Assembly: GCF_003570885.1 (NCBI RefSeq)
Contig: NZ_QXJC01000003.1
Location: 248,001 to 312,000 of the forward strand
DNA length: 64,000 nt
Source of the DNA: Simplicispira hankyongi
GTDB lineage: Bacteria > Pseudomonadota > Gammaproteobacteria > Burkholderiales > Burkholderiaceae_C
Direction of reading: 5' to 3'
Shown: positions 1-64,000 of the stretch, in pieces
How positions within the stretch are numbered: the stretch's first letter is position 1
Layout: every line of letters begins with the position of its first letter
Notes under the pieces: generated by a model
Database searches by the model: none
Told to the model about the DNA's origin: nothing
The model's input: only the letters and a program-made list of their open reading frames with translations
Made by a program: the position numbers and the translations under genes

Positions 1-182
1 CCGCCCAGATCCTGGCCCAGCCAGTTGAACAACGTCTCGCGCACGCGGTCGGGCGTGGGGCGCAGGCCTTCGAGTTTTGCCACCGGCAAACGCGTGCGCT
101 TCCATTGGCCACCAATGATGCGCACTTCACCCGGCGCTGCGGCGGGCTTGGCGCGCACGGCGCCCGGTGCGGGGCGCTTCAA
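1..182 (-). CDS. rsmD: 16S rRNA (guanine966-N2)-methyltransferase RsmD, 5' end only
   Basis: Partial gene: the first 60 codons are present and the rest runs off the left edge. RsmD methylates N2 of G966 in 16S rRNA of the small ribosomal subunit using S-adenosylmethionine. The visible N-terminus carries the family opening VRIIGGQWKRTRLPV followed by LRPTPDRVRETLFNWL, which is diagnostic. No ATG is available ahead of this block. A TTG at 180-182 is the likely start, and it overlaps the TGA stop of the upstream M16 gene (179-181), suggesting translational coupling. A GTG eight codons further in is an alternative. The SAM-binding core lies outside the window. Confidence 0.85.
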   Translation of the reverse strand, partial: MKRPAPGAVRAKPAAAPGEVRIIGGQWKRTRLPVAKLEGLRPTPDRVRETLFNWLGQDLG

Positions 183-1525
183 GGCTGCGCCCCCAGCACC
201 ACGGTGACCATGCGATCGGGCTGGAGCTTGCGCGCCATGGCGGCGCGCACGTCGGCCACGGTGAGTGCGGCCACGCGGTCGGTCCAGCCGTCGAGGTAGT
301 CGAGCGGCAAGCCATTGGTGGCAATGTTCACCACGTTGCCCAGGAGCTTGCGGTTGCTGTCGATGCGCAGGGCAAAGCCGCCAATCAGGTTGTCCTTGGC
401 GGCTTTGAGCTCGGCCTCGGTGGGGCCCTCGGCGACGAAACGCTCAAGCACCGCGCGCGACACCTTGAGCGCTTCGGCCGCCTGGTCGGGGCGCGTCTGC
501 AGGCTCACGACAAAGGCGCCGGCGTTCAAGCCCGGCGCAAACTGGCTGGAGACGCTGTAGCTCAGGCCGCGCTTTTCACGCACCTGCTCCGTCAGGCGCG
601 ACGTGAAGCCCCCGCCTCCCAGAATGTGGTTGCCCACCAGCAGCGCGAGAAAATCCGGGTCGCTGCGCTTGAAGCCAGGCTGGCCGATGAGCACATAGGC
701 CTGTGCCGACTGGAAGGGAATGTTGATTTCCTCGGCCTTTGCAAGCGGCTGCACCGCCGGCACGGCAGGCAGCGCAGCGCAGGGCGCACCGCTGGGCAGG
801 TGGGCCAGCAAGGTGCCCACCAGCGTCTGCGCTTGCGGGCGCGAGACCGCGCCGACGATGGACACCTTGGCGCGGCAGGCCTGCAGGCTGCGCTCGGCAT
901 AGGCGCGCAGGTCGGCCACTTCGATCTTAGAGACGGTCTCTGCCGTCACCTGCTGGCCATAGGGATGCGTGCCATACACCGCCTTGGCAAACGCCTTGCC
1001 CGCCACGGTGCCAGGGCGGGTGTCGGATTCGCGGATCGCCGCACTCCAGCGCGAGCGTTCGCGCTGCCAGACGTCTTCAGGCCAGGCAGGCTGGCCGATC
1101 TGGCGCGAGGCAAGCTCTGCGGCGCGCGCCAGCAGGGGTGCGTCGGTCAGGGAACGCAGCGAAAAGCTGAAGGCGTCTCTATCGGCCCCGGCGCCAAACG
1201 AGGCACCGAGGTCTGCCCAGGCCTCGCCGAGCGCGTTTTCGTCAATCGCCGGGGCATCGCCCGCAGCGCGTACACCCTTGGTGACCATGTCGGCCGCAGC
1301 GCTGGCGAGGCCCGCCTGCGCCGCCGGGTCGCGCCGGCTGCCGGCGTCGAAATCGACCTGCACGTCCACCATGGGCAGCGCCGGGCTTTGCACCAGCCAG
1401 ACCTGCGCACCGCTGGGCTCGACCCAATGCTCGATCGGCAGCAAAGCCCAGGCAGATTGAGAGTAAAAAACCACTCCAGCGCTTATTGCACAAGCGCGAG
1501 CAGCTATTTTTTTAATAGCGTTCAT
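179..1525 (-). CDS. M16 family peptidase-like protein, non-catalytic partner
   Basis: Exported M16 (pitrilysin/insulinase) family subunit of 448 aa. It has the M16 fold and the C-terminal substrate-channel motif (GGGGFTSRLTEQVREKRG, near residue 310) but no HxxEH zinc motif, so it should be catalytically inert. In this family such proteins pair with an active M16 subunit, here the gene just upstream (1562-2989), 36 bp away on the same strand. The start ATG at 1525 is preferred over one at 1534 because an AGG lies 9 nt upstream of it but directly abuts the other. The N-terminus (MNAIKKIAARACAISAGVVF) is a signal peptide whose codons are a copy of the interspersed repeat described at 1463-1519. 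The substrate is unknown. Confidence 0.88.
   Translation of the reverse strand: MNAIKKIAARACAISAGVVFYSQSAWALLPIEHWVEPSGAQVWLVQSPALPMVDVQVDFDAGSRRDPAAQAGLASAAADMVTKGVRAAGDAPAIDENALGEAWADLGASFGAGADRDAFSFSLRSLTDAPLLARAAELASRQIGQPAWPEDVWQRERSRWSAAIRESDTRPGTVAGKAFAKAVYGTHPYGQQVTAETVSKIEVADLRAYAERSLQACRAKVSIVGAVSRPQAQTLVGTLLAHLPSGAPCAALPAVPAVQPLAKAEEINIPFQSAQAYVLIGQPGFKRSDPDFLALLVGNHILGGGGFTSRLTEQVREKRGLSYSVSSQFAPGLNAGAFVVSLQTRPDQAAEALKVSRAVLERFVAEGPTEAELKAAKDNLIGGFALRIDSNRKLLGNVVNIATNGLPLDYLDGWTDRVAALTVADVRAAMARKLQPDRMVTVVLGAQP
1463..1519 (-). repeat. Palindromic repeat family A, copy 1 (inside a signal-peptide coding region)
   Basis: Read on the minus strand it gives ATAGCT, 15 nt, then ATAAGCGCTGG and a T-rich tail, the family pattern. 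It lies about 42 nt after the stop of the upstream M16 gene and forms codons 3 to about 21 of the next gene. Confidence 0.75.
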
Positions 1526-1561
1526 GGAAACCATCCTGAAAATGCGGGTAGCGGCGTGGGC

Positions 1562-2989
1562 TTAGCGAATGGCGCCGCCGGCGTCGCCCGCTGGGCGCTT
1601 GCGCGTTCCGGGTGCCACCGGCTGGGGCAGCAGCGTCGCCACCGTCAGCTGGTCGTCCCCAAAGTAGCGCTGCGCCACGCTTTGCACCTCGCTGGGCTGT
1701 ACGCCGCGCAGCAGGGTCAGCAGCCGGTCTTCCGCATCGAGCGGCAGGCCTTGCACCCAGTTGCTGCCCAACTCGCTGGCCTGGTTTTGCAGCGAGTCAC
1801 GGTCGTACACGCGGCTGGCAATCCATTGGGTCTTGACGCGGGTGAGTTCCGCCTCGCTCACACCCTCCTTGGCCACGCGTGCAACCTCCGCACGCAGCGC
1901 GGCTTCGACTTGCGCGGCCGTCTTGCCAGTGGCCGGCACGCCGGAGAGGTAGAACTGCGACGGCCCCCGGCCAAACACCGAGGCACCGCTGTTGGCGCTA
2001 TCGGCTACGCGGTCCGGCCCCTGGGTAAGGCCACGCTCCAGGCGCGCTCCGTCGTAGCCCGAGAGCACGCCCGAGAGCAGCAGCAGCGCCAGCGCGTCGC
2101 GATCGTTGGCAGTGGGTTCCGTGAGGGAACGAAGCGACGGCGCCCGGTACGCGAGCGCCACATAGGCCTGGTCGGCCGGGGCCTTGACATCGATGCGCCG
2201 CATGCCCATCTGCGGCGGCTCGGCGCGCGGCTTGCGCGTGGGCACGGCCCGCGCCGGAATGGCGCCATAGGTTTTTTGCGCCAGCGCCAACACCTGCTGC
2301 GGGTCTACGTCGCCCGCGACCACCACCACGGCGTTGGCCGGCACGTACCACTTGCGGTAGAAGGCGCGGACGTCGTCGGGCGTCATGGCGTCGAGGTCGC
2401 TCATCCAGCCTATCACCGGTCGGTGGTAGGGCGAGGCGATAAAGGCCGCCGCATAGAGCTGCTCGGACAGCAGGGCCCGTGGCTGGTCTTCGGTGCGCAT
2501 GCGGCGCTCTTCCTTCACCACTTCAAGCTCGTGCCTGAATTCCTTGTCTGGCCACTGGTTGTGCGCGAAACGGTCGGATTCAAGGCGCATCACGTCTTCA
2601 AGCTTGTTCGCCGGAATCTGCTGGTAGTAGCCGGTGTAGTCGCGGCTGGTAAAGGCGTTTTCCTGCCCGCCCAGAGCCGCCACGCGGCGCGAGAACTCGC
2701 CCGGCGCCAACTTTTCGCTGCCCTTGAACATCATGTGCTCGATCACATGCGCGACGCCGCTGACGCCATCGACTTCGTCCATCGACCCCACCCGCACCCA
2801 GACCATGTGCACCGCCGTGGGCGCGCGCCGGTCGGGCTGCACGATGAGCTGCATGCCATTGGCCAGCGTGAATTGTGAGGGGGCTACTGCCTGCGCCACC
2901 GCAGGAGTGGCTTGCGTGGTGGCAGCGTGCGCGGGAAGGAAACCTGCGGCGCACAGCGCCAGGCCCAAAGCAGTGAAGATGCGTTTCAT
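1562..2989 (-). CDS. M16 family zinc metalloprotease, catalytic subunit
   Basis: Exported zinc peptidase of 475 aa. The inverted zinc-binding motif HVIEH is at residues 81-85, within the typical block GVAHVIEHMMFKG, and the downstream acidic ligand region (ENAFTSRDYTGYY) follows. Residues 1-22 form a Sec signal peptide ending in AHA. The ATG at 2989 fits this signal peptide; the frame stays open far upstream, but that stretch overlaps ftsY and has no conserved content. The start lies only 28 bp from the divergent ftsY start. It is co-transcribed with the non-catalytic M16 gene downstream, and the two probably form a heterodimer degrading peptides in the periplasm. The specific substrate cannot be inferred. 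Confidence 0.92.
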   Translation of the reverse strand: MKRIFTALGLALCAAGFLPAHAATTQATPAVAQAVAPSQFTLANGMQLIVQPDRRAPTAVHMVWVRVGSMDEVDGVSGVAHVIEHMMFKGSEKLAPGEFSRRVAALGGQENAFTSRDYTGYYQQIPANKLEDVMRLESDRFAHNQWPDKEFRHELEVVKEERRMRTEDQPRALLSEQLYAAAFIASPYHRPVIGWMSDLDAMTPDDVRAFYRKWYVPANAVVVVAGDVDPQQVLALAQKTYGAIPARAVPTRKPRAEPPQMGMRRIDVKAPADQAYVALAYRAPSLRSLTEPTANDRDALALLLLSGVLSGYDGARLERGLTQGPDRVADSANSGASVFGRGPSQFYLSGVPATGKTAAQVEAALRAEVARVAKEGVSEAELTRVKTQWIASRVYDRDSLQNQASELGSNWVQGLPLDAEDRLLTLLRGVQPSEVQSVAQRYFGDDQLTVATLLPQPVAPGTRKRPAGDAGGAIR

Positions 2990-3017
2990 AGAATGGCTGA
3001 TTCTAAGAAGCGGCGAA

Positions 3018-4472
3018 ATGTTCAGTTTTTTCAAGAAAAAGCCGGTCCCCCCGGCCACTACCGCCGAAGCCCCCAAGCTTGCGGCGACACCCAATGCCGC
3101 TGTGGACGCTGCGCAGGTCGCGGCGTCTGACCCAGGCCCGGAAGCGCGCGCGAGCGATTCTGTGCCAGTGGCAGCGCCACACGTTGCGGCGGACAGGCCC
3201 ATGGCAACCGATGCAACCGACGCTGCCGAGGCGCAACCCCGGCCGCCAGAGGCGCCTCCCGCCCTGCCCGGCAAAGACAAGGACGAGGCCCCCGCACCGG
3301 CTGGCCCTCGCGGCTGGCTGCGCAATCCGTTTGCCCGCCCGCCCGCTGTGCCCGCGCCCGCGCCTGCACCCGAAGAACCAACTCCTGGCTTCGCGCCTGC
3401 CCCTGAACAGGCCCCGGCGGTTGCAGCACCCGCCTTCGCGCCCGAAGCGACGACCGGTCTATTCGCCGAAAGTGCAATCCCCCACATTACGGCCATTACG
3501 GCCGCCCAAACGCCTGAATCGCCCCATGCCGCGCCCCCGGCCTCCGCTCCCCGGATGGGTTGGATGGACAGGTTGCGCGGCGGCCTGCGCAAAACCAGTG
3601 CCAGCATCGCCACCGTCTTTACGGGAACCCGCATCGACGAGGCGCTGTACGAGGAGCTCGAAGAAGCCCTGCTGATGGCCGATACCGGCGTCAAGGCAAC
3701 CGAGCGCCTGCTGACCGACCTCAAGCGCCGGGTGAAGGACACCCGCACCACCGACCCCGCCGCCGTCAAAGGGCTGCTGGTCGATGCGCTCACCGAACTG
3801 CTGCGCCCGCTGGAGAAACCCCTGGTCATTGGCGAATTCACGCCGACGGTCATCATGGTGGCAGGCGTCAACGGCGCGGGCAAGACGACCTCCATCGGCA
3901 AGCTCACGCGCCATCTGGCGCAGGCCGGCGCCAGCGTGCTGCTGGCGGCAGCCGACACCTTCCGCGCGGCAGCGCGCGAGCAGCTCGGCGTCTGGGCCGA
4001 CCGCAACACGGTGGAAATCATCAGCCAGGAAGGCGGCGACCCCGCCGCCGTGAGCTACGACGCCGTCACCGCCGGCCGCGCGCGCCGCAAGGATGTGGTG
4101 CTGATCGACACGGCCGGGCGCCTACCCACCCAGTTGCACCTGATGGAAGAGCTGCGCAAGATCAAGCGCACCATCGTCAAGGCGGGCAACGCACCGGGCG
4201 CCGCGGGAATGGGCCAGCCACCGCACGAGGTGCTGCTGGTGATTGACGGCAACACCGGCCAGAACGCGCTGGCCCAGGTGCGCGCGTTCGACGACGCGCT
4301 GCAGCTGACCGGCCTCATCGTCACCAAGCTCGACGGCACCGCCAAGGGCGGCGTGCTGGCGGCGATCGCGCAGGAGCGCCCGCTGCCGGTGTACTTTATC
4401 GGCGTAGGCGAGAAGCTCGAAGACCTGGAGACCTTCAGCGCGCGCGAGTTTGCGCTGGCACTGCTGACCTGA
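3018..4472 (+). CDS. ftsY: Signal recognition particle receptor FtsY
   Basis: SRP receptor GTPase (484 aa) that docks ribosome-SRP complexes at the inner membrane for co-translational insertion. Residues 1 to about 185 form a long, low-complexity Ala/Pro/Glu-rich A domain, opening with the membrane-binding stretch MFSFFKKKP. The NG domain follows: G1 GVNGAGKTT near residue 283, ADTFRAAAREQL, DTAGRLPTQLHLMEELRK near 364, and TKLDGTAKGG near 436. The ATG at 3018 gives the canonical MFSFFKKK start; upstream extension would run into the divergent M16 gene. It is divergent from the M16 pair and convergent with cutA. Confidence 0.97.
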   Translation: MFSFFKKKPVPPATTAEAPKLAATPNAAVDAAQVAASDPGPEARASDSVPVAAPHVAADRPMATDATDAAEAQPRPPEAPPALPGKDKDEAPAPAGPRGWLRNPFARPPAVPAPAPAPEEPTPGFAPAPEQAPAVAAPAFAPEATTGLFAESAIPHITAITAAQTPESPHAAPPASAPRMGWMDRLRGGLRKTSASIATVFTGTRIDEALYEELEEALLMADTGVKATERLLTDLKRRVKDTRTTDPAAVKGLLVDALTELLRPLEKPLVIGEFTPTVIMVAGVNGAGKTTSIGKLTRHLAQAGASVLLAAADTFRAAAREQLGVWADRNTVEIISQEGGDPAAVSYDAVTAGRARRKDVVLIDTAGRLPTQLHLMEELRKIKRTIVKAGNAPGAAGMGQPPHEVLLVIDGNTGQNALAQVRAFDDALQLTGLIVTKLDGTAKGGVLAAIAQERPLPVYFIGVGEKLEDLETFSAREFALALLT

Positions 4473-4499
4473 AGGCCCAGGAGGCCCAGCAGGCCCAGG
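4473..4499. repeat. Three tandem 9-bp units between ftsY and cutA
   Basis: AGGCCCAGG, AGGCCCAGC, AGGCCCAGG follow each other directly after the ftsY stop codon, with a degenerate AAGCC remnant after them. This is a tiny minisatellite in the convergent gap, and its copy number is likely to vary between strains. Confidence 0.7.
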
Positions 4500-4505
4500 A
4501 AGCCT

Positions 4506-4838
4506 CTACGCAGCAACCTCCCGCCGCACCCAGTCTGCATATTCCACCGTAGCCAGCAGCCTCTGCACCACCAGTTCGGGCAAGTCGTACGGGTGCAGGG
4601 CGCGCAGCAAACCCAGCAGTTGCGGCACTGCTGCCGGCAGCGTCTTGCACACCAGCCGGTGCTCGCCTTCTTCCCGCAGCACGCCCGCCCAGCGGTAGTG
4701 CGAAACCACGGCCTCCACCTGCACGCAAGCAGCCAGGCGCTGCGCCAGTACCGCCTGCGCCAATCGCCGAGCGTCTTCGGCGCTGGCGACGGTGGTGGTC
4801 ACGGCACACAACTCGGCTGTGGCGTCGATCGGGTTCAT
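4506..4838 (-). CDS. cutA: Divalent cation tolerance protein CutA
   Basis: Small cytosolic trimeric protein (110 aa) of the CutA1 family, historically linked to copper tolerance, with a PII-like fold. Family features seen are an early strand with VTTTVASAEDARRLAQAVL, the conserved AACVQ segment, a YRWAG block (aromatic plus Trp) and the C-terminal HPYDLPE...YADWV segment. Length is normal. The gene is convergent with ftsY, their stop codons separated by only 33 bp holding the 9-bp tandem repeat. No partner gene is next to it, and the in vivo role of CutA remains unclear. Confidence 0.93.
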   Translation of the reverse strand: MNPIDATAELCAVTTTVASAEDARRLAQAVLAQRLAACVQVEAVVSHYRWAGVLREEGEHRLVCKTLPAAVPQLLGLLRALHPYDLPELVVQRLLATVEYADWVRREVAA

Positions 4839-4906
4839 TCCAGGCTCTTTGTGCGGGCCGAGGCTGACACCGCAAGGCCAGTGATTCGGGTGGGCGACAC
4901 TATCGT

Positions 4907-4955
4907 ATTTATAGCTATCATCGCAATACCATCAAGCGGAAGGCTGTATTTTTAA
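4907..4955 (+). repeat. Palindromic repeat family A, copy 2 (degenerate)
   Basis: ATAGCT, 14 nt, ATCAAGCGG then AGGCTGTATTTTTA resembles the family pattern with several mismatches. This is the only copy not placed just after a stop codon; it lies between the cutA start and the rpoH operator. Confidence 0.4.
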
Positions 4956-5006
4956 CATAATTCCAACTATCGGTTTTGTCCCACACCAATTTGGGGAACT
5001 TGGCGG

Positions 5007-5036
5007 TTAGCAGTCCCTCCAAGAGAGTGCTAATAT
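5007..5036 (+). promoter_or_regulatory. CIRCE (HrcA operator) with overlapping rpoH promoter
   Basis: TTAGCAGTC, nine bases, GAGTGCTAA matches the CIRCE consensus (TTAGCACTC-N9-GAGTGCTAA) at 17 of 18 arm positions; the single mismatch is in the left arm. The operator occupies 5007-5033. TTAGCA and TAATAT (5031-5036), 18 bp apart, could serve as -35 and -10 elements, so HrcA binding would block polymerase. The predicted transcript start near 5043 supports the downstream rpoH ATG. Confidence 0.88.
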
Positions 5037-5063
5037 TTATCCATGGACGAAAGGAATTCTCAA

Positions 5064-5999
5064 ATGAAACTCCCCTCTGGATCCGCAACAACCGCGCTGG
5101 CCCCGGCCAACCCGTGGGCGCTGGTGCCGCCACTGGGGAATCTGGACGCCTACATTTCCGCCACCAACCGTCTGCCGTTGCTGACGCTCGAAGAGGAGCA
5201 GGCCGCTGCGCGTAGCCTGCGCGAGAACAACGACCTGGACGCCGCGGGTCGGTTGGTGTTGTCGCACCTGCGTCTGGTGGTGTCTATCTCGCGCCAGTAC
5301 CTGGGCTATGGCCTGCCGCACGGCGACCTGATCCAGGAAGGCAACGTGGGGCTGATGAAAGCCGTGAAACGCTTCGACCCCGACCAGGGCGTGCGCCTGG
5401 TGAGCTACGCCATGCACTGGATCAAAGCCGAAATTCATGAGTACATCCTGAAGAACTGGCGCATGGTCAAGGTGGCGACCACCAAGGCGCAGCGCAAGTT
5501 GTTCTTCAATCTGCGCTCGATGAAGCAAGGTTTCAAGGCCGACGCAGAAGACGCCGACACGCACCGCAATACCTTGTCGGAGCGCGAGATCGACCAGATG
5601 GCGTCGCAGCTGAACGTGAAACGCGAAGAGGTGATGGAGATGGAAACCCGCATGTCGGGCGGCGACGTGCTGCTCGACCCGGCGCCATCGGACGATAGTG
5701 AGCAGGCTTTCGGCCCGATCGCCTACCTGGCGGACGCCGCGCACGAGCCCACCGCCATGATCGAATCGCGCCAGCGCGACGCCCTGGCAAGCGATGGCAT
5801 TGCCACTGCGCTGATTGGTCTGGACGAGCGCAGCCGGCGCATCGTAGAAGAGCGCTGGCTGAATGTGAACGACGACGGCTCAGGCGGCATGACACTGCAC
5901 GAACTGGCGGCCGAATACGGCGTCAGCGCCGAGCGCATTCGCCAGATTGAAGTCGCAGCCATGAAGAAAATGAAGAAAAGCCTGGCCGAGTACGCCTGA
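5064..5999 (+). CDS. rpoH: RNA polymerase heat-shock sigma factor RpoH (sigma-32)
   Basis: Alternative sigma factor of 311 aa directing transcription of chaperone and protease genes. Region 2 contains GDLIQEGNVGLMKAVKRFD and VSYAMHWIKAEIHEYI. The RpoH box QRKLFFNLR is at residues 143-151, and the C-terminal region 4 helix-turn-helix is LHELAAEYGVSAERIRQIE. The ATG at 5064 is chosen because AAAGGA (5050-5055) lies 8 nt upstream; an in-frame ATG at 5043 would begin at about the predicted transcription start. A CIRCE element lies 31 bp upstream, so transcription should be repressed by HrcA, linking the two heat-shock systems. A strong terminator follows the gene. Confidence 0.96.
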   Translation: MKLPSGSATTALAPANPWALVPPLGNLDAYISATNRLPLLTLEEEQAAARSLRENNDLDAAGRLVLSHLRLVVSISRQYLGYGLPHGDLIQEGNVGLMKAVKRFDPDQGVRLVSYAMHWIKAEIHEYILKNWRMVKVATTKAQRKLFFNLRSMKQGFKADAEDADTHRNTLSEREIDQMASQLNVKREEVMEMETRMSGGDVLLDPAPSDDSEQAFGPIAYLADAAHEPTAMIESRQRDALASDGIATALIGLDERSRRIVEERWLNVNDDGSGGMTLHELAAEYGVSAERIRQIEVAAMKKMKKSLAEYA

Positions 6000-6020
6000 G
6001 CCCATTCGACTTGGGTCAGA

Positions 6021-6054
6021 AGGCGCGCAACCCTCACCGGTTGCGCGCCTTTTT
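6021..6054 (+). terminator. Rho-independent terminator of rpoH
   Basis: A perfect 12-bp stem (AGGCGCGCAACC / GGTTGCGCGCCT) with a 6-nt loop is followed by a T run, 21 bp after the rpoH stop. Confidence 0.93.
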
Positions 6055-6073
6055 CATGTGGTGGGGGCTTTTG

Positions 6074-6307
6074 ATGTCTGCATGCCCTTCGCGCCGCGCC
6101 GCGCTCACCTCTGGCGCGGGAGCTCTGCTCGCGGCCGTACTGCCCCTGGCCCGCGCTGCGGACGCCAGCACCGCACCGCACCGCACTGGGCTGGCCGAGC
6201 CGCACGCTCAAGCAAGCTGTTCCAGCAAAACTGGCAGGTCGCCGGCACCACCGCCGAAGGTCTGGCACGGCGCGTGCAGGCGGATGCTTAGTTGCTCGGC
6301 AACGTGA
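6074..6307 (+). pseudogene. Decayed ORF with a Tat-like signal sequence
   Basis: The 353-bp gap between rpoH and the Lrp gene holds only this. From the ATG at 6074 the first about 30 codons read like a short twin-arginine export signal (RRAALTSGAGALLAAVLPLA then ARAAD). The rest of that frame (77 aa) is low complexity. A more protein-like segment (LFQQNWQVAGTTAEGLARR) lies in a different forward frame at about 6215-6290 and is closed by TAG, with readable codons continuing after it. This pattern suggests a frameshifted remnant of an exported protein. I do not recognise the parent family, and it may equally be non-coding. Confidence 0.35.
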
Positions 6308-6352
6308 TTCGTACGCGCCATACCACCGCCCAATAGCCGCTCGTCGCGGCCT

Positions 6353-6820
6353 TTAGCGGTCCATCGGTAAAACCTGACTTTCCTTTACCTCCTCCATCAC
6401 CACGTAGCTGTGGGACTGGGCCGTGACGGGGAGCTTTTTCAGCATATCGCCGAGCAGATGGCGGTACTCGTTCATGCCGCCGAGCCGGGCCTTGACAAGG
6501 TAGTCAAAGCTGCCGGACACCAGGTGGCATTCCATCACTTCGGGCAGGTGCAAGAGCTCTTGGCGCACCTTGTCGAACACGTCACCCGATTTGGACGACA
6601 GCGTGATTTCCACAAACACCAGCAGCGTTTTGCCGAGCGCGGCGGGGTCCACGCGGGCGTGGTAGCCGGTGATGACCTTGTCGCGCTCCATGCGCCGAAC
6701 CCGCTCGGAACACGGCGACGTAGACAGGCCGATCTGCTCGGCCAGATCGGTCATGGAAATGCGCCCCTGGCGCTGGAGGATGTCGAGGATTTTCCGGTCA
6801 ATGCGATCGAGTTCGGCCAT
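6353..6820 (-). CDS. lrp: Lrp/AsnC family transcriptional regulator
   Basis: DNA-binding regulator of 155 aa. The N-terminal winged helix-turn-helix starts MAELDRIDRKILDILQRQGR, with recognition-helix residues LSTSPCSERVRRMER. The C-terminal RAM ligand-binding domain (about residues 60-150) contains VMECHLVSGSFDYLVKARL and Y-H-LLGDMLKKLP, typical for amino-acid sensing Lrp proteins. It is divergent from dadA with 130 bp between the starts, so it most likely controls D-amino acid catabolism in response to alanine or leucine, as DadR does in pseudomonads. The effector is an inference. An inverted repeat at 6894-6916 is a candidate operator. Confidence 0.92.
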   Translation of the reverse strand: MAELDRIDRKILDILQRQGRISMTDLAEQIGLSTSPCSERVRRMERDKVITGYHARVDPAALGKTLLVFVEITLSSKSGDVFDKVRQELLHLPEVMECHLVSGSFDYLVKARLGGMNEYRHLLGDMLKKLPVTAQSHSYVVMEEVKESQVLPMDR

Positions 6821-6893
6821 TTGAAGCGTCCGGCAACAAAACAGCCCTCTATTTCAGCCGAAATTCTGGCCAATGGCACATTTTTAAGTGAAA

Positions 6894-6916
6894 TTTATGG
6901 CGCTGCCATCCATAAA
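6894..6916. promoter_or_regulatory. Inverted repeat in the lrp-dadA divergent promoter region
   Basis: TTTATGG, nine bases, CCATAAA: perfect 7-bp arms in an AT-rich stretch just upstream of a TATAAAT (6922-6928) that may be the dadA -10 box. Its position and symmetry fit an Lrp-family operator, but the motif has not been tested. Confidence 0.4.
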
Positions 6917-6950
6917 CTTCCTATAAATCTTGTTGATTTTGGAGTGCGCG

Positions 6951-8252
6951 ATGAAAGTCATAGTTCTCGGTGGCGGCGTGATCGGTACCACGACTGCGTA
7001 TTACCTGGCCCGTTCGGGCGCCGAGGTGGTGGTGCTCGACCGCCAGAGCAGCGTGGCGCAAGAAACCAGCTTCGCCAACGCTGGCCAGGTTTCGCCTGGC
7101 TATTCCACGCCTTGGGCTGCGCCCGGCATTCCGTTCAAGGCGATGAAGTGGATGTTTCAGAAGCACGCGCCACTGTCCATCCGCCCAGACGGCAGCCTGT
7201 TCCAGCTGCGCTGGATGGCCGCCATGCTGAAAAACTGCTCCGCCGATCGTTACGGGATCAACAAGGAACGCATGATGCGCGTCGCCGAGTACAGCCGCAC
7301 GTGCCTGCGCCAGTTGCGTGCGGATACCGGCATTGCCTACGAGCACCGCAGCCAGGGCACGCTGCAGCTCTTTCGCACGCAGGCCCAACTCGATGCCGTG
7401 CAGCGCGACGTGGCTGTGCTGAAGGAATGCGGCGTGCCGTACGAATTGCTGGACCGCGACCAGCTCACCACCGTTGAGCCTGCATTGGCACAGGCACGCG
7501 AGCGCCTGACCGGTGGGCTTCGCCTGCCCAATGACGAGACAGGCGACTGCCACATGTTCACGCAGGCGCTGGCCAAACTGGCGCGCGGCCTGGGAGTCGA
7601 TTTCCGCTTCGATCAAACGGTCGAGGGGCTGGTCACCGAAGGCAATCGCATCACCGGCGTGCGGGTGGGCGGCGAAGTGCTCACGGCCGACCGCTACGTG
7701 CTGGCCTTTGGCAGCTATTCACGCGGCTTCTTGGAGCCACTGGGGCTCAAGCTGCCGGTGTACCCGGTGAAGGGCTATTCGCTGACGGTTCCATTGCTGA
7801 ACCCCGAACTGGCGCCGCAGTCCACCGTACTGGACGAGACCTACAAGGTCGCGGTTACGCGCTTCGACAACCGCATCCGCGTCGGCGGAATGGCGGAGCT
7901 GGCGGGCTTTGACCTCTCGCTCAACCCGCGCCGGCGCGCCACGCTGGAGATGGTGGTGAGCGACCTGTTCCCCGGCGGCGACTTGCCCAAAGCCGAATTC
8001 TGGACGGGTCTTCGGCCCATGACCCCCGACAGCACCCCGATTGTCGGCGCCACGCCGTATTCCAACCTGCTGCTCAATACCGGGCACGGAACCCTTGGAT
8101 GGACCATGGCCTGCGGCTCGGGCAAGCTGGTGGCCGACCTGGCCATGGACCACACGCCGGAAATTCGTACCGACGGCCTGGGTCTGTCGCGCTACCTGCC
8201 CTCGGCCCGTGCCCGCTCAGCGCACGCGCACTCGGCCGGCGCTGCGGCTTGA
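6951..8252 (+). CDS. dadA: D-amino acid dehydrogenase (FAD, small subunit type)
   Basis: Membrane-associated flavoenzyme (433 aa) that oxidatively deaminates D-alanine and related D-amino acids to 2-oxo acids, passing electrons to the respiratory chain. The N-terminus [18 protein letters not shown] is the GxGxxG Rossmann FAD site, followed by VVVLDR and the DadA-type [22 protein letters not shown] block. Near the C-terminus, [15 protein letters not shown] and [16 protein letters not shown] close the flavin site. The ATG at 6951 has GGAG (6941-6944) at proper spacing. It is divergent from the Lrp regulator, which probably activates it. No alanine racemase gene (dadX) follows, unlike in the enterobacterial operon. 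Confidence 0.95.
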
Positions 8253-8362
8253 AGCGCCCGAGCGCGGCGGATTTCACTTCAAGGCCGAGGCACTGAGCGC
8301 CGGTGCACACGCGCTGTGGCGCTCTCCCGTTGGGTGCAGCGAAGAAGCGCGAAGCACCTCCT

Positions 8363-9646
8363 TCAATCCCTGACGAACACCGTCATCTCAACACCCTCTG
8401 TCGCCTCATAGGCCAGCATCCGCTCGATCAGCTTGGCGCTGAGCACCTGTTCGCTCCCTAGAAGCAACACACCTCCCGTGCGCATGAACTCCCGTGCCAG
8501 GACCATGCCCGGCTTCAGTTCCGACAGCCTGCATTCGCGCTGGCGCACTGGGGGCTTGGGCGGCGCTGCCAGCACGGCTGTCAAGGCATCAAGCACCTGG
8601 GGATCGTACCGCTTGCCACGGTCCTTCTCCAACGTCTGGCGCGCCTCCTCAGGCGTGAAGTGCAAGGCTGAAAACGTTCCAATTTGGAGACTGTCGTAGT
8701 CATTGGCTACCGCCAGCAGGCGTGCACCCAGCGGAATATCGTGCCCCGTCAGGCTGTCCGGAAACCCCAGGCCATCGAAACGCTCGTGGTGGTGGCGCAC
8801 CAGCTTGGAGACTGCCGCAAGTTCGTCCAGCGCCATCAAGGCGTTCTCCCCGTCCTGCGGGTGCTTGCGGTAGACATCCAGGTCCTCCGGACCCATGGTC
8901 CGTACCGGGCGGGTTAGCAACGCGTCGTTGAAGCCGATCTTTCCAATGTCGTGCAGCATGCCTGCCACGAACACGTTCTGCACCCCCATGTTATTCATGC
9001 CCATGCGGATGGCCATGGAGCGGGCCAGGGCTGCCACCCGGCGCGAGTGGCCAGCCAATATCGGATGCCGCATCTCCATCAGCGTAGAGTAAATTTTTAC
9101 CGCCGTAAGAAAACTCTGCTTGACCCTTTCATTCGCCTTCTGCAGATCGGCCGTCCTCTCCTGTACCTTGGCCTCCAGAGATTCGTTCAGCTGACGCAAC
9201 GCTTCGTTCTGTTCGAGCGCAAGGGCCTCCAGGCGCTCCTTCTCGCGCTCCAATGCCTTTCTCTCGAGGGCCTGCCGCACAGTAAGCGCCATGTCTTCGT
9301 CGGTCCATGGCTTGGTGATATAGCGATAAATTTCACCCTGGTTGATGGCCTCGATGGTGGAGCCGATGTCGGCATAGCCCGTGAGAAGAATGCGTACCAC
9401 ATCCGGCCACTCTTGTTTGACCACCTTGAGAAACTGAGCGCCATCCATGTGCGGCATGCGCATGTCGGAGATGACCAGATCCACCGGCTCGCTGCGCAGG
9501 ATTTCCAGCCCTTGCGCGCCGCCTTCGGCCACCAGCACCCGGTACCCACAGGGACGGAAAAGACGCCGCAGCGCTGACAGAATATTGGGCTCGTCATCGA
9601 CACACAGCAAGGTGCCAGGTATCTCTGGGCCGTTCTGCTCAGACAT
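8363..9646 (-). CDS. Response regulator with HD-GYP domain (cyclic di-GMP phosphodiesterase)
   Basis: Two-domain protein (427 aa). The REC domain (about 12-125) has the phosphoacceptor Asp61 in LVISDMRMP and the conserved Lys in YITKPW. A coiled-coil linker spans about 125-175. The HD-GYP domain (about 180-375) has HD at 232-233 in HDIGKIG and HHHERFDGLGFP at 285-296. These are the metal ligands for hydrolysing cyclic di-GMP, except that the usual GYP signature reads GFP. It is the last gene of a five-gene signalling operon; its start overlaps the 3' end of the kinase gene by 8 bp. The kinase is the obvious phosphodonor. The output is probably lowering of cyclic di-GMP, affecting motility or biofilm. 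Confidence 0.92.
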   Translation of the reverse strand: MSEQNGPEIPGTLLCVDDEPNILSALRRLFRPCGYRVLVAEGGAQGLEILRSEPVDLVISDMRMPHMDGAQFLKVVKQEWPDVVRILLTGYADIGSTIEAINQGEIYRYITKPWTDEDMALTVRQALERKALEREKERLEALALEQNEALRQLNESLEAKVQERTADLQKANERVKQSFLTAVKIYSTLMEMRHPILAGHSRRVAALARSMAIRMGMNNMGVQNVFVAGMLHDIGKIGFNDALLTRPVRTMGPEDLDVYRKHPQDGENALMALDELAAVSKLVRHHHERFDGLGFPDSLTGHDIPLGARLLAVANDYDSLQIGTFSALHFTPEEARQTLEKDRGKRYDPQVLDALTAVLAAPPKPPVRQRECRLSELKPGMVLAREFMRTGGVLLLGSEQVLSAKLIERMLAYEATEGVEMTVFVRD

Positions 9647-11813
9647 TCACCGTCCCCGCCGCGGCTGCAGGCTGAACAATGGGTAGTTCAATACGGAAAA
9701 CCGTGCCCTTGCCCACCTGGCTCTGCACCGTGATCCGGCCATGGTGCTTTTGAAGGATGCCGTAGGTGAGCGACAGCCCCAGGCCAGTTCCCTTGCCCAC
9801 CGGCTTGGTGGTAAAGAAAGGATCGAAAATCTTCTGCTGGATTTCAGGCGGCATCCCGCCACCATTGTCCGCAAACTCCAGCCAGGCGAAATCGCCCACA
9901 GTGCCCGAGCGGATGGTGATGCAGCCGCGCTCCTGGCCCATGGCATGCGCGGCATTGACCAGCAGATTCATGAACACCTGGTTGAGTTGCGACGGCAGGC
10001 ATTCAACCGGCGGCACAACCCCATACTCCTTCACCACGTCGGCCTTGTATTTAATCTCGTTGTTGACGATATTCAGCGTGGAGTCGATCCCGTGGTGCAG
10101 ATCGGCGGTCTGCCATTCCTGGCTGCTGTCCACACGGGAAAAATCCTTCAAGTCCTGGACAATCTTCTTGACACGGGTGATACCCTCCTGCGACTCGCTG
10201 ATCAGCGACGGAATGTCCTCTCGCAAAAACTCCACGTCGATTTTTCTTCGTAGTGCGTCGATGTCGGCCGTACTCGGCAACTGCTCGTAGGCCGTCAACA
10301 GTGCCATGAGATCGCCAAGATAGTTCCGCAGCGAGCCGATATTCGAGTGCACATACCCGATAGGGTTGTTGATCTCATGGGCCACCCCCGCAGCCAGCTG
10401 ACCGATGGAAGCGAGCTTTTCCGACTGCGCCAACTGCGCCTGTGCTTGTGTGAGCTGCTCGTTGAGTTTCTCTAGAGCTTCATTGTGCTGACGCAACTGC
10501 ACCTCGGCCCTGCGGCGCTCGGCATTGTCCTGAGCCAGCTGGGCGTTGGCGGAGGCCAATTGGCCCGTGCGTTCCTTCACCTGCTGCTCCAGATCATCGT
10601 GCGCCTTCTGCAGGGCAAGCTCGGAGGTTTTGAGCCGGGTTACATCCACCAGGGTTTCGATAGCGCCCACGATGCGCCCTTTACCGTCGCGCAGCGGGGA
10701 GGCCGTAAAAACAAACCACACCCCCGCCAGCCTGGCGGTCGAAAAGAACCCTTCCGCCTCCCAAGCGTCCGGTATCACCTCCGAAGGCCTGTACCTGTCC
10801 TGATAGTGCTCCCGCACCCGCGCAGCTTGCGCATCGTCCACGATCAGATCGGCCAGAACGGGGCGTGGTGCGTCATAGAACGGCTTCCACTGGTCGCGCG
10901 TACCCACCATGTCGGTTGCGGAAATAGACGTCACCTTTTCGACCGCCCGGTTCCAGTGGGTCACGACATGGTGTTCATCGATGACCATCGTGGGAACAGG
11001 ACTTCCATCGATGATTTGCGCCAGCACTTGGCGCATATGCAGTTGCAGAGCCTCGCTCTTGCGCTGCTCGTTCAGGTTGATATAGGTATCGATCAGAGTA
11101 GCCCGTCCGTCCACGGGCAACATTCCTACGGCCTGCTCCACCCAGCAACGTTGCCCGGTGGCGGATTGCAGGCAGCTCTCGAACCGGGTTTGCGTGGTCT
11201 CACCACGCAGACGTGCGGCGAGCCGCTCGCGCAGCCGCTCGCGGCTTTCGGGATGGGTCAGCTCTTCGTAGGGTAGGCCCTGCAGGGCCGCCAGGGAATA
11301 CCCGGTCAGCGACAACATCGCCTGGTTGGCATACAGAATGCTGCCTTGGCGGTGCAGCAGGACAGGCGTGGCCAACCCCTCCAGCATGGAATAAAAGCTA
11401 TCCTGGACATCAGCCACCAGCGGCGGAAAATCCTGCTGCCGTGCCGCAGAGGTGGCCAAGATCAACACCCTATCGATCTGGCCAGCGTCGTCTTTGAGCG
11501 GCACCATGGTGGCTTGGACCAGCAAGGACTGTCCATCGGCCTTGCGCAGCGAAAGTTTGCCCAGCCAGCAGCGGCAATGCGCCAGAAATCCCAGGACATC
11601 CGACGGATTGAATCCCTGACCGCTCTCGGGAACGATGGTGGCGAGTTGCTGCCCTTGCAGCGCTTGCTGAGCATGGCCAAGCGCCCGGGCCAAGTGGGTA
11701 TTGACCATCACCAGATACCCGTTGCGGTGTACCACCGCCAGCATGAACCCCTCCATCAGGGCAGGAAAAAGGCCGCTCAGTGCGACGTCGTGGGGGGGTG
11801 GCAATGGGGTCAT
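9639..11813 (-). CDS. Multi-PAS sensor histidine kinase
   Basis: Histidine kinase of 724 aa without obvious membrane segments, so probably a cytosolic sensor. Three PAS-like modules lie at about 20-120, 140-250 and 265-395, followed by a coiled coil (about 400-465). The HisKA H-box is [12 protein letters not shown] with His479. The ATPase domain contains the N-box [16 protein letters not shown], the G1 box DNGGGM, the F-box [10 protein letters not shown] and the G2 box [13 protein letters not shown]. The H-box INNP form belongs to the kinases related to the NtrB/DctB class. It sits between the HDOD gene (19 bp upstream) and the HD-GYP regulator (8-bp overlap), so both are likely partners. The ligand of the PAS domains is unknown. 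Confidence 0.93.
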
Positions 11814-11832
11814 GGCGGTAAGGGAAAGCGCT

Positions 11833-12720
11833 TTAGTGCATCAATTGCTGGCACGCAATCTGGTAACGCTCTTCAATTTCCGACAGCAGCTTGTTGCTGC
11901 CAGACCAGTCCAGTTGCAGTCCATCCCAGGCGACTACCTGAATATCGGGCACCTGGTCCTGCGGCTCCTGCAGCAGGTCAAGCGCATGGGCCAGCGCATG
12001 GGACACATGGACCAGCCAGACCATGGCATCGGCCTCCGGATGATCGCACTGGTGGTGCAGCGCCATGCAGCGGCGCAGCATGGCGGGAAGCTGCCACTGC
12101 CGCGCCAACTGCTCGCCCACTTGACAATGATCAAACCCCCACACGGTGCGTTCCGCTTCTAGTAGGCGGTACGCCACCGAGGCAGATGACCCGTCCGAAT
12201 CCGCTTCTGCCAAGGATTGCCATACAAGTTCCTGCACCTGCCGGTATCGCTCCGGGTCAATGGCCAGCATCACCAGCCGCCCCAGATCACTCAGCAGACC
12301 AGCGGTGAAAGCCGCATCCACTGCCAGCCGGGCCCTGCGCGCCAGGGCCTGGGTGCACACGGCGACGGCAACACTGTGGCGCCAGTGGGCCTGATAGGCA
12401 GACTGCAGGGCAGGAATGCTGGTCTTGAACTGCTCCATCACGGCTGCGGCCAGCGCCATCGCTTGCAGGCTGCGCAGTCCCACCAACGAGACGGCATGGG
12501 CAATCGATTCCACCTGATGGGCCAGGCCAAAAAACGGTGAATTCGCCACCCGCAGCGTACGAGCAGCGATCACGGGATCGCTTTCTATCAGCTCTGTCAG
12601 TGTCGCAATCTCAGGGCTTTCCTGGGCCAGACACTGCAACATGCGCGTCCGTATGGGCGACATGGTCACCAACTTGCCTATGCGCAAGGCGAGCTCATCC
12701 TGCCCCATTGGCTTGCTCAT
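11833..12720 (-). CDS. HDOD domain protein
   Basis: Protein of 295 aa made mainly of an HDOD domain (about 15-210), a degenerate HD-type fold that lacks the full metal-binding site and acts in signalling rather than catalysis. Typical features are the opening segment with IESDPVIAARTLRVANSPFF, then SIAHAVSLVGLRSL and HSVAVAVCTQALARRA. HDOD proteins in other bacteria often work beside histidine kinases and cyclic di-GMP enzymes. Its ATG overlaps the stop of the 63-aa ORF upstream by 4 bp (ATGA), showing translational coupling. It probably relays or scaffolds signals between the REC-PAS protein and the kinase; this is inference from context. Confidence 0.9.
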   Translation of the reverse strand: MSKPMGQDELALRIGKLVTMSPIRTRMLQCLAQESPEIATLTELIESDPVIAARTLRVANSPFFGLAHQVESIAHAVSLVGLRSLQAMALAAAVMEQFKTSIPALQSAYQAHWRHSVAVAVCTQALARRARLAVDAAFTAGLLSDLGRLVMLAIDPERYRQVQELVWQSLAEADSDGSSASVAYRLLEAERTVWGFDHCQVGEQLARQWQLPAMLRRCMALHHQCDHPEADAMVWLVHVSHALAHALDLLQEPQDQVPDIQVVAWDGLQLDWSGSNKLLSEIEERYQIACQQLMH

Positions 12721-12908
12721 GATGGCACCTTGAGACGGTAGCGCTGCACGATCTCGCGCAGTTGCTCCATGGGATAGGTGGGCGCCGTTCCTCGAAAGAG
12801 CCAGTCAACTCGCTGCGCTATCACCGCAGGATCCGATGCAGCACAAGCTGGCGGAGGACTGCGCGTTGCAGCAACAGGGCTGCTGTGGGCTACGTCTTTC
12901 GGGATCAT
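12717..12908 (-). CDS. Small translationally coupled ORF (63 aa) in the signalling operon
   Basis: Unrecognised 63-aa protein. Its ATG overlaps the stop of the upstream REC-PAS gene (ATGA, 12905-12908) and its stop overlaps the start of the HDOD gene (ATGA, 12717-12720). That double 4-bp coupling is the main evidence that it is a real gene. The N-terminal half is Pro/Ala/Ser-rich and probably disordered. The C-terminal half (about 30-60, with VIAQRVDWLFRG and MEQLREIVQRYRLKV) looks like two amphipathic helices. There is no signal peptide or membrane segment. It could be an adaptor between neighbouring proteins, but this cannot be shown from the sequence. Confidence 0.7.
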   Translation of the reverse strand: MIPKDVAHSSPVAATRSPPPACAASDPAVIAQRVDWLFRGTAPTYPMEQLREIVQRYRLKVPS

Positions 12909-13714
12909 GGCGCGGCTCCTACAGGAATAAAAGTCAGCAGTCCACCTTGCCCCAGCGAGCCACGGCCCACGCGGGTGTAACACACCGTCCAGTCGGGCAT
13001 GTACAAGGTCTGACTGGCTTCTTCCCTGACAGCAGGAAAATCACTGAAGAGTTGCGCCAATCCGGCCACCTCCTGTAGCGCAACACCGGGAACTGCCCCG
13101 GCAAAGAAGCGCTGCGATGCAGCATTGATCAGTACCAGCATACCGCTGTCGTCGACACCCATCACCGGAATGGCCACAGCATCAAAGATTTCATGCGAAA
13201 CGCCGATGGCAACCTCATCCTGCAGCAGACGGCGCTGTTGCTGGCGCACCATACCTGCCAATTGGGCATGCGCCTGTACCAGCGATGCATGGGCACTTTC
13301 CAGCTCATCATGCAGGCGCTGGTTCTCGTCCTCCAGCGACTTCTGGCGAAAGGCCTCGGCGATGTTGGCACGCAGGTGTTCATCGTCCCAAGGCTTGGTC
13401 ATGAATTTGTAGACCGCCCCCTCATTGATGGCATCGGTGACCGATTGCAGCTCGGTATACCCTGAAAGCACCATCCGGATGGTTTTTGGGTAGCGCCTGC
13501 GGGCCTCACGCAGAAACTCAACCCCGGTCATGCCCGGCATGCGCTGGTCGGACACAATCACATCCACAGGTGTCTCTGCGAGCACCTCAAGCCCCTCCTT
13601 CCCTCCGCTGGCAGTCAGTAACTGGTATCCGTCTCGACGGAGCACGCGCTTGAGGGCCGTGAGTATGAATGCCTCATCGTCCACAAGCAGCAGGGTCTGG
13701 GATGCTTGTTCCAT
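12905..13714 (-). CDS. Response regulator with PAS-like domain
   Basis: First gene of the signalling operon (269 aa). The REC domain (about 6-125) has the acidic pair in LLVDDEAF, phosphoacceptor Asp56 in VIVSDQRMP, and Lys in KFMTKPWDD. A coiled coil (about 130-165) leads to a PAS-like domain (about 170-265; IFDAVAIPVMGVDDSGML...NAASQRFFAG). There is no DNA-binding or enzymatic output domain, so it probably signals by protein contact. ATG codons at 13765, 13726 and 13714 are all possible. The last is chosen because it places the REC domain at the usual distance from the N-terminus, but none has a clear ribosome site. The stop overlaps the next ORF by 4 bp. Confidence 0.88.
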   Translation of the reverse strand: MEQASQTLLLVDDEAFILTALKRVLRRDGYQLLTASGGKEGLEVLAETPVDVIVSDQRMPGMTGVEFLREARRRYPKTIRMVLSGYTELQSVTDAINEGAVYKFMTKPWDDEHLRANIAEAFRQKSLEDENQRLHDELESAHASLVQAHAQLAGMVRQQQRRLLQDEVAIGVSHEIFDAVAIPVMGVDDSGMLVLINAASQRFFAGAVPGVALQEVAGLAQLFSDFPAVREEASQTLYMPDWTVCYTRVGRGSLGQGGLLTFIPVGAAP

Positions 13715-13800
13715 GATGAAACCCATGCTATCGGCATTTGCCCAATAGGGGAACTGGCACCCCATCCCACCCGTGCAGATATTGACATTTGTCGAGTGGC

Positions 13801-14412
13801 TTACGTTGCTTCCTTGAGCAAACTGCGCACGTCCGCCGCTACGGCGTCCGGGCCACTGCCATACCGGCTGTAAATGCGCAGGCGCCCTGCCGGATCGAAA
13901 AGGTAGCTGCCCGCCGAATGGTCCATGGTGTAGCTCGTCGGCGTCTGACCATCAACCTTCTTGTAGTAGATCTTGAATTCCTTGGCGATGGCCGCCGTTT
14001 GCGCGTCACTGCCGCGCAGTGCTATAAAGCTCGGGTCAAAATTGGCCATGTAGGCCTTGAGCAGTTCCGGCGTGTCACGCGCCGGGTCGATGGTGACAAA
14101 CACTGCCTGGAGCTTGTCGCCATCCGCACCCAGCGACTGCTTGACCTGGGCGAGTTCCTGCAGGGTCGTTGGGCAGACATCCGGGCACTGGGTGTAGCCA
14201 AAGAACACCACCACCACCTTGCCGGCGAAATCCTTGAGACTGCGCATCTGACCATTCTGATCCGGCAAGGCAAAGTCGCGCGCATAGTCGGCACCGGTGA
14301 TGTCCACACCGCGAAACTCGGGTGCGCTCTTGGAGCAAGCAGAAAAAAGCCCACCAGCGCTTATGCTGATTGCGCTTAAAGCTATCATTCGGAGAGCAGT
14401 TCTTCGGAGCAT
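13801..14412 (-). CDS. SCO1/SenC copper chaperone for cytochrome c oxidase
   Basis: Membrane-anchored copper chaperone (203 aa) that delivers copper to the CuA site of oxidase subunit II. The thioredoxin-like domain carries the copper ligands CPDVC (Cys76, Cys80) and the distal His165 in MDHSAG. The N-terminus is a lipoprotein signal (GGLFSAC, lipid-modified Cys26). It is the last gene after ctaA-ctaB, starting 6 bp past the ctaB stop. Codons about 9-26 of the signal peptide coincide with a copy of the interspersed palindromic repeat (14334-14389), in the same frame as in the M16 gene at 179-1525. Confidence 0.94.
   Translation of the reverse strand: MLRRTALRMIALSAISISAGGLFSACSKSAPEFRGVDITGADYARDFALPDQNGQMRSLKDFAGKVVVVFFGYTQCPDVCPTTLQELAQVKQSLGADGDKLQAVFVTIDPARDTPELLKAYMANFDPSFIALRGSDAQTAAIAKEFKIYYKKVDGQTPTSYTMDHSAGSYLFDPAGRLRIYSRYGSGPDAVAADVRSLLKEAT
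14334..14389 (-). repeat. Palindromic repeat family A, copy 3 (inside the SCO1 signal peptide)
   Basis: On the minus strand: ATAGCT, 15 nt, ATAAGCGCTGG, then a CTTTTTTC tail. It begins 29 nt after the ctaB stop codon and encodes the hydrophobic core of the SCO1 lipoprotein signal. Confidence 0.7.
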
Positions 14413-14418
14413 GAGGCG

Positions 14419-15321
14419 TCACAATACATAGTGATCCACCAACAACGCAGCAAACAGCGCACTGAGGTGAATGAGTGAAAAGCGGAAGGTGCGGCGAGCC
14501 AAAGCGTCCGAATAGTGCCGCCACAAGGCAAATCCGTAGGCGCAGAAACCGGTGCTTAGCACGATCGCCGCAACCAGGTAGATCCACGAACTCATGCCGT
14601 AGATATAGGGCATGAGGCAGCCCGCAAACAAAATCAGTGTATACAAGAACACCTGCAGCCGCGTGAAGGCATTGCCGTGCGTCACTGGCAACATCGGCAG
14701 GCCCGCCTTGCGGTAGTCCTCGACGCGGTACAACGCCAGCGCCCAGAAGTGCGGCGGCGTCCAGAGGAAGATGATGAGAAACAGGATCAGCGCCTCAGGC
14801 CCCACGTCGCCGCGCATCGCCGCCCAGCCCAGTACCGGCGGCATGGCGCCCGAGGCCCCACCAATGACGATGTTCTGCGGCGTCATCGGTTTGAGCACCA
14901 GGGTGTAGATCACCGCATAGCCGACAAAGGTGGCAAACGTCAGCCACATGGTCAGCGGGTTGACCCAGAGGTAGAGCACCAGAGAGCCCATGCTGCCCAA
15001 GGCAGCCGAAAAGAGCAGCGCCTGCCTGTCCGACAACTCACCTTTCGCAGTGGGCCGCCAGGAGGTGCGCTTCATGCGCGAATCAATGCCTTTTTCCACC
15101 AGGCAGTTGAACGCTGCGGCGGCACCGGCCACCAGCCAGATGCCAAAACACGCCACGACCATGGTGCCCAGTTGCGCCAGCGTGGGCAGGCCGGGCACGG
15201 CCAGCGCCATGCCGATCAGCGCGCAAAAAACGATAAGCTGAATGACACGCGGCTTGGCCAGCGCGTAGTACTGGGCCATGCGCGAAGGCGCACGCAGGAT
15301 GCTGGAGGCGGCGGTGTTCAT
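14419..15321 (-). CDS. ctaB: Protoheme IX farnesyltransferase (heme O synthase)
   Basis: Integral membrane prenyltransferase (300 aa, about nine membrane helices) that adds a farnesyl group to heme B to make heme O, the precursor of heme A for cytochrome aa3. Family motifs are LAKPRVIQL near the N-terminus, [19 protein letters not shown] (the Asp-rich prenyl-diphosphate site NxxxDxxxDxxM-like) and [16 protein letters not shown]. The ATG at 15321 overlaps the ctaA stop by 4 bp (ATGA). It acts directly before CtaA in the heme A pathway, and the gene order matches other Burkholderiales. Confidence 0.96.
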
Positions 15322-16514
15322 GCGCGGCTCCCCTGGGGAACGGCATACAAACCGGGCACCATTCCCGTTGCCGAGCTTCGCCGCTGGGTCTGGACAATCC
15401 AGGTCAGCACCAGCACCAGCGCTGCCGCCCCCCCGGTGTGCAGCACCGCCGCTGGCAGCGGCCAATCGAGCACCACATTGCTCAGCCCCGTCGCAAATTG
15501 CAGCAGCAGCAGTCCGGCCAGCCAGCGGCCCTGGACAGCCAAAAGACCGGCTCCTGCGCGATGCAGACGCAGCGCCAGCACGCCAAGCACCACGAACACA
15601 GCGTAGGCAAATAGGCGGTGCGTGTAGTGAATGGCGGTAAGAGCCGGGAAGCCCATCAGCTGTCCATCGACTGTCATGCCCAGGGGCCGCCACAGGGTAA
15701 AGCCTTGGGAAAAATTCATTTCAGGCCACCAACTGCCCTGGCAAGTGGGAAAACTGCTGCACGCCAACACCGCGTAGTTGGTGCTCACCCAACCACCCAA
15801 TAGCACCTGCACCGCCAGCATGCCCAGCGACCACCAGGCGAGGATCCGCACCTGGGGCACGGGCACTGAAACAGACACGCCATTCGGCATGGCACCTTGA
15901 CGCACCGCCTGTACGCACAGCAGCGCCAGCAGCAGCACCCCGCCAACCAAATGCAGCGTGACGATGGCCGGGAATAACTTCATCGTCACCGTCAGCGCGC
16001 CAAAGGCACCCTGCACGCAGACCCACAGCAGAGTAAGCGTCGCCCAAAAGGGACTGGGCGCATTCATCGCAAGGGCTTTGCCTGCACGGCGAGACCGCCA
16101 ACGCGCCAGCCATGCACCGACGGCCAGCACCGTGATCAAGGCCCCCACGGTGGTGGCCAGATAGCGGTGCACCATTTCAACCCAGGCCTTGCTATGGGTG
16201 ACCGGGCCACTGGGCAGCGCCGCCTGCGCGGCAGCAATATCGGCATGGGCACCCACAGGGCTTGCATTGCCGTAACAGCCGGGCCAATCGGGACACCCCA
16301 GACCAGAATCGGTCAAACGGGTAAAGGCCCCAAACAGCACCAGATCAAACGTCAGAAACAGCGTGAGCACCGCCAATGCCTGCCAGCGCCCCGCCTTGCG
16401 CGCTCCCCGATTGCGCCACAGCACCCAGCAGAGCGGCAGCAGTGCGATGGCCGCCCCCACGGCCAGCATGCGCAGCAGCGGCGCCAAATCGTACAGAGGC
16501 GTCGAAACGTTCAT
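15318..16514 (-). CDS. ctaA: Heme A synthase, COX15/CtaA family
   Basis: Integral membrane oxygenase (398 aa, about eight helices) that converts heme O to heme A. Seen are the early [17 protein letters not shown] segment with the paired Cys, [12 protein letters not shown] with a heme-ligand His, the mid-protein [17 protein letters not shown] segment, and HYTHRLFAY. Length and helices are normal for the proteobacterial type 2 family. The gene overlaps ctaB (4 bp) and the upstream SCO-like gene (4 bp), so the block is translated as one coupled unit with the copper and heme insertion genes of cytochrome oxidase. Confidence 0.95.
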
Positions 16515-17236
16515 GGCTGCTCCGGGCGCCCCGGCGTGTCCCAGCTTTCGGAAGCGCGCAGCAGGCGGTCGATGTCACGTTTGGCATGTGCTGCAGCCGG
16601 CGCATCCATGTTGGGGGGAAAGCGCATCATCCAATTGCCCATGGGGTCGACCACATAGAGGTGCTCCTCCAGGGCATGGCCCGTTTGTGGCGCCAGCCAA
16701 GCCGAAAGTGCTGCTTTATCCACGCGGCGTACCTCTGCAGCGGCAATCCCGTCGTGCAGCGGCTCAGGTATGGCTGCACCATCGGTGACCAGCCACACCC
16801 AGTCAACCCGGTCCTTTTCCTTGCCCAGGCTTTCGCGGAGTTGGCGCTGCAGGTACAGACGCTGCTGGCAGTCCTTGGGACATGCAGCCGGTGCCACACT
16901 CACCAATAACCACTGGTGGCGCAAGTCGGTGAGAGTGCCGGTATGGCCTTGCAGATCGGTCGTCGCGAGGGCGGGCATCGGTTTCTGCGGGTTAATCAGC
17001 ATGCCGAAGTTGCGCCGACCTTCGGGCCGCACGACGTAGTAGGTGAAATAGGAGGCCGCCACCGGGGCCACGCACACCAGCAGCAGTGCCAGCAGCTTCC
17101 AGCGGGCATGGCGGTCCCCCTCGAACTGGCGCACGGCGTCTCCCGCTGCGGGCAGGTTGTGCACGGTCAGGCCCAGCGGATGCGCACTGCTGCGCTCAAG
17201 CACGGCGGCGGGGTCGGACGAATTGGAACCAGACAT
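16511..17236 (-). CDS. Membrane-anchored SCO-like thioredoxin-fold protein
   Basis: Protein of 241 aa with one N-terminal membrane helix (about 47-66) and a periplasmic domain. This class is often left as hypothetical in cox clusters. The periplasmic domain has a Cys-x3-Cys (CPKDC, Cys119/Cys123) and a His192 in HLYVVDPMGNWMMRFP that aligns with the copper-ligand His of SCO proteins (HSAGSYLFDPAG in the SCO1 gene here). All three SCO copper ligands therefore appear conserved, suggesting a second copper chaperone or a thiol-disulfide reductase for CuA maturation. It overlaps the SURF1 gene by 41 bp and ctaA by 4 bp. Confidence 0.8.
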   Translation of the reverse strand: MSGSNSSDPAAVLERSSAHPLGLTVHNLPAAGDAVRQFEGDRHARWKLLALLLVCVAPVAASYFTYYVVRPEGRRNFGMLINPQKPMPALATTDLQGHTGTLTDLRHQWLLVSVAPAACPKDCQQRLYLQRQLRESLGKEKDRVDWVWLVTDGAAIPEPLHDGIAAAEVRRVDKAALSAWLAPQTGHALEEHLYVVDPMGNWMMRFPPNMDAPAAAHAKRDIDRLLRASESWDTPGRPEQP

Positions 17237-17960
17237 ATAAACCCAGAATCAGTCCGCTCAGGACGAACCATTGAAAGGCGTAGCCGTAATTCTTCTCTAC
17301 GCCGGTGGAAATAGGCGCCCAGTCGCGCAGCAGGCCCTGCGAAGCCGCCCCCTCCTGCACCACTGTCAGCGCCGCAAGCGGCAAGCCGGTTTCTGTCCGC
17401 AGCTCCCCAAGCGTAAGATTTTGCCGGATACGCAGAAACCCCTGTTCCGTCTGGTCACTGCCAAGCGAATAGGCTTGTTCGGGTTCGAGTGCCAAATGCC
17501 CCGTCACCTCGACCTCCCCGACCGGCGTTTCTATGGGCGCAAGCGCCGTACGGTTCTCAAAATTGCGCGGAATCCAGCCACGCTGCACGAGCACGACCAG
17601 AGGCCCAGGCGCCAATTGCAGGGGCGTCAGCACATAAAAACCCCGGCGACCATCCATGGGGCGATTGTCCAGGTACACCGTGTACTGGGGCAGCCAGCGC
17701 CCACGCAGATGCACTTGCCGATACAGCACGGCATCGTGGTCCTTGCTGGTGCGCACTGGTGCAAGTGCCTGCAGCAGGGGCTCGCCTTCGAGCGCGGCAG
17801 CGCCAGTGCGGGCTGTCATTTCTGCCGCCAGCGATTCTTTCTGCTCCACGCGCGAGAGCTGCCAACGACCCAGGGCCGCTGTGACCAGTACCCCCACACA
17901 GGTGGCTAGGGTGATGATCCAGAACGTAGCGCGCGTACGCCGCAAATTTTTCGCGCTCAC
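17196..17960 (-). CDS. SURF1 family cytochrome oxidase biogenesis protein
   Basis: Inner-membrane assembly factor (254 aa) that assists heme A insertion into oxidase subunit I. Two membrane helices flank a periplasmic domain: about 11-30 (FWIITLATCVGVLVTAALG, then the typical RWQLSR) and about 228-248 (FVLSGLILGLYVWFQ). Family blocks include VYLDNRPMDGRRGFYVLTPL, VLVQRGWIPR and NYGYAFQWF. No ATG fits; GTG at 17960 gives the expected N-terminus and has GGAAG about 10 nt upstream. It is divergent from the DUF2909 gene with 15 bp between start codons and leads the SURF1/SCO-like/ctaA/ctaB/SCO1 operon. Confidence 0.92.
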   Translation of the reverse strand: MSAKNLRRTRATFWIITLATCVGVLVTAALGRWQLSRVEQKESLAAEMTARTGAAALEGEPLLQALAPVRTSKDHDAVLYRQVHLRGRWLPQYTVYLDNRPMDGRRGFYVLTPLQLAPGPLVVLVQRGWIPRNFENRTALAPIETPVGEVEVTGHLALEPEQAYSLGSDQTEQGFLRIRQNLTLGELRTETGLPLAALTVVQEGAASQGLLRDWAPISTGVEKNYGYAFQWFVLSGLILGLYVWFQFVRPRRRA

Positions 17961-17975
17961 TGGATAATTGCTTCC

Positions 17976-18194
17976 ATGAAGATACTTGTTGCTTTGGGTT
18001 TTCTCGCCATTCTCGCCAGCCTTGGGACAGCGCTGTTCTTCATGATGCGCAACGGCAAAGACAACAAGCAACGCGGGCAACGCATGGTCTGGGCCCTGGC
18101 ACTGCGCGTGGCTTTGTCGATACTGCTGTTTGTCTGCCTGCTGCTGGCATGGAAACTGGGGTACATCCAACCGACTGGAATACCTCTCCAGTGA
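17976..18194 (+). CDS. DUF2909 twin-transmembrane protein
   Basis: Small inner-membrane protein (72 aa) with two hydrophobic helices (about 3-23 and 42-62) joined by the charged loop RNGKDNKQRGQRM, the pattern of the DUF2909 family found beside cytochrome oxidase genes in Burkholderiales. Its function is unknown; the location suggests a role in oxidase assembly or stability. It is divergent from SURF1 and convergent with coxC, and ends just before a symmetric terminator. Confidence 0.85.
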   Translation: MKILVALGFLAILASLGTALFFMMRNGKDNKQRGQRMVWALALRVALSILLFVCLLLAWKLGYIQPTGIPLQ

Positions 18195-18198
18195 CGAG

Positions 18199-18223
18199 AA
18201 AGGCGCCACGAGGCGCCTTTCTT
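18199..18223. terminator. Terminator between DUF2909 and coxC
   Basis: AAAGGCGCC, loop ACGA, GGCGCCTTT: a perfect 9-bp stem with T residues on both strands. It can end transcription of the convergent DUF2909 and coxC genes. Confidence 0.85.
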
Positions 18224-18237
18224 AGAAATACCGACGC

Positions 18238-19119
18238 CTACATCCAGTAAACCAGCGCATACAGCCCCAGCCACACCACGTCCACGAAGTGCCAGTACCA
18301 GGCTGCGCCCTCAAATCCAAAATGGCGTTCGGCCGTGAAATGTCCATTCTGCAGACGCAGCGTGATGAACAGCAGCATCAGCATACCGAGAAACACGTGA
18401 AAACCGTGGAACCCCGTCAACATGAAGAAAGTGGAGCCATAAACACCTGAGGTGAGCTTGAGATTGAGCTCGGTGTACAGGTGATGGTACTCATAGCCTT
18501 GGATGCACAGGAAAGCAAAGCCCAGTACCACGGTGACCCACATAAAGGCAATCGTGCGGCCGCGGTGGTTCGCACGCAGCGCATGGTGGGCAATGGTCAA
18601 TGTGACGCCGGAGCTCAACAGCAGTGCGGTGTTGATGGTCGGGAGCCAGAAAGGGCCCACCGTCTGGAAGGGCTCGACGATACCGGCTGGCGACGCCGTG
18701 ACACCGGCAGCCAGCGAGGGCCAGACGGCCTTGAAATCGGGCCACAGCAAGGCGTTGTCCAGGTTTCCCAATGCGGGAACCGAGTGCGCACGCGCCCACC
18801 ACAAGGCGGTAAAAAACGCACCAAAAAACATCACCTCTGAGAAGATGAACCAGCTCATGCTCCAGCGGTACGACAGGTCCACCTTGTAGCCATAAAGGCC
18901 GCGCTCACTCTCGTGCGCCGCCTGCCGGAACCACTGGAAAAGCACCGCCAACCACCAAACCAGTCCCAGAATCAGAGAATACTTGCCCCAATCGTGGCCA
19001 TTGATCCATTGGCTGGCGCCCAGAATCACAAAGAACAGCCCGGCAGCCGCCATGATGGGGTGGCGCGATTCTGCGGGGACAAAGTAGTACGGGACTGCGC
19101 CCTGCGTGCTTGCACTCAT
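18238..19119 (-). CDS. coxC: Cytochrome c oxidase subunit III
   Basis: Structural subunit of the aa3-type oxidase (293 aa, seven predicted membrane helices) in the inner membrane. It supports proton uptake and stability of subunit I. Typical segments are PYYFVPAESRHP near the N-terminus, WFIFSEVMFFGAFFTALWWAR, TGFHGFHVFLGMLML and the closing WYWHFVDVVWLGLY. The ATG at 19119 has GGAG 5 nt upstream; the frame's upstream extension is not conserved. It is the last structural gene of the ctaC operon, after DUF2970. Confidence 0.96.
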   Translation of the reverse strand: MSASTQGAVPYYFVPAESRHPIMAAAGLFFVILGASQWINGHDWGKYSLILGLVWWLAVLFQWFRQAAHESERGLYGYKVDLSYRWSMSWFIFSEVMFFGAFFTALWWARAHSVPALGNLDNALLWPDFKAVWPSLAAGVTASPAGIVEPFQTVGPFWLPTINTALLLSSGVTLTIAHHALRANHRGRTIAFMWVTVVLGFAFLCIQGYEYHHLYTELNLKLTSGVYGSTFFMLTGFHGFHVFLGMLMLLFITLRLQNGHFTAERHFGFEGAAWYWHFVDVVWLGLYALVYWM

Positions 19120-19177
19120 TTCAGCTCCTGCTCTCTCTATTGATCTTGTAACGCGTATCGAATGCGGCCACGCCGCC

Positions 19178-19399
19178 TCACACCACCCAATGCACCAACG
19201 CAACCAGCGATAGGATCAGAAGGAGAAAACCCAAAATTCCCACCGCGATGACATGCAGCGGGTTGATGCTCTCGAGGTCCCGTTGGTACTCGGTGCGCTT
19301 GCGCAGTCCCAGGAACGCCCAGGCAACCGTTTTCACACTCCGTAAAAACGAACGCTCACGCGCCAATGGAGGCACTTCCTGGCCGATGTTCTCACTCAT
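19178..19399 (-). CDS. DUF2970 small membrane protein
   Basis: Protein of 73 aa with a polar N-terminal half and one C-terminal membrane helix (about 49-70, HVIAVGILGFLLLILSLV). The segment SFLRSVKTVAWAFLGLRK followed by NPLHVI matches the DUF2970 family, which is nearly always encoded between ctaG and coxC in betaproteobacteria. Its ATG overlaps the ctaG stop by 4 bp. A role in oxidase assembly is inferred from this constant linkage only. Confidence 0.88.
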   Translation of the reverse strand: MSENIGQEVPPLARERSFLRSVKTVAWAFLGLRKRTEYQRDLESINPLHVIAVGILGFLLLILSLVALVHWVV

Positions 19400-20010
19400 G
19401 ACCCCCCCTTCGTACCGCTGTCTGGACCCAACGAGGCAGTGGGCGGTTGCGGCACTCCAGCACCCACCTCGAAGAAGGTGTAGGACAAGGTAATCGTCTT
19501 CACATCCTTGGACAAGCGCGGATCAATGACGAAGGCCACGGGCCATTGCTTCTTTTCACCTGGGTCAAGCGTGTACTGGTTGAAGCAGAAGCACTCCACC
19601 TTGTTGAAGAAGGGCGCCGCCTGCCGTGGCGCATAGCTGGGTATTGCCTGCGCCGACATGCGTCGGTTCTGCGTATTCTGAAACTCATACATCACGGTGG
19701 TGAGCTCCCCGGGATGGACTTCCAGCGAGCGCTTCGCCGGGTGGAAACTCCACGGCCCATGGGCATTGGCATCAAACTCGACGGTAATGGTGCGGCTCTT
19801 GTCGATTTGCGTATTGTTGGGAACGCGCGCGTCACGGCCGCTGGGGGCGTTGCCCGGGACCTGGCTCTCAGACAACGCCAGTATGTTGATACCCGTCACT
19901 TCGCAAATATGCTTGTACACAGGAATCAACCCATACCCAAAGCCAAACATGCCAAGCGCCACAACGGCCAGCTTGCCCACCATGCGGACATTTTCACGGC
20001 GCGAGCCCAT
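19396..20010 (-). CDS. ctaG: Cytochrome c oxidase assembly protein CtaG (Cox11)
   Basis: Copper chaperone (204 aa) that inserts copper into the CuB site of subunit I. One N-terminal membrane helix (about 10-30) anchors the periplasmic beta-sandwich. The copper-binding motif CFCFNQ lies in FFNKVECFCFNQYTLDPGE, and the early conserved YKHICEVTGINI, with its Cys, is also present. It is coupled to DUF2970 (4-bp overlap) and follows the 38-aa small assembly protein after 10 bp. Length is normal for the family. Confidence 0.96.
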   Translation of the reverse strand: MGSRRENVRMVGKLAVVALGMFGFGYGLIPVYKHICEVTGINILALSESQVPGNAPSGRDARVPNNTQIDKSRTITVEFDANAHGPWSFHPAKRSLEVHPGELTTVMYEFQNTQNRRMSAQAIPSYAPRQAAPFFNKVECFCFNQYTLDPGEKKQWPVAFVIDPRLSKDVKTITLSYTFFEVGAGVPQPPTASLGPDSGTKGGS

Positions 20011-20020
20011 GGTCTGACGC

Positions 20021-20137
20021 TCAGTGCGACAGGAGCGTCATCTTCACGATGAAGCCTGCCAAGAATGCCGCCGCAATCGACGCCAGGATCAGCCCCAGGC
20101 GGCGGTTGCTTTTTTTCTGCTCAGGGGTCTGTGCCAT
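20021..20137 (-). CDS. Cytochrome oxidase small assembly protein
   Basis: A 38-aa protein, too short for most gene callers: MAQTPEQKKSNRRLGLILA then one membrane helix to about residue 33 (AAAFLAGFIVKMTLL). The position, 2 bp after ctaD and 10 bp before ctaG, and the charged N-terminus followed by one helix match the small proteins annotated as cytochrome oxidase small assembly protein in Burkholderiales. Its biochemical role is unknown. Confidence 0.8.
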   Translation of the reverse strand: MAQTPEQKKSNRRLGLILASIAAAFLAGFIVKMTLLSH

Positions 20138-20139
20138 AG

Positions 20140-21768
20140 TCAAGCGATCACACGGGTAGCGGTTTCGTCCAGCTTCGGGGGGGTTTCGAAAGTGTGGAAA
20201 GGTGCGGGAGATGGCACCTCCCACTCAAGCCCTTCCGCTCCATCCCAGGGGCGCTGCGGCGCTGGCGCGCCACGTCCGCGCATCGCGGGCAAGACGACGG
20301 CCAGGAAGAAATACAGTTGAGCAAAACCAAAGCCAAACGCCCCAATGCTGACAATCATGTTGAAGTCAGCAAACTGCATGGGGTAGTCGGCATAGCGACG
20401 CGGCATACCCGCCAGCCCCAGGAAGTGCATCGGGAAGAAGGTGATGTTGAAGGAAATCATCGACCACCAGAAGTGGATCTGGCCGCGACGCTCCGAATAC
20501 ATGACGCCTGTCCATTTCGGCAGCCAGTAGTAGGCGCCGGCAAACATGGCAAACAGCGACCCCGCCACCAGCACATAGTGAAAGTGCGCCACGATGTAGT
20601 AGGTGTCCTGCAATTGGATGTCAATCGGCGCCACGGCAGGAATAAGACCCGTGAAGCCACCAATGGCAAACACGAAAATAAACCCGATCGCGAACAGCAT
20701 GGGCGTCTCGAAGGTCATCGAGCCGCGCCACATCGTGGCCACCCAGTTGAAAATCTTCACCGCGGTGGGCACCGAGATCAGCATGGTGGCGTACATGAAG
20801 AACAACTGTCCCGTGACCGGCATGCCTGTCGTGAACATGTGGTGCGCCCAGACGATGAACGACAGGATGGCAATAGCCGCCACCGCGTACACCATGGAGG
20901 CGTAGCCGAACAGCTTCTTGCGGGCAAACGCAGGCACCACCTGGCTGATGATGCCGAAGGCCGGCAAGATCATGATGTACACCTCGGGGTGGCCAAAGAA
21001 CCAGAAGATGTGCTGAAACATCACTGGGTCGCCGCCGCCGGCGGGGTTGAAGAAGTTGGTGCCGAAATGGCGGTCGGTCAGCGTCATGGTGATCGCGCCG
21101 GCAAACACAGGCATCACGGCAATCAGCAGGTACGCCGTGACCAGCCAGGTCCAGCAGAACATGGGCATCTTCATTAGCGTCATGCCGGGCGCACGCATGT
21201 TCAGAATGGTGACAATGACGTTGATCGCTCCCATGATGGACGACGCCCCCATGATGTGCAGGGCGAAGATGCTCGAATCCATCGACATGCCCATCTGCAG
21301 CGACAAGGGCGCGTACAGCGTCCAGCCGGCAGCAGGCGCACCGCCGGGCATGAAGAATCCGGCCACCAGCATCACGGCAGCGGGCACCAGCAACCAGAAA
21401 CTGAAGTTGTTCATCCGCGCAAACGCCATGTCGGAGGCGCCAATTTGCAGCGGAATCATCCAGTTTGCGAAGCCCACGAAGGCCGGCATGATGGCGCCGA
21501 ACACCATGATGAGGCCGTGCATGGTGGTGAGCTGATTGAACAACTCGGGGTTGACCAACTGCAGACCCGGCTTGAACAACTCGGCACGGATCAGCAGCGC
21601 CAAAATGCCACCTACCATCAGCATGGTGGACGAGAACAGCAGGTAGAGCGTGCCGATGTCCTTGTGGTTGGTGGCAAACAGCCAGCGCCGCCAGCCGGTC
21701 GGGTGGTGGCCGTGGGTGTCCGCTGCGTGGCCGGCGACATGCCCGGTGGGGTCGAGAACTGCACTCAT
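20140..21768 (-). CDS. ctaD: Cytochrome c oxidase subunit I (aa3 type)
   Basis: Catalytic subunit (542 aa, twelve helices) that reduces oxygen to water and pumps protons. The heme a, heme a3 and CuB ligands are visible: MHGLIMVFG (heme a His), WFFGHPEVYIMILP with the His-Tyr crosslink pair and proton-channel Glu, WAHHMFTTG (two CuB His), and VAHFHYVLVAG (heme a3 and heme a His). The GHPEVY form marks an A1-type enzyme with D-channel glutamate. It is encoded 35 bp after ctaC. Confidence 0.98.
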   Translation of the reverse strand: MSAVLDPTGHVAGHAADTHGHHPTGWRRWLFATNHKDIGTLYLLFSSTMLMVGGILALLIRAELFKPGLQLVNPELFNQLTTMHGLIMVFGAIMPAFVGFANWMIPLQIGASDMAFARMNNFSFWLLVPAAVMLVAGFFMPGGAPAAGWTLYAPLSLQMGMSMDSSIFALHIMGASSIMGAINVIVTILNMRAPGMTLMKMPMFCWTWLVTAYLLIAVMPVFAGAITMTLTDRHFGTNFFNPAGGGDPVMFQHIFWFFGHPEVYIMILPAFGIISQVVPAFARKKLFGYASMVYAVAAIAILSFIVWAHHMFTTGMPVTGQLFFMYATMLISVPTAVKIFNWVATMWRGSMTFETPMLFAIGFIFVFAIGGFTGLIPAVAPIDIQLQDTYYIVAHFHYVLVAGSLFAMFAGAYYWLPKWTGVMYSERRGQIHFWWSMISFNITFFPMHFLGLAGMPRRYADYPMQFADFNMIVSIGAFGFGFAQLYFFLAVVLPAMRGRGAPAPQRPWDGAEGLEWEVPSPAPFHTFETPPKLDETATRVIA

Positions 21769-21803
21769 GTTGGATTCCTCAAAACTCTTTGCGGGCGCGC
21801 GAA

Positions 21804-22973
21804 CTATTTGCTGCGCTGGGCGACGATCTCAGCAGGCTGCACGAGCTGCCCGGTCTTGTTGGACCAGGCATTCTTGGTGTAGCTGATCACCGCCGCAAGA
21901 TCTGTGTCGCTAAGCTGCTTCCACGACGGCATGGCCCCGTTGGCTGCGCCATGGAGCACGGTCTGGATTTGGCGTGCATGGTCAGGATCGCGCACGATCG
22001 CCGAGCCATCAAGCGGCTTGACCGGGCCTGCACCCTTTCCGTTGGCCTGATGGCAGGCCGCGCAGTTGGATCCATAGACCTTTTCACCCCGTTTCAGAAT
22101 GTCATCAAGCGTCCAGACCTTGTTCGGGTCGTCCAGCTTGGCTGCCATTTTCTTCATCTCGCCACCCACCCACGCGGTGTAGTCTGCCGCCGAAACCACC
22201 TTCACGTGGATCGGCATATACGCATGCTCCTTGCCACAAAGTTCGGAGCACTGGCCGTAAAAATCCCCCACCCGTTCGGCGCGGAACCATGTATCGCGCA
22301 CGAACCCTGGGATGGCGTCTTGCTTGATGCCAAAGGCAGGCACCGCGAACGAATGGATCACATCATTGGCCGTGGTAATGATGCGAATTTTCTTGCCCAC
22401 AGGGACCACAAGCGGGTTGTCCACACGGAACAGGTAGTCGTCAGACGCCTTGGAGACATCGCCGCTGTTGGACATGGCACGCTGCGAGCTGTCGAGCGTG
22501 GAGATGAAACCAATGCCTTCGCCTTCACCCTTGATGTAGTCGTAACCCCATTTCCACTGGTAGCCGGTGGTTTTGATGGTCAGGTCGGCATTGGTGGTGT
22601 CTTTCTGCGCCACCAACACCTTGGTGGCCGGCAACGCCATGCCAATGATGATCAGAAAGGGCACCACCGTCCAGGCAATTTCCACGGTGACGGACTCATG
22701 GAAATTTGCCGCTTTGGCGCCCTGCGACTTGCGGTGCTTCCAGATCGAATAGAACATCACCCCGAAAACGGCGATGAAAATCACCGTACAGATGACGAGC
22801 ATCATCCAGTGCAGGTCGATCAGCTCCTGGGCGATCCGCGTCGCCGCCGGAGTCAAATTGAGCTGGTGAACAGCAGGACCGCCCGACAGGTCACCAATGG
22901 CGTAGGCGGAACCTGCCGCCCAGGTACCCGTCAGCAACAGGGCGTGGGCCAACCTATTGAAATTGCGCTTCAT
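21804..22973 (-). CDS. ctaC: Cytochrome c oxidase subunit II with C-terminal cytochrome c domain
   Basis: Subunit II of 389 aa. Residues 1-25 form a Sec signal ending in SAYA. Two membrane helices (about 55-78 and 98-118) precede the cupredoxin domain with the CuA ligands His207, Cys242, Cys246, His250 and Met253 (CSELCGKEHAYM). A C-terminal cytochrome c domain has the heme site CAACH at 304-308 and a later Met, making this a caa3-like subunit that can carry its own electron donor. The ATG at 22973 is preferred; a GTG nine bases upstream is also in frame. It is the first gene of the oxidase operon, behind the promoter at 23217-23246. Confidence 0.96.
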   Translation of the reverse strand: MKRNFNRLAHALLLTGTWAAGSAYAIGDLSGGPAVHQLNLTPAATRIAQELIDLHWMMLVICTVIFIAVFGVMFYSIWKHRKSQGAKAANFHESVTVEIAWTVVPFLIIIGMALPATKVLVAQKDTTNADLTIKTTGYQWKWGYDYIKGEGEGIGFISTLDSSQRAMSNSGDVSKASDDYLFRVDNPLVVPVGKKIRIITTANDVIHSFAVPAFGIKQDAIPGFVRDTWFRAERVGDFYGQCSELCGKEHAYMPIHVKVVSAADYTAWVGGEMKKMAAKLDDPNKVWTLDDILKRGEKVYGSNCAACHQANGKGAGPVKPLDGSAIVRDPDHARQIQTVLHGAANGAMPSWKQLSDTDLAAVISYTKNAWSNKTGQLVQPAEIVAQRSK

Positions 22974-23216
22974 AGTTCTCACTTGCTTCTAAGCCTTAGT
23001 TGACCCGGTCCGCCCAAACGCACCCACTTCATGCAAGCGGTGCACGGCGACTCCCCCACGCGGGTTCACGCTCCAACAACGACACAACCGGTCCTGCGAC
23101 CGGGCAGATTCGCCCACCGCGTTGGCCTGCCGCCTGGGCATTCCAATGGGCGTCCAAATACGCTTGGCGATTGTAGCGCGGGTTGTTTCAGATCAGAAAA
23201 GCAAGGGAAAACCCCC

Positions 23217-23246
23217 AGATTAGTTCTTGAGCTTGCTTTATGTCAA
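23217..23246 (-). promoter_or_regulatory. Putative sigma-70 promoter of the ctaC operon
   Basis: On the minus strand a perfect TTGACA (23246-23241) is followed after 18 bp by TAATCT (23222-23217). Transcription would start near 23210, leaving a leader of about 235 nt before ctaC. Nothing else recognisable lies in the 311-bp gap 22974-23284. Confidence 0.6.
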
Positions 23247-23284
23247 GGACAAGACCCTCCTCTGGCAATTAAGGCGGCTATTTC

Positions 23285-24175
23285 CTATTTCTTACTGCGC
23301 AGCATGGAGCGCATTTTTGTCAGCGAGAAGGCGCTGTGCGCGGCAACCTGCACACGGGGCATGGCCTTGAAAGCGTGTCCATAAACGATTTCAAAGCTCA
23401 GCGAAAGCTGGCCGTCCTGGGGGTCAGCAAGATCGCGGGCGAGCGCCGCATGCAGCGCATCGCGCCAGCGCCGTCCACGCAGCGCGGGGAAGCGCGCTGG
23501 ATGGAGGTTGGCGCCCAGTTCACGCAATTCCTGAAGCAAGCGCTGCGGGCTGGCAAACGTCAGCGTGATGCGCTCCATGTCCATCACCGGTTCAGCGAAC
23601 CCGGCATCGATCAACATATCGCCCCAGTCGTGCATGTCGGTAAAGGCATGGCTGGGTGCGGGCCAGCCATGCTGGGCGTAGACCGCCCGCAATTCACGCA
23701 AGGTGTCGGGGCCGAAGCACGAGAACATGACATGGCCATCGACATCCAGGGCCCGCTGCCAGTCGGCGAACAGTGCGCGCGGATCGGCGGTGTGGTGCAG
23801 CACCATGTTGGCCCACAGCATTTGCATGGAGCCTGGCTCTGGCGCTCCGAAGGTAACGGCGGCGCGGCCCCAGCGCTCACCGCGCCACCAGGCTGGTGAC
23901 AACGCTTCAAGGGCACGCGATTGCAAATGTGCAGCGGTCTCGTACACCGTGCAGCGGGCATCGGGATAGCGTTCGCGCAGCAACGCATGCGCGGCCAAGC
24001 CACCTCGCACCGGATCCCAATGGCACCAGGCGGATGGCGTCTGGCGAAGCCAGTCAAGACGCTGCTCCATGCGGCGCGCCACTTCCTCATGCAGCCACGG
24101 GGAGACGGCTGGGGCCCGGGCACGCCAAAAGGCAGCAGCAACGGGGTCAATGGTGGGAGGAAGTTCCGAAGCCAT
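23285..24175 (-). CDS. BioC-like SAM-dependent methyltransferase
   Basis: Cytosolic protein (296 aa) resembling the BioC malonyl-ACP methyltransferase family of Burkholderiales (ANMVLHHTADPRALFADWQRAL, VMFSCFGPDTLRELRAVY, FTDMHDWGDMLIDAGFAEPVMDME). The usual glycine-rich SAM motif I is not clear: the expected position reads HWDPVRGGLAAHAL, so SAM binding is uncertain. No biotin genes are near. The ATG at 24175 gives the usual N-terminus and lies 8 bp from the ATG of divergent comF. The role may be in the pimeloyl branch of biotin synthesis or a diverged methyltransferase. Confidence 0.8.
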   Translation of the reverse strand: MASELPPTIDPVAAAFWRARAPAVSPWLHEEVARRMEQRLDWLRQTPSAWCHWDPVRGGLAAHALLRERYPDARCTVYETAAHLQSRALEALSPAWWRGERWGRAAVTFGAPEPGSMQMLWANMVLHHTADPRALFADWQRALDVDGHVMFSCFGPDTLRELRAVYAQHGWPAPSHAFTDMHDWGDMLIDAGFAEPVMDMERITLTFASPQRLLQELRELGANLHPARFPALRGRRWRDALHAALARDLADPQDGQLSLSFEIVYGHAFKAMPRVQVAAHSAFSLTKMRSMLRSKK

Positions 24176-24183
24176 AGGTAAAA

Positions 24184-24981
24184 ATGTCTGTAGCGCCCCA
24201 CCGCACCCCAACGACAAGGTGCAAACCCGCGGCGCGCTGGCCTATATTGGACACCATCGTGCTGCACCGCTTTTTCACAAAACCCTGGCGGGCGCTGGCG
24301 CACGCGCACCTTCCCAGCCAGTGCGCCATCTGCGGCGGCTGGCCGGCGCAGCGGGTGTGCGAGCACTGCGCTGCCAGCTTTGCCCAACCCCGCCCACGTT
24401 GCCGCAGTTGCGCATTGCCACTGCCCGGCGGAGCGACGCAGTGCGGGCAATGCCTGCTGCATCCGCCACCGCTCGATACCTGCATTGCCGCAGTCGACTA
24501 CGACTACCCCTGGGCCGGTGTGCTTGCCGACTTCAAATTCCATGGCGATCCAAGTTGGGCGGCTCCACTCGCGGCGCTCCTGCGCAGCACGCCCTGGGCA
24601 GAGCCCGCCATCGAAGCGGCCGACTGGCTGGTGCCCATACCGCTGACCCGCGAGCGCCTGGGCGAGCGCGGCTTCAACCAAGCCCAACGTATCGCCCTTG
24701 CGCTGGCCAGCGGCAAGACGCGGGACGATCTGCTGCTGCGGGTGCGGGCCACGCCCGATCAGCACGCACTGGGGCGGGCCCAGCGCCTGGCCAACCTGCA
24801 AGCGGTCTTCGCCGTCGATCCGCTGCGAGCCCAGGAGCTGTCAGGTGGCACGGTATTGCTGGTCGACGATGTGATGACCACCGGAGCCACTTTGCACACT
24901 GCCGCACAGGTGCTGCGGCGCGCTGGCGCCGCCCATGTCAGCGCATTGGTCGTCGCGCGGGCCGACCTTCGCGAACGATAA
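24184..24981 (+). CDS. comF: ComF family phosphoribosyltransferase-like protein
   Basis: ComF-type protein (265 aa as drawn). Two zinc-finger-like Cys clusters (CAICGG...CEHC and CRSCALPL...CGQC) precede a phosphoribosyltransferase domain with the PRPP motif VLLVDDVMTTGATLH near the C-terminus and LVPIPLTRERLGERGFNQA. The family is linked to DNA uptake in transformable bacteria and to DNA metabolism more widely. The ATG at 24184 leaves only 8 bp to the divergent gene's start; a GTG at 24259 (240 aa) gives the typical short N-terminus and may be the true start. No other competence genes are nearby. Confidence 0.88.
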   Translation: MSVAPHRTPTTRCKPAARWPILDTIVLHRFFTKPWRALAHAHLPSQCAICGGWPAQRVCEHCAASFAQPRPRCRSCALPLPGGATQCGQCLLHPPPLDTCIAAVDYDYPWAGVLADFKFHGDPSWAAPLAALLRSTPWAEPAIEAADWLVPIPLTRERLGERGFNQAQRIALALASGKTRDDLLLRVRATPDQHALGRAQRLANLQAVFAVDPLRAQELSGGTVLLVDDVMTTGATLHTAAQVLRRAGAAHVSALVVARADLRER

Positions 24982-25046
24982 GACCGGATACGCACTTTTA
25001 CGCCCACACCAAGCTGGAAACAAAGGGGATCGCGCAAAATAGGGCC

Positions 25047-25547
25047 ATGTTTCATATTGTTCTTGTCGAACCCGAAATCCCCCCGAATACCGGCAACGTG
25101 ATTCGCCTGGCCGCTAACACAGGCTGCGCACTGCACTTGATCGAGCCCCTGGGTTTTTCGATGGAAGACCGCCTGCTGCGGCGCGCCGGACTGGATTACC
25201 ACGAGTTTGTCCAGGTACGGCGCCATGCAGGCTGGACCACTTTCCTGCGCGACATGCAACCGTCGCCGCAGCGCATGTTTGCGCTGACGACCCACGCAAG
25301 CAGCGAGGTGCACGACACTTGTTTCCTACCGGGCGACTGGCTGGTGTTTGGCGCCGAGACACGCGGCCTGCCGCCCGAGCTGTACGAAACCTTTGCACCG
25401 GCGCAACAACTGCGCCTGCCCATGGTGGCCGGCCAGCGCAGCCTCAACCTGTCGAACGCTGTCGCCGTAACGGTCTTCGAAGCCTGGCGGCAGAACAGCT
25501 TTGGCAGAGCGCACGCCCCTGCCCCTGCGGACGCCCTGCAGGCTTGA
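25047..25547 (+). CDS. trmL: tRNA (cytidine/uridine-34-2'-O)-methyltransferase TrmL
   Basis: SPOUT-class methyltransferase (166 aa) that 2'-O-methylates the wobble nucleotide of tRNA-Leu isoacceptors. The start MFHIVLVEPEIPPNTGNVIRL and the trefoil-knot motifs FGAETRGLP and LPMVAGQRSLNLSNAVAV are diagnostic of the TrmL/YibK subfamily. The ATG at 25047 gives the exact family N-terminus. The gene follows comF by 65 bp on the same strand and converges with the LysR gene 3 bp away. Confidence 0.95.
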   Translation: MFHIVLVEPEIPPNTGNVIRLAANTGCALHLIEPLGFSMEDRLLRRAGLDYHEFVQVRRHAGWTTFLRDMQPSPQRMFALTTHASSEVHDTCFLPGDWLVFGAETRGLPPELYETFAPAQQLRLPMVAGQRSLNLSNAVAVTVFEAWRQNSFGRAHAPAPADALQA

Positions 25548-25550
25548 AGC

Positions 25551-26474
25551 CTAGGCCTCTTGTGCCGCCAGCGCCTCGGCGACCTGGTCGCTCACGAAAT
25601 CCAGAAACGCCCGTGTGCGAGCAGGCAGCATGCGCTGCGTGGGCAGGGCGGCATAGACGGTGTAGCGCGACAGAATCCAATCCGGCAGCACGTGGACCAG
25701 CGCCCCTGTGGCAAGGAAGCGCTGCGCCAGCAGGCGCGGGATAACGGCAATGCCGGTGCCGTCAAGTACTGCGCGCAGCAGCACATCGGTGCTGGTGGAC
25801 TGCAACACCACCGGCGGGGTGAGTTCGTGCGCCTCCCCTTCACCCGACACGGGGAACAAACAGAGTTTGCGCGTGCCACTGCGTGCCGCAAGACCGGCAT
25901 CGCGCAGAAAATCGTGCCGCTCCAGGTCAGGCGGCTGGCGCGGCGTGCCGCGGCGCAGCAGGTAGCCAGGCGACGCCACCACGATGGCCTCGCCCTGAAA
26001 CAGCTTGCGCGCCACGATGTTGCCGTCAAAACCATCGGGCACCACCAGCAGCGTGGCGTCAAACTCATCCACCCGCCCGGCAACGAAGTTATCGGTCGCA
26101 ATGTCGAGCATGAGCCTCGGATGGCGCACGCGCCAGCGCGGAATCAGGGGCGCCAGAAAGTAGGTCGCCAGTGCCGGCGGTGCCAGCACGTGTACCGCGC
26201 CCTGCAAGTCGCGCGTGCTGGCGGTCGCCGCTGCTTCCGCATCGTCCACTTCGTGCAGGATGCCGCGCACGCGGCGCAGGTAGGTATCTCCGGCGTCCGT
26301 CAAAGTCACCTTGCGCGTGGTGCGGTTCAGCAGACGGGTATTGAGATGCTGCTCCAGCTCGGCGACGACGCGCGTCACCACCGGCGGCGACATATCGAGC
26401 GCACGCGCAGCAGCCGCAAAGCCTCCTTCGTCAGCGACGCGGGCAAATACCGTCATGGCTTGCAGGCGGTCCAT
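25551..26474 (-). CDS. LysR family transcriptional regulator
   Basis: LysR-type regulator (307 aa). The N-terminal helix-turn-helix (about 1-60: MTVFARVADEGGFAAAARAL, SPPVVTRVVAELEQHL, LLNRTTRKVTLTDAG) leads to an effector-binding domain with the region LVVPDGFDGNIVARKLF and AIVVASPGYLLRRG. The subgroup resembles DhcR/AaeR-like regulators with unknown effectors. Its start lies 29 bp after the stop of the MaoC gene on the same strand, so the two may be co-transcribed. There is no divergent target gene, which is unusual for LysR proteins. Confidence 0.93.
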   Translation of the reverse strand: MDRLQAMTVFARVADEGGFAAAARALDMSPPVVTRVVAELEQHLNTRLLNRTTRKVTLTDAGDTYLRRVRGILHEVDDAEAAATASTRDLQGAVHVLAPPALATYFLAPLIPRWRVRHPRLMLDIATDNFVAGRVDEFDATLLVVPDGFDGNIVARKLFQGEAIVVASPGYLLRRGTPRQPPDLERHDFLRDAGLAARSGTRKLCLFPVSGEGEAHELTPPVVLQSTSTDVLLRAVLDGTGIAVIPRLLAQRFLATGALVHVLPDWILSRYTVYAALPTQRMLPARTRAFLDFVSDQVAEALAAQEA

Positions 26475-26503
26475 GCGTCACACCCGCCCTTCGCGGCAAC
26501 CCG

Positions 26504-26968
26504 TCAGGCTGCCGCGCCGTAACTGCGCGAGAGCGATTCGGCCACGCAGGCAGGCTTGTCGCCGCCCTCGCGTTCGACCGTCACCAGCCAGGTCATTTGC
26601 AGCCCATCGGGTGCCAGCGGCTCGGTGGCCTGCAGGGTCATGCGGGCACGCAGGCGGCTGCCCACCGGCACCGGCGACGTAAAGCGCACCCGGTTGAGCC
26701 CGTAGTTCACCCCCATGCGCGCACCCGCGATGGCAATGCCGGTTTCGAAGAAGCGCGGTATCAGCGACAGCGTCAGAAAGCCATGCGCAATGGGCGCCCC
26801 AAACGGCCCCTGGCGCGCGCGCTCCGGGTCCACATGAATCCACTGGTGGTCGCCGGTGGCCTGCGCAAACTGGTTGACCTGCTCCTGCGTGATGGTGATC
26901 CAGTCGGTCACGCAGACCTCCTGGCCCACGCAAGCGGCGACTTCCGAGTACGAGTGAAAGGTTTTCAT
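26504..26968 (-). CDS. MaoC-like (R)-specific enoyl-CoA hydratase
   Basis: Hot-dog fold hydratase (154 aa) that adds water to enoyl-CoA thioesters in fatty acid or polyhydroxyalkanoate metabolism. The catalytic hydratase-2 motif is seen as NQFAQATGDHQWIHVDPERA, with the Asp-His pair of the active site, followed by GPFGAPIAHGFLTLSLIP. Length matches the single-domain NodN/MaoC type. It sits between ParA and LysR genes with no clear pathway partner, so the natural substrate is unknown. Confidence 0.92.
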   Translation of the reverse strand: MKTFHSYSEVAACVGQEVCVTDWITITQEQVNQFAQATGDHQWIHVDPERARQGPFGAPIAHGFLTLSLIPRFFETGIAIAGARMGVNYGLNRVRFTSPVPVGSRLRARMTLQATEPLAPDGLQMTWLVTVEREGGDKPACVAESLSRSYGAAA

Positions 26969-27025
26969 GGCGCCAATGTAGCGCCCGCCTTCGCGCCCAG
27001 CTGTCGGCCATGGGACAGGCCCGGT

Positions 27026-27646
27026 TCACGCCGCATCCAGCCACTGGCAAATGCTCTGCCATTGCTCCAGGTCGCGGGCCACCCGGCCGGGCGCCACGTC
27101 GAACAGCGTCAGCCCATGTGCCGCCAGATGCAGGTAGTTTTGCGTCGCGCGCAGGTGGCCCAGCACCGGCATGCCGAGCTCGTCGACGAAATGCTGCAAC
27201 TGCTCGGCTGAGCGCGTACGCGGGTCCACGCGCATGCCGACGAGGCCCACCGGCGTTTGCGCGCTGGCGCGGTGCGCGGTGAGCTGGTCGAGAAATTCGC
27301 GCGTGGCGAAGATGTCGAAAACACTGGGCTGCAGCGGCACCACGATGCGGTCGGCCAGCTTGAGCACATCCGAGAGGCGCCAGCCCGCCAGCCCCGCCGG
27401 CGTGTCAATCACCACATGCGTGCTGCCGCGCGGCGGGCGCGCCATGACATCCGCGCCCATGTCCCAGGTGCCAATCGCCCGGGCCTCGGGCGGGCGCAAG
27501 CCCAGCCACAAGCGGGCCGACTGCTGGCGGTCGGCATCGCCCAGCAGCACCGGGTGGCCCTGGCTGGCGAAATAGCCGGCAATGTGGGTGGCAAGCGTCG
27601 ATTTGCCGACGCCGCCCTTGGGATTGGCAACCACGATCACGGGCAT
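27026..27646 (-). CDS. Orphan ParA/MinD family ATPase
   Basis: Cytosolic P-loop ATPase of 206 aa. It has the deviant Walker A KGGVGKST at residues 10-17, a DADRQQSARLWLG segment, VVIDTPAGL as Walker B and IVVPLQPSVFD. The short length without an N-terminal DNA-binding domain places it in the ParA type Ib/orphan group used for positioning protein clusters, plasmids or flagella. No ParB or cargo gene is adjacent; the neighbours are MaoC and LysE genes, so the cargo is unknown. Downstream is the MaoC gene after 57 bp. Confidence 0.9.
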   Translation of the reverse strand: MPVIVVANPKGGVGKSTLATHIAGYFASQGHPVLLGDADRQQSARLWLGLRPPEARAIGTWDMGADVMARPPRGSTHVVIDTPAGLAGWRLSDVLKLADRIVVPLQPSVFDIFATREFLDQLTAHRASAQTPVGLVGMRVDPRTRSAEQLQHFVDELGMPVLGHLRATQNYLHLAAHGLTLFDVAPGRVARDLEQWQSICQWLDAA

Positions 27647-27660
27647 GGCAGAGTCCTCAA

Positions 27661-27724
27661 ATAATACAAAATAGGCCTTTTACGCTTTACCTATAAGGGT
27701 ATAAAGCTATCATTTTGATAAAAA
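27661..27724 (-). repeat. Palindromic repeat family A, copy 4
   Basis: On the minus strand ATAGCT, 15 nt, TAAAGCGTAAA then AGGCCTATTTTG. It begins directly after the LysE stop codon (27725), in the same orientation as that gene, and lies before parA. Confidence 0.7.
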
Positions 27725-28363
27725 TCAGGTACCCTGGCTGCCACGCCGCACGAAGAACAGCCCGGCACCCACGGCCATGAGCACGCCACCGAACACGCGG
27801 TTCTGGTTGCGCTGTGCGCGCTGGCTTTGCATCCAGTGGCGCAGGCTGCTGGCGCCCAGCGCATAGCTGTGCATCACCGTCATGTCGATGGCAACCGACG
27901 TGGCAGCCATCACCAGCAACTGTTGCCACAGCGGGCGGGCATCGGTCATGAACTGCGGCAGCACCGCCACCATGAAGACGATGCCCTTGGGGTTGGTGGC
28001 ATTGGTCAGGAAACCCGTGGCAAAGCGCCGCTGCCAGCGCCCCGGCGGCTCGGCCGCCACGCCCGCCAGCGCATTGCCCGTACCAGCGCGCCATTGGCTC
28101 CAGCCCACGTAGATCAGGTAGCAGGCCCCAGCGACCTTGACCACGGCAAACGCGATTTCCGAAGCCAGCAGCAGCGAGCCCACGCCCGCGCCGGCCACCA
28201 GCAACAGCAGCAGCAGGCCCAGCTGCAGACCCAGAATGGTCGCCGTGGTCTTGCGCACCCCGTACGACAGGCCGTGGCTCATCGAGAGCACGGCGCCCGA
28301 GCCCGGTGAGAGCGCAATCAGGCAGGTGGCAGCGACGAAGGCGATCCAGGTATGCAGGTCCAT
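27725..28363 (-). CDS. LysE/RhtB family amino acid exporter
   Basis: Inner-membrane exporter (212 aa, about six helices) of the LysE/RhtB superfamily, which secretes amino acids such as threonine, homoserine or lysine. Family features seen are the N-terminal ALSPGSGAVLSMSHGLSYGVR, with its proline- and glycine-rich turn, and FLTNATNPKGIVFMVAVLPQF in the middle. Substrate cannot be assigned. It is divergent from the Kef antiporter gene; the 117-bp gap between the two starts must contain both promoters. Confidence 0.92.
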   Translation of the reverse strand: MDLHTWIAFVAATCLIALSPGSGAVLSMSHGLSYGVRKTTATILGLQLGLLLLLLVAGAGVGSLLLASEIAFAVVKVAGACYLIYVGWSQWRAGTGNALAGVAAEPPGRWQRRFATGFLTNATNPKGIVFMVAVLPQFMTDARPLWQQLLVMAATSVAIDMTVMHSYALGASSLRHWMQSQRAQRNQNRVFGGVLMAVGAGLFFVRRGSQGT

Positions 28364-28480
28364 GGTGGAGCAACGCGGTCAATAGGAACAGGGTTGGCAT
28401 CTTACGTCGCCCGCCTGAGCAGGGCTGCACACGCGGTGGCGCCGAAATGCCAAAATCAACCGCCTACTGCAAACGCCTCG

Positions 28481-30388
28481 ATGCCCCACGCTCCCGCCTG
28501 GCTGAACTATGCCTTTCTCTACCTCAGCGCTGCCGTGCTCACAGTGCCGATAGCGCGCGCCCTGGGCCTGGGCGCCATCATTGGCTATCTGGCCGCGGGC
28601 ATTGCCATTGGGCCCTGGGGCTTCGGCCTGGTGAGCAATGTGCAGGACATCCTGCACTTCGCCGAGTTCGGCGTGGTGCTGATGCTGTTCCTCGTCGGCC
28701 TGGAACTGCAACCCACGCGGCTGTGGAGCCTGCGACGCCCCATCTTTGGCCTCGGCAGCGCCCAGGTGCTGGGCTGCGCGCTGCTGCTGTGCGGGGCAGC
28801 GCTGCTCGCCGGCCTCTCCTGGCGTGTGGCGCTGGTGGGCGGCCTGGGGCTGGCGCTCTCGTCCACGGCGATTGCGCTGCAGTCGCTCGCCGAGCGCAAC
28901 GTGCTGCGCACCACGAGCGGCGAGTCGGCGTTTTCCATCCTGCTGTTCCAGGACATTGCGGCCATTCCCATCCTGGCCCTGGTGGCGGTGCTGGGCACGG
29001 CGAGCGGATCGGGCGCAGGCCATTCGCCTGACGCAGCCGCACTGGAGGCGCTCAAGCTGGTGGGCGTCATCGCCGCCATCGTGCTGGGCGGGCGCCTGCT
29101 GCTGCGCCCGCTGTTGCGCTGGATTGCCCGCAGCCGCACACCGGAGATCTTCACCGCCGCGGCGCTGCTGCTTGTCATCGGCATTGCCTACCTGATGGTG
29201 CTTGTCGGCCTGTCGATGGCGCTGGGGGCCTTTCTGGCCGGGGTGCTGCTGGCCGAGAGCGAGTTCCGCCGCGAGCTGGAAACCGACATCGAGCCCTTCA
29301 AGGGCCTGCTGCTGGGCCTGTTCTTCATCGCCGTGGGCATGAGCATCGACTTTGGCGCCATGCTGCGCGCGCCGCTCACCGTGGCCCTGCTGCTGGTCGG
29401 CTTTGTGCTGATCAAGAGCGTGGTGATCTACGCGCTGGCGCGGGGCGTGAAGATTCCGTACCAGGAGCGCCCCGTCTTCACGCTGCTGCTGGCACAGGGC
29501 GGCGAGTTCGCCTTCGTCGTCTTCCAGGCTGCGGCTGGCGCAGGGGCACTGCCGGGCGAGATGGCCTCACTGCTGATCGGCGCCGTGGCACTGTCGATGC
29601 TGTGCACGCCGGTCCTTCTGGTGGTGCTTGACCGCTTCGTGCTGCCGCGCTACGCCGCCACGCTGCGCGCGCCGCCCGAAGGTGAAATCTCCGAGCCGCA
29701 AACCGCGCCCGTACTGATCGCAGGGTTTGGCCGCTATGGTCAGATCGTCGCGCGGGTGCTGCTGGCCCAGGGCATTCCAGCCACGGTGCTGGACCACAGC
29801 GTGGACATCCTGGAGGTGGCGCGCACCTTTGGCTACCGCGTGTACTACGGCGATGCCACGCGGCTCGACCTGCTGCGCATGGCGGGCGCCGCGCAGGCAC
29901 GCGTGCTGGTGCTGGCGGTGGACGCGCCCGGGCCTTCGCTGAAGATCGCCACGCTGGCACGCGAGCATTTCCCGCACCTGAAAATCGTGGCACGGGCCCG
30001 CGACCTCACGCATTGGAACGAGCTGCGCGACCTGGGCGTCACCCAGGTGCAGCGCGAGCTGTTCGAGTCCAGCCTGGCGAGCGCGCGCAGCGTACTGGAA
30101 CACATGGGCCTGGAAGAAGCCGAGGCCGACGCCCTGGTGGTGCGCTTTCGCCTGCACAACATTGCGCTGGCCGACCGCATGTACCCGCACCACAAGGACC
30201 AGGCCCGCATGATCGCCGTAGCCCGCGAAGGCCGCAACCAACTGGCCGAGCAACTGGCCAAGGAGCGCGAGGAACGCACCCTGCGCAACGCGGCAGGCGC
30301 TGACTACCCAGGCTACGGGCAGGACGCACAGGCCCCAGGCCCGGAAGGTACGTCCGAGCCAAAAAATATAAGCAAAAATGGCCTCTAG
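28481..30388 (+). CDS. kefC: Kef-type monovalent cation:proton antiporter (CPA2)
   Basis: CPA2 transporter (635 aa). The membrane domain (about 1-385, twelve or so helices) contains the typical GLELQPTRLWSLRRPIFGLG, LSSTAIALQSL and LFQDIAAIPILAL blocks. A cytoplasmic RCK/TrkA-N domain begins near 408 with PVLIAGFGRYGQIVARVL, a nucleotide-binding Rossmann motif. It should export K+ in exchange for protons and be gated by nucleotide or glutathione adducts, as in KefB/KefC. The ATG at 28481 is the conserved start. The last codons (KNISKNGL and the TAG stop) coincide with a copy of the interspersed repeat. Confidence 0.92.
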   Translation: MPHAPAWLNYAFLYLSAAVLTVPIARALGLGAIIGYLAAGIAIGPWGFGLVSNVQDILHFAEFGVVLMLFLVGLELQPTRLWSLRRPIFGLGSAQVLGCALLLCGAALLAGLSWRVALVGGLGLALSSTAIALQSLAERNVLRTTSGESAFSILLFQDIAAIPILALVAVLGTASGSGAGHSPDAAALEALKLVGVIAAIVLGGRLLLRPLLRWIARSRTPEIFTAAALLLVIGIAYLMVLVGLSMALGAFLAGVLLAESEFRRELETDIEPFKGLLLGLFFIAVGMSIDFGAMLRAPLTVALLLVGFVLIKSVVIYALARGVKIPYQERPVFTLLLAQGGEFAFVVFQAAAGAGALPGEMASLLIGAVALSMLCTPVLLVVLDRFVLPRYAATLRAPPEGEISEPQTAPVLIAGFGRYGQIVARVLLAQGIPATVLDHSVDILEVARTFGYRVYYGDATRLDLLRMAGAAQARVLVLAVDAPGPSLKIATLAREHFPHLKIVARARDLTHWNELRDLGVTQVQRELFESSLASARSVLEHMGLEEAEADALVVRFRLHNIALADRMYPHHKDQARMIAVAREGRNQLAEQLAKEREERTLRNAAGADYPGYGQDAQAPGPEGTSEPKNISKNGL

Positions 30389-30429
30389 CGCTTTATGGAT
30401 AAGCGCAAGCAGCTATCTTTTTATTAGCA
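30368..30429 (-). repeat. Palindromic repeat family A, copy 5
   Basis: On the minus strand ATAGCTGCTTGCGC continues to AAAGCGCTAG and AGGCCATTTTTGC. It lies 48 nt after the pcaF stop in the sense orientation, and also provides the last codons and stop of the convergent kefC gene. Confidence 0.8.
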
Positions 30430-30477
30430 TCTGCACTGCTGGGAAAAGACAGCCTGGACCATGAACTGGCGGAAAAA

Positions 30478-31680
30478 TCACACCCGCTCCAGCAGCAGCG
30501 CAATCCCCTGCCCCACGCCAATGCACATGGTGCACAGCGCGTAGCGCCCGCCGCTGGCGTGCAGGCGGTTGACGGCCGTAGTCGCCAGGCGCGCGCCGCT
30601 GGCGCCCAGCGGGTGGCCCAGCGCAATCGCGCCGCCCCAGGCATTGACACGCGGGTCGTCGTCCGCCAGGCCCAGCAGGCGCAGCACCGCCAGGCCTTGC
30701 GCGGCAAACGCCTCGTTCAATTCGATGACATCGATCTGGGCAAGCGTGACCCCGGTTTGCGCCAGCAGCTTTTGCGTCGCCGGCGCCGGACCAATGCCCA
30801 TCACACGTGGCGCCACGCCCGCCACCGCCATGCCGACCACACGGGCACGGGGCGTGAGGCCGTGGCGCGCGGCAGCCGCGCCGCTGGCCAGCAGCAGCGC
30901 GCAGGCGCCGTCGTTCACGCCGCTGGCGTTGCCAGCCGTCACCGTGCCGTCGGGGCGCACGATGGGTTTGAGCCGCGCCAGCGCCTCCAGGCTGGTCTCA
31001 CGCGGATGTTCGTCGGCGCTGACCAGCAGCGGCGCGCCCTTCTTCTGTGCCAGCGCCACCGGTACGATTTCGCGCGCCAGATGCCCCGCCTGTTGCGCTG
31101 CCAGTGCACGCTGCTGGCTGGCCAGCGCCATGCGGTCCTGGGCTTCGCGCGAGATGCCGTACTCCTGCGCGACGTTCTCGGCCGTCTCGGGCATGGAATC
31201 AGTGCCGTACTGCGCCTGCATCCGCTTGTTGACGAAGCGCCAGCCGATGGTGGTGTCATAGACCGCATTGCTGCGGCCAAAGGCGGTGTCCATTTTGGGC
31301 ATGACGAAGGGCGCGCGGCTCATGCTCTCGACTCCGCCCGCAATCACCAAGTCGGACTCACCGGCCTTGATCGCACGCGCTGCCGTGCCAATGGCATCCA
31401 GGCCGGAGCCGCACAGGCGGTTGAGCGTGGCGCCGGGCACCTCCACCGGCAGGCCGGCGAGCAGCACCGCCATGCGCGCGACGTTGCGGTTGTCCTCGCC
31501 CGCCTGGTTGGCACAGCCGAGCAGCACATCGGACAGCTGCGCCCAGTCCACACCGGCGTTGCGCTCCATGAGCGCACGAATCGGCAGCGCGGCAAGATCG
31601 TCGGGGCGCACGCTGGCAAGCAGCCCGCCATAGCGGCCGAAAGGCGTGCGGATGGCATCGCAAAGGAAGGCGTCTTGCAT
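30478..31680 (-). CDS. pcaF: 3-oxoadipyl-CoA thiolase
   Basis: Thiolase (400 aa) cleaving 3-oxoadipyl-CoA with CoA to succinyl-CoA and acetyl-CoA, the last step of the beta-ketoadipate and phenylacetate pathways. The nucleophilic Cys90 lies in TLNRLCGSGLDA, GGVESMSRAPFVM follows, and NEAFAAQGLAVLR, GGAIALGHPLGASGAR and CMCIGVGQG (second catalytic Cys) close the active site. The sequence resembles PcaF/PaaJ more than PhaA or FadA, including the N-terminus DAIRTPFGRYGG and ANQAGEDNRNVARM. The ATG at 31680 is the conserved start. No other aromatic catabolism gene is nearby. Confidence 0.9.
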   Translation of the reverse strand: MQDAFLCDAIRTPFGRYGGLLASVRPDDLAALPIRALMERNAGVDWAQLSDVLLGCANQAGEDNRNVARMAVLLAGLPVEVPGATLNRLCGSGLDAIGTAARAIKAGESDLVIAGGVESMSRAPFVMPKMDTAFGRSNAVYDTTIGWRFVNKRMQAQYGTDSMPETAENVAQEYGISREAQDRMALASQQRALAAQQAGHLAREIVPVALAQKKGAPLLVSADEHPRETSLEALARLKPIVRPDGTVTAGNASGVNDGACALLLASGAAAARHGLTPRARVVGMAVAGVAPRVMGIGPAPATQKLLAQTGVTLAQIDVIELNEAFAAQGLAVLRLLGLADDDPRVNAWGGAIALGHPLGASGARLATTAVNRLHASGGRYALCTMCIGVGQGIALLLERV

Positions 31681-31760
31681 GGCAGCAATCTCCAGGAAAT
31701 CAGCCCACCACTCTAACCAGCGCGGCAGCACGGGCATGCCGCCTGCGGGACAATGGCGCC

Positions 31761-32195
31761 ATGTTCAACCCGACCCAAGCCGACGTACGCCGCTTTCTCT
31801 GCGCCGTGCACGCCAAGACGGCCGCCCAGGCGCCGATGGAAGCCATTGAAACACTCGCCAGCCTGTGGATTGCCGAACACCCCGAATACCACGCCGATCT
31901 ACAGGACGCAGATGCAGCCGTAGCGCGCAACTACGACGAAACGCCCGAACGCAGCAACCCGTTTCTGCACCTGTCCATGCACCTTTCGGTCAGCGAGCAG
32001 TGCAGCATCGACCAGCCGCGCGGCATCCGCCAGGCGGTGGAGCTGCTGGCGCACCGGCTCGATTCGCTACACGACGCACACCATGTGGCGATGGAGTGCC
32101 TGGGCGAGATGCTGTGGGAGAGCCAGCGCTCGGGCCGCCCGCCCGACGGCGAAGCCTATGTGGCGCGCGTGCAGCGCAAGGCGACCAAGGATTGA
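31761..32195 (+). CDS. DUF1841 family protein
   Basis: Cytosolic protein of 144 aa matching the DUF1841 family of Beta- and Gammaproteobacteria: MFNPTQADVRRFLC, then EHPEYHADL and the well conserved NPFLHLSMHLSVSEQ block, followed by LDSLHDAHHVAMECLGEMLWE. Its function is unknown. The His-rich helices (HLSMHL, HDAHHVAMECLGEML) suggest a helical bundle that could bind metal, but this is inference. It is divergent from pcaF and followed by repeat copy 6 and a terminator. Confidence 0.88.
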   Translation: MFNPTQADVRRFLCAVHAKTAAQAPMEAIETLASLWIAEHPEYHADLQDADAAVARNYDETPERSNPFLHLSMHLSVSEQCSIDQPRGIRQAVELLAHRLDSLHDAHHVAMECLGEMLWESQRSGRPPDGEAYVARVQRKATKD

Positions 32196-32206
32196 TGCTC
32201 CCGGTT

Positions 32207-32255
32207 CAATAGCATCAAATCCACTATAAATAAGCGCTACAGGCCAAATCAGCCA
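32207..32255 (+). repeat. Palindromic repeat family A, copy 6
   Basis: ATAGCA, 15 nt, ATAAGCGCTAC then AGGCCAAATCAG, starting 11 nt after the DUF1841 stop and in the same orientation. Confidence 0.75.
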
Positions 32256-32256
32256 T

Positions 32257-32281
32257 AAAAAAACCCGCCATGGGGCGGGTT
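32257..32281 (-). terminator. Terminator of the diheme cytochrome c gene
   Basis: On the minus strand AACCCGCC, a short loop and GGCGGGTT are followed by a run of seven T, 20 bp after the cytochrome stop codon. Confidence 0.9.
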
Positions 32282-32301
32282 GCAGGGCGGCGCTGTGAAG
32301 A

Positions 32302-32967
32302 TCAGCGAAAGCGCGACTCCGCCACCGTCTTGACGTTGCCATCGAGCGAGCCGATGTAGCCGGCCAGCGACTTGAGCTCGTCGTTGGTGAACTGCTTGGC
32401 AACACCACCCATGATGGGGTTGGCGCGGCCGACGTAGGGGGTGACGCCAGCTTTGTAGGCTTTGAGCGCTACAAACAGATAGTCGGCATTCTGCCCAGCC
32501 AATTGCGGGTAGGACGGGTCAATCGGCTTGGCAAAATTGCTGCCGTGGCAGGCCACGCAACCGCCCTTTTGCAGCAGCGCAGCGACTTCAATGGACGGCT
32601 CGCGCGCCGGCTTCTCGGGCAGCGCCGTTGCGCCTGCCTGGCCCAGTTGGGCGTAGTAGGCCGAAATGTCGGCAATGTCCTGCTCGGAGAGCGCCACCGC
32701 TACAGCGTGCATGGTGGGGAAGCGCCGCTCGCCCTTGGCGTAGGCATGCAGGGCCGATTCAATGTAGCCCGCGCCTTGCCCGGCGATTTTTGGCACCTTG
32801 TAGACCTCGGGGAAGCTGGCCTTGTAGTCCACGATACCGTGGCAGCCGATGCACATGGCGATCTTGCCCTCCCCAGCTTTCACATCGCCCTTGACTTCAG
32901 CGTGAGCCGCTATCGCCGTCCCGAAAGCGACAGCCAGTGCGAATATCGACGTCATCGTTTTGTTCAT
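32302..32967 (-). CDS. Periplasmic diheme cytochrome c4-type protein
   Basis: Exported electron carrier (221 aa). A Sec signal peptide (about 1-23, ending AHA) precedes two cytochrome c domains with heme sites CIGCH (39-43) and CVACH (137-141). Axial methionines are likely in PTMHAVAVALS and NPIMGGVAKQF. The two-domain layout and spacing fit cytochrome c4/c553-like proteins that shuttle electrons between bc1 and terminal oxidases, here plausibly to the aa3 oxidase encoded upstream. It is transcribed alone and has its own terminator. Confidence 0.92.
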   Translation of the reverse strand: MNKTMTSIFALAVAFGTAIAAHAEVKGDVKAGEGKIAMCIGCHGIVDYKASFPEVYKVPKIAGQGAGYIESALHAYAKGERRFPTMHAVAVALSEQDIADISAYYAQLGQAGATALPEKPAREPSIEVAALLQKGGCVACHGSNFAKPIDPSYPQLAGQNADYLFVALKAYKAGVTPYVGRANPIMGGVAKQFTNDELKSLAGYIGSLDGNVKTVAESRFR

Positions 32968-33065
32968 TTTGCGCGCACAATCGTAGGAAAGTTCCGCCCC
33001 CAGGGCCTCAATTTACGGGCGATTATAGCCAGCGCTGTCAAGCCCGATAGTCAACTCTTTTTCAC

Positions 33066-33926
33066 ATGTCCACGAAATTCCAAGGCTCCAAGAACTACGT
33101 CGCCACCCAGGACTTGATGCTTGCCGTCAATGCCGCCGCCACGCTCCAGCGCCCGCTGCTGGTCAAGGGCGAGCCGGGCACCGGCAAGACCATGCTGGCC
33201 GAAGAAGTGGCACAGGCGCTTTCCATGCCGCTCCTGCAATGGCACATCAAGTCCACCACCAAGGCCCAGCAAGGTCTGTATGAGTACGACGCTGTGAGCC
33301 GGTTGCGCGACAGCCAGCTGGGCGGGGCCGAAAACGGCGACAAGGTAAAGGACATCCGCAACTACATCGTGCAAGGCGTGCTCTGGCAGGCGTTCACCGC
33401 CGACCAGCCTGTGGCGCTCTTGATCGACGAGATCGACAAGGCCGACATCGAATTTCCGAACGACCTGCTGCGCGAGATCGACCGCATGGAGTTCTATTGC
33501 TACGAGACGCGCGAGCTCATCCGTGCCAAGCACCGCCCACTGGTCTTCATCACCTCGAACAACGAAAAAGAGCTGCCCGACGCCTTCCTGCGCCGCTGCT
33601 TCTTCCACTACATCAAGTTCCCGGAAGCCGACACCATGCGCCAGATCGTGGCGGTGCACTTCCCCACGCTCAAGAGCGAGCTGCTGACCTCGGCGATGAA
33701 AACGTTTTACGACGTGCGCAACCTGCCGGGCCTGAAGAAGAAGCCCTCGACCAGCGAATTGCTCGATTGGCTCAAGCTCTTGGTGGCCGAAGACATTCCT
33801 CTCTCTGCGCTGCAGAGCCAGGACAACAAAGTCGCTGTACCGCCGCTGGTGGGCGCCCTCTTGAAGAATGAGCAGGACGTGAGCCTGTTTGAAAAACTGG
33901 TCTTCATGAACCAAAGGAACAGATAG
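33066..33926 (+). CDS. MoxR-type AAA+ ATPase
   Basis: AAA+ ATPase (286 aa) of the MoxR family. Walker A is GEPGTGKT at residues 35-42, Walker B is LLIDEIDKAD, sensor 1 is VFITSNNEKELPDAFLRRC (arginine finger included), and the C-terminal lid follows. MoxR ATPases act with von Willebrand (VWA) proteins as chaperones that insert cofactors or remodel enzyme complexes. The matching VWA gene lies at 34709-35896, with a GNAT gene between. A copy of repeat family B starts 3 nt after its stop codon. Confidence 0.94.
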   Translation: MSTKFQGSKNYVATQDLMLAVNAAATLQRPLLVKGEPGTGKTMLAEEVAQALSMPLLQWHIKSTTKAQQGLYEYDAVSRLRDSQLGGAENGDKVKDIRNYIVQGVLWQAFTADQPVALLIDEIDKADIEFPNDLLREIDRMEFYCYETRELIRAKHRPLVFITSNNEKELPDAFLRRCFFHYIKFPEADTMRQIVAVHFPTLKSELLTSAMKTFYDVRNLPGLKKKPSTSELLDWLKLLVAEDIPLSALQSQDNKVAVPPLVGALLKNEQDVSLFEKLVFMNQRNR

Positions 33927-33929
33927 AGA

Positions 33930-34028
33930 GCATCCCCCTGTGTCGCTTCGCTCCTTCCCCCTTCTCTCGAATTGCTGCGCAATTCGGGATGGGGGACGCT
34001 CCCTGCGCGGCGGGGCGGCCCTTGCGCG
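33930..34028 (+). repeat. Interspersed repeat family B, copy 1
   Basis: About 99 bp running from CATCCCCCTG through CCCCCTTCTCTCG and GGGGGAC to GCGGGGCGGCCCTTGCGCG. It matches the reverse complement of 47232-47324 over nearly its full length and begins directly after the moxR stop. Internal inverted repeats (GAATTGCTGCGCAATTC) give a hairpin. Confidence 0.8.
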
Positions 34029-34076
34029 AGAGCCCTGGCGGGGAAGCGCCCCTTTCATGCACAACGACTAACCGAA

Positions 34077-34679
34077 ATGACCTTCGTTCAACCCATCACA
34101 CTGCGTGATCGCGGCGTGCGCCTAGAGCCCCTTTCCCTTGAACACGAATCCGGCCTGCGCGCGGCCGCCGCCGACGGCGAACTGTGGAAGCTGCGCGTCA
34201 CCTCGGTGCCCGAGCCGCAGGACACCCGCGCCTACATCGAAACCGCGCTGAAGATGCGCGCCGACGGCAACCGCTTTGCCTTTGCCGTACTCGACGACGC
34301 TACCGGCCAGGTGCTGGGCAGCACCAGCTACCACGACATCCTCCCAGCGGTGAAACGCGTCGAGATTGGCTACACCTGGTACCGCAAGAGCGTGCAGCGC
34401 AGCCACGTCAACACCACCTGCAAACTGCTGATGATGGGCCACGCGTTTGACGGCCTGGGCTGCCATGTGGTGGGCTGGCGCACCGACAACTTCAACTTCG
34501 CCTCGCAGCGCGCCATCGAGCGCCTGGGCGCCCGCAAAGACGGCGTCATCCGTGGCCATGCCCTGCGCCGCGACGGCACCATCCGCGACACCGTGATGTA
34601 CAGCCTGCGCGCCGGTGAATGGCCCGAAGCGCGTGCTCAGTTGCTATACCTTTTAGAGCTGCGTGCGCATACTGCATAA
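34077..34679 (+). CDS. GNAT family N-acetyltransferase
   Basis: Acetyltransferase (200 aa) of the RimJ/RimL-like GNAT group: GVRLEPLSLEHESGLRAA at the N-terminus, FAFAVLDDATGQVLGSTSY, the acetyl-CoA segment RVEIGYTWYRKSVQRSHVN, and ASQRAIERLGARKDGVIRGHAL. The substrate is unknown; related proteins modify protein N-termini or small amines. The ATG at 34077 fits the family start. It lies between the MoxR and VWA genes on the same strand. The last about 13 codons (from QLLYLLELRAHTA) are a copy of the interspersed repeat, whose core supplies the TAA stop, so the C-terminus is repeat-derived. Confidence 0.9.
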   Translation: MTFVQPITLRDRGVRLEPLSLEHESGLRAAAADGELWKLRVTSVPEPQDTRAYIETALKMRADGNRFAFAVLDDATGQVLGSTSYHDILPAVKRVEIGYTWYRKSVQRSHVNTTCKLLMMGHAFDGLGCHVVGWRTDNFNFASQRAIERLGARKDGVIRGHALRRDGTIRDTVMYSLRAGEWPEARAQLLYLLELRAHTA

Positions 34680-34699
34680 GCGCTAGAGGCCAATAACAC
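34641..34699 (+). repeat. Palindromic repeat family A, copy 7 (inside the GNAT 3' end)
   Basis: AGAGCT, 15 nt, ATAAGCGCTAG then AGGCCAATA. It has the sense orientation and encodes the terminal residues and stop of the GNAT gene. Confidence 0.78.
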
Positions 34700-34708
34700 C
34701 CTTAAAAC

Positions 34709-35896
34709 ATGCTGATTGACTTCTTCTACACGCTGCGCTCCGCCAAGCTGCCGGTCTCGGTCAAGGAATACCTGAGCCTGCTTGAAGCGCTGGAAGCCGG
34801 CGTGGTAGGGCCGAAGTCCGAGGGCGCCTGGAGCCTGGACGACTTCTATTTCCTCTCGCGCCTGGTGCTGGTCAAGGACGAGAAGCACTACGACAAGTTC
34901 GACCGCGCCTTTGCCGCCTACTTCAAGGGCGTGGAGCTGGTGGCCGACTTCACCAAGGAAGTGCCCGCCGACTGGCTGCGCAAGATCCTGGAAAACGAAC
35001 TCACGCCCGAGCAAAAGGCCGCCATCGAAAAAATGGGCTGGGACGAGCTCATGGAGACGCTCAAGAAGCGCCTCGAAGAGCAGAAGGAGCGCCACGAAGG
35101 CGGCAGCAAGTGGATAGGCACCGGCGGCACCAGCCCGTTTGGCCACGGCGGCTACAACCCGCAGGGCATTCGCATTGGCGGCGCCGGCAAGAACAAAAGC
35201 GCCGTCAAGGTGTGGGAGCAGCGCGCCTACCGCGACTACGACGACCAACAGGAACTCGGCACGCGCAACATCAAAGTCGCGCTGCGGCGCCTGCGCAAAT
35301 TTGCCCGCGAGGGGCACGAGCTGGAACTGGATTTGCCCGACACCATCCGCAGCACGGCCGCCAACGCCGGCTACCTGGACATCAAGATGGTGCCCGAGCG
35401 CCACAACAACGTGAAGGTACTGCTGCTGATGGACGTGGGCGGCACCATGGACGAGCATGTTCACCGCGTGGAAGAGCTTTTCAGTGCCGTGAAAAGCGAG
35501 TTCAAGCACCTGGAGTTCTATTACTTCCACAACTGCGTCTACGACTTCATGTGGAAGAACAACCGGCGCCGGTTTGCCGAAAAATTCCCCACCTGGGACA
35601 TCATTCGCAAGTACAACAAGGACTACAAGCTGATCTTCGTGGGCGACGCCACCATGAGCCCCTATGAGATTTTGCAGCCCGGCGGCAGCGTGGAATACAA
35701 CAACGAGGAAGCCGGCGCCGAGTGGCTGCAGCGCCTCACGCACGCCTTCCCCAAGTTCGCCTGGATCAACCCCGAGCCCCAAGGCGTGTGGCAGTACCGC
35801 CAGAGCATCAGCATCATCCAGCAGCTCATCGGCAACCGTATGTACCCTCTGTCACTCAAAGGCCTGGAGGAGACGATGCGGCTGCTGTCAAAATAG
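34709..35896 (+). CDS. VWA domain protein (CoxE-like), partner of MoxR
   Basis: Cytosolic protein of 395 aa. The N-terminal about 200 residues are charged and helical (KKRLEEQKERHEGGSKW, GGTSPFGHGGYNPQGIR). A VWA domain follows (about 230-390), beginning KVLLLMDVGGTMDEHV. The metal-ion adhesion motif, normally DxSxS, reads DVGGT from Asp242, and the later Asp of the site is in LIFVGDATMSPYE. Proteins of this kind work with MoxR AAA+ ATPases in metal-cofactor insertion (as CoxD/CoxE do). The client here is not encoded nearby. It is on the same strand as moxR and GNAT. Confidence 0.92.
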   Translation: MLIDFFYTLRSAKLPVSVKEYLSLLEALEAGVVGPKSEGAWSLDDFYFLSRLVLVKDEKHYDKFDRAFAAYFKGVELVADFTKEVPADWLRKILENELTPEQKAAIEKMGWDELMETLKKRLEEQKERHEGGSKWIGTGGTSPFGHGGYNPQGIRIGGAGKNKSAVKVWEQRAYRDYDDQQELGTRNIKVALRRLRKFAREGHELELDLPDTIRSTAANAGYLDIKMVPERHNNVKVLLLMDVGGTMDEHVHRVEELFSAVKSEFKHLEFYYFHNCVYDFMWKNNRRRFAEKFPTWDIIRKYNKDYKLIFVGDATMSPYEILQPGGSVEYNNEEAGAEWLQRLTHAFPKFAWINPEPQGVWQYRQSISIIQQLIGNRMYPLSLKGLEETMRLLSK

Positions 35897-35900
35897 GTGC

Positions 35901-37766
35901 ATGCCCCACTCTCGCGCGGTGCGTGCCGGGCAACTCGCCCTGCCCCTTCTTTTTGCCATTTCAGGTGCGCTGACCGGCTGCAGTGCCCTAACCCCCAAGA
36001 CCAGCGAGCGCAGCAGCGAAGCCGCAACCCCTGATGTCGCCGCGTTCACGCTGCAAGTGCGCGCGCCCAAGGAGGTGCGCGACTATCTGGAAAAGCACCT
36101 CGAACTGCAGCGCTTTAGCGCCTTTCCCGATCTGCAGGAACGTGAGCTCTCGCGCCTGCTGGGCGCGGCCGATACCAATGCACGCGAACTGCTCGCCACG
36201 CTGGGCTACTTCAGCCCGGACATCCAGATTGATCTGAGCAACACGCCCGACGACCGCCGCGCGCCCCGCGCCATCGTGGCCACCGTCGATCCGGGCGAGC
36301 GCACCACCATCAAGGCGCTGGACTTGAGGTTTCAGGGCGACATCGAGACGGGCCTAGCCACCAGCCGCCCCAAGGTGCGCGCACGCGCCGCGTGGACGCT
36401 GAACCCTGGCGAATCGTTTACCCAGGAAGCCTGGGACAACGCCAAGAAAAGTGCCCTGCGCGCGCTGCAAAAGCGCCGCTACCCGACCGCCAGCCTCGCC
36501 AACAGCCGCGCAGACATCGACGCGGATACGCACCAGGCTGCGCTGTCGGCCACCTTCGATTCGGGCCCAGCCTACCGCTTCGGTCCGCTGCACCTCAAAG
36601 GCATGAAGCGCTACGACGCGCAAGGCATCAAGAACATCGCGCGCCTGCCCACCGGGGCCATATACGACGAAACCGAGTTGCTCGATACCCAGCAGCGCCT
36701 GGCCGCCAGTGGCTATTTCGACACGGTGTTCCTCACACTGGACCCCGATACCCCGCAACCGGGCGCCGCCCCCGTCACCGCGCAGGTGCGCGAGGCACCG
36801 CTGCAAAAAGCCATCTTCGGCATCGGCGTTTCCACCGACAGCGGCGTGCGCCTGTCGCTGGACCACACCTACAACCGGCTTCCCTGGCTCGGCTGGCGCG
36901 CACTCACCAAGCTCTCGTTCGATCGGGAAGCCAAAGTTCTCGGCACCGAGTGGACCGCACTGCCCGGCACCAACGGCTGGCGCTGGGTGGCCGGTGCGCA
37001 ATTGCAGCGCGAAGCCACCGGTGACTACCAGGTCAACGGCACACAGTGGCGCTTTGGCCGCAGCCAGAGCACCGACCACATCGACCGCAACTACGCCTTG
37101 CAGTACAACAGTGCCGTCAGCCAAGGCCCCATGGCACCGCCCGAGAGCACGGCACTGAGCCTGAACACGGGCTGGACGGGCCGCTATTTCGATAGCAACA
37201 CGGCACCGGCCAGCGGTTGGGGCCTGGCGGCTGAATTCGGCGCGGGCACCACGCTGCGCCCTGAGCACGACCCCTTCGTGCGCGCACTGGCCCGCGGCTT
37301 GTATTTCCAGCCCCTCGCCAAGGTGACAGCGCCCGACGGCAGCAGCCGACGTGCCCGCATCGCGCTGCGCACTGAAGTCGGCGCAGTATTCGCCCGGCCC
37401 GGCGCGCAGATTCCGGTGACGCAGCTGTTTCTGACCGGCGGCGACACCACCGTGCGTGGCTACAGCCTGCGCTCCATTGGCGCGCGTACCGAAAACGACC
37501 AGCTCTTTGGCGGACGGTACCTCGCCGTAGCCAGCGCCGAATGGCAGCGCCCCCTCGTGTTTGGCGGCACGGTGAGCGATTTTGAGAGCGCCTTGTTTGT
37601 GGACGTGGGCGCCGTTGCCGACCGCGTGGCCGACTTGCACGCGCGTGTCGGCGTGGGCGCGGGGCTGCGCTGGCGCAGCCCGGTCGGGCCTTTGCAGACC
37701 GACCTGGCTTACGGGGTGCAAGCCAAACAACTGCGCCTGCATCTGCGCCTGGGCTTTACGTTCTGA
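35901..37766 (+). CDS. tamA: Outer membrane assembly factor TamA (Omp85 family)
   Basis: Outer-membrane protein (621 aa) of the translocation and assembly module. Residues 1 to about 25 form an export signal with a lipobox-like LTGC, so the protein may be lipid-anchored. POTRA domains occupy about 45-290 (FRFQGDIETG-like strands, YRFGPLHLKGMKRYD). The C-terminal 16-strand barrel (about 300-621) includes FLTGGDTTVRGYSLRSIG, the VRGY/F motif of Omp85 proteins, and ends in aromatic Phe (GFTF). It is followed 2 bp later by tamB and starts 4 bp after the VWA gene, so transcription from the MoxR cluster may run through. Confidence 0.93.
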   Translation: MPHSRAVRAGQLALPLLFAISGALTGCSALTPKTSERSSEAATPDVAAFTLQVRAPKEVRDYLEKHLELQRFSAFPDLQERELSRLLGAADTNARELLATLGYFSPDIQIDLSNTPDDRRAPRAIVATVDPGERTTIKALDLRFQGDIETGLATSRPKVRARAAWTLNPGESFTQEAWDNAKKSALRALQKRRYPTASLANSRADIDADTHQAALSATFDSGPAYRFGPLHLKGMKRYDAQGIKNIARLPTGAIYDETELLDTQQRLAASGYFDTVFLTLDPDTPQPGAAPVTAQVREAPLQKAIFGIGVSTDSGVRLSLDHTYNRLPWLGWRALTKLSFDREAKVLGTEWTALPGTNGWRWVAGAQLQREATGDYQVNGTQWRFGRSQSTDHIDRNYALQYNSAVSQGPMAPPESTALSLNTGWTGRYFDSNTAPASGWGLAAEFGAGTTLRPEHDPFVRALARGLYFQPLAKVTAPDGSSRRARIALRTEVGAVFARPGAQIPVTQLFLTGGDTTVRGYSLRSIGARTENDQLFGGRYLAVASAEWQRPLVFGGTVSDFESALFVDVGAVADRVADLHARVGVGAGLRWRSPVGPLQTDLAYGVQAKQLRLHLRLGFTF

Positions 37767-37768
37767 CG

Positions 37769-40700
37769 ATGGCAAACCGCCCCACCACGCCCCCAGACGC
37801 CGGCCCTGACGTCTTTGCTGCCGGCGCCACCCACCGCGCCGGCCCCAACGTTTATGCGGCCGCCTCGGGCAACCACCCCCCACCAACACCTCGGCGCAAG
37901 CGCTTGCTGCGCCCCTTCCTGCTCGCCTTTGCCGCCTTGCTGGTGGTGCTGCTGCTGGCCGCCTTGCTGGCCTGGCAATGGCTGGGGCGGGACGATTCGC
38001 TCGCCTACGTGCTGCAACGTGCGTCGCAGAGCCTGCCCGCAGGCCAGCAGTTGACAACCGAAGGCGTCCGTGGCTCCCTGCGGCGCGGCGGCCACATCGC
38101 GCACCTGCGCTGGCAAAGCAGCACACTCAGCGTGAACGCGCAGGACATCGACCTTGGCTGGAGCCTCACGCCCCTGCTCAACAAGACCCTGCGCCTGGGC
38201 AAGCTCGAAGCGGCCCGGGTGGTCATCACGCCCCTAGCGCAGCCTGAGGTGGCAACACCGCCGCCGACGCCTTTGCAGCAACTGAACTTGCCGCTTTACA
38301 TCGACATCCCCTTTGCCGTGCGCGAACTGGTCTGGGCTGCCGACAAGCCCTTCGACGCCAAAGCCCTCTCGGGCCGCTACCGCTACAACGGCGCCGCGCA
38401 CCACCTCGAAGTTGCGAGCGTGGATCTACCGCAGGGCCACCTCAGCGCCGATGTGCGAGTGGACGGCAAGGCGCCCATGGCAGTGGACGCCACGCTGCAA
38501 GCGCAGTGGCAGGCCCAGCTTCCGAAAGGGGCAGCAGAGAGCGAACGCACGCTCGGCGTCCAAGTTGAAGCCCAGGCCAAAGGCACCCTGGCCGGCCAGG
38601 AGGCACGCATCGAACTGACTGCCAAGCTGCGCGCAGCGCCGCAAGAGGCATCGGCACCAAAAGACTCGGCACCCATGCAAGCCGACGCCAGCGCCAGCGT
38701 CGCGCCCTGGGCAGCCCAACCGCTGCTCACAGCGCAAGCCGATCTGCAAGGCGTCGACCTGGCAGTGCTGTCGCCCCAAGCCCCCACCACCTTGCTCAGC
38801 GGCCACGTCGCAGCCGGGCCAACGCCCGAAGGCTGGGACGTGGAAGCGACCCTCACCAATGCCCGCCCGGCCCCCTGGGACAAAAAGGGCCTGCCGGTGA
38901 ACGCCGTCACGGCCCATGTGCACTTTGACGGCACGCAATGGAGCACCGAGGACGCCCGCGTCGACATCGGCAAGGGCACGCTGGCCTTGCAAGGCCGTTT
39001 CGCGCCAGCATCACAATCCTTCGCACTCAAGGCCCAGGTCGAACGCGTCGACCCAGCGCAACTGCACAGCGCGCTTGCCGCGGCGCCACTGAGCGGCCGC
39101 GCCACGGCGGAAGGAAGCGCGCAAGACCTCCAATTCGAGCTGCAATTGGCCGCCAGCGGCGCGCGCAGCGCACGCAAGCGTGCGCCAGCAACCCTGCGCA
39201 TCGACCGCGTGGCAGCGCGCGGCACCTGGAAAGAGGGCATGCTCCACCTGCCGCAAGCCGATATCGAGACGCTGCAGGCACAGGTCAAGGCGACCGACGT
39301 GCAGGTCGCCACCCTTCCTGCGCTCGCCATCAGCGGCAAGGTTCAGGCCAAGCTGCCTGGCACCAGCGCGCAAGCAGACGGCAAGCTTGCCGCGCACCTT
39401 GGCGCCGGTACGCTGCAAGTGCAATCGGCGTCAGCGGAGCAGACGCTGGCGTGGCTGAGAACCCTGCCTGGTCTCAGCCAGCTCGCGCCGGACTTTGCGG
39501 CGCGCGGCAGCGCCTCGCTCAATGCCCAATGGCGTGGCGGCTGGGAAGGCTTTACCACCTTGCCCAAAGCAACTACCGCTGCCGCCAGCAAGAGCGCCAA
39601 TGCCCCGCGATTGCAGGCCACGTTCGACGCGCCGAAACTGCAGCTCGATCTGCCAAACGCGAAAGGCGCCGCGCCCACCCAGATCGAACTGCACGGCATG
39701 CGCCTGCGCGCGGCGGGCAGCGCCGCCCGCGCCGAGATTTCGCTGCAAGGCGAACTGCGCCGTGACAAGCAAAGCGCCACCGTGCAGAGCAGCGTGATCG
39801 CCCGCCTGCTGGAGGCCACCGACAAGGGCGCCGTCGCCGCGAATGCGCAGGTGCAAAGCCTGAGCGTGACGCTGCAAGACGGCCTGCACAAGGGCCGCTG
39901 GACCTTGCTGGCAGGCGCTCCTTTTGCCATTGAGGCGCGCCGCGGCATTGGAGGGGCGCTGAGTGCCAAGGTCGGCGCGGGCAGCGCCGCGCTCACCGCA
40001 CCGGTGCCAGGCAAGGTCGCGCTGCGCTGGGAGCCGCTCGCATTCGCCCGTTCCGCAGGGGGCGCCGTGGCCTTGCGGACGCAGGGCGCCGTCACCGGCA
40101 TTCCGCTCGCCTGGGCCGATCTGGTCGGCGCGCAGGACCCACCGCTGCTGAAAAAATTCGGCTTGGATACCGACCTCATCTTCGGCGGGCGGTGGGCCGT
40201 GGATGCGGGCGACAAGCTCAGCGCCAGCGTGCGCCTGCAGCGCAGCAGCGGCGACCTGCGCATTGCCGTGGAAGACGCGCCACCCGCCACCAGCGTGCAG
40301 AGCAAGGGCGACGGCGCCAAGGTCGACGCGGCTCTGCGCGAGCGCACGGACACGATTGCCGCCGGCTTGCGCAATGTCGCACTCACCGCAGAGGCCGAGG
40401 GCGACGCCCTGCGCACCGCCTTCACCTGGGACAGCGCGCAGGCCGGCGAGGTGCGCGCCGAGGCATCCACGCGCCTGCAGCACCAGGACGGCGGCTGGGT
40501 GTGGCCCGACAACGCAGCGCTGGCCGGCACCGTGCGCGCCAAGCTGCCGCAGGTAGGGGTGTGGTCGGTGCTGGCGCCGCCCGGTTGGCGCATCAGCGGC
40601 ACACTCGAAGCCGACGCGGCACTCTCGGGCACGCGCGGCAACCCCCTGTGGAGCGGGCAACTCAGCGCCGACAAGCTCACCGTGCGCTCGCTGCTCGATG

Positions 40701-41896
40701 GCGTAGACCTTCAAGACGGCCAGCTGCGCGCCACGCTGGCCGGCAACCGCATCAACATTACCGCGTTCAGCCTCAAAGGCGGGCGCGGCAGCAGCGCGCG
40801 CATCGCAGGCTTCAGCGGCAACCGCACACCTCCACCGGTGGACGGCGGCAGCCTGCAGGGCAGCGGTAGCGTGCAATGGGGCAGCAGCAGCGCAGCAGAC
40901 CTGCGCATGGACTTCAAAGCCCGAGCCAACCAACTGCAAGTGCTGGTGCGCGCGGACCGCCAGGCCAGCGTCTCGGGCACGCTGGAGGCCACCCTGGGCG
41001 AGCGCCAGTTCACGCTGCGCGGCGACTTGCGTATCGACCGCGCCAGCATCCTCTTGCCCGACGCCAGCGCCCCCAGCCTGGGTGCTGATGTGGTGGTGCA
41101 CTCCAAGGCGCGCGACGCAGCAGCGCAAAAAAATGCCCAGCAAGCGGCCAGTGCCGCGCAGCGCGCAGACACCGTGCTGCCGCCCGACGTCGCCATCACC
41201 CTGGACCTGGGCGACGATTTCGCTTTCCAGGGCCAGGGCATCACCACGCGCCTGGAAGGCAAGCTCGACATCCGCAGCAGCTCCATGCCCCACACGCCGC
41301 CACGCATCTTTGGCGAGGTGCGCACCGTCGCCGGCCGCTACCGCGCCTGGGGACAGATGCTCGACATCGAAACCGGCCTGGTGCGCTTCAATGGCCCGTA
41401 CAACAACCCCTCGCTCGACATCCTCGCGCTGCGCCCCAATATCGAAGTGCGCGCCGGCGTGCAGGTCAGCGGCAACGCGCTCGACCCCCGCGTGCGCCTG
41501 TACGCCGAGCCCGATTTGCCCGATGCAGAAAAACTCTCCTGGGTGGTACTGGGCCACGGCGCGGCCTCCGGCGGGGCCGAAGCCGCCGTACTGCAACAGG
41601 CCGCGCTGGCCCTGCTGGGCGGCAAGGGCGGCGGCGCGGGCGAGAAGGTCGCCAGCCGCCTGGGCCTGGACGAAGTCGGCTTCAAGGGCCCCGGTGCAGG
41701 CGAGGGCGCCACCGGCGCCGCCCTCACCTTTGGCAAGCGTCTGTCCAAGGACTTGTACGTCACCTATGAGCGCAGCCTCTCGGGCACGCTGGGTACGCTC
41801 TACATCTTCTACGACCTCTCCAAGCGCCTGCGCCTGCGCGGCCAAACCGGCGCCAGCACGGGGCTGGACCTCATCTACACCGTGCGCTACGAATAA
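37769..41896 (+). CDS. tamB: Translocation and assembly module protein TamB
   Basis: Large periplasm-spanning protein (1375 aa, DUF490/AsmA-like). One N-terminal membrane helix (about 47-70) anchors it in the inner membrane. A long repetitive beta-rich region follows, predicted to form a hydrophobic groove. The conserved C-terminal domain (about 1150-1375) contains ITLDLGDDFAFQGQGITTRLEG, YNNPSLDILALR, SWVVLGH and the closing LGTLYIFYDLSKRLRLRGQTG. TamB works with TamA in outer-membrane protein assembly and phospholipid transport to the outer membrane. The gene is coupled to tamA and followed 25 bp later by tRNA-Arg. Confidence 0.94.
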   Translation: MANRPTTPPDAGPDVFAAGATHRAGPNVYAAASGNHPPPTPRRKRLLRPFLLAFAALLVVLLLAALLAWQWLGRDDSLAYVLQRASQSLPAGQQLTTEGVRGSLRRGGHIAHLRWQSSTLSVNAQDIDLGWSLTPLLNKTLRLGKLEAARVVITPLAQPEVATPPPTPLQQLNLPLYIDIPFAVRELVWAADKPFDAKALSGRYRYNGAAHHLEVASVDLPQGHLSADVRVDGKAPMAVDATLQAQWQAQLPKGAAESERTLGVQVEAQAKGTLAGQEARIELTAKLRAAPQEASAPKDSAPMQADASASVAPWAAQPLLTAQADLQGVDLAVLSPQAPTTLLSGHVAAGPTPEGWDVEATLTNARPAPWDKKGLPVNAVTAHVHFDGTQWSTEDARVDIGKGTLALQGRFAPASQSFALKAQVERVDPAQLHSALAAAPLSGRATAEGSAQDLQFELQLAASGARSARKRAPATLRIDRVAARGTWKEGMLHLPQADIETLQAQVKATDVQVATLPALAISGKVQAKLPGTSAQADGKLAAHLGAGTLQVQSASAEQTLAWLRTLPGLSQLAPDFAARGSASLNAQWRGGWEGFTTLPKATTAAASKSANAPRLQATFDAPKLQLDLPNAKGAAPTQIELHGMRLRAAGSAARAEISLQGELRRDKQSATVQSSVIARLLEATDKGAVAANAQVQSLSVTLQDGLHKGRWTLLAGAPFAIEARRGIGGALSAKVGAGSAALTAPVPGKVALRWEPLAFARSAGGAVALRTQGAVTGIPLAWADLVGAQDPPLLKKFGLDTDLIFGGRWAVDAGDKLSASVRLQRSSGDLRIAVEDAPPATSVQSKGDGAKVDAALRERTDTIAAGLRNVALTAEAEGDALRTAFTWDSAQAGEVRAEASTRLQHQDGGWVWPDNAALAGTVRAKLPQVGVWSVLAPPGWRISGTLEADAALSGTRGNPLWSGQLSADKLTVRSLLDGVDLQDGQLRATLAGNRINITAFSLKGGRGSSARIAGFSGNRTPPPVDGGSLQGSGSVQWGSSSAADLRMDFKARANQLQVLVRADRQASVSGTLEATLGERQFTLRGDLRIDRASILLPDASAPSLGADVVVHSKARDAAAQKNAQQAASAAQRADTVLPPDVAITLDLGDDFAFQGQGITTRLEGKLDIRSSSMPHTPPRIFGEVRTVAGRYRAWGQMLDIETGLVRFNGPYNNPSLDILALRPNIEVRAGVQVSGNALDPRVRLYAEPDLPDAEKLSWVVLGHGAASGGAEAAVLQQAALALLGGKGGGAGEKVASRLGLDEVGFKGPGAGEGATGAALTFGKRLSKDLYVTYERSLSGTLGTLYIFYDLSKRLRLRGQTGASTGLDLIYTVRYE

Positions 41897-41921
41897 CGCC
41901 AGCGCCTACAATGGCGCCCCT

Positions 41922-41996
41922 CTCCTCGTAGTTCAATGGATAGAACGAGTGCCTCCTAAGCGCTAGATACAGGTTCGATTCCTGTCGAGGGGACCA
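41922..41996 (+). tRNA. tRNA-Arg (anticodon CCT)
   Basis: A full cloverleaf of 75 nt including encoded CCA. The acceptor stem pairs CTCCTCG with CGAGGGG, with one G-U pair. The D stem is GTTC/GAAC, the anticodon stem AGTGC/GCGCT with loop CTCCTAA (anticodon CCT, codon AGG), and the T stem ACAGG/CCTGT with loop TTCGATT. Confidence 0.96.
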
Positions 41997-42032
41997 AGCA
42001 GTCGTTTCATGACGCCTCGCAACACCTCGAAG

Positions 42033-42065
42033 ACCCGCATGCTTCCTAGCATTGCGGGTTTTTTG
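42033..42065 (+). terminator. Terminator downstream of tRNA-Arg
   Basis: ACCCGCA and TGCGGGT form the outer stem (extended by TGC/GCA inside), followed by a run of T. Confidence 0.85.
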
Positions 42066-42148
42066 TTGTCTCAAGCCACATCACACCGTAACAACCTACC
42101 GTTGTGTCCGAAAAAACTTGACCAGCACAAACGTCAGGCAATTCATCG

Positions 42149-42778
42149 TCAGCACAGGTGCTCGGAAGTAATCACATGAACGCCTGGCAGCGGATGAATC
42201 GCTGCATTTAGCAAAGCTTCGGCAATCTTCAGCGCGGGGTTCAAGCGCCATTTGCGGGGCAAAATGGGACTGAGTGCGGACAACACCGACACACTTACGC
42301 TTTCCCCCGCACGGGATTCTTGGCGATCTCCCCCGATCAATCCGGGGCGCACATGGGTGAGGGACGAAAATCCGAGTTGCTCCAGATCGCGTTCCAATGC
42401 TCCCTTCACCCGGCTGTAGAAAAATCGCGAAGACACGTCTGCTCCAAGAGCCGAATTCAACACGTAGGCGGGCGTGCCGTGCTTGCGGGCTAGCCGCCCA
42501 GCCTGAAACGGATAGTCGTGATCCACGCGCTGGAAGGCGTCTTGAGAGCCGGCCTTGGCCATGGTGGTCCCCAAGGTGCAAATGACCGCATCGGCTTGCC
42601 ACCAAGACGCATCTTCGGGAAGCTGCCCAAAATCCACGACTGGCGCCTGCAGTTTGGGGTGATTGGGTAGATCCCTACGAGACGGTGCGACCACGCTGTC
42701 TACTCGTTCGTCAGCCAGCGCGAGGCGCAATACGTGGCTGCCCACCAGTCCTGTGGCGCCCACAAGCAAAAGAATCAT
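42149..42778 (-). CDS. NAD(P)-binding Rossmann-fold protein (atypical SDR/epimerase-like)
   Basis: Protein of 209 aa with the nucleotide-binding motif LLLVGATGLVGSHVLRLAL (GxxGxxG) at the N-terminus, the ADAVICTLGTTMAKAGS segment, YVLNSALGADVSSRFFYSRVKG with a Tyr-x3-Lys-like pair, and THVRPGLIGGDRQE. It resembles the NAD(P)H-binding/TDH-like atypical short-chain dehydrogenases related to HTATIP2 (YbjT group). Function and substrate are unknown. It lies alone on the minus strand just inside the tRNA-Arg boundary. Confidence 0.88.
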   Translation of the reverse strand: MILLLVGATGLVGSHVLRLALADERVDSVVAPSRRDLPNHPKLQAPVVDFGQLPEDASWWQADAVICTLGTTMAKAGSQDAFQRVDHDYPFQAGRLARKHGTPAYVLNSALGADVSSRFFYSRVKGALERDLEQLGFSSLTHVRPGLIGGDRQESRAGESVSVSVLSALSPILPRKWRLNPALKIAEALLNAAIHPLPGVHVITSEHLC

Positions 42779-42882
42779 TTTGCGTTCCTTTCAAATGTGA
42801 ACACGTATCGAAACGGTAATCATGTTCCATGCAGGCCCACAATTGATCCGGCTTGGCAAGCAGTGTGACCATGAGTGCTTGA

Positions 42883-43035
42883 TCAGTGCTTGACTTCCCA
42901 CCATTGAGGCAGCGACGCACGCACCGAAGCGAGATGGAATCGGTCGTCGATCAGGCACACAAAACCTCGATCGGCCGGTCGAAGTATTTGCAGCCGGGCC
43001 GGCAACTTGACCGCCTGGAGTCGCTCGGTTGGCCC
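42883..43035 (-). pseudogene. 3' fragment resembling the C-terminus of a DinG/XPD-type helicase
   Basis: About 50 codons ending at TGA 42883-42885 read AVKLPARLQILRPADRGF, then VCLIDDRFHLASVRASLPQ and WWEVKH. The LPARLQ...DRGFVCLIDDRF pattern resembles motif VI and the closing segment of Rad3/DinG helicases (…GR-IR-..DRGVV-L-D-R…), but the central GRLIR residues are missing and the upstream frame has no helicase motifs. It is therefore probably a truncated remnant. The 337-bp gap 42779-43115 holds nothing else I can identify. Confidence 0.4.
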
Positions 43036-43115
43036 GGCGCTGTCGTTTCGCGTTGCCTGGGTGCTACGCATGCTTGCGTAGGGCATGCTTGCTACTTTAG
43101 AGCAAAGGAACACAC

Positions 43116-43460
43116 ATGATTGAGGGATTGGTTTCCGGCCGACTGTACGGCCGGCCTGCAGAGCGGGTGGACAAAGCGGGCAAACCCTTTGCGGTTGCGA
43201 AGGTGCTCGCATCGGCCGGCGAAGGCGGCGACCTCTTTGTGAACGTCATCGCGTTTGATGCTGCACCCAGCGCTGCGCTGCTGGCACTGGACGACGGCGA
43301 CAGCGTTGCACTGGCCGGAAGCCTCACGCCCAAGGTTTGGACCGACAAGCAGGACAACACGCGCCCCAGCGTCGATATGGTGGCCACCCAGGTGCTCACC
43401 GCCTACCACGTCGCCAGGAAGCGCACCGCGATGGAAGCCGAGCAGGCAGCAGGCCGTTGA
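43116..43460 (+). CDS. Small single-stranded DNA-binding protein (OB fold)
   Basis: Protein of 114 aa with an SSB-like OB fold: MIEGLVSGRLYGRPAERVDKAGKPFAVAKV, then FVNVIAFDAAPSAALLALDDGDSVALAGSL. This is the layout of short SSBs lacking the acidic C-terminal tail of the chromosomal SSB, which are common on plasmids and integrative elements in Burkholderiales. There is no DDIPF-like interaction tip; it ends EAEQAAGR. A good ribosome site (AAAGGA) lies ahead of the ATG. Its isolation between a helicase fragment and tRNA-Ser suggests a leftover of a mobile element. Confidence 0.75.
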   Translation: MIEGLVSGRLYGRPAERVDKAGKPFAVAKVLASAGEGGDLFVNVIAFDAAPSAALLALDDGDSVALAGSLTPKVWTDKQDNTRPSVDMVATQVLTAYHVARKRTAMEAEQAAGR

Positions 43461-43620
43461 CTTCCCGCCAGAGCCCTTGAACTTTTCACACCCGACGCTC
43501 GCGGCGTACGCCAAAGCTGCATGGGGCCAGCAACACCGATCGATGGGCATCGCTCTTGGCCGCTTGGACAGGGGCGGGCCTCAATATCAACGTCACCAAC
43601 TGGCCTAAACGTGCGCCAAA

Positions 43621-43662
43621 AGCAAAAAGGGCTTGCTTCTAAATAAATAGCAGCAAGCCCTT
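43621..43662 (-). terminator. Terminator downstream of tRNA-Ser
   Basis: On the minus strand AAGGGCTTGCT and AGCAAGCCCTT make a perfect 11-bp stem with a 14-nt loop, followed by TTTGCTTTT. It is placed 8 bp after the tRNA. Confidence 0.85.
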
Positions 43663-43670
43663 GTGACCAT

Positions 43671-43760
<90 letters not shown>

Positions 43761-43797
43761 GCTCGAAGCCTGCGATTCTAGCAGCAGATTTTGCGGC

Positions 43798-43881
43798 TTA
43801 TGGCGTCAGAACCTCGATACCGCCCATGTACGGCCGCAGCACCTCAGGCACCTGCACCGAGCCATCGGCCCGCTGGTAGTT
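43798..43881 (-). pseudogene. Displaced second copy of the serS 3' end
   Basis: The minus strand encodes NYQRADGSVQVPEVLRPY then MGGIEVLTP and TAA. This repeats the C-terminal about 27 residues of the intact SerS ([28 protein letters not shown]) but with many different, GC-rich synonymous codons. It is preceded by an in-frame stop, so it is not translated with serS. It lies 65 bp beyond the serS stop and is best read as the original gene tail cut off by an insertion or recombination event. Confidence 0.85.
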
Positions 43882-43946
43882 TTAGTTCCGGCACGCTGCG
43901 CTTAACTTTCGCTCTGCGAAAGTGAGCCTGCACTGAAACCATCTGC

Positions 43947-45269
<1,323 letters not shown>

Positions 45270-45346
45270 TTAGGCGGCGCCCCTTGAGGCTGGCACCCCG
45301 GATGCCGATAACATGGCACAAGGCACACGACGTGCGGGAGGAAGCC

Positions 45347-46018
45347 ATGTTTTTTGTCTTTGGTCCTTCAGGGCAGATGCTACGGGGCGGCCCGGAGCAG
45401 ATTTCCCGCATTGCATCCGTACGCAGGGTGCGGCGTCCGCAGGCGCTGCGTGCCACCGGCCCGCGCGGGACGGCGCAGGCGGAACCCGTCACGCCCGCCG
45501 CGTACGACAGCGCCTTTGGCAGTTTGCGGGCACAGGACGCCGTCAGCGCCTATGCGCAGACCGACCAGGGGCCGGCCACGGTACGCCAGCCGCTCAGTCT
45601 GGTGAGCGATGTGATGACGCGCGGCGCCCTGACGGTGCCCAGCGGCGCGCTGGTCAGCGAGGCCTGGGGCCTGCTGGCAGAGCACGGCGTGGGGCAGGCA
45701 CCCGTGGTGGATACGCTGGGCCGCGTCATCGGCCTGCTGCTGCGCGCCGACATGGTGCCGCTCGAGCTGATTCCCAAACCGGGCGGCGTGCCAGCCGCCA
45801 TTGCGCGGGCGCGCCGGCTGGTGGATGAGGTGATGGTCTCGCCAGTGCCCACGGCGTCTGCCGATACCGGCCTGCGCCGTGTCGCTTCGGTGCTGCTGGA
45901 CACCGGCTTGCCCGGCCTGCCGGTCACCAACGAGCTGGGGCTGCCGGAGGGCTTTGTCTCGCGCACCGACATCCTGCGCGCGGTGGCGGCAGACCCGCCG
46001 CTTGATCTGTGGACCTGA
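45347..46018 (+). CDS. CBS domain pair protein
   Basis: Protein of 223 aa. The N-terminal third (about 1-85) is Arg/Ala-rich with no recognised domain (MFFVFGPSGQMLRGGPEQIS). Two CBS domains follow (about 90-150 and 165-220): VSDVMTRGALTVPSGALVSEAWGLLAEHGVGQAPVVDTLGRVIGLL and VDEVMVSPVPTASADTGLRRVASVLLDTGLPGLPVTN, then GFVSRTDILRAV. CBS pairs bind adenine nucleotides and usually regulate a partner, which is not evident here. The ATG at 45347 has GGGAGGA just upstream. It is divergent from serS. Confidence 0.85.
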   Translation: MFFVFGPSGQMLRGGPEQISRIASVRRVRRPQALRATGPRGTAQAEPVTPAAYDSAFGSLRAQDAVSAYAQTDQGPATVRQPLSLVSDVMTRGALTVPSGALVSEAWGLLAEHGVGQAPVVDTLGRVIGLLLRADMVPLELIPKPGGVPAAIARARRLVDEVMVSPVPTASADTGLRRVASVLLDTGLPGLPVTNELGLPEGFVSRTDILRAVAADPPLDLWT

Positions 46019-46135
46019 TTGCCTTGCCAAATCCAAGGTGCGCTTTGTCGGCCTCGCTTGCCGTAGGCCTGGGCCGTCTGCGCTCTGCCTTCGCGTTCAC
46101 GCTGGATTTAGAAACGGGAAGGCGCAAAAACTTTA

Positions 46136-46192
46136 AGCAAAATAAGGCTCTAGCGCTTATCCCATAAGCGCTGTCAGCTATCAAAACAATAG
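46136..46192 (-). repeat. Palindromic repeat family A, copy 8 (closest to consensus)
   Basis: On the minus strand ATAGCT, 15 nt, ATAAGCGCTAG, AGCCTTATTTTGCTT. The centre reads AGCGCTTATGGGATAAGCGCT, a near-perfect hairpin. It starts 1 nt after the ispH stop codon in the sense orientation. Confidence 0.88.
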
Positions 46193-46193
46193 T

Positions 46194-47162
46194 TCAGGCC
46201 TCTTCGCCGGCCTCTGGCGCCACGCCGTCCATGCGCAGGCCCTTGGGCAGCGGGAACTTGATGGATTCTTCGATGCCGCTGAGCGTGCGCACCGACACCG
46301 CCCCCAGGGCCTTGACGCGCTCGAGCACTTCGGCCACCAGCACTTCGGGCGCCGAGGCGCCAGCGGTCAGGCCCACGCGGGCGATGCCGGTGAACCATGC
46401 GGGCTGCAGTTCGTCGGCGCTGTCGACCATGTAGGCCGTGGTGCCCAGGCGCTCGGCCAGCTCGCGCAGGCGGTTGCTGTTGGAGCTTGTCGGGCTGCCG
46501 ACCACGATCACCAGGTCCACCTGCCGGCTCATCAGCTTGACGGCATCCTGGCGGTTCTGCGTGGCGTAGCAGATGTCCTGCTGCTTGGGCTCGCGCACCT
46601 GCGGGAAGCGCGCGCGCACGGCGGCCATGATTTCGGCGGCATCGTCCACCGACAGCGTGGTCTGCGTGACCACGGCCAGCTTCTCCTGCTGCACCGTTTG
46701 CACGCGGGCCACGTCCGCCACGTCTTCCACCAGGTGGATGCCGCCGTCGAGCTGGCCCAATGTGCCCTCGACCTCGGGGTGGCCCTTGTGGCCGATCATG
46801 ATGAATTCGTAGCCCTCTTGCGCCAGCTTGGCCACTTCGACGTGCACCTTGCTGACCAGCGGGCAGGTGGCGTCAAAAATGTGGAAACCGCGCGCCTTGG
46901 CTTCTTCCTGCACCGCTTTGCTGACGCCATGGGCGCTGAAGATCAGCGTGGCGCCGGGCGGCACGTCGGAGAGCTCTTCGATGAAGATCGCGCCCTTGGC
47001 CTTGAGGTCGTTGACCACGTAGGTGTTGTGCACGATCTCGTGGCGCACGTAGATGGGCGCGCCGAACTTGGCCAGCGCCCGTTCGACGATCTCGATCGCC
47101 CGGTCGACGCCAGCGCAAAAGCCGCGCGGCTCGGCCAGCAGGACTTCTTGCGGACTCATCAT
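46194..47162 (-). CDS. ispH: 4-hydroxy-3-methylbut-2-enyl diphosphate reductase
   Basis: Iron-sulfur reductase (322 aa) making isopentenyl and dimethylallyl diphosphate in the last step of the MEP isoprenoid pathway. Three cluster cysteines are visible in [25 protein letters not shown] and [12 protein letters not shown], with HEIVHN, SAHGVS and [10 protein letters not shown] as substrate-binding motifs. Two ATG codons in tandem (47162 and 47159) are available; GGAG lies 7 nt ahead of the first. A repeat family B copy separates it from the PPIase gene upstream, and a family A copy follows its stop. Confidence 0.96.
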
Positions 47163-47231
47163 TTCAACACTCCATGGCACTGAGCACCGCACAAAAGGTT
47201 GGAAACCGACGCGATCAATGCCAGCAACCGC

Positions 47232-47324
47232 CGCGCAAGGGCCGCCCCGCCGCGCTGGCGGTGTCCCCCTTCCCGTGCGCAGCGCGAGAGAAGGGGGCAG
47301 CGGCGTAGCCGCGCAGGGGGATGC
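47232..47324 (-). repeat. Interspersed repeat family B, copy 2
   Basis: The reverse complement starts CATCCCCCTGCGCGGC and ends GCGGGGCGGCCCTTGCGCG, matching 33930-34028. It begins 1 nt after the PPIase stop codon, in the sense orientation. Confidence 0.8.
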
Positions 47325-47325
47325 C

Positions 47326-47778
47326 TCATAAAACGCCGATCACGTAGGCCTCGAAGCTCACGGCGTGGCCCGCCAGCGGGTGGTTGAAGTCCACCAGCAG
47401 GGCGCGCGGGTCGCCCTCCTTGCCCACGCGCAGCACGGCGCCGGCGTAGGTGCCCTGGCCGTCGGGCGTGGGGAACTCGATGACCTCGCCGACGTGGTAC
47501 TGCTCGTCCGGGTCGCCCACCTCGTCGAGCAGCTTGCCGGGCAACCACTGCTGCATTTCGGGGTTGCGCTCGCCAAAGGCCTCGCCAGCCGCCAGCTCAA
47601 AGGTGGTGCGCGCGCCTTCCTGCATACCGACCAGGCGCGCCTCCAGCGCGGGCGAGAGCTCACTGTTGCCCAGCGTAAGCGTGGCCGGTTTGTCGTCGAA
47701 AGTATTGATCACATCGCCAGCCGGGCCGGCCAGGCGGTAGTGAAGCGTGAGAAAGGAGCCTTGTTGAACGATTGCCAT
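47326..47778 (-). CDS. slpA: FKBP-type peptidyl-prolyl isomerase, SlpA-like
   Basis: Cytosolic PPIase (150 aa) of the SlyD/SlpA subgroup: an FKBP domain ([49 protein letters not shown]) with the inserted IF domain ([16 protein letters not shown]) and closing [20 protein letters not shown], whose NHPLAG is typical. It lacks the His-rich metal-binding tail of SlyD, so SlpA is the better label. It often precedes ispH in proteobacteria, as here, and probably shares its transcript. The ATG at 47778 is the conserved start; the upstream extension overlaps radC. Confidence 0.93.
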
Positions 47779-47844
47779 GCGTGCCTCTATAAACTGGCTG
47801 CATTTTAGGATTCCTGGAATTCCCACTCGGGAAAGTACCAATCC

Positions 47845-48558
47845 ATGCCCCTCAAAGACCTCCCCGCCGACGCCCGCCCGCGTGAAAAACTGCTCGCACG
47901 CGGCCCGGCCGCGCTCAGCGACGCCGAGTTGCTGGCCCTGCTGCTGCGCACCGGCATCGTCGGCAAGGGCGTGCTGCAATTGGCGCAAGAGCTGCTTGAT
48001 GCCCCGCGCACCTGCCCCGAAACCAGCCGCCCGGCAGGTGGGTTTGGCGGCATCGCCGGCCTGCTGCACGCCAGCATGGCGGACCTCTCGCGCATCAAGG
48101 GCCTGGGGCCCGCCAAACGCGCCGAGCTGGTGGCGGTGCTCGAACTCGCACGGCGGGCCTTGGCCCAGCAGCTTCGCGAGCGCGAGGTGTTCGACTCGCC
48201 TGATGCGGTGGGCCATTACCTGCAACTGCACCTGGCGGCCAAGGGCCATGAGGTGTTTGCCGTGCTGTTCCTCGACAGCCAGCACCGGCTGATTGCCCTT
48301 GAAGAGCTGTTTCGCGGCACGCTCACGCAAACCAGCGTCTACCCGCGCGAAGTGGTGCTGCGCGCCCTGCACCTGCAGGCCGCTGCCGTAGTGCTGGCGC
48401 ACAACCACCCCAGCGGCAGCGTGCAACCGAGCCGCGCCGACGAGGTGCTGACGCAAACCCTCAAAAGCGCCCTGGCGCTGGTGGATGTGCGCGTGCTGGA
48501 CCACGTCATCGTCGCACACGGCCAGTGGCTGTCGATGGCGGCCAAGGGGCTGGTGTGA
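47845..48558 (+). CDS. radC: RadC family JAB-domain protein
   Basis: Protein of 237 aa with an N-terminal helix-hairpin-helix region ([14 protein letters not shown] and [17 protein letters not shown]) and a JAB/MPN metal-binding domain carrying HNHPSGS at residues 186-191, followed by [12 protein letters not shown]. RadC was once thought to be a DNA repair protein; its true function is not established, although the JAMM motif predicts a zinc-dependent hydrolase. It is divergent from slpA and its stop codon overlaps the GTG start of the Smr gene (GTGA). Confidence 0.94.
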
Positions 48559-49220
48559 GTCTGAGGCGCGAGCGCTTTCACGGCCTGGCCTCACTCGCCC
48601 AGCTCGCCCGCCACCTGCGCGAGCAGCAGGCGCTGCGCGCTGCGCAGGAGCAGGCCGCGCGCGAAGCCGCCGCCCGGCGCGAGGCGGAACGCCATCTGTT
48701 TGCCCGCAGCGTGGGTGCGGTCACCGCGCTGAAAACCCGCAACCTGGCACACCTCGCACCGGCCCGGCCCGAGCCGCTGCCGGTGCAGCATTGGCTGGAC
48801 GAAGCACAGGTGCTGCGCGAATCCATGAGCGACGAGTTCGACGTCAGCACCCTGCTCGACGTGGACGACCAACTGAGTTTTCGCCGCCCCGGCATCGGCA
48901 CCGACGTGACCGCGCGCCTGCGCGCGGGCCGCTGGAGCATCCAGCGCCAGCTCGATCTGCACGGCCTGCGCGTTCATGAAGCGCGCGAAACGCTGGGGGA
49001 GTTCATCCGCCAGGCGCACAAGGCCGGTCTGCGCTGCGTGCGGGTGGTGCACGGCAAGGGCCTGGGCTCGCCGGGCAAGGCGCCGGTGCTCAAGAGCCGG
49101 GTACAGCGCTGGTTGGTGCAAAAGAGCGAGGTGCTGGCCTTCGTGCAGGCCAAGCCTGCCGATGGCGGTGCCGGCGCCCTGGTGGTGCTGTTGGCGCCCA
49201 TGGGGCGGCGGCAAGTGTGA
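48555..49220 (+). CDS. Smr domain protein
   Basis: Protein of 221 aa with an Ala/Arg/Gln-rich coiled N-terminal region (about 10-65) and a C-terminal Smr domain (about 130-215): [19 protein letters not shown] and [23 protein letters not shown], the HGKG motif of MutS2-like nucleases. Stand-alone Smr proteins cleave DNA or RNA, for example at stalled ribosomes (SmrB). The start is GTG at 48555, overlapping the radC stop (GTGA), which is a coupled arrangement. The protein resembles YdaL/SmrA-type nicking nucleases of betaproteobacteria. Confidence 0.9.
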
Positions 49221-49259
49221 ACTGCGCCGGCATAGGCCGGCGTGAAGGCTCCCGCAAAA

Positions 49260-49321
49260 AATATTAGCGTTTTAAGCCTCTAGCGCTTATCCCATAAGCG
49301 ATAGCAGCTATTATTTTTATA
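49260..49321 (-). repeat. Palindromic repeat family A, copy 9
   Basis: On the minus strand ATAGCT, 15 nt, ATAAGCGCTAG, AGGCTTAAAACG. It starts 4 nt after the M48 protease stop codon, in the sense orientation. Confidence 0.85.
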
Positions 49322-49325
49322 ACAT

Positions 49326-50444
49326 TTACAACCGTGCAAACGGGTCCACCAGCGACGCCAGCGAAGGCCCACTCGCTGGGGCCGCCGTGCCAGACGCCCC
49401 GTGCGCCCGCTCGGGCGGCTCGTTCACTGGCGTGAGTGGCAGCGGCGCCATGCTGCGGCCATAAACACGCCGCACCCGGTCTTCCAGCGTAGGGTGCGAA
49501 TCAAGCCGGCCAGCGAGGCGCGCGGCAAGCCCTTCGCCCCAGCGCCCGTTGGTTTCCACGTCGACCAGCAGCATGTGTTGCACGCTCGGGTGCGCCAGGC
49601 CGCTGCGGCGTGATTCTTGCTGCCCGGTGCGCTCGGCCGCCTGGCGCTGGCCCATCACCTTGCGCAGCACGCCGCCCAGGCCGTTCTGGCTGCGCGTCCA
49701 TTGCACGGCGCGGGCGTCGGCCAGGTATTCGCGCTGGCGCGACACCGCCGCCTTGAGAATCTGCCCGGTGAGCCAACCCGCCAGGCCGGCCAGCATGATG
49801 GCCGAGCCAAACCACCAGGCCAGGCCGCCGGATTCGCGCATTTCGTCGCCAAAGTTATAGACCAGCTCCAGCCCGAAGACCATACCCGCCAGCCGCATCT
49901 TCAGGCGCGTGTCGCCCTCGTGCAAATGGCTGAGTTCGTGCGCCACCATGCCCTGCATTTCTTCGCGCGTGAGGTGGTCAAGCGCGCCCTGGGTGACGGC
50001 GAGTACGGCATCCTGCTCGTCCCAGCCGGCGGCAAAGGCGTTGATGGCGTCCACGCGCGGCAGCACCATGATTTGGGGGCGCGGCATCTGCGCCGCAAGG
50101 CACAGCTCATCGACCACGTTGGCCAGGCGCTGCTCGGCATGCGAGAGGCTGGGCCGCAGCTCGCGCGCACCGATGCGCTTGGCCAACTTGACACCGCCGT
50201 CGCGCAGGTTCGATGTCTCGACCCACCAGCCGCCCAGCACCAGCAGCAGCGACACGCCCACGTTGGCCACCAGAAACCCCGCCGGAAACGGCAGGCGCAC
50301 CGGCAACAACAGCGCCATCAGCCACCAGGCAAGCACCAGCGAGGCATGCACGGCCAGCACCAACAGGACGGTGGCGACCGCGAACGCCAGCAGCAGGCGC
50401 CGCGTTTCGCTGCGCGCGTCATGCTGCTGATCCCAAAAGCGCAT
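49326..50444 (-). CDS. M48 family membrane metalloprotease (HtpX-like)
   Basis: Integral membrane zinc protease (372 aa). Two N-terminal membrane helices (about 17-46 and 55-75), the zinc motif HELSH at 169-173 in GMVAHELSHLHEGDTR, a third hydrophobic segment (about 213-235) and the third zinc ligand region REYLADARAVQWTR fit the HtpX/Oma1 family of membrane protein quality control proteases. It follows the LemA gene by 12 bp; LemA plus M48 pairs are common in bacteria and probably act together. The C-terminus is Pro/Ala-rich. The stop lies 4 nt from repeat copy 9. Confidence 0.92.
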   Translation of the reverse strand: MRFWDQQHDARSETRRLLLAFAVATVLLVLAVHASLVLAWWLMALLLPVRLPFPAGFLVANVGVSLLLVLGGWWVETSNLRDGGVKLAKRIGARELRPSLSHAEQRLANVVDELCLAAQMPRPQIMVLPRVDAINAFAAGWDEQDAVLAVTQGALDHLTREEMQGMVAHELSHLHEGDTRLKMRLAGMVFGLELVYNFGDEMRESGGLAWWFGSAIMLAGLAGWLTGQILKAAVSRQREYLADARAVQWTRSQNGLGGVLRKVMGQRQAAERTGQQESRRSGLAHPSVQHMLLVDVETNGRWGEGLAARLAGRLDSHPTLEDRVRRVYGRSMAPLPLTPVNEPPERAHGASGTAAPASGPSLASLVDPFARL

Positions 50445-50456
50445 TGGCCCGCTGAC

Positions 50457-51050
50457 TTAGAACTGCACGCGCGGCGCCCGGCGCTCCTCGTCGCTTTGCG
50501 TCGATGCGAGTACGGCGGCGGGGGCGAACCCGGCCAGCCGCGCGACGATGAGCGTGGGGAACCGCTGGGCGGCGTTGTTGAAGTCCAGCACCTGGTCATT
50601 GAAAGCCTGGCGGGCAAAACCGACCCGGTTTTCGGTGCTGGCGAGTTCTTCGGAGAGCGACTGCATCGTGGCGTCGGCCTTGAGTTCAGGGTAGCGCTCG
50701 GACACGGCCATCAAGCGGCCCAGGCTCGCACCCAGCACGCCTTCGGCCATGGCCAAGCCGCCCACCGCGCCCGCGTTGGTGGGCGCTGCACGCGCCACGG
50801 CGGCTGCGCCCTGTGCCTGACCGCGCGCCTCGATCACGGCCTGCAGCGTGCTGGCTTCGTGCTGCAGATAGCCGCGCGCGACCTCCACCAGATTCGGAAT
50901 CAGGTCGTAACGGCGCTTGAGCTGCACGTCGATCTGGCCGAAGGCGTTGGCAATGCGGTTGCGCAGCTCGACCAGGCGGTTGTAGGCGGCAATGGCCCAC
51001 CACACGAGTGCCGCCACGATGGCAAGAAGAACCCAGCCGGTTGTTGTCAT
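50457..51050 (-). CDS. LemA family protein
   Basis: Membrane-anchored protein of 197 aa: one N-terminal helix (about 5-25, WVLLAIVAALVWWAIAAYN) followed by a cytosolic or periplasmic helical bundle. The family signature RIANAFGQIDVQLKRRYDLIPNLVE and YPELKADATMQSLSEELASTENRVGFARQAFND is clear. Function is unknown, but it is repeatedly linked to an M48 protease gene, as here, so it may be an adaptor or substrate of that protease. Length is normal. Confidence 0.93.
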   Translation of the reverse strand: MTTTGWVLLAIVAALVWWAIAAYNRLVELRNRIANAFGQIDVQLKRRYDLIPNLVEVARGYLQHEASTLQAVIEARGQAQGAAAVARAAPTNAGAVGGLAMAEGVLGASLGRLMAVSERYPELKADATMQSLSEELASTENRVGFARQAFNDQVLDFNNAAQRFPTLIVARLAGFAPAAVLASTQSDEERRAPRVQF

Positions 51051-51114
51051 GTTGCTCCCTCGCTTGGATATTCTGGAAGCCGCATCTTAGAGGCAAGCGC
51101 CGGGCAAGCCGAAA

Positions 51115-51179
51115 AAACAAGGCAAATAGGCCTCTAACGCACTACCCATAAGCGCAAGCAGCTATTTAATCAATAGCTA
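51115..51179 (-). repeat. Palindromic repeat family A, copy 10
   Basis: On the minus strand ATAGCTGCTTGCGC, then TAGTGCGTTAG and AGGCCTATTTG. The first TAG of the repeat is the stop codon of the permease gene, so the element begins exactly at the gene's 3' end. Confidence 0.8.
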
Positions 51180-53696
51180 TTCCGGGGCGCTGCGCAGGGT
51201 CTCCACCACCGGCCGCGCCAGCACGTCGCGCAGCCCCCACCAACCCGCCAGCAGCGCCAGCACCGCACCGGCCAGGCTGCCGGCGAGCGGCACCAGGGGT
51301 GAGGCGGTCCAGGTGAAGCCAAACACGTAGTGCGCCAGGGCCCAGCCCACCACCACGGCCGCGCTACTGGCCAGCAGGCCGGCGAGCAGGCCGACGCCCG
51401 CCAGTTCGGCGCGCTGCACCTGGCGCAGCAGGCGGCTGCCCGCGCCCAGCGCCCGCATGATGGCGAATTCGCGCGCACGCTCTTCGCGCGTGGCGGTGAC
51501 GGCGGCAAACAGCACCACGAGCCCGGCGGCCAGGGTGAAGACGAACAGGAATTCCACCGCGCGAATGACCTGGTCGAGCACGCCCTGAATCTGCGCCAGC
51601 GTGGCGCCCATGTCCACATTGGTCACATTGGGAAAGCGCCGCACCAATGCGTTGTCAAACCCCGGCGTCTCGGGCGCGCGGTAGGCGGCCAGGTAGGTGA
51701 TGGCCACATCCGGCATCGCATCCACCGGGTACATGACGAAAAAGTTGGCGTGCAGCGAGCCCCAGTCCACCTTGCGCAGCGAGGTGATGCGCGCTTCGGA
51801 CTGAACCCCGCCCGTGTCAAAGCGCAGTCGGTCGCCCAGCGCCAAACCCAAGGTCTTGGCCAAGCCCTCTTCCACGCTGATGGCGCCGCTCTCGCCTGCC
51901 TTCCAGGCGCCCGCGACGATCAGGTTGTGCGGCGGCTGTACCGCGCTGTTAGACAGATTGAACTCGCGTTCGACCAGCCGCTTGGCGCGGTCGTCGGCAA
52001 AAGAGCCCTCTTCCACCGCCTTGCCGTTGATGGCCACCAGCCGGCCGCGGAACATGGGGTACCAGTCGTAGCGGGCAACGCCTGCGCCTTCCAACATGGC
52101 GCGAAAGTCCTGCGCCTGATCGGGCTGGACGTTGATGACAAAGCGGTTGGGCGCGTCCGGCGGTGTGGCTTCGCGCCAGCTGGCGATCAGGTCGGTGCGC
52201 AGCAGCACCAGCAGCACCAGCGCCAAAAGCCCCACGGCGAGACTGCTGACCTGCACCACCGCATAGGCCGGGCGGGCGGAAATCTGCCGCGTGGCCAGCA
52301 CCAGCCAGCGCGGCGCTGTGGCCTCGTTCACGGTGCGGCGCAGCAGGCGCACCGCGAGCCAACTGAGCAGCGCAAACAGCAGCACGGCAGCGGCAAAGCC
52401 GCCGATGGCAATCAGGCCCAGTCGCAGGTCGCGGCTGACCACCAGCAGCAGCGCGGCAAAGCCCGCGACGCCAATCCCGAGCACGGCCAGCGACGCGGGC
52501 CGTAGCGCCCCCACGTCGCGACGGATGACGCGCAGCGGCGGCACCTGGGCGAGCTGCAGCACCGGTGGCAGGCCAAACGCGAGCAACAAGGTCATGCCCA
52601 CACCGACGCCGAGCAGCGCCGGCCAGATGCTGGCAGCCGGCAGGCCGGCCGTCACCAGGCCAGAGAGCAAATAGACAAAGGCGTAGTGCACTGCAAAACC
52701 CAACGCTACGCCCAGCACGCTCGCCAGCAGGCCGACCAGCGCGAATTCGGTGGTGTAGCTCGCGGCAATGCGCCGCTGGCTCTGGCCGAGCACGCGCAGC
52801 ATGGCGGACGCATCAAGGTGGCTGGCGGCAAAGGCACGCGCCGCCAGCGCCACGGCCACCGCCGACAGCATGGCGGCCAGCAGCGCCACGAGGCTGAGGA
52901 AGTTCTGCGCGCGCTCCAGCGTCTGCTTCATGTCGGCGCGACCGGAATCCAGCGATTCCACGCGCATGCCGCGCATACCCGGCTGCTGCAACTGCGCATC
53001 GACAAAGGCCTGGAACTGGCGCACCGGCGCCGCTGCGCCTGCCACCACCAGCCGGTAAGTGACGCGGCTGGCCGGCTGCACCAGGCCCGTGGCGGCAACG
53101 TCGGCGTCGTTGACCATGACGCGCGGGGAAAAGCTCATGAAGCCCGCGCCGCGGTCAGGCTCCAGCGTGATGATGCGGGCAATGCGCAGGCTGGCGTCGC
53201 CCAGCAGCAGCGGGTCGCCCAGCTTCAGGCCCAGCGCGTCCAGCAGCGAGGCATCGACCCAGGCCTCACCGGGCACAGGAATCTCGCGCGTCGGCCGTCC
53301 GGGAACATTGAGTGCATCGGCCACGCGCACGCTGCCGCGCAGCGGGTAGCCCGGCGTCACGCTCTTGAAGGCCACCAGCCGGCTGGCGCCGCCCTGCGCG
53401 TCGTCGGCGCGCGCCATGGTGGGAAAGCTCGCCGTGCGCACCATGCGCAGGCCCAGCGCCCGGGCACGCTCCACGATGGCCGCTGGCGTGGGGTGGTCGC
53501 TGGCCACCACGAAATCACCGCCGAGCAGTTGCAGTGCGTCGCGCTGCAAACCACCCTGAAGACGGTCGGCAAAAAACCCGACCGCGGTCAGTGCGGCCAC
53601 GGCCAGCGTGACCGCCACCATCAAGAGCCGCAGTTCACCGGCGCGCAGGTCGCGCAACAGGGTGCGCCAGGCCAGGCGGGCAAAGGAAAGATTCAT
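51177..53696 (-). CDS. FtsX-like ABC transporter permease (YbbP type)
   Basis: Large inner-membrane permease (839 aa) with about ten membrane helices in two blocks and two large periplasmic MacB-like domains, as in YbbP/LolC-related exporters. Seen are the opening LAWRTLLRDLRAGELRLLMVAVTLAVAAL, QNFLSLVALLAAMLSAVAVAL, ASYTTEFALVGLLASVLGVALGFAVHY and the C-terminal EFLFVFTLAAGLVVLFAAVTATREERAREFAIMRALGA, a classic FtsX motif. Partner ATPase and lysophospholipase genes (ybbA, tesA) are not adjacent. The ATG at 53696 is preferred; a TTG 27 bp upstream is in frame. It is 23 bp after the fdhD stop. Confidence 0.9.
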   Translation of the reverse strand: MNLSFARLAWRTLLRDLRAGELRLLMVAVTLAVAALTAVGFFADRLQGGLQRDALQLLGGDFVVASDHPTPAAIVERARALGLRMVRTASFPTMARADDAQGGASRLVAFKSVTPGYPLRGSVRVADALNVPGRPTREIPVPGEAWVDASLLDALGLKLGDPLLLGDASLRIARIITLEPDRGAGFMSFSPRVMVNDADVAATGLVQPASRVTYRLVVAGAAAPVRQFQAFVDAQLQQPGMRGMRVESLDSGRADMKQTLERAQNFLSLVALLAAMLSAVAVALAARAFAASHLDASAMLRVLGQSQRRIAASYTTEFALVGLLASVLGVALGFAVHYAFVYLLSGLVTAGLPAASIWPALLGVGVGMTLLLAFGLPPVLQLAQVPPLRVIRRDVGALRPASLAVLGIGVAGFAALLLVVSRDLRLGLIAIGGFAAAVLLFALLSWLAVRLLRRTVNEATAPRWLVLATRQISARPAYAVVQVSSLAVGLLALVLLVLLRTDLIASWREATPPDAPNRFVINVQPDQAQDFRAMLEGAGVARYDWYPMFRGRLVAINGKAVEEGSFADDRAKRLVEREFNLSNSAVQPPHNLIVAGAWKAGESGAISVEEGLAKTLGLALGDRLRFDTGGVQSEARITSLRKVDWGSLHANFFVMYPVDAMPDVAITYLAAYRAPETPGFDNALVRRFPNVTNVDMGATLAQIQGVLDQVIRAVEFLFVFTLAAGLVVLFAAVTATREERAREFAIMRALGAGSRLLRQVQRAELAGVGLLAGLLASSAAVVVGWALAHYVFGFTWTASPLVPLAGSLAGAVLALLAGWWGLRDVLARPVVETLRSAPE

Positions 53697-53719
53697 GAAG
53701 CGTGGAAAAGAGAGAAATT

Positions 53720-54616
53720 TCAAACGCGCCCCTGGCCAAATTCCCCGACCAGCTCGGGTTGCAGCTCCAGCCGCTCGGCGCCGGTATAGCAGACAAAACG
53801 CCGGTTGGTGGCGCGGCCAATCGCGCAGAGCCCCAGTTGCGCGGCGACGGCGTGCCCCATCTGGGTCATGCCGCTGCGCGAGACGACGATGGGCACGCCC
53901 ATCTGGGCCGATTTGATGACCATCTCACTGGTCAGGCGGCCCGTGGTGTAGAACACCTTGTCGCCACCCTGCACCGTATGGGGCTGCATCCACATCCAGC
54001 CGGCAATGGTGTCGATGGCGTTGTGACGGCCAACATCCTCGACAAACACCAGCAGCTCGCTGCCCCGAAACAGCGCGCAGCCATGCACCGAGCCGGCCGA
54101 TTTGTAGGTGCTTTCCTTGAGGCGGATGGCGTTGACCAGGCCATAAAGCTCGCCCTGGGTGATGCGCGCGGGCGGGAGCGCAATGCTGGCAACGTCGTCC
54201 ATCAGTGCGCCAAACACGCTGCCCTGGCCGCAACCGGTGGTGACGACGCGGCTGGCGGTGCGCTCTTCGATGCGCTCTATGCCACGCCGCGTCTTCACCG
54301 CCGCAGCCCCCACGTCCCAATCCACCGTGATGGACTCGATGTCCCTCGCATCGGCCACCAGCCGCTGGTTGCGCAAATAGCCGAGCACCAGCAGCTCGGG
54401 GTATGCACCCAAGGTCATCAGCGTGACGAGCTCGCGCTTGTCGACGTACAAGGTCAGGGCGCGCTCGGCGGGAATGTGCACAAGCTCTGTCTCGCCCCGC
54501 TCGTTGATGGCTTCGACGGCGTGCGTGAGCGGCGCATGTGCGTCAGTCAGGCGCGGCAATTCGCCACCCTTTAGCGCAGTTGCGAGCGGCTTGGAAATGG
54601 CGGGCGCGTGTGTCAT
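53720..54616 (-). CDS. fdhD: Formate dehydrogenase accessory sulfurtransferase FdhD
   Basis: Sulfur carrier (298 aa) that transfers sulfur from IscS to the bis-MGD cofactor so that formate dehydrogenase becomes active. Family blocks present are TTGCGQGSVFGALMDD, AGSVHGCALFRGSELLVF, EDVGRHNAIDTIAGW and FYTTGRLTSEMVIKSAQMGVPI, with the conserved VGRHN and GR-SEM motifs. It is the last formate dehydrogenase related gene of the cluster and lies downstream of a 122-aa exported protein; the large permease gene follows. Confidence 0.94.
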   Translation of the reverse strand: MTHAPAISKPLATALKGGELPRLTDAHAPLTHAVEAINERGETELVHIPAERALTLYVDKRELVTLMTLGAYPELLVLGYLRNQRLVADARDIESITVDWDVGAAAVKTRRGIERIEERTASRVVTTGCGQGSVFGALMDDVASIALPPARITQGELYGLVNAIRLKESTYKSAGSVHGCALFRGSELLVFVEDVGRHNAIDTIAGWMWMQPHTVQGGDKVFYTTGRLTSEMVIKSAQMGVPIVVSRSGMTQMGHAVAAQLGLCAIGRATNRRFVCYTGAERLELQPELVGEFGQGRV

Positions 54617-54670
54617 GGCCTCAGCGTAGCGCCATTTGCGCCGCGCCGACGCCTGCCGCGTGCAATGCCC

Positions 54671-55039
54671 TCAGGATTTGGGCGCCGCCTGCATCGGTTG
54701 GGTTGGCGCGCCCGTGCTGGGCGGGCTGCTGGCATTGCCCGTTGGCGAGTGGGCGCCAGAGGCTTCCATGGGTTTTTCGGCGGGCGGCGTATAGGCAAAC
54801 GGCCCCGGTTGCACACAGGCAGGCATGGCAGATGCATCGGCTTGCCGGGGTTTGCCAAACTTGGCGGCAATGCGGTCCTGAACCTGGCATAGCTGGAACG
54901 CGTCCATCTGGCCCGCCCATTTGGCGCGCGCGGCGCTCTCTGCGGCTTTGGCAGCCGCCTCGGGTGCCGGAGGTGGGAGTTTGGCCCAGGCCGAACCGAT
55001 CAGGGCAGACAATGCAAGCAACCAAAGTGTGCGTTTCAT
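54671..55039 (-). CDS. Exported hypothetical protein in the formate dehydrogenase cluster
   Basis: Protein of 122 aa that I do not recognise. A Sec signal (about 1-19, MKRTLWLLALSALIGSAWA) is followed by an Ala-rich helical segment (about 24-65; EAAAKAAESAARAKWAGQMDAFQLCQVQDRIAAKF) with two cysteines (Cys in FQLCQ and in PACVQ) and a Pro/Ser/Thr-rich, probably disordered, C-terminus. The ATG at 55039 has GGAG upstream. It sits between the gamma subunit gene and fdhD, so a periplasmic role in formate dehydrogenase maturation or stability is possible but unproven. Confidence 0.75.
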   Translation of the reverse strand: MKRTLWLLALSALIGSAWAKLPPPAPEAAAKAAESAARAKWAGQMDAFQLCQVQDRIAAKFGKPRQADASAMPACVQPGPFAYTPPAEKPMEASGAHSPTGNASSPPSTGAPTQPMQAAPKS

Positions 55040-55056
55040 GGCGGAGCTCTCCAGGT

Positions 55057-56286
55057 TCAAGCCTGCAACGGGGCAGCGGGCCGCTCCGGTGCAGGGGCGC
55101 CGTCGCCGCTGCGCTGCGCCGGAATGCGGCCGGCACGGATGTCATCGGCCCACAGCTTGTGGTGTTCCAGGGCCCAGCCCTCGGGAACATAGCCGGTTTT
55201 CATCGCGCGGTAGGCGCCGCGCATGCCGATGGTGCCCATGTAGATATGGCCGATGAGGAGCGCCACCATCCACAGCGCCAAACTGGCGTGCAGCATGTGC
55301 GCGATCTGCATCTGGCCGCGCAATTCGCCCACACCCGGAATCAGCTTGTCAAGCACCAGACCCGAGCCGACGACGAAGATGCCGGGAATCGTGATGCCCC
55401 ACCAGAACAGGCCTTTCTCACCGGCGTTGAAGCGGTGCGAGGGCACTTGCGCGTCGCCGAGCAAGCCGCCGAGTTTCATCAGCCAATGGAAGTCAGCCCG
55501 ATTGGCAATGTTGTCCTTGACGAAGGTGAGGACGATGATGGCCAAAGACACGGCGAACAAGGGCCCCATGAAGTTGTGCACGTATTTCAGCGCATACGCG
55601 AGCCAGCCCGCGAGGGACAGGCCCAGCACGGGCAGCAGGAAAAACTTGCCGAACGCCATCACCAGGCCCGAGGTGGCCAGGGCCACGAAGGCAAAGGCGT
55701 TGGACCAATGCGCAGCGCGCTCAAAGGGGGTGAAACGCTCGAACTTGCGCTCCGACTCGGGGTGCGTGTGGCCGAGCGGGCCTTTGGCCAAGAAGAACAG
55801 GGCCAGGGCCAGCACCACGATACCCAGCAAGGCCGCGCCGTACGGAAGAATCCAGCGGTTGCGCACCTGCCGCCAGGCTTCTCCGGCGTTGGTCTCGCGC
55901 ATGAAGGGGTAGTCCACAAAGCCCTGAATGAGGTTGCCTGCTTCCGGTGCCTGGCTGGCCGGGAGGCTGCTGTAGCCGGTAATGCCGCCCGACACCTGGC
56001 GCCACATCGGCGCATTGTTGCCTGGCTGCACCTTGGCGCGCTCCCCATTGGTTTGGTCGCGGTAGCCCGGCTCCGTGCTGGCGTCAGGCTGCACGTCAAA
56101 AATGTTCTGGCTGCGAATGGCGCCAGCGGCAGCTTGGCTGGCCGACCCACTTGGCGCAGGCGCCGCCACACCTACTGGGCCTGACTGCTGGCTCCCCGCA
56201 GGAGACGCAGCCGCCGGCTGCGCAATACCCGGCGTGACCACCAGTGCAGCCGTGGCAAATACGAGGGTCGAGAGGAACTGGTTCAT
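55057..56286 (-). CDS. Formate dehydrogenase cytochrome b556 (gamma) subunit
   Basis: Membrane subunit of 409 aa that carries electrons from the iron-sulfur subunit to quinone through two b hemes. An N-terminal signal/extension (about 1-120, Ala/Pro-rich periplasmic part) is longer than in E. coli FdoI. Four core helices follow with heme-ligand histidines in TPFERAAHWSNAFAF, KYVHNFMGPLF and AHMLHASLALWMVALLIGHIYMGTIGMRG. The segment YVPEGWALEHHKLWADD is typical of the C-terminus. It is downstream of the small lipoprotein and beta subunit. Confidence 0.9.
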   Translation of the reverse strand: MNQFLSTLVFATAALVVTPGIAQPAAASPAGSQQSGPVGVAAPAPSGSASQAAAGAIRSQNIFDVQPDASTEPGYRDQTNGERAKVQPGNNAPMWRQVSGGITGYSSLPASQAPEAGNLIQGFVDYPFMRETNAGEAWRQVRNRWILPYGAALLGIVVLALALFFLAKGPLGHTHPESERKFERFTPFERAAHWSNAFAFVALATSGLVMAFGKFFLLPVLGLSLAGWLAYALKYVHNFMGPLFAVSLAIIVLTFVKDNIANRADFHWLMKLGGLLGDAQVPSHRFNAGEKGLFWWGITIPGIFVVGSGLVLDKLIPGVGELRGQMQIAHMLHASLALWMVALLIGHIYMGTIGMRGAYRAMKTGYVPEGWALEHHKLWADDIRAGRIPAQRSGDGAPAPERPAAPLQA

Positions 56287-56299
56287 GGCCCGCCTCCCC

Positions 56300-56527
56300 T
56301 CACGGCATGCGCGAATAGTCGTTCTGGCCACGCTGCATGCGCGCACGCAGATGCTGCTCCCAGCTGTTCTTGTCTCCCACCTTCCAGCCCGCATCGACAA
56401 ACGCATCCTTCGCGCCTTCGTATGCGGCGGTGTCCAGCGTCCCTCGGTTCGGCTGAGGCCGCTCGCCACAAGCGCTCAGGGCCGCAAGGCACAAACCCGC
56501 CGCGAGACAGACAGAGAGTCGGCTCAT
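56300..56527 (-). CDS. Small lipoprotein in the formate dehydrogenase operon
   Basis: Protein of 75 aa: a lipoprotein signal MSRLSVCLAAGLCLAALSAC with lipid-modified Cys20, followed by a charged segment (GTLDTAAYEGAKDAFVDAGWKVGDKNSWEQHLRARMQ) probably forming helices. The ATG overlaps the beta-subunit stop by 4 bp (ATGA), so it is co-translated with the enzyme. The family is not recognised; small proteins at this position are commonly left unnamed. It may tether or stabilise the periplasmic enzyme. Confidence 0.8.
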   Translation of the reverse strand: MSRLSVCLAAGLCLAALSACGERPQPNRGTLDTAAYEGAKDAFVDAGWKVGDKNSWEQHLRARMQRGQNDYSRMP

Positions 56528-57171
56528 GATTGGGCTCCTTCCGCTTTGTGCTGGCCATTTCCCTGGCCTTCACCCTGGCCCTTGTGTTGGGCGCCATAGG
56601 CGGTGCCCCAGCCCCAGATTTCTGCCCCCTTGCCGCGCTGCACGACGCGGGTGCGGAAGATATCGGCCACCACATCGCCATCGCCGGCCAGCAAGGCCTT
56701 GGTGGAGCACATTTCGGCACAGGCTGGCAGCTTGCCCTCTGCCAAGCGGTTGCGGCCGTATTTTTCAAACTCCGCCTCGCTGCCACTCACTTCCGGGCCG
56801 CCAGCGCAGAAGGTGCATTTGTCCATCTTGCCACGCACGCCGAAGCTGCCTTGCGACGGGAACTGGGGTGCGCCAAAAGGACAGGCGTAGCTGCAATAGC
56901 CGCAGCCAATGCAAACATCCTTGTCGTGCAGCACCACGCCTTCGTCGGTGCGGTAGAAGCAATTGACGGGGCACACCGCCATGCAGGGCGCGTCGCTGCA
57001 ATGCATACACGCGACGGAGATGGATTTTTCCCCCGGCACGCCGTCGTTGAGCGTGACCACGCGGCGGCGGTTCACGCCCCAGGGGATCTCATGCTCGTTC
57101 TTGCACGCCGTGACGCAGCCGTTGCACTCGATGCAGCGCTCGGCGTCGCAGATGAATTTCATTCTTGCCAT
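56524..57171 (-). CDS. Formate dehydrogenase iron-sulfur (beta) subunit
   Basis: Electron-transfer subunit (215 aa) with four [4Fe-4S] clusters. The cysteine motifs are CIECNGCVTACKNE, CMHCSDAPCMAVCPVNC, CIGCGYCSYACPFG and CTFC...CAEMC. Unlike E. coli FdoH/FdnH (about 300 aa with a C-terminal membrane anchor) it lacks a membrane helix and ends in a Gly/Gln-rich tail, so it must be held by the alpha and gamma subunits. It has no export signal and would travel with the Tat-exported alpha subunit. It lies 28 bp after the alpha gene and is coupled to the small lipoprotein. Confidence 0.94.
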   Translation of the reverse strand: MARMKFICDAERCIECNGCVTACKNEHEIPWGVNRRRVVTLNDGVPGEKSISVACMHCSDAPCMAVCPVNCFYRTDEGVVLHDKDVCIGCGYCSYACPFGAPQFPSQGSFGVRGKMDKCTFCAGGPEVSGSEAEFEKYGRNRLAEGKLPACAEMCSTKALLAGDGDVVADIFRTRVVQRGKGAEIWGWGTAYGAQHKGQGEGQGNGQHKAEGAQS

Positions 57172-57199
57172 TGCTGTCTCCTGCTGGCGGGCGGGCCGG

Positions 57200-60169
57200 T
57201 TACGCACGTTCCACGTTGCACACCGTGGTCTTGGTTTCCTGCATCATGGTCACGGAGTCGTAGCCATAGGTCGTGGCCGTATTGACGGCCTCGCCGCGCA
57301 CCACGGGGTGCGCGCCATCGGGGTAGTACGCCAGCATGTCCGCGCCCTGCCAGCGGCCCGAGAAGTGGAACGGCATCCAGCAGGTGTCGGGCCCGACGCG
57401 TTCTGTCACCAGGGCCTGGACGTTGAGCCGGGCCCCGGTGGGGGAACTGAGCCAGACGCGGTCGCCGTTGCGGATGCCGCGATCGGCCGCAGCCTTGGGG
57501 TTGATCTCGACAAAGGCCTCTTGCTGCAGTTCGGCCAGCCAGGGATTGGAGCGGGTTTCCTCGCCCCCGCCTTCGTATTCGGTCAGGCGGCCCGAAGAGA
57601 GGATGAGCGGGAATTTCTCGTACACCTTTTCGGCGACGTTCTTGTCCTGGAGGCTTTTGTAGAGCGTGGGAAGGCGCCAGAAATTGCGCTTGTCGTCGTG
57701 CGTCGGGTACTTGGCGACCAGATCCGGGCGCGTGCCGTAAATCGGTTCGCGGTGCAAGGGAATCGCGTCAGGGAAGTTCCACACCACGGCGCGCGCCTTG
57801 GCATTGCCGAAGGGGTGGCAGCCATGCACCTGCATGACCACGCGCTGGATGCCGCCCGACATGTCGGTTTTCCAGTTCTTGCCCTCGGCCGCCTGCTTTT
57901 CAGCATCGGTCAGGTCGTTCCACCAGCCGAGCTTCTTGAGCAGCACATGGTCGAACTCGGGGTAGCCGGTGGTGATATCGGCACCCAGCGAATGCGAGCC
58001 GTCTTCGGCCAGCAAGTTGACGCCGTCCTTTTCCACGCCAAAGTTGGCGCGAAAGTTACCGCCGCCGTCCATGACGTGCTTGCTGGTGTCGTAGAGGTTG
58101 GGGCTGCCGGGGTGCTTGAGTTCGGGCGTGCCGTAGCAAGGCCAGGGCAGTCCGAAGTAGTCGCCAGTAAGGTCGTAGCCGGTTTCCTTGTCCTTGCCAC
58201 CGCGTGCCTTGAGTGTTTTCACGTCAAACACGCCCATGTTGCGCATGTGCGCCTTGAGGCGCTCGGGGCTCTGGCCGGTGTAGCCGATGGTCCACATGCT
58301 GCCGTTGATTTCGCGCAGGATGTCCTCGATCACGGGCTCGTCCTGGCCCTTGACCTTTTGCATCTTGTAATTCTTGACCAGTTCCGGCCCAAAGCCCAGT
58401 TTCTGTGCGAACTGGTACATGATCATGTGGTCGCTGCGGCTTTCCCACAGCGGCTCAATGACCTTTTCGCGCCATTGCAGGGAGCGGTTCGACGCCGTCA
58501 CCGAGCCACTGGTCTCAAACTGCGTGGCGGCCGGCAACAGGTACACCGCGCGGTTGGGGTTCAGGTCTTCTGGCTTGCCCGGCATGGCGGCCATGGCGGC
58601 GGTGGCTGAGGGGTACGGGTCCACCACCACCAGCAGGTCGAGCTTGTCCATGGCGCGCTTCATCTCCAGACCACGCGTCTGCGAGTTGGGCGCGTGGCCC
58701 CAGAAGAACACGCCGCGCAGGTTGGAATCCTGGTCGATCAGCTCGTTCTTTTCCAGCACGCCATCGATCCAGCGCGAAACCGTAAGGCCCGATTTGGTCA
58801 TCATGGCCGGGCTGGCAAAACGCCCCTTGATCCACTCATAGTCCACGCCCCAGGCTTTGGCGAAGTGCTTCCATGAGCCTTCGGCGATACCGTAGTAGCC
58901 CGGCAGGGAGTCAGGGTTCGGGCCAATATCGGTCGCACCCTGCACGTTGTCGTGGCCACGAAAGATGTTGGCACCGCCGCCGCTCTTGCCAACGTTGCCC
59001 AACGCCAACTGCACGATGCATGAGGCGCGCACCATGGCGTTGCCAATACTGTGCTGCGTCTGACCCATGCACCACACCAGCGTGGACGGGCGATTCTTGG
59101 CCATCATCTCGGCCACACGCGCCATCTGCTCTTCCTTGACGCCACAGGCTTCCTCGACCTTGTCGGGCGTCCATTTGGCCATCACCTCGGCCTTCACGGC
59201 GTCCATGCCGTAAACGCGGTCGTGCAGGTACTGCTTGTCTTCCCATCCGTTCTTGAAGATGTGGTAGAGCAGGCCGAAGAGGAAAGGAATATCGGTTCCC
59301 GAGCGGATGCGCACGTACTCGTCGGCCTTGGCTGCCGTGCGGGTGAAGCGCGGGTCCACCACAATCATCTTGCAACCCATTTCCTTGGAGTGCAGCATGT
59401 GCAGCATGCTGACAGGGTGGGCTTCCGCCGCATTGGAGCCGATGTACAACGCGCACTTGCTGTTTTGCATGTCGTTGTACGAATTGGTCATGGCGCCGTA
59501 GCCCCAGGTGTTGGCTACGCCGGCCACCGTGGTGCTGTGGCAGATGCGCGCCTGGTGGTCGCAGTTGTTGCTGCCCCAGAAACTGACGAACTTGCGCAGC
59601 AGGTACGACTGCTCGTTGTTGTGCTTGGACGAGCCCACGAAGTACACGCTGTCTGGGCCGCTGGCCTTGCGCAGCTCCTGCATTTTGGCAGTGATCTCGC
59701 TCAGCGCCGTGTCCCAGCTGATGCGTTCGTATTTGCCGTTCACCAGCTTCATCGGATAACGCAGCCGGTATTCGCCATGGCCGTGCTCGCGCAAAGCAGC
59801 CCCTTTGGCGCAGTGCGCGCCCATGTTGATGGGCGAGTCAAACACCGGTTCCTGGCGCGTCCAGACACCGTTTTCCACCACCGCATCAACCGCGCAACCC
59901 ACCGAGCAGTGCGAACACACCGTGCGGCGCACGACGATGCCGCTCTTGTCGCCGCCAGCAGCAGGGGCATCGGCCGCATCGGCCTTCTTGATCAGGCTCA
60001 GTTGCGCAGCGGCCAGCCCCACGCTCACGCCCAGACCCGAGCGGCGCAGAAAGGCGCGGCGGTCCATGGTAGGGATAGCGTGCGCAAGGCCGCGGCGCAG
60101 GCTGTGAACAAAAGGCGATTCAGCGGATACCAATGCGCCTGAGGAAGGAACTTTTCGGGTCAACAACAT
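57200..60169 (-). CDS. Formate dehydrogenase catalytic (alpha) subunit, molybdenum/tungsten bis-MGD enzyme
   Basis: Periplasmic catalytic subunit (989 aa) oxidising formate to CO2. The Tat signal RRAFLRRSG is at residues 37-45. One [4Fe-4S] cluster is bound by Cys85, Cys88, Cys92 and Cys120. The metal ligand position is Cys210, followed by His211 (QARICHST), so this is a cysteine rather than selenocysteine enzyme. Later blocks include CALYIGSNAAEAHPVSM, DPRFTRTA, GNVGKSGGGANIFRGHDNVQG and PMFHF-like PDTCWMPFHFSG near the C-terminus. The ATG at 60169 has GGAG 6 nt upstream. It lies 15 bp after the small Tat-signal gene. Confidence 0.96.
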   Translation of the reverse strand: MLLTRKVPSSGALVSAESPFVHSLRRGLAHAIPTMDRRAFLRRSGLGVSVGLAAAQLSLIKKADAADAPAAGGDKSGIVVRRTVCSHCSVGCAVDAVVENGVWTRQEPVFDSPINMGAHCAKGAALREHGHGEYRLRYPMKLVNGKYERISWDTALSEITAKMQELRKASGPDSVYFVGSSKHNNEQSYLLRKFVSFWGSNNCDHQARICHSTTVAGVANTWGYGAMTNSYNDMQNSKCALYIGSNAAEAHPVSMLHMLHSKEMGCKMIVVDPRFTRTAAKADEYVRIRSGTDIPFLFGLLYHIFKNGWEDKQYLHDRVYGMDAVKAEVMAKWTPDKVEEACGVKEEQMARVAEMMAKNRPSTLVWCMGQTQHSIGNAMVRASCIVQLALGNVGKSGGGANIFRGHDNVQGATDIGPNPDSLPGYYGIAEGSWKHFAKAWGVDYEWIKGRFASPAMMTKSGLTVSRWIDGVLEKNELIDQDSNLRGVFFWGHAPNSQTRGLEMKRAMDKLDLLVVVDPYPSATAAMAAMPGKPEDLNPNRAVYLLPAATQFETSGSVTASNRSLQWREKVIEPLWESRSDHMIMYQFAQKLGFGPELVKNYKMQKVKGQDEPVIEDILREINGSMWTIGYTGQSPERLKAHMRNMGVFDVKTLKARGGKDKETGYDLTGDYFGLPWPCYGTPELKHPGSPNLYDTSKHVMDGGGNFRANFGVEKDGVNLLAEDGSHSLGADITTGYPEFDHVLLKKLGWWNDLTDAEKQAAEGKNWKTDMSGGIQRVVMQVHGCHPFGNAKARAVVWNFPDAIPLHREPIYGTRPDLVAKYPTHDDKRNFWRLPTLYKSLQDKNVAEKVYEKFPLILSSGRLTEYEGGGEETRSNPWLAELQQEAFVEINPKAAADRGIRNGDRVWLSSPTGARLNVQALVTERVGPDTCWMPFHFSGRWQGADMLAYYPDGAHPVVRGEAVNTATTYGYDSVTMMQETKTTVCNVERA

Positions 60170-60184
60170 GCTGCACTCCGCCGG

Positions 60185-60394
60185 TCAAAGTTGGGTGGAC
60201 TGGTAGTACCGCTGCACATGCTCGGACAGCCAGTAGCCGCCGCCGCGCTCCGGTGGGGGTGGCGCTGCCTCAGCGCGGGCAGGCACCGAAGCGGGAAGTC
60301 CAGGGAGAACGGTGACTGCAGCGGCGGCGGCCCCTACGGTAGCGGCACCAGCAAAAAAGCGGCGACGTGAGGCTTGGGACTTGGGGTCGGACAT
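60185..60394 (-). CDS. Small Tat-signal protein of the formate dehydrogenase operon
   Basis: Protein of 69 aa starting MSDPKSQASRRRFFAGAATV. The twin-arginine motif SRRRFFAG is followed by a long Ala/Val hydrophobic core and a short conserved-looking tail (GGGYWLSEHVQRYYQSTQL). This matches the small formate dehydrogenase region TAT-signal proteins encoded just before fdh alpha in many proteobacteria. It lacks any cofactor site, and its function is unknown. It may help export or anchor the enzyme as a Tat co-substrate. The start is placed by frame, with alternatives upstream. Confidence 0.85.
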   Translation of the reverse strand: MSDPKSQASRRRFFAGAATVGAAAAAVTVLPGLPASVPARAEAAPPPPERGGGYWLSEHVQRYYQSTQL

Positions 60395-60548
60395 GCGGAT
60401 CTCCATCAGGGCATGCGATTTGTATGAAACGGCGTGCATACCCAGTCTAAGCCGCTTCTCCCCATTGGATATAGGGAAAACCCGAGAAAATCATCCCGCC
60501 GACCATCCTGGGAGGCGCGCGGGCGCGATAGCCGCCCCGAAACCTTGC

Positions 60549-61181
60549 TTAACTGTCCAGCATGTCAAAGCCTTGCGCTTCTACCGTCACAAACGCCTGC
60601 GTAAAAGCAGCAAGCGCCCGGCAGAACCGCGCCTTGGGATGCGCGAGCAGCGCCTCGCACAGAGCGGGAACCCAGGGCTGCACGTGGGTGGCGAAGAAGT
60701 GGCTTTGGCCTGCAAGGTGGCACACGGCGCCATCGTCACCGGCAATCAGGTAGCGCATCACTTCACAAATGCAGGCGACGTGGTCTTCGGGCTCGGACAT
60801 GGCGTCGCTGCGTGCAAGCCCTAGCGCGGCAAGGTCGCCGCGCAGCTTGGCGAGGGGCCGCTCGTTCAGAAAACCGCTCAGGTAGTGCGAGGCGTAGAGG
60901 TAAATCTCCGGTTTGCCCAGCCCGCCGAACAGGGCGTCGTATTCGGCGGCCAGTGCAAGAGCGTCCAATTCGCGCGCCGCGCTGACCAACTGCTGCCATG
61001 GCTCTTCCAGGAAACCGCCCGCCGCGGGCGCTTCGGTGATGGCGGCTCGCAAGGCCAGAAGCTGCGTACCGTCGGGCGCCGCGTAGTACAACTGTGCGAG
61101 CAGCCCGTAGACCTCGGCGCGGGCCATTTCTTCGTCGAGGCCCGTGCTGGCCACGACATGCAAAGGGTGCACAGTGCTCAC
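60549..61181 (-). CDS. TorD/DmsD family molybdoenzyme chaperone
   Basis: All-helical cytosolic chaperone (210 aa) of the TorD superfamily. It binds the Tat signal of its molybdoenzyme and delays export until the cofactor is inserted. Seen are ARAEVYGLLAQLYYAAPD, LAAEYDALFGGLGKPEIYLYASHYLSGFL (the family EYxxLFxG/P-like signature) and DHVACICEVMRYLI, followed by FFATHVQPWVPALCEAL. Given its place, its client is the formate dehydrogenase alpha subunit. The start overlaps the ferredoxin stop by 4 bp (ATGA). The 154-bp gap to the Tat protein holds no gene. Confidence 0.92.
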   Translation of the reverse strand: MSTVHPLHVVASTGLDEEMARAEVYGLLAQLYYAAPDGTQLLALRAAITEAPAAGGFLEEPWQQLVSAARELDALALAAEYDALFGGLGKPEIYLYASHYLSGFLNERPLAKLRGDLAALGLARSDAMSEPEDHVACICEVMRYLIAGDDGAVCHLAGQSHFFATHVQPWVPALCEALLAHPKARFCRALAAFTQAFVTVEAQGFDMLDS

Positions 61182-63277
61182 AGATCAATCACTTTCCGCT
61201 CGTTGGAGGAAGAATACAGGTCAATCACCCGACAATCTCCGCACATCTTGAGACGTTCCAGCGCCTCACCCTGGAACATGGCATGGCCCGCCAATTTGCC
61301 GAGCATCCCTTCAATCGCCTTGAGCGTGCCAAAGGGCGTTCCACAGCGGATGCAGACGTACGGCGGCATCTCGTTCAGCACACGCGCCTGTGCCCGATCG
61401 GGCGAGAGTGAGAGGCGCGCGTGCAGCCCAATGGCGTCCTCCGGACAGGTGGTTTCGCACAAACCACACTGGACGCAATTTTTTTCGATGAAGCGCAGCT
61501 GGGGCAGTTGCGGGTTGTCGAGCAGCGCGCCCGCCGGGCAGGCGCTGACACAGCTCAGGCACAGGGTGCAGCGGTCCTTGTTGACCAGCACCTCGCCCAG
61601 CGGTGCGCCGGGCGCCGGCAGTTCGATGGCCGTGGCACCCGCCGGAACAAGCGGCGCAAGCGCGAGCAAATGGTCCAACGCCATTTCCAGCGTGCTGCGC
61701 TTCTCCGGCGCTGCGGCAAACCGGGCGGGCCTCGCGATGGCCGCGCGCCGCGACCCCAGCAGGGCCTGCAATCCCGCATCCAGATCGGTGTGTGCCTTGC
61801 AGTGCAGCAGCTGCACTGCGCCCGCAGGGTAGCCGAGGCCGGTCACCATCGCCTCGACCACATCGGCCTGCTGTTGCAGGACTTCAAGGTACTGCGGCGC
61901 TTCTTCCTCGGTGACGACGAGCACCACCCGCGCAGCGCCCCAGGCCAGGGCACTGAGCCACAGCTCAATGCCGGTGCTGGCCGTGTGCCACAACCCCAAG
62001 GGAATGCAGCTTGCCGGCAACCCCTTCGCCACACCCAGTTGGGCGGCGCGGCCCAATTCCTCGACCAACGCCAGGCCGCGCTCCTGGCTATGCAGCACCA
62101 GAACCGCGTCGCGCCCCCCTGCCGCAACGTAGTGCGTCAGGACGGTGCGCAGACGCAAGCCCTGGTCGGCAATGCCCGGCGCCCGGTACGCCATGGCGCC
62201 CGTGGGGCACACCGTCGTGCATGCGCCGCAGCCAACGCACAGGTGCGGGTTCACCTCTACCCGCTGGTGCTTGGGATCGCTGGCGATGGCTTCTGCCGAG
62301 CACACGTCCAGGCAGGCACGGCAGCCGACGGCGCCATTGCGGCTGTGCGCGCAAATTTTCTGCTCGTAGGTGATGAAACGCGGTTTTTCAAAATCCCCCA
62401 CCAAGGCGCGCAGGGCCAGCAGGGCAGCCAGGTCGCGGCCATCCCAGCGCAAATAGCCTTGTGGCGGCGCATGCTGGTTGAACGTCGGCGTCGCAGCGCT
62501 GCTGCGCAGGTCGAGCACCAAATCAAAACACTCGGTTTGCGTTTGCAGCGGGCGCTGGAAATCGATCGCTCCGGCCACCTGGCACGCCTTGACGCAATCG
62601 CGGTGCGAGCGGCACAAGGCCATGTCGATTTGGTAATCCAGCCCGATAGCGCCTTCCGGGCAGGCCTGCACACAGGCATTGCAACGCGTGCACACGTCCA
62701 GCGAGATGGGGTTGTCCGCCTGCCAGGACAATTCGAACGCGCCCAGCCAGCCGTGCAAACGGGTGATGCGGCCAGCAAGTACCGGGTAGCGCCGCTCCTG
62801 CATGCCGCCCGCATCGCCGGGGCCAGTCGCAAACAGCGTGATAGAGAAGTCCTCGCCAAACAAGGCCGCCGCGCGTTCGGCGGCATCCAGCGGGCCGAGG
62901 ATCAGCAAGTGCCCGGTACTGTGAAACGGTACCGTTGCCACTGGCTCAGGCTCGGGCAAACGTGCTGCCGCAATCAGCGCCGCAATTTTGGGTGTGGCGC
63001 GCGGCGCTTCGCTGCTCCAGCCTGCGGTTTCACGAATATTGACGAATCGCAGCGGCGAGACAGCCCCCTCGGTCTGTTCAGCCAGTTCGCTGAACAGGCG
63101 GCGCTCCTGCGTGCATGCGACGAGCACTTCTTCACCAGAGCGGATGGCGTTCTGGAACGCCCCGGCTTCGCGCCGGCACAGCGTGGAGTGGAGCGTGAGG
63201 GACTCACCGATCGCCGTCCCCAGACTGTCCGTCTGGAGGGGCATGGTCCGGTTGCAATCGCAGAGGAGCGTGGGCAT
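61178..63277 (-). CDS. Large multi-cluster 4Fe-4S ferredoxin-type protein
   Basis: Cytosolic protein of 699 aa with many iron-sulfur motifs: CTRCNACVQACPEG, CRSHRDCVKACQ, CRACLDVCSAEA, CVGCGACTTVCPTGA, CTLCLSCVSACPAGA, CVQCGLCETTCPEDA and a C-terminal CIRCGTPFG with CGDC. Near the N-terminus MPTLLCDCNRTMPLQ adds cysteines, and a middle region (about 330-560) resembles a flavodoxin/HdrA-like or hydrogenase-associated fold without clusters. Proteins of this size are typical partners of DUF3305/DUF3306 in formate dehydrogenase operons and may supply electrons for maturation or couple the enzyme to a cytosolic pool. The start overlaps the DUF3306 gene by 74 bp. Confidence 0.88.
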   Translation of the reverse strand: MPTLLCDCNRTMPLQTDSLGTAIGESLTLHSTLCRREAGAFQNAIRSGEEVLVACTQERRLFSELAEQTEGAVSPLRFVNIRETAGWSSEAPRATPKIAALIAAARLPEPEPVATVPFHSTGHLLILGPLDAAERAAALFGEDFSITLFATGPGDAGGMQERRYPVLAGRITRLHGWLGAFELSWQADNPISLDVCTRCNACVQACPEGAIGLDYQIDMALCRSHRDCVKACQVAGAIDFQRPLQTQTECFDLVLDLRSSAATPTFNQHAPPQGYLRWDGRDLAALLALRALVGDFEKPRFITYEQKICAHSRNGAVGCRACLDVCSAEAIASDPKHQRVEVNPHLCVGCGACTTVCPTGAMAYRAPGIADQGLRLRTVLTHYVAAGGRDAVLVLHSQERGLALVEELGRAAQLGVAKGLPASCIPLGLWHTASTGIELWLSALAWGAARVVLVVTEEEAPQYLEVLQQQADVVEAMVTGLGYPAGAVQLLHCKAHTDLDAGLQALLGSRRAAIARPARFAAAPEKRSTLEMALDHLLALAPLVPAGATAIELPAPGAPLGEVLVNKDRCTLCLSCVSACPAGALLDNPQLPQLRFIEKNCVQCGLCETTCPEDAIGLHARLSLSPDRAQARVLNEMPPYVCIRCGTPFGTLKAIEGMLGKLAGHAMFQGEALERLKMCGDCRVIDLYSSSNERKVIDL

Positions 63278-63869
63278 GGGGCGTTGGGCTGGCGGTGGCT
63301 GGCGAAGGAAGGTGCGGCACGGCGGCCTGCCCGTGGTGCGCGAGGTCGCCTTGCGACTGTGCCACGTCTGGCGCCAAAGGGGTACTCTGATTTTCCGGGT
63401 CTGGCAGTGTGGGCCCGGGTTGGGCGGCCGTCTGTGAAGCGGCCTCGTCCTCAGCCGGCACCATGCCGAGAAACTTCGCACTGGCCAGCTTGCGCAAGGT
63501 CGCCAGCGGTATTGGATCGGCGCCGCTGTAGTCGCCAATGTAGGTATCGAGCCCATCCATCACGTTGAAATGCGGGTCGCGAAAGAGCCGCTTCATGGCG
63601 GCGTTGCGCACTTCAGGCGCCACGGCGCGCGAGACAAAACGGGAAAAGTCAGACGCGGGTGTAAGCGTCTGCGCCTCGGCCAGGGTGGGAGCAAGTTCAG
63701 ACGGTGCCCCAGGCGCAAGCCCTGAGGGCGCCAGTGGCGCGGCAACCGGAGTCGGCGCCGCCAATGGCTTTTCGCGGGCCGGCTCTACGGACAGCTCTGG
63801 CGCCTCGCCGCGCCCTTCCCGCGCCTCCTGCTTGCGGCGTGACCAACGTCCCAGGAAACCGTCGCTCAT
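63204..63869 (-). CDS. DUF3306 family protein
   Basis: Protein of 221 aa. The opening GFLGRWSRRKQEAREGR, a Pro/Ala-rich linker (about 20-65), and the conserved core DFSRFVSRAVAPEVRNAAMKRLFRDPHFNVMDGLDTYIGDY match DUF3306, found beside formate dehydrogenase genes. The C-terminal about 60 residues are low complexity and overlap the start of the ferredoxin gene by 74 bp. It is probably an accessory factor for enzyme maturation; the biochemical role is unknown. Its ATG overlaps the DUF3305 stop (ATGA). Confidence 0.88.
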   Translation of the reverse strand: MSDGFLGRWSRRKQEAREGRGEAPELSVEPAREKPLAAPTPVAAPLAPSGLAPGAPSELAPTLAEAQTLTPASDFSRFVSRAVAPEVRNAAMKRLFRDPHFNVMDGLDTYIGDYSGADPIPLATLRKLASAKFLGMVPAEDEAASQTAAQPGPTLPDPENQSTPLAPDVAQSQGDLAHHGQAAVPHLPSPATASPTPHAHAPLRLQPDHAPPDGQSGDGDR

Positions 63870-64000
63870 GACCCGTCCCGCTTTTTAAAGGTGCTGACGG
63901 ACGCCGGGTTGCCGAAGCGGTCCGTCAGCGCCTGGAAGCTCTGCGGCCGCCGGCGCCTGCGCGGCTCGGGTTGGTAGTGCTGGTTCACAAACGCCTGCAG
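63866..64000 (-). CDS. DUF3305 family protein, 3' end only
   Basis: Only the last 44 codons are in the window: LQAFVNQHYQPEPRRRRR, PQSFQALTDRFGNPAS, then VSTFKKRDGS and TGA. The FVNQHYQPEP followed by an Arg-rich stretch fits the C-terminus of DUF3305 proteins, which are encoded just before DUF3306 in formate dehydrogenase clusters. The stop overlaps the DUF3306 start by 4 bp. The N-terminal part lies beyond the right edge. Confidence 0.75.
   Translation of the reverse strand: MQAFVNQHYQPEPRRRRRPQSFQALTDRFGNPASVSTFKKRDGS

Follow-up and report, generated by a model that had tools for sequence, protein, structure and literature searches.

We find that a short palindromic repeat of the Comamonadaceae, a bacterial family found in soil and water, has very probably been turned into Sec-type signal peptides at several unrelated genes for exported proteins. 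At the genes for an M16-like peptidase, SCO1 and a PF03886 lipoprotein this most likely predates the genus, and where the repeat was lost the gene copies and the intergenic copies appear to have been lost in parallel. The analysis shows that the starts of these genes resemble the repeat beyond what codon choice accounts for, and it documents their reading frame, their distribution across genomes and the correlated loss.

The repeat is about 66 nt long, has a conserved stem and is mostly intergenic; four of the best copies in the window, by which we mean the whole 64,000-nt stretch of Simplicispira hankyongi DNA analysed here, sit between genes (Table 1). A pattern search gave 426 matches genome-wide and a single one in the control. 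The genome figure is inflated because some near-perfect copies match on both strands (at the fetched loci, 158–161 matches represent about 135 copies), and it corresponds to about 350 copies. Among the 120 genomes compared, the repeat is confined to the Comamonadaceae, the family to which Acidovorax and Polaromonas belong. Rfam covariance models run over the whole window at the gathering threshold detected two tRNAs only, and the repeat matched no family. A REP element mobilised by a RAYT was considered and rejected, since the presence of PF01797 does not follow that of the repeat: PF01797 is present in the repeat-free genomes G002, G007, G041 and G043 and was not found in the repeat-rich G003 and G010 (the latter 67% complete).

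Table 1. Repeat copies and associated genes in the window; strands of intergenic and divergent copies are given in the signal-peptide sense.
Feature	Position	Strand	Basis or remark
Repeat copy, n- and h-region of the predicted M16-like signal peptide (AIKKIAARACAISAGVVFYSQS)	1454..1519	-	nhmmer, synonymous null
M16-like peptidase gene (PF05193, PF00675)	179..1534	-	ATG at 1525 is the start conserved among relatives
Second M16 gene, adjacent, ordinary signal peptide, control	1562..2989	-	
Decayed repeat copy forming the predicted SCO1 signal peptide (ALRMIALSAISISAGGLFSACS)	14332..14397	-	synonymous null, orthologues
SCO1/SenC gene (PF02630), lipoprotein-type signal	13801..14412	-	
Intergenic repeat copy	30363..30428	-	
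Intergenic repeat copy	46128..46193	-	
Intergenic repeat copy	49258..49323	-	
Intergenic repeat copy	51112..51177	-	
Repeat copy, more divergent	34643..34708	+	
Repeat copy, more divergent	27657..27722	-	

The initial annotation had proposed that the M16-like and SCO1 signal peptides both derive from this one repeat, and the scores from the window and from orthologues, set against a synonymous-codon null of 300 uniform draws for each gene, confirm it. An nhmmer model built from four intergenic copies, with the M16 copy left out, recovers the M16 copy in the window with an E-value of 3.8e-11. Its repeat score is 60.4 against a null maximum of 30.7, and 25 of 30 orthologous M16 loci score above all 300 draws, each of these in frame 0. 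The SCO1 copy is near chance in the window alone, its nhmmer E-values (about 1 for the same orientation, 0.23 for the palindromic strand that overlaps it) not being significant, but it is clear in the orthologues, where it reaches up to 39.1 bits and the repeat score rises to 44.1. The SCO1 copy in the window scores 12.1 (null maximum 4.9), and 23 of 30 SCO1 loci exceed every draw, again each in frame 0.

On the signal-peptide strand, frame 0 is open over the 66 nt in 64 of 112 copies, frame 1 in none and frame 2 in 5, in a set that excludes loci fetched with the signal-peptide profile. As had been claimed for the consensus, this main open frame is hydrophobic, reading about AIELIAASAYGISARGQF. 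The M16 and SCO1 copies lie on the same strand, in the same frame and in almost identical register, with the repeat core starting 6 nt past the A of the start codon in M16 ('MNAIKK') and 15 nt past it in SCO1. The shared reading frame is real, but the agreement is largely due to frame 0 being the main open hydrophobic frame of the element.

In 23 of 30 loci the PF03886 lipoprotein gene (Pfam) has the core in frame 0 at nt +6, with a score of -11 in one case, and the 7 loci without the repeat are all from genomes with 0 to 2 R1 matches. Like M16 and SCO1, this gene carries the repeat genus-wide and into other genera. Four more exported-type genes in this genome have repeat-derived starts, one of them weakly: DUF1775, Peripla_BP_6, the GspD secretin and TPM_phosphatase, the last using the hydrophobic frame of the repeat's opposite strand. 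The repeat score was above all synonymous draws in 7 of the 7 further genes checked. Among the 158 matches examined (about 135 copies, 30 loci having been fetched with the signal-peptide profile), those inside an N-terminal coding region gave seven genes judged exported (M16, SCO1, PF03886, DUF1775, Peripla_BP_6, GspD and TPM) and one, DUF1289, that has a repeat-derived N-terminus and is not known to be exported; this is a description and not an enrichment statistic. In residue pattern, the repeat-derived starts show Lys/Arg in the n-region, a hydrophobic core and an AWA cleavage or lipobox-like end, and judging from sequence these peptides probably work in export.

Across genomes, the repeat score at the gene start correlates with the number of repeats in the genome, with rho of 0.88 for M16 (n=49), 0.85 for SCO1 (n=50) and 0.79 for PF03886 (n=30), values that are uncorrected for kinship. 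Where a genome has at least 20 matches the score is above 0 in 28/29 M16, 24/30 SCO1 and 22/23 PF03886 loci, against 1/13, 0/13 and 0/7 where it has fewer than 5. The repeat-poor genomes G002 and G005 (together), G043, G069 and G041 adjoin repeat-bearing sisters in the M16 tree. Some repeat-bearing genomes lack the repeat at a gene start, namely at SCO1 in G027 (-63) and G034 (-18) and at both genes in G045 (M16 -34, SCO1 -83) and G028 (M16 -13, SCO1 -15). Genomes of the family without the repeat have different DNA at these gene starts, and in other families all 20 loci (10 M16, 10 SCO1) have other signal peptides without a repeat score; distant orthologues thus do not show the same signal peptide in the absence of the repeat. 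These differences support the proposal that the repeat supplied the secretion-signal sequence. As in a MITE/RU-type repeat exapted into coding sequence, the in-frame fusion is kept in orthologues and element-free relatives differ there, and the transfer probably ran from repeat to gene.

Copies landing just past a start codon very probably became Sec-type signal peptides in two steps of codon change: GAA turned into AAA, which made the n-region positive, and the core lost its AGA (Arg) codon, mostly to GGA in M16 and by other changes elsewhere. The cleavage site, or partly the lipobox, probably comes from the host gene. The same change very probably occurred at several unrelated exported-protein genes, with the M16, SCO1 and PF03886 events older than the genus, and lineages that lost the repeat genome-wide no longer have its sequence in their gene copies. 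The initial annotation had the element dropped between adjacent genes; the repeat origin of the signals holds, but the events are old and not recent insertions, since the M16 copy is shared with further genera such as Rhodoferax and Comamonas.

In pairs chosen by genome class, independently of repeat score, codon identity is 0.853 in the repeat region and 0.619 in the gene body for M16, 0.773 and 0.632 for SCO1, and 0.811 and 0.615 for PF03886. Of 74 sequences from repeat-rich genomes, 69 encode Ile-Ala at one place in the repeat and 68 have ATAGCT there, although in gene bodies ATA makes up no more than 2.6% of Ile codons and GCT no more than 6.4% of Ala codons. The gene copies are thus probably kept at the nucleotide level beyond the needs of the protein alone. 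Both this excess of codon identity and the parallel loss of gene and intergenic copies would fit an element with a DNA or RNA function of its own, for example as a binding or processing site, its gene copies being kept for both roles, which we regard as possible but doubtful. The four GCGC stem pairs, formed in 87–100% of gene copies, point the same way, though they also encode conserved residues. Against this, orthologous copies elsewhere in the region share just 39 to 56 of their 66 nt with those of G011/G017 (four sites), which slightly exceeds the match of the flanks at two sites and falls below it at the other two, and our search for a trans factor, with PF01797 as the candidate checked, found none. 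The constraint ratio at consensus positions of intergenic copies was 0.65, in pairs that included genomes without the repeat. Tentatively, the repeat could be a nucleotide element recognised by some Comamonadaceae factor, and its gene-start copies could serve as element and signal peptide at once. If so, the genes for exported proteins would be coupled to the element, and loss of the system would lead to decay of intergenic copies and signal-peptide codon choice alike.

Continuing gene conversion, with the numerous intergenic copies as donors, could also maintain the repeat sequence in genes, and it would agree with the joint loss of both, but we consider it unlikely, and reject it as the sole cause, given mixed evidence. 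The copies in SCO1 and the lipoprotein gene resemble each other slightly more within genomes than between them (0.675 vs 0.640, p 0.0018), whereas M16 and SCO1 show no such excess (p 0.41) and M16 and lipoprotein give p 0.067. At position 39 of the core (index 38), agreement with the GGGCT subfamily is seen for the lipoprotein copy in G010 and G020 and for the M16 copy in G027 and G060, with Fisher p values of 0.025 for lipoprotein, 0.053 for M16 and 1 for SCO1; yet the GGGCT-rich clade keeps GCGCT in M16 (G008, G010, G020) and SCO1 (G006, G008, G010), where selection against the resulting Arg could mask conversion. The lost AGA codon, moreover, has not been restored. Convergence, by which any hydrophobic signal peptide with AT-rich start-proximal codons would resemble the repeat, is highly improbable: part of the protein likeness is indeed generic, because repeat-free relatives (e.g. 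SCO1 of L064) can have broadly similar signal-peptide residues, and third-position GC is 0.76 in signal peptides of non-repeat genes vs 0.80–0.87 in their bodies, but it is 0.30–0.31 in repeat-type copies, the synonymous nulls are exceeded, the control signal peptide of the neighbouring second M16 gene has a codon identity of 0.539, below its body (0.627), and three unrelated genes have ATAGCT in the same position.

The repeat itself appears to have been seen before as paired motifs, one from Acidovorax ebreus (GCTTAT(N)5AAGCG) and one from Polaromonas naphthalenivorans (ATAGCT(N)22CAAAAG), with 114 and 125 mostly intergenic copies (PMC5217627). The former fits our consensus exactly; the CAAAAG half of the latter misfits it, so that the Polaromonas motif counts as no more than a likely relative. 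The section listing these motifs gives them as potentially novel, states no function and does not mention signal peptides. Our literature search, with subscription journals mostly outside its coverage, returned no report tying this repeat to signal peptides, and we found no earlier account in which such use of a repeat is recurrent and ancient and its codons are preserved.

Signal peptides derived from a repeat are, however, already known as a kind: in Yersinia YPO1552 the signal peptide is formed in part by the enterobacterial RU-2/YAPL repeat, with a weaker prediction for a second gene, YPO2495 (Delihas, 2007; PMC2759123). Common to both cases, as far as that account goes, are a short palindromic intergenic repeat, its in-frame fusion at a gene start and unrelated signal peptides in relatives without it. 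Rickettsia palindromic elements occur as in-frame insertions in numerous unrelated genes, in a modification of gene products described in general terms (PMC10969869), whereas the present copies form predicted N-terminal export signals. The RU-2/YAPL account stresses one small gene; here several unrelated conserved genes are involved across genera, and export signals may thus arise repeatedly from one ready-made repeat, in conserved genes and not in orphan ORFs. With the natural series of present, decayed and absent copies, one can trace how signal peptides are born and lost. Also unlike RU-2/YAPL, the copies described here use mostly one frame, near one register, and retain rare repeat codons, which raises the testable question of what keeps the repeat.

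The repeat, mainly intergenic, has a palindromic core of about 66 nt with the consensus GCTATTGAATTGATAGCTGCTAGCGCTTATGGGATAAGCGCTAGAGGCCAATTTTACTTAAAATTT. In the Simplicispira hankyongi genome (G000; 3.71 Mb in 19 contigs, window G000:C13:248001-312000) a pattern of about 20 fixed bases, with up to three mismatches allowed, gave 205 + 221 matches, and the reversed pattern, used as a control, gave 1. Owing to the palindromic core, certain copies are counted on each strand; the 161 pattern matches at the fetched loci come from 135 distinct copies, which by proportion corresponds to about 350 copies genome-wide. A covariance model of the repeat, R1, located at least 150 places, all with an E-value of 3.5e-7 or better, and R1 matches were found in 43 of 120 genomes, our own included, every one within the family Comamonadaceae. 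Copies also lie immediately 5′ of the start codon in four genes with seemingly cytosolic or membrane products, one of them a NUDIX gene by Pfam (L197) and three which we take to be UbiD-like, AcpS-like and acyltransferase-like (L127, L137, L156), and some copies are therefore located in 5′ leaders.

The initial annotation proposed that the signal peptides of the M16-like peptidase and SCO1 are copies of this one repeat. From the window alone half of this is statistically firm, as a profile from four intergenic copies recovers the M16 copy with an E-value of 3.8e-11 whereas the SCO1 copy, at only about 1, is close to chance. Orthologues support both halves: when gene-start DNA was compared at 30 M16 and 30 SCO1 loci, the best of those from 120 genomes, likeness to the repeat (the repeat score) exceeded all 300 uniform synonymous recodings at 25 and 23 loci, respectively. 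The loci that failed belong to repeat-poor genomes, as classed by R1 matches (M16 of G002, G005 and G043; SCO1 of G002, G005, G007, G043 and G069), and to repeat-bearing ones (M16 of G006 and G045; SCO1 of G028 and G012). Among named loci, the nearest come from records assigned to Burkholderiaceae or Burkholderiales, Giesbergeria, Simplicispira, Acidovorax and other Comamonadaceae. The repeat is present in M16 of Acidovorax temperans (score 24.1), Comamonas testosteroni (29.5) and Rhodoferax sp. OV413 (54.4), and absent from that of Delftia acidovorans (-54.5), Paracidovorax cattleyae (-65.3), Comamonas koreensis (-57.4) and Giesbergeria anulus (-52.2). The same signal peptide without any repeat was not seen in distant genera, no repeat score above -40 being found at 10 M16 and 10 SCO1 loci from other families. 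An origin of the signal-peptide sequences from the repeat is well supported.

The shared reading frame also holds, both copies being in frame 0, but it is largely set by the element itself. With loci recovered by the signal-peptide profile set aside, 112 copies remained; on the signal-peptide strand 64, 0 and 5 of these are open across 66 nt in frames 0, 1 and 2, respectively, compared with 37, 22 and 4 on the opposite strand. In copies open across the central 45 nt, plus frame 0 has a mean hydropathy of 0.78 and minus frame 1 one of 1.00, and no remaining frame exceeds 0.09.

Our own genome was searched with a profile of both signal peptides, and further long frames were named by Pfam. This search, of a kind that the initial annotation had proposed as a check, recovered other genes matching the profile (first four further genes in the table, and also DUF1289).

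Genes carrying the repeat, and the second M16 gene used as a control
Gene	Location	Strand	Repeat copy or remark	Basis
M16-like peptidase	window 179-1534	minus	copy 1454-1519	
SCO1	window 13801-14412	minus	copy 14332-14397	
Second M16 gene	window 1562-2989	minus	ordinary signal peptide	
ABC_trans_aux lipoprotein (PF03886)	L103			Pfam
DUF1775	L102			Pfam
Peripla_BP_6	L104		weak copy, score 19.5	Pfam
GspD-type secretin	L159			Pfam
DUF1289	L125:1498-1770		N-terminus apparently repeat-encoded peptide	Pfam
TPM_phosphatase	L105:678-1586	minus	N-terminus MPLALIRYTLAAIFLIAFSPLSGWAQA; opposite repeat strand, its hydrophobic frame 1	
NMT1-type binding protein	G048		repeat copy	

All seven further genes had a repeat score above all 300 synonymous draws. 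Export is not known for the DUF1289 family. In the lipoprotein gene 23 of 30 loci have the core in frame 0, exactly 6 nt downstream of the aligned start (scores -11 to 69); the loci without it (G005, G041, G002, G007, G033, G031, G026) are from genomes with 0-2 R1 matches each. The initial annotation is thereby confirmed, in a case that extends further and dates back longer than it described.

In these genes the repeat is preserved at the codon level. Codon identity was scored at identical residues in pairs below 80% protein identity, with genomes chosen by R1 count and not by signal-peptide score. For M16, SCO1 and lipoprotein in repeat-rich genomes it was 0.853, 0.773 and 0.811 in the signal peptide and 0.619, 0.632 and 0.615 in the gene body, where full randomisation of codons would give 0.54-0.56; signal peptides of repeat-poor genomes gave 0.500, 0.355 and 0.306 (few sites: 14, 31 and 36). 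ATAGCT stands at one common place in 24/26 M16, 25/25 SCO1 and 19/23 lipoprotein sequences, although both codons are rare in the bodies of these genes, ATA contributing no more than 2.6% for Ile and GCT no more than 6.4% for Ala. Between our own genome and G011 and G017, the M16 copy is identical at 64/66 and 63/66 positions and its flanks at 101/120 and 97/120. For four further copies that have a counterpart in those genomes, identity is 39-56 of 66 positions; the flanks fall slightly below the copy at two sites and exceed it at the other two. Three copies had no match in the compared stretches.

Presence in the genes follows abundance in the genome. R1 count and repeat score correlate among in-family genomes (rho 0.88 for M16, n=49; 0.85 for SCO1, n=50; 0.79 for lipoprotein, n=30), where rho ignores kinship, R1 was trained on our own genome and the top count in the 120-genome survey stands for at least 37 matches per genome. 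Scores above 0 were found in 28/29 (M16), 24/30 (SCO1) and 22/23 (lipoprotein) genomes with at least 20 R1 matches, and in 1/13, 0/13 and 0/7 of those with fewer than 5. Exceptions are G027 (25 matches, yet SCO1 without the repeat), G028 (23, both M16 and SCO1 negative), G034 (20, SCO1 negative) and G045 (10, repeat absent from both); the SCO1 score is slightly negative in G001, G009 and G012. In the M16 tree the repeat-poor G002+G005, G043, G069 and G041 each adjoin sisters that carry it, suggesting that the repeat was lost several times. G002, G005 and G007, of the same genus, nearly lack the repeat (0, 2 and 0 R1 matches) and are suited to seeking a lost trans factor.

The repeat codons may be maintained by gene conversion or by a function of the element. 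Ongoing conversion from other copies has mixed support: copies within a genome resemble each other for SCO1/lipoprotein (p 0.0018) and marginally for M16/lipoprotein (p 0.067), but not for M16/SCO1 (p 0.41). A clade of four genomes (G006, G008, G010, G020) is dominated by a GGGCT subfamily, with 60, 137, 43 and 100 matches to that pattern against 18, 14, 5 and 1 to the GCGCT pattern, which is the less loose of the two (own genome: 0 and 112); this suggests genome-wide turnover. The lipoprotein copy is GGGCT in G010 and G020, but GCGCT is kept in M16 of G008, G010 and G020 and in SCO1 of G006, G008 and G010, and the G form also occurs in M16 of G027 and G060, both outside the clade (Fisher p: M16 0.053, SCO1 1, lipoprotein 0.025). 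As the GGGCT change would place Arg in the core, protein-level selection could mask conversion. Alternatively, the element's own function may keep the repeat codons in the genes; PF01797 showed no association with the repeat. General start-of-gene effects do not account for the preserved codons, since the ordinary signal peptide of the adjacent second M16 gene has a codon identity of 0.539 against 0.627 in the body (25 repeat-rich genomes).

The motif listing of PMC5217627 includes GCTTAT(N)5AAGCG in Acidovorax ebreus as a motif without assigned function, and a related-looking motif pair in Polaromonas is likewise listed there without one. Elements of Rickettsia are covered in PMC10969869, and a precedent for a repeat-derived signal peptide is given by Delihas (2007; PMC2759123) and a companion review (PMC2229807). 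Repeat-derived signal peptides are thus already known as a kind, and the present case is a variant of it.
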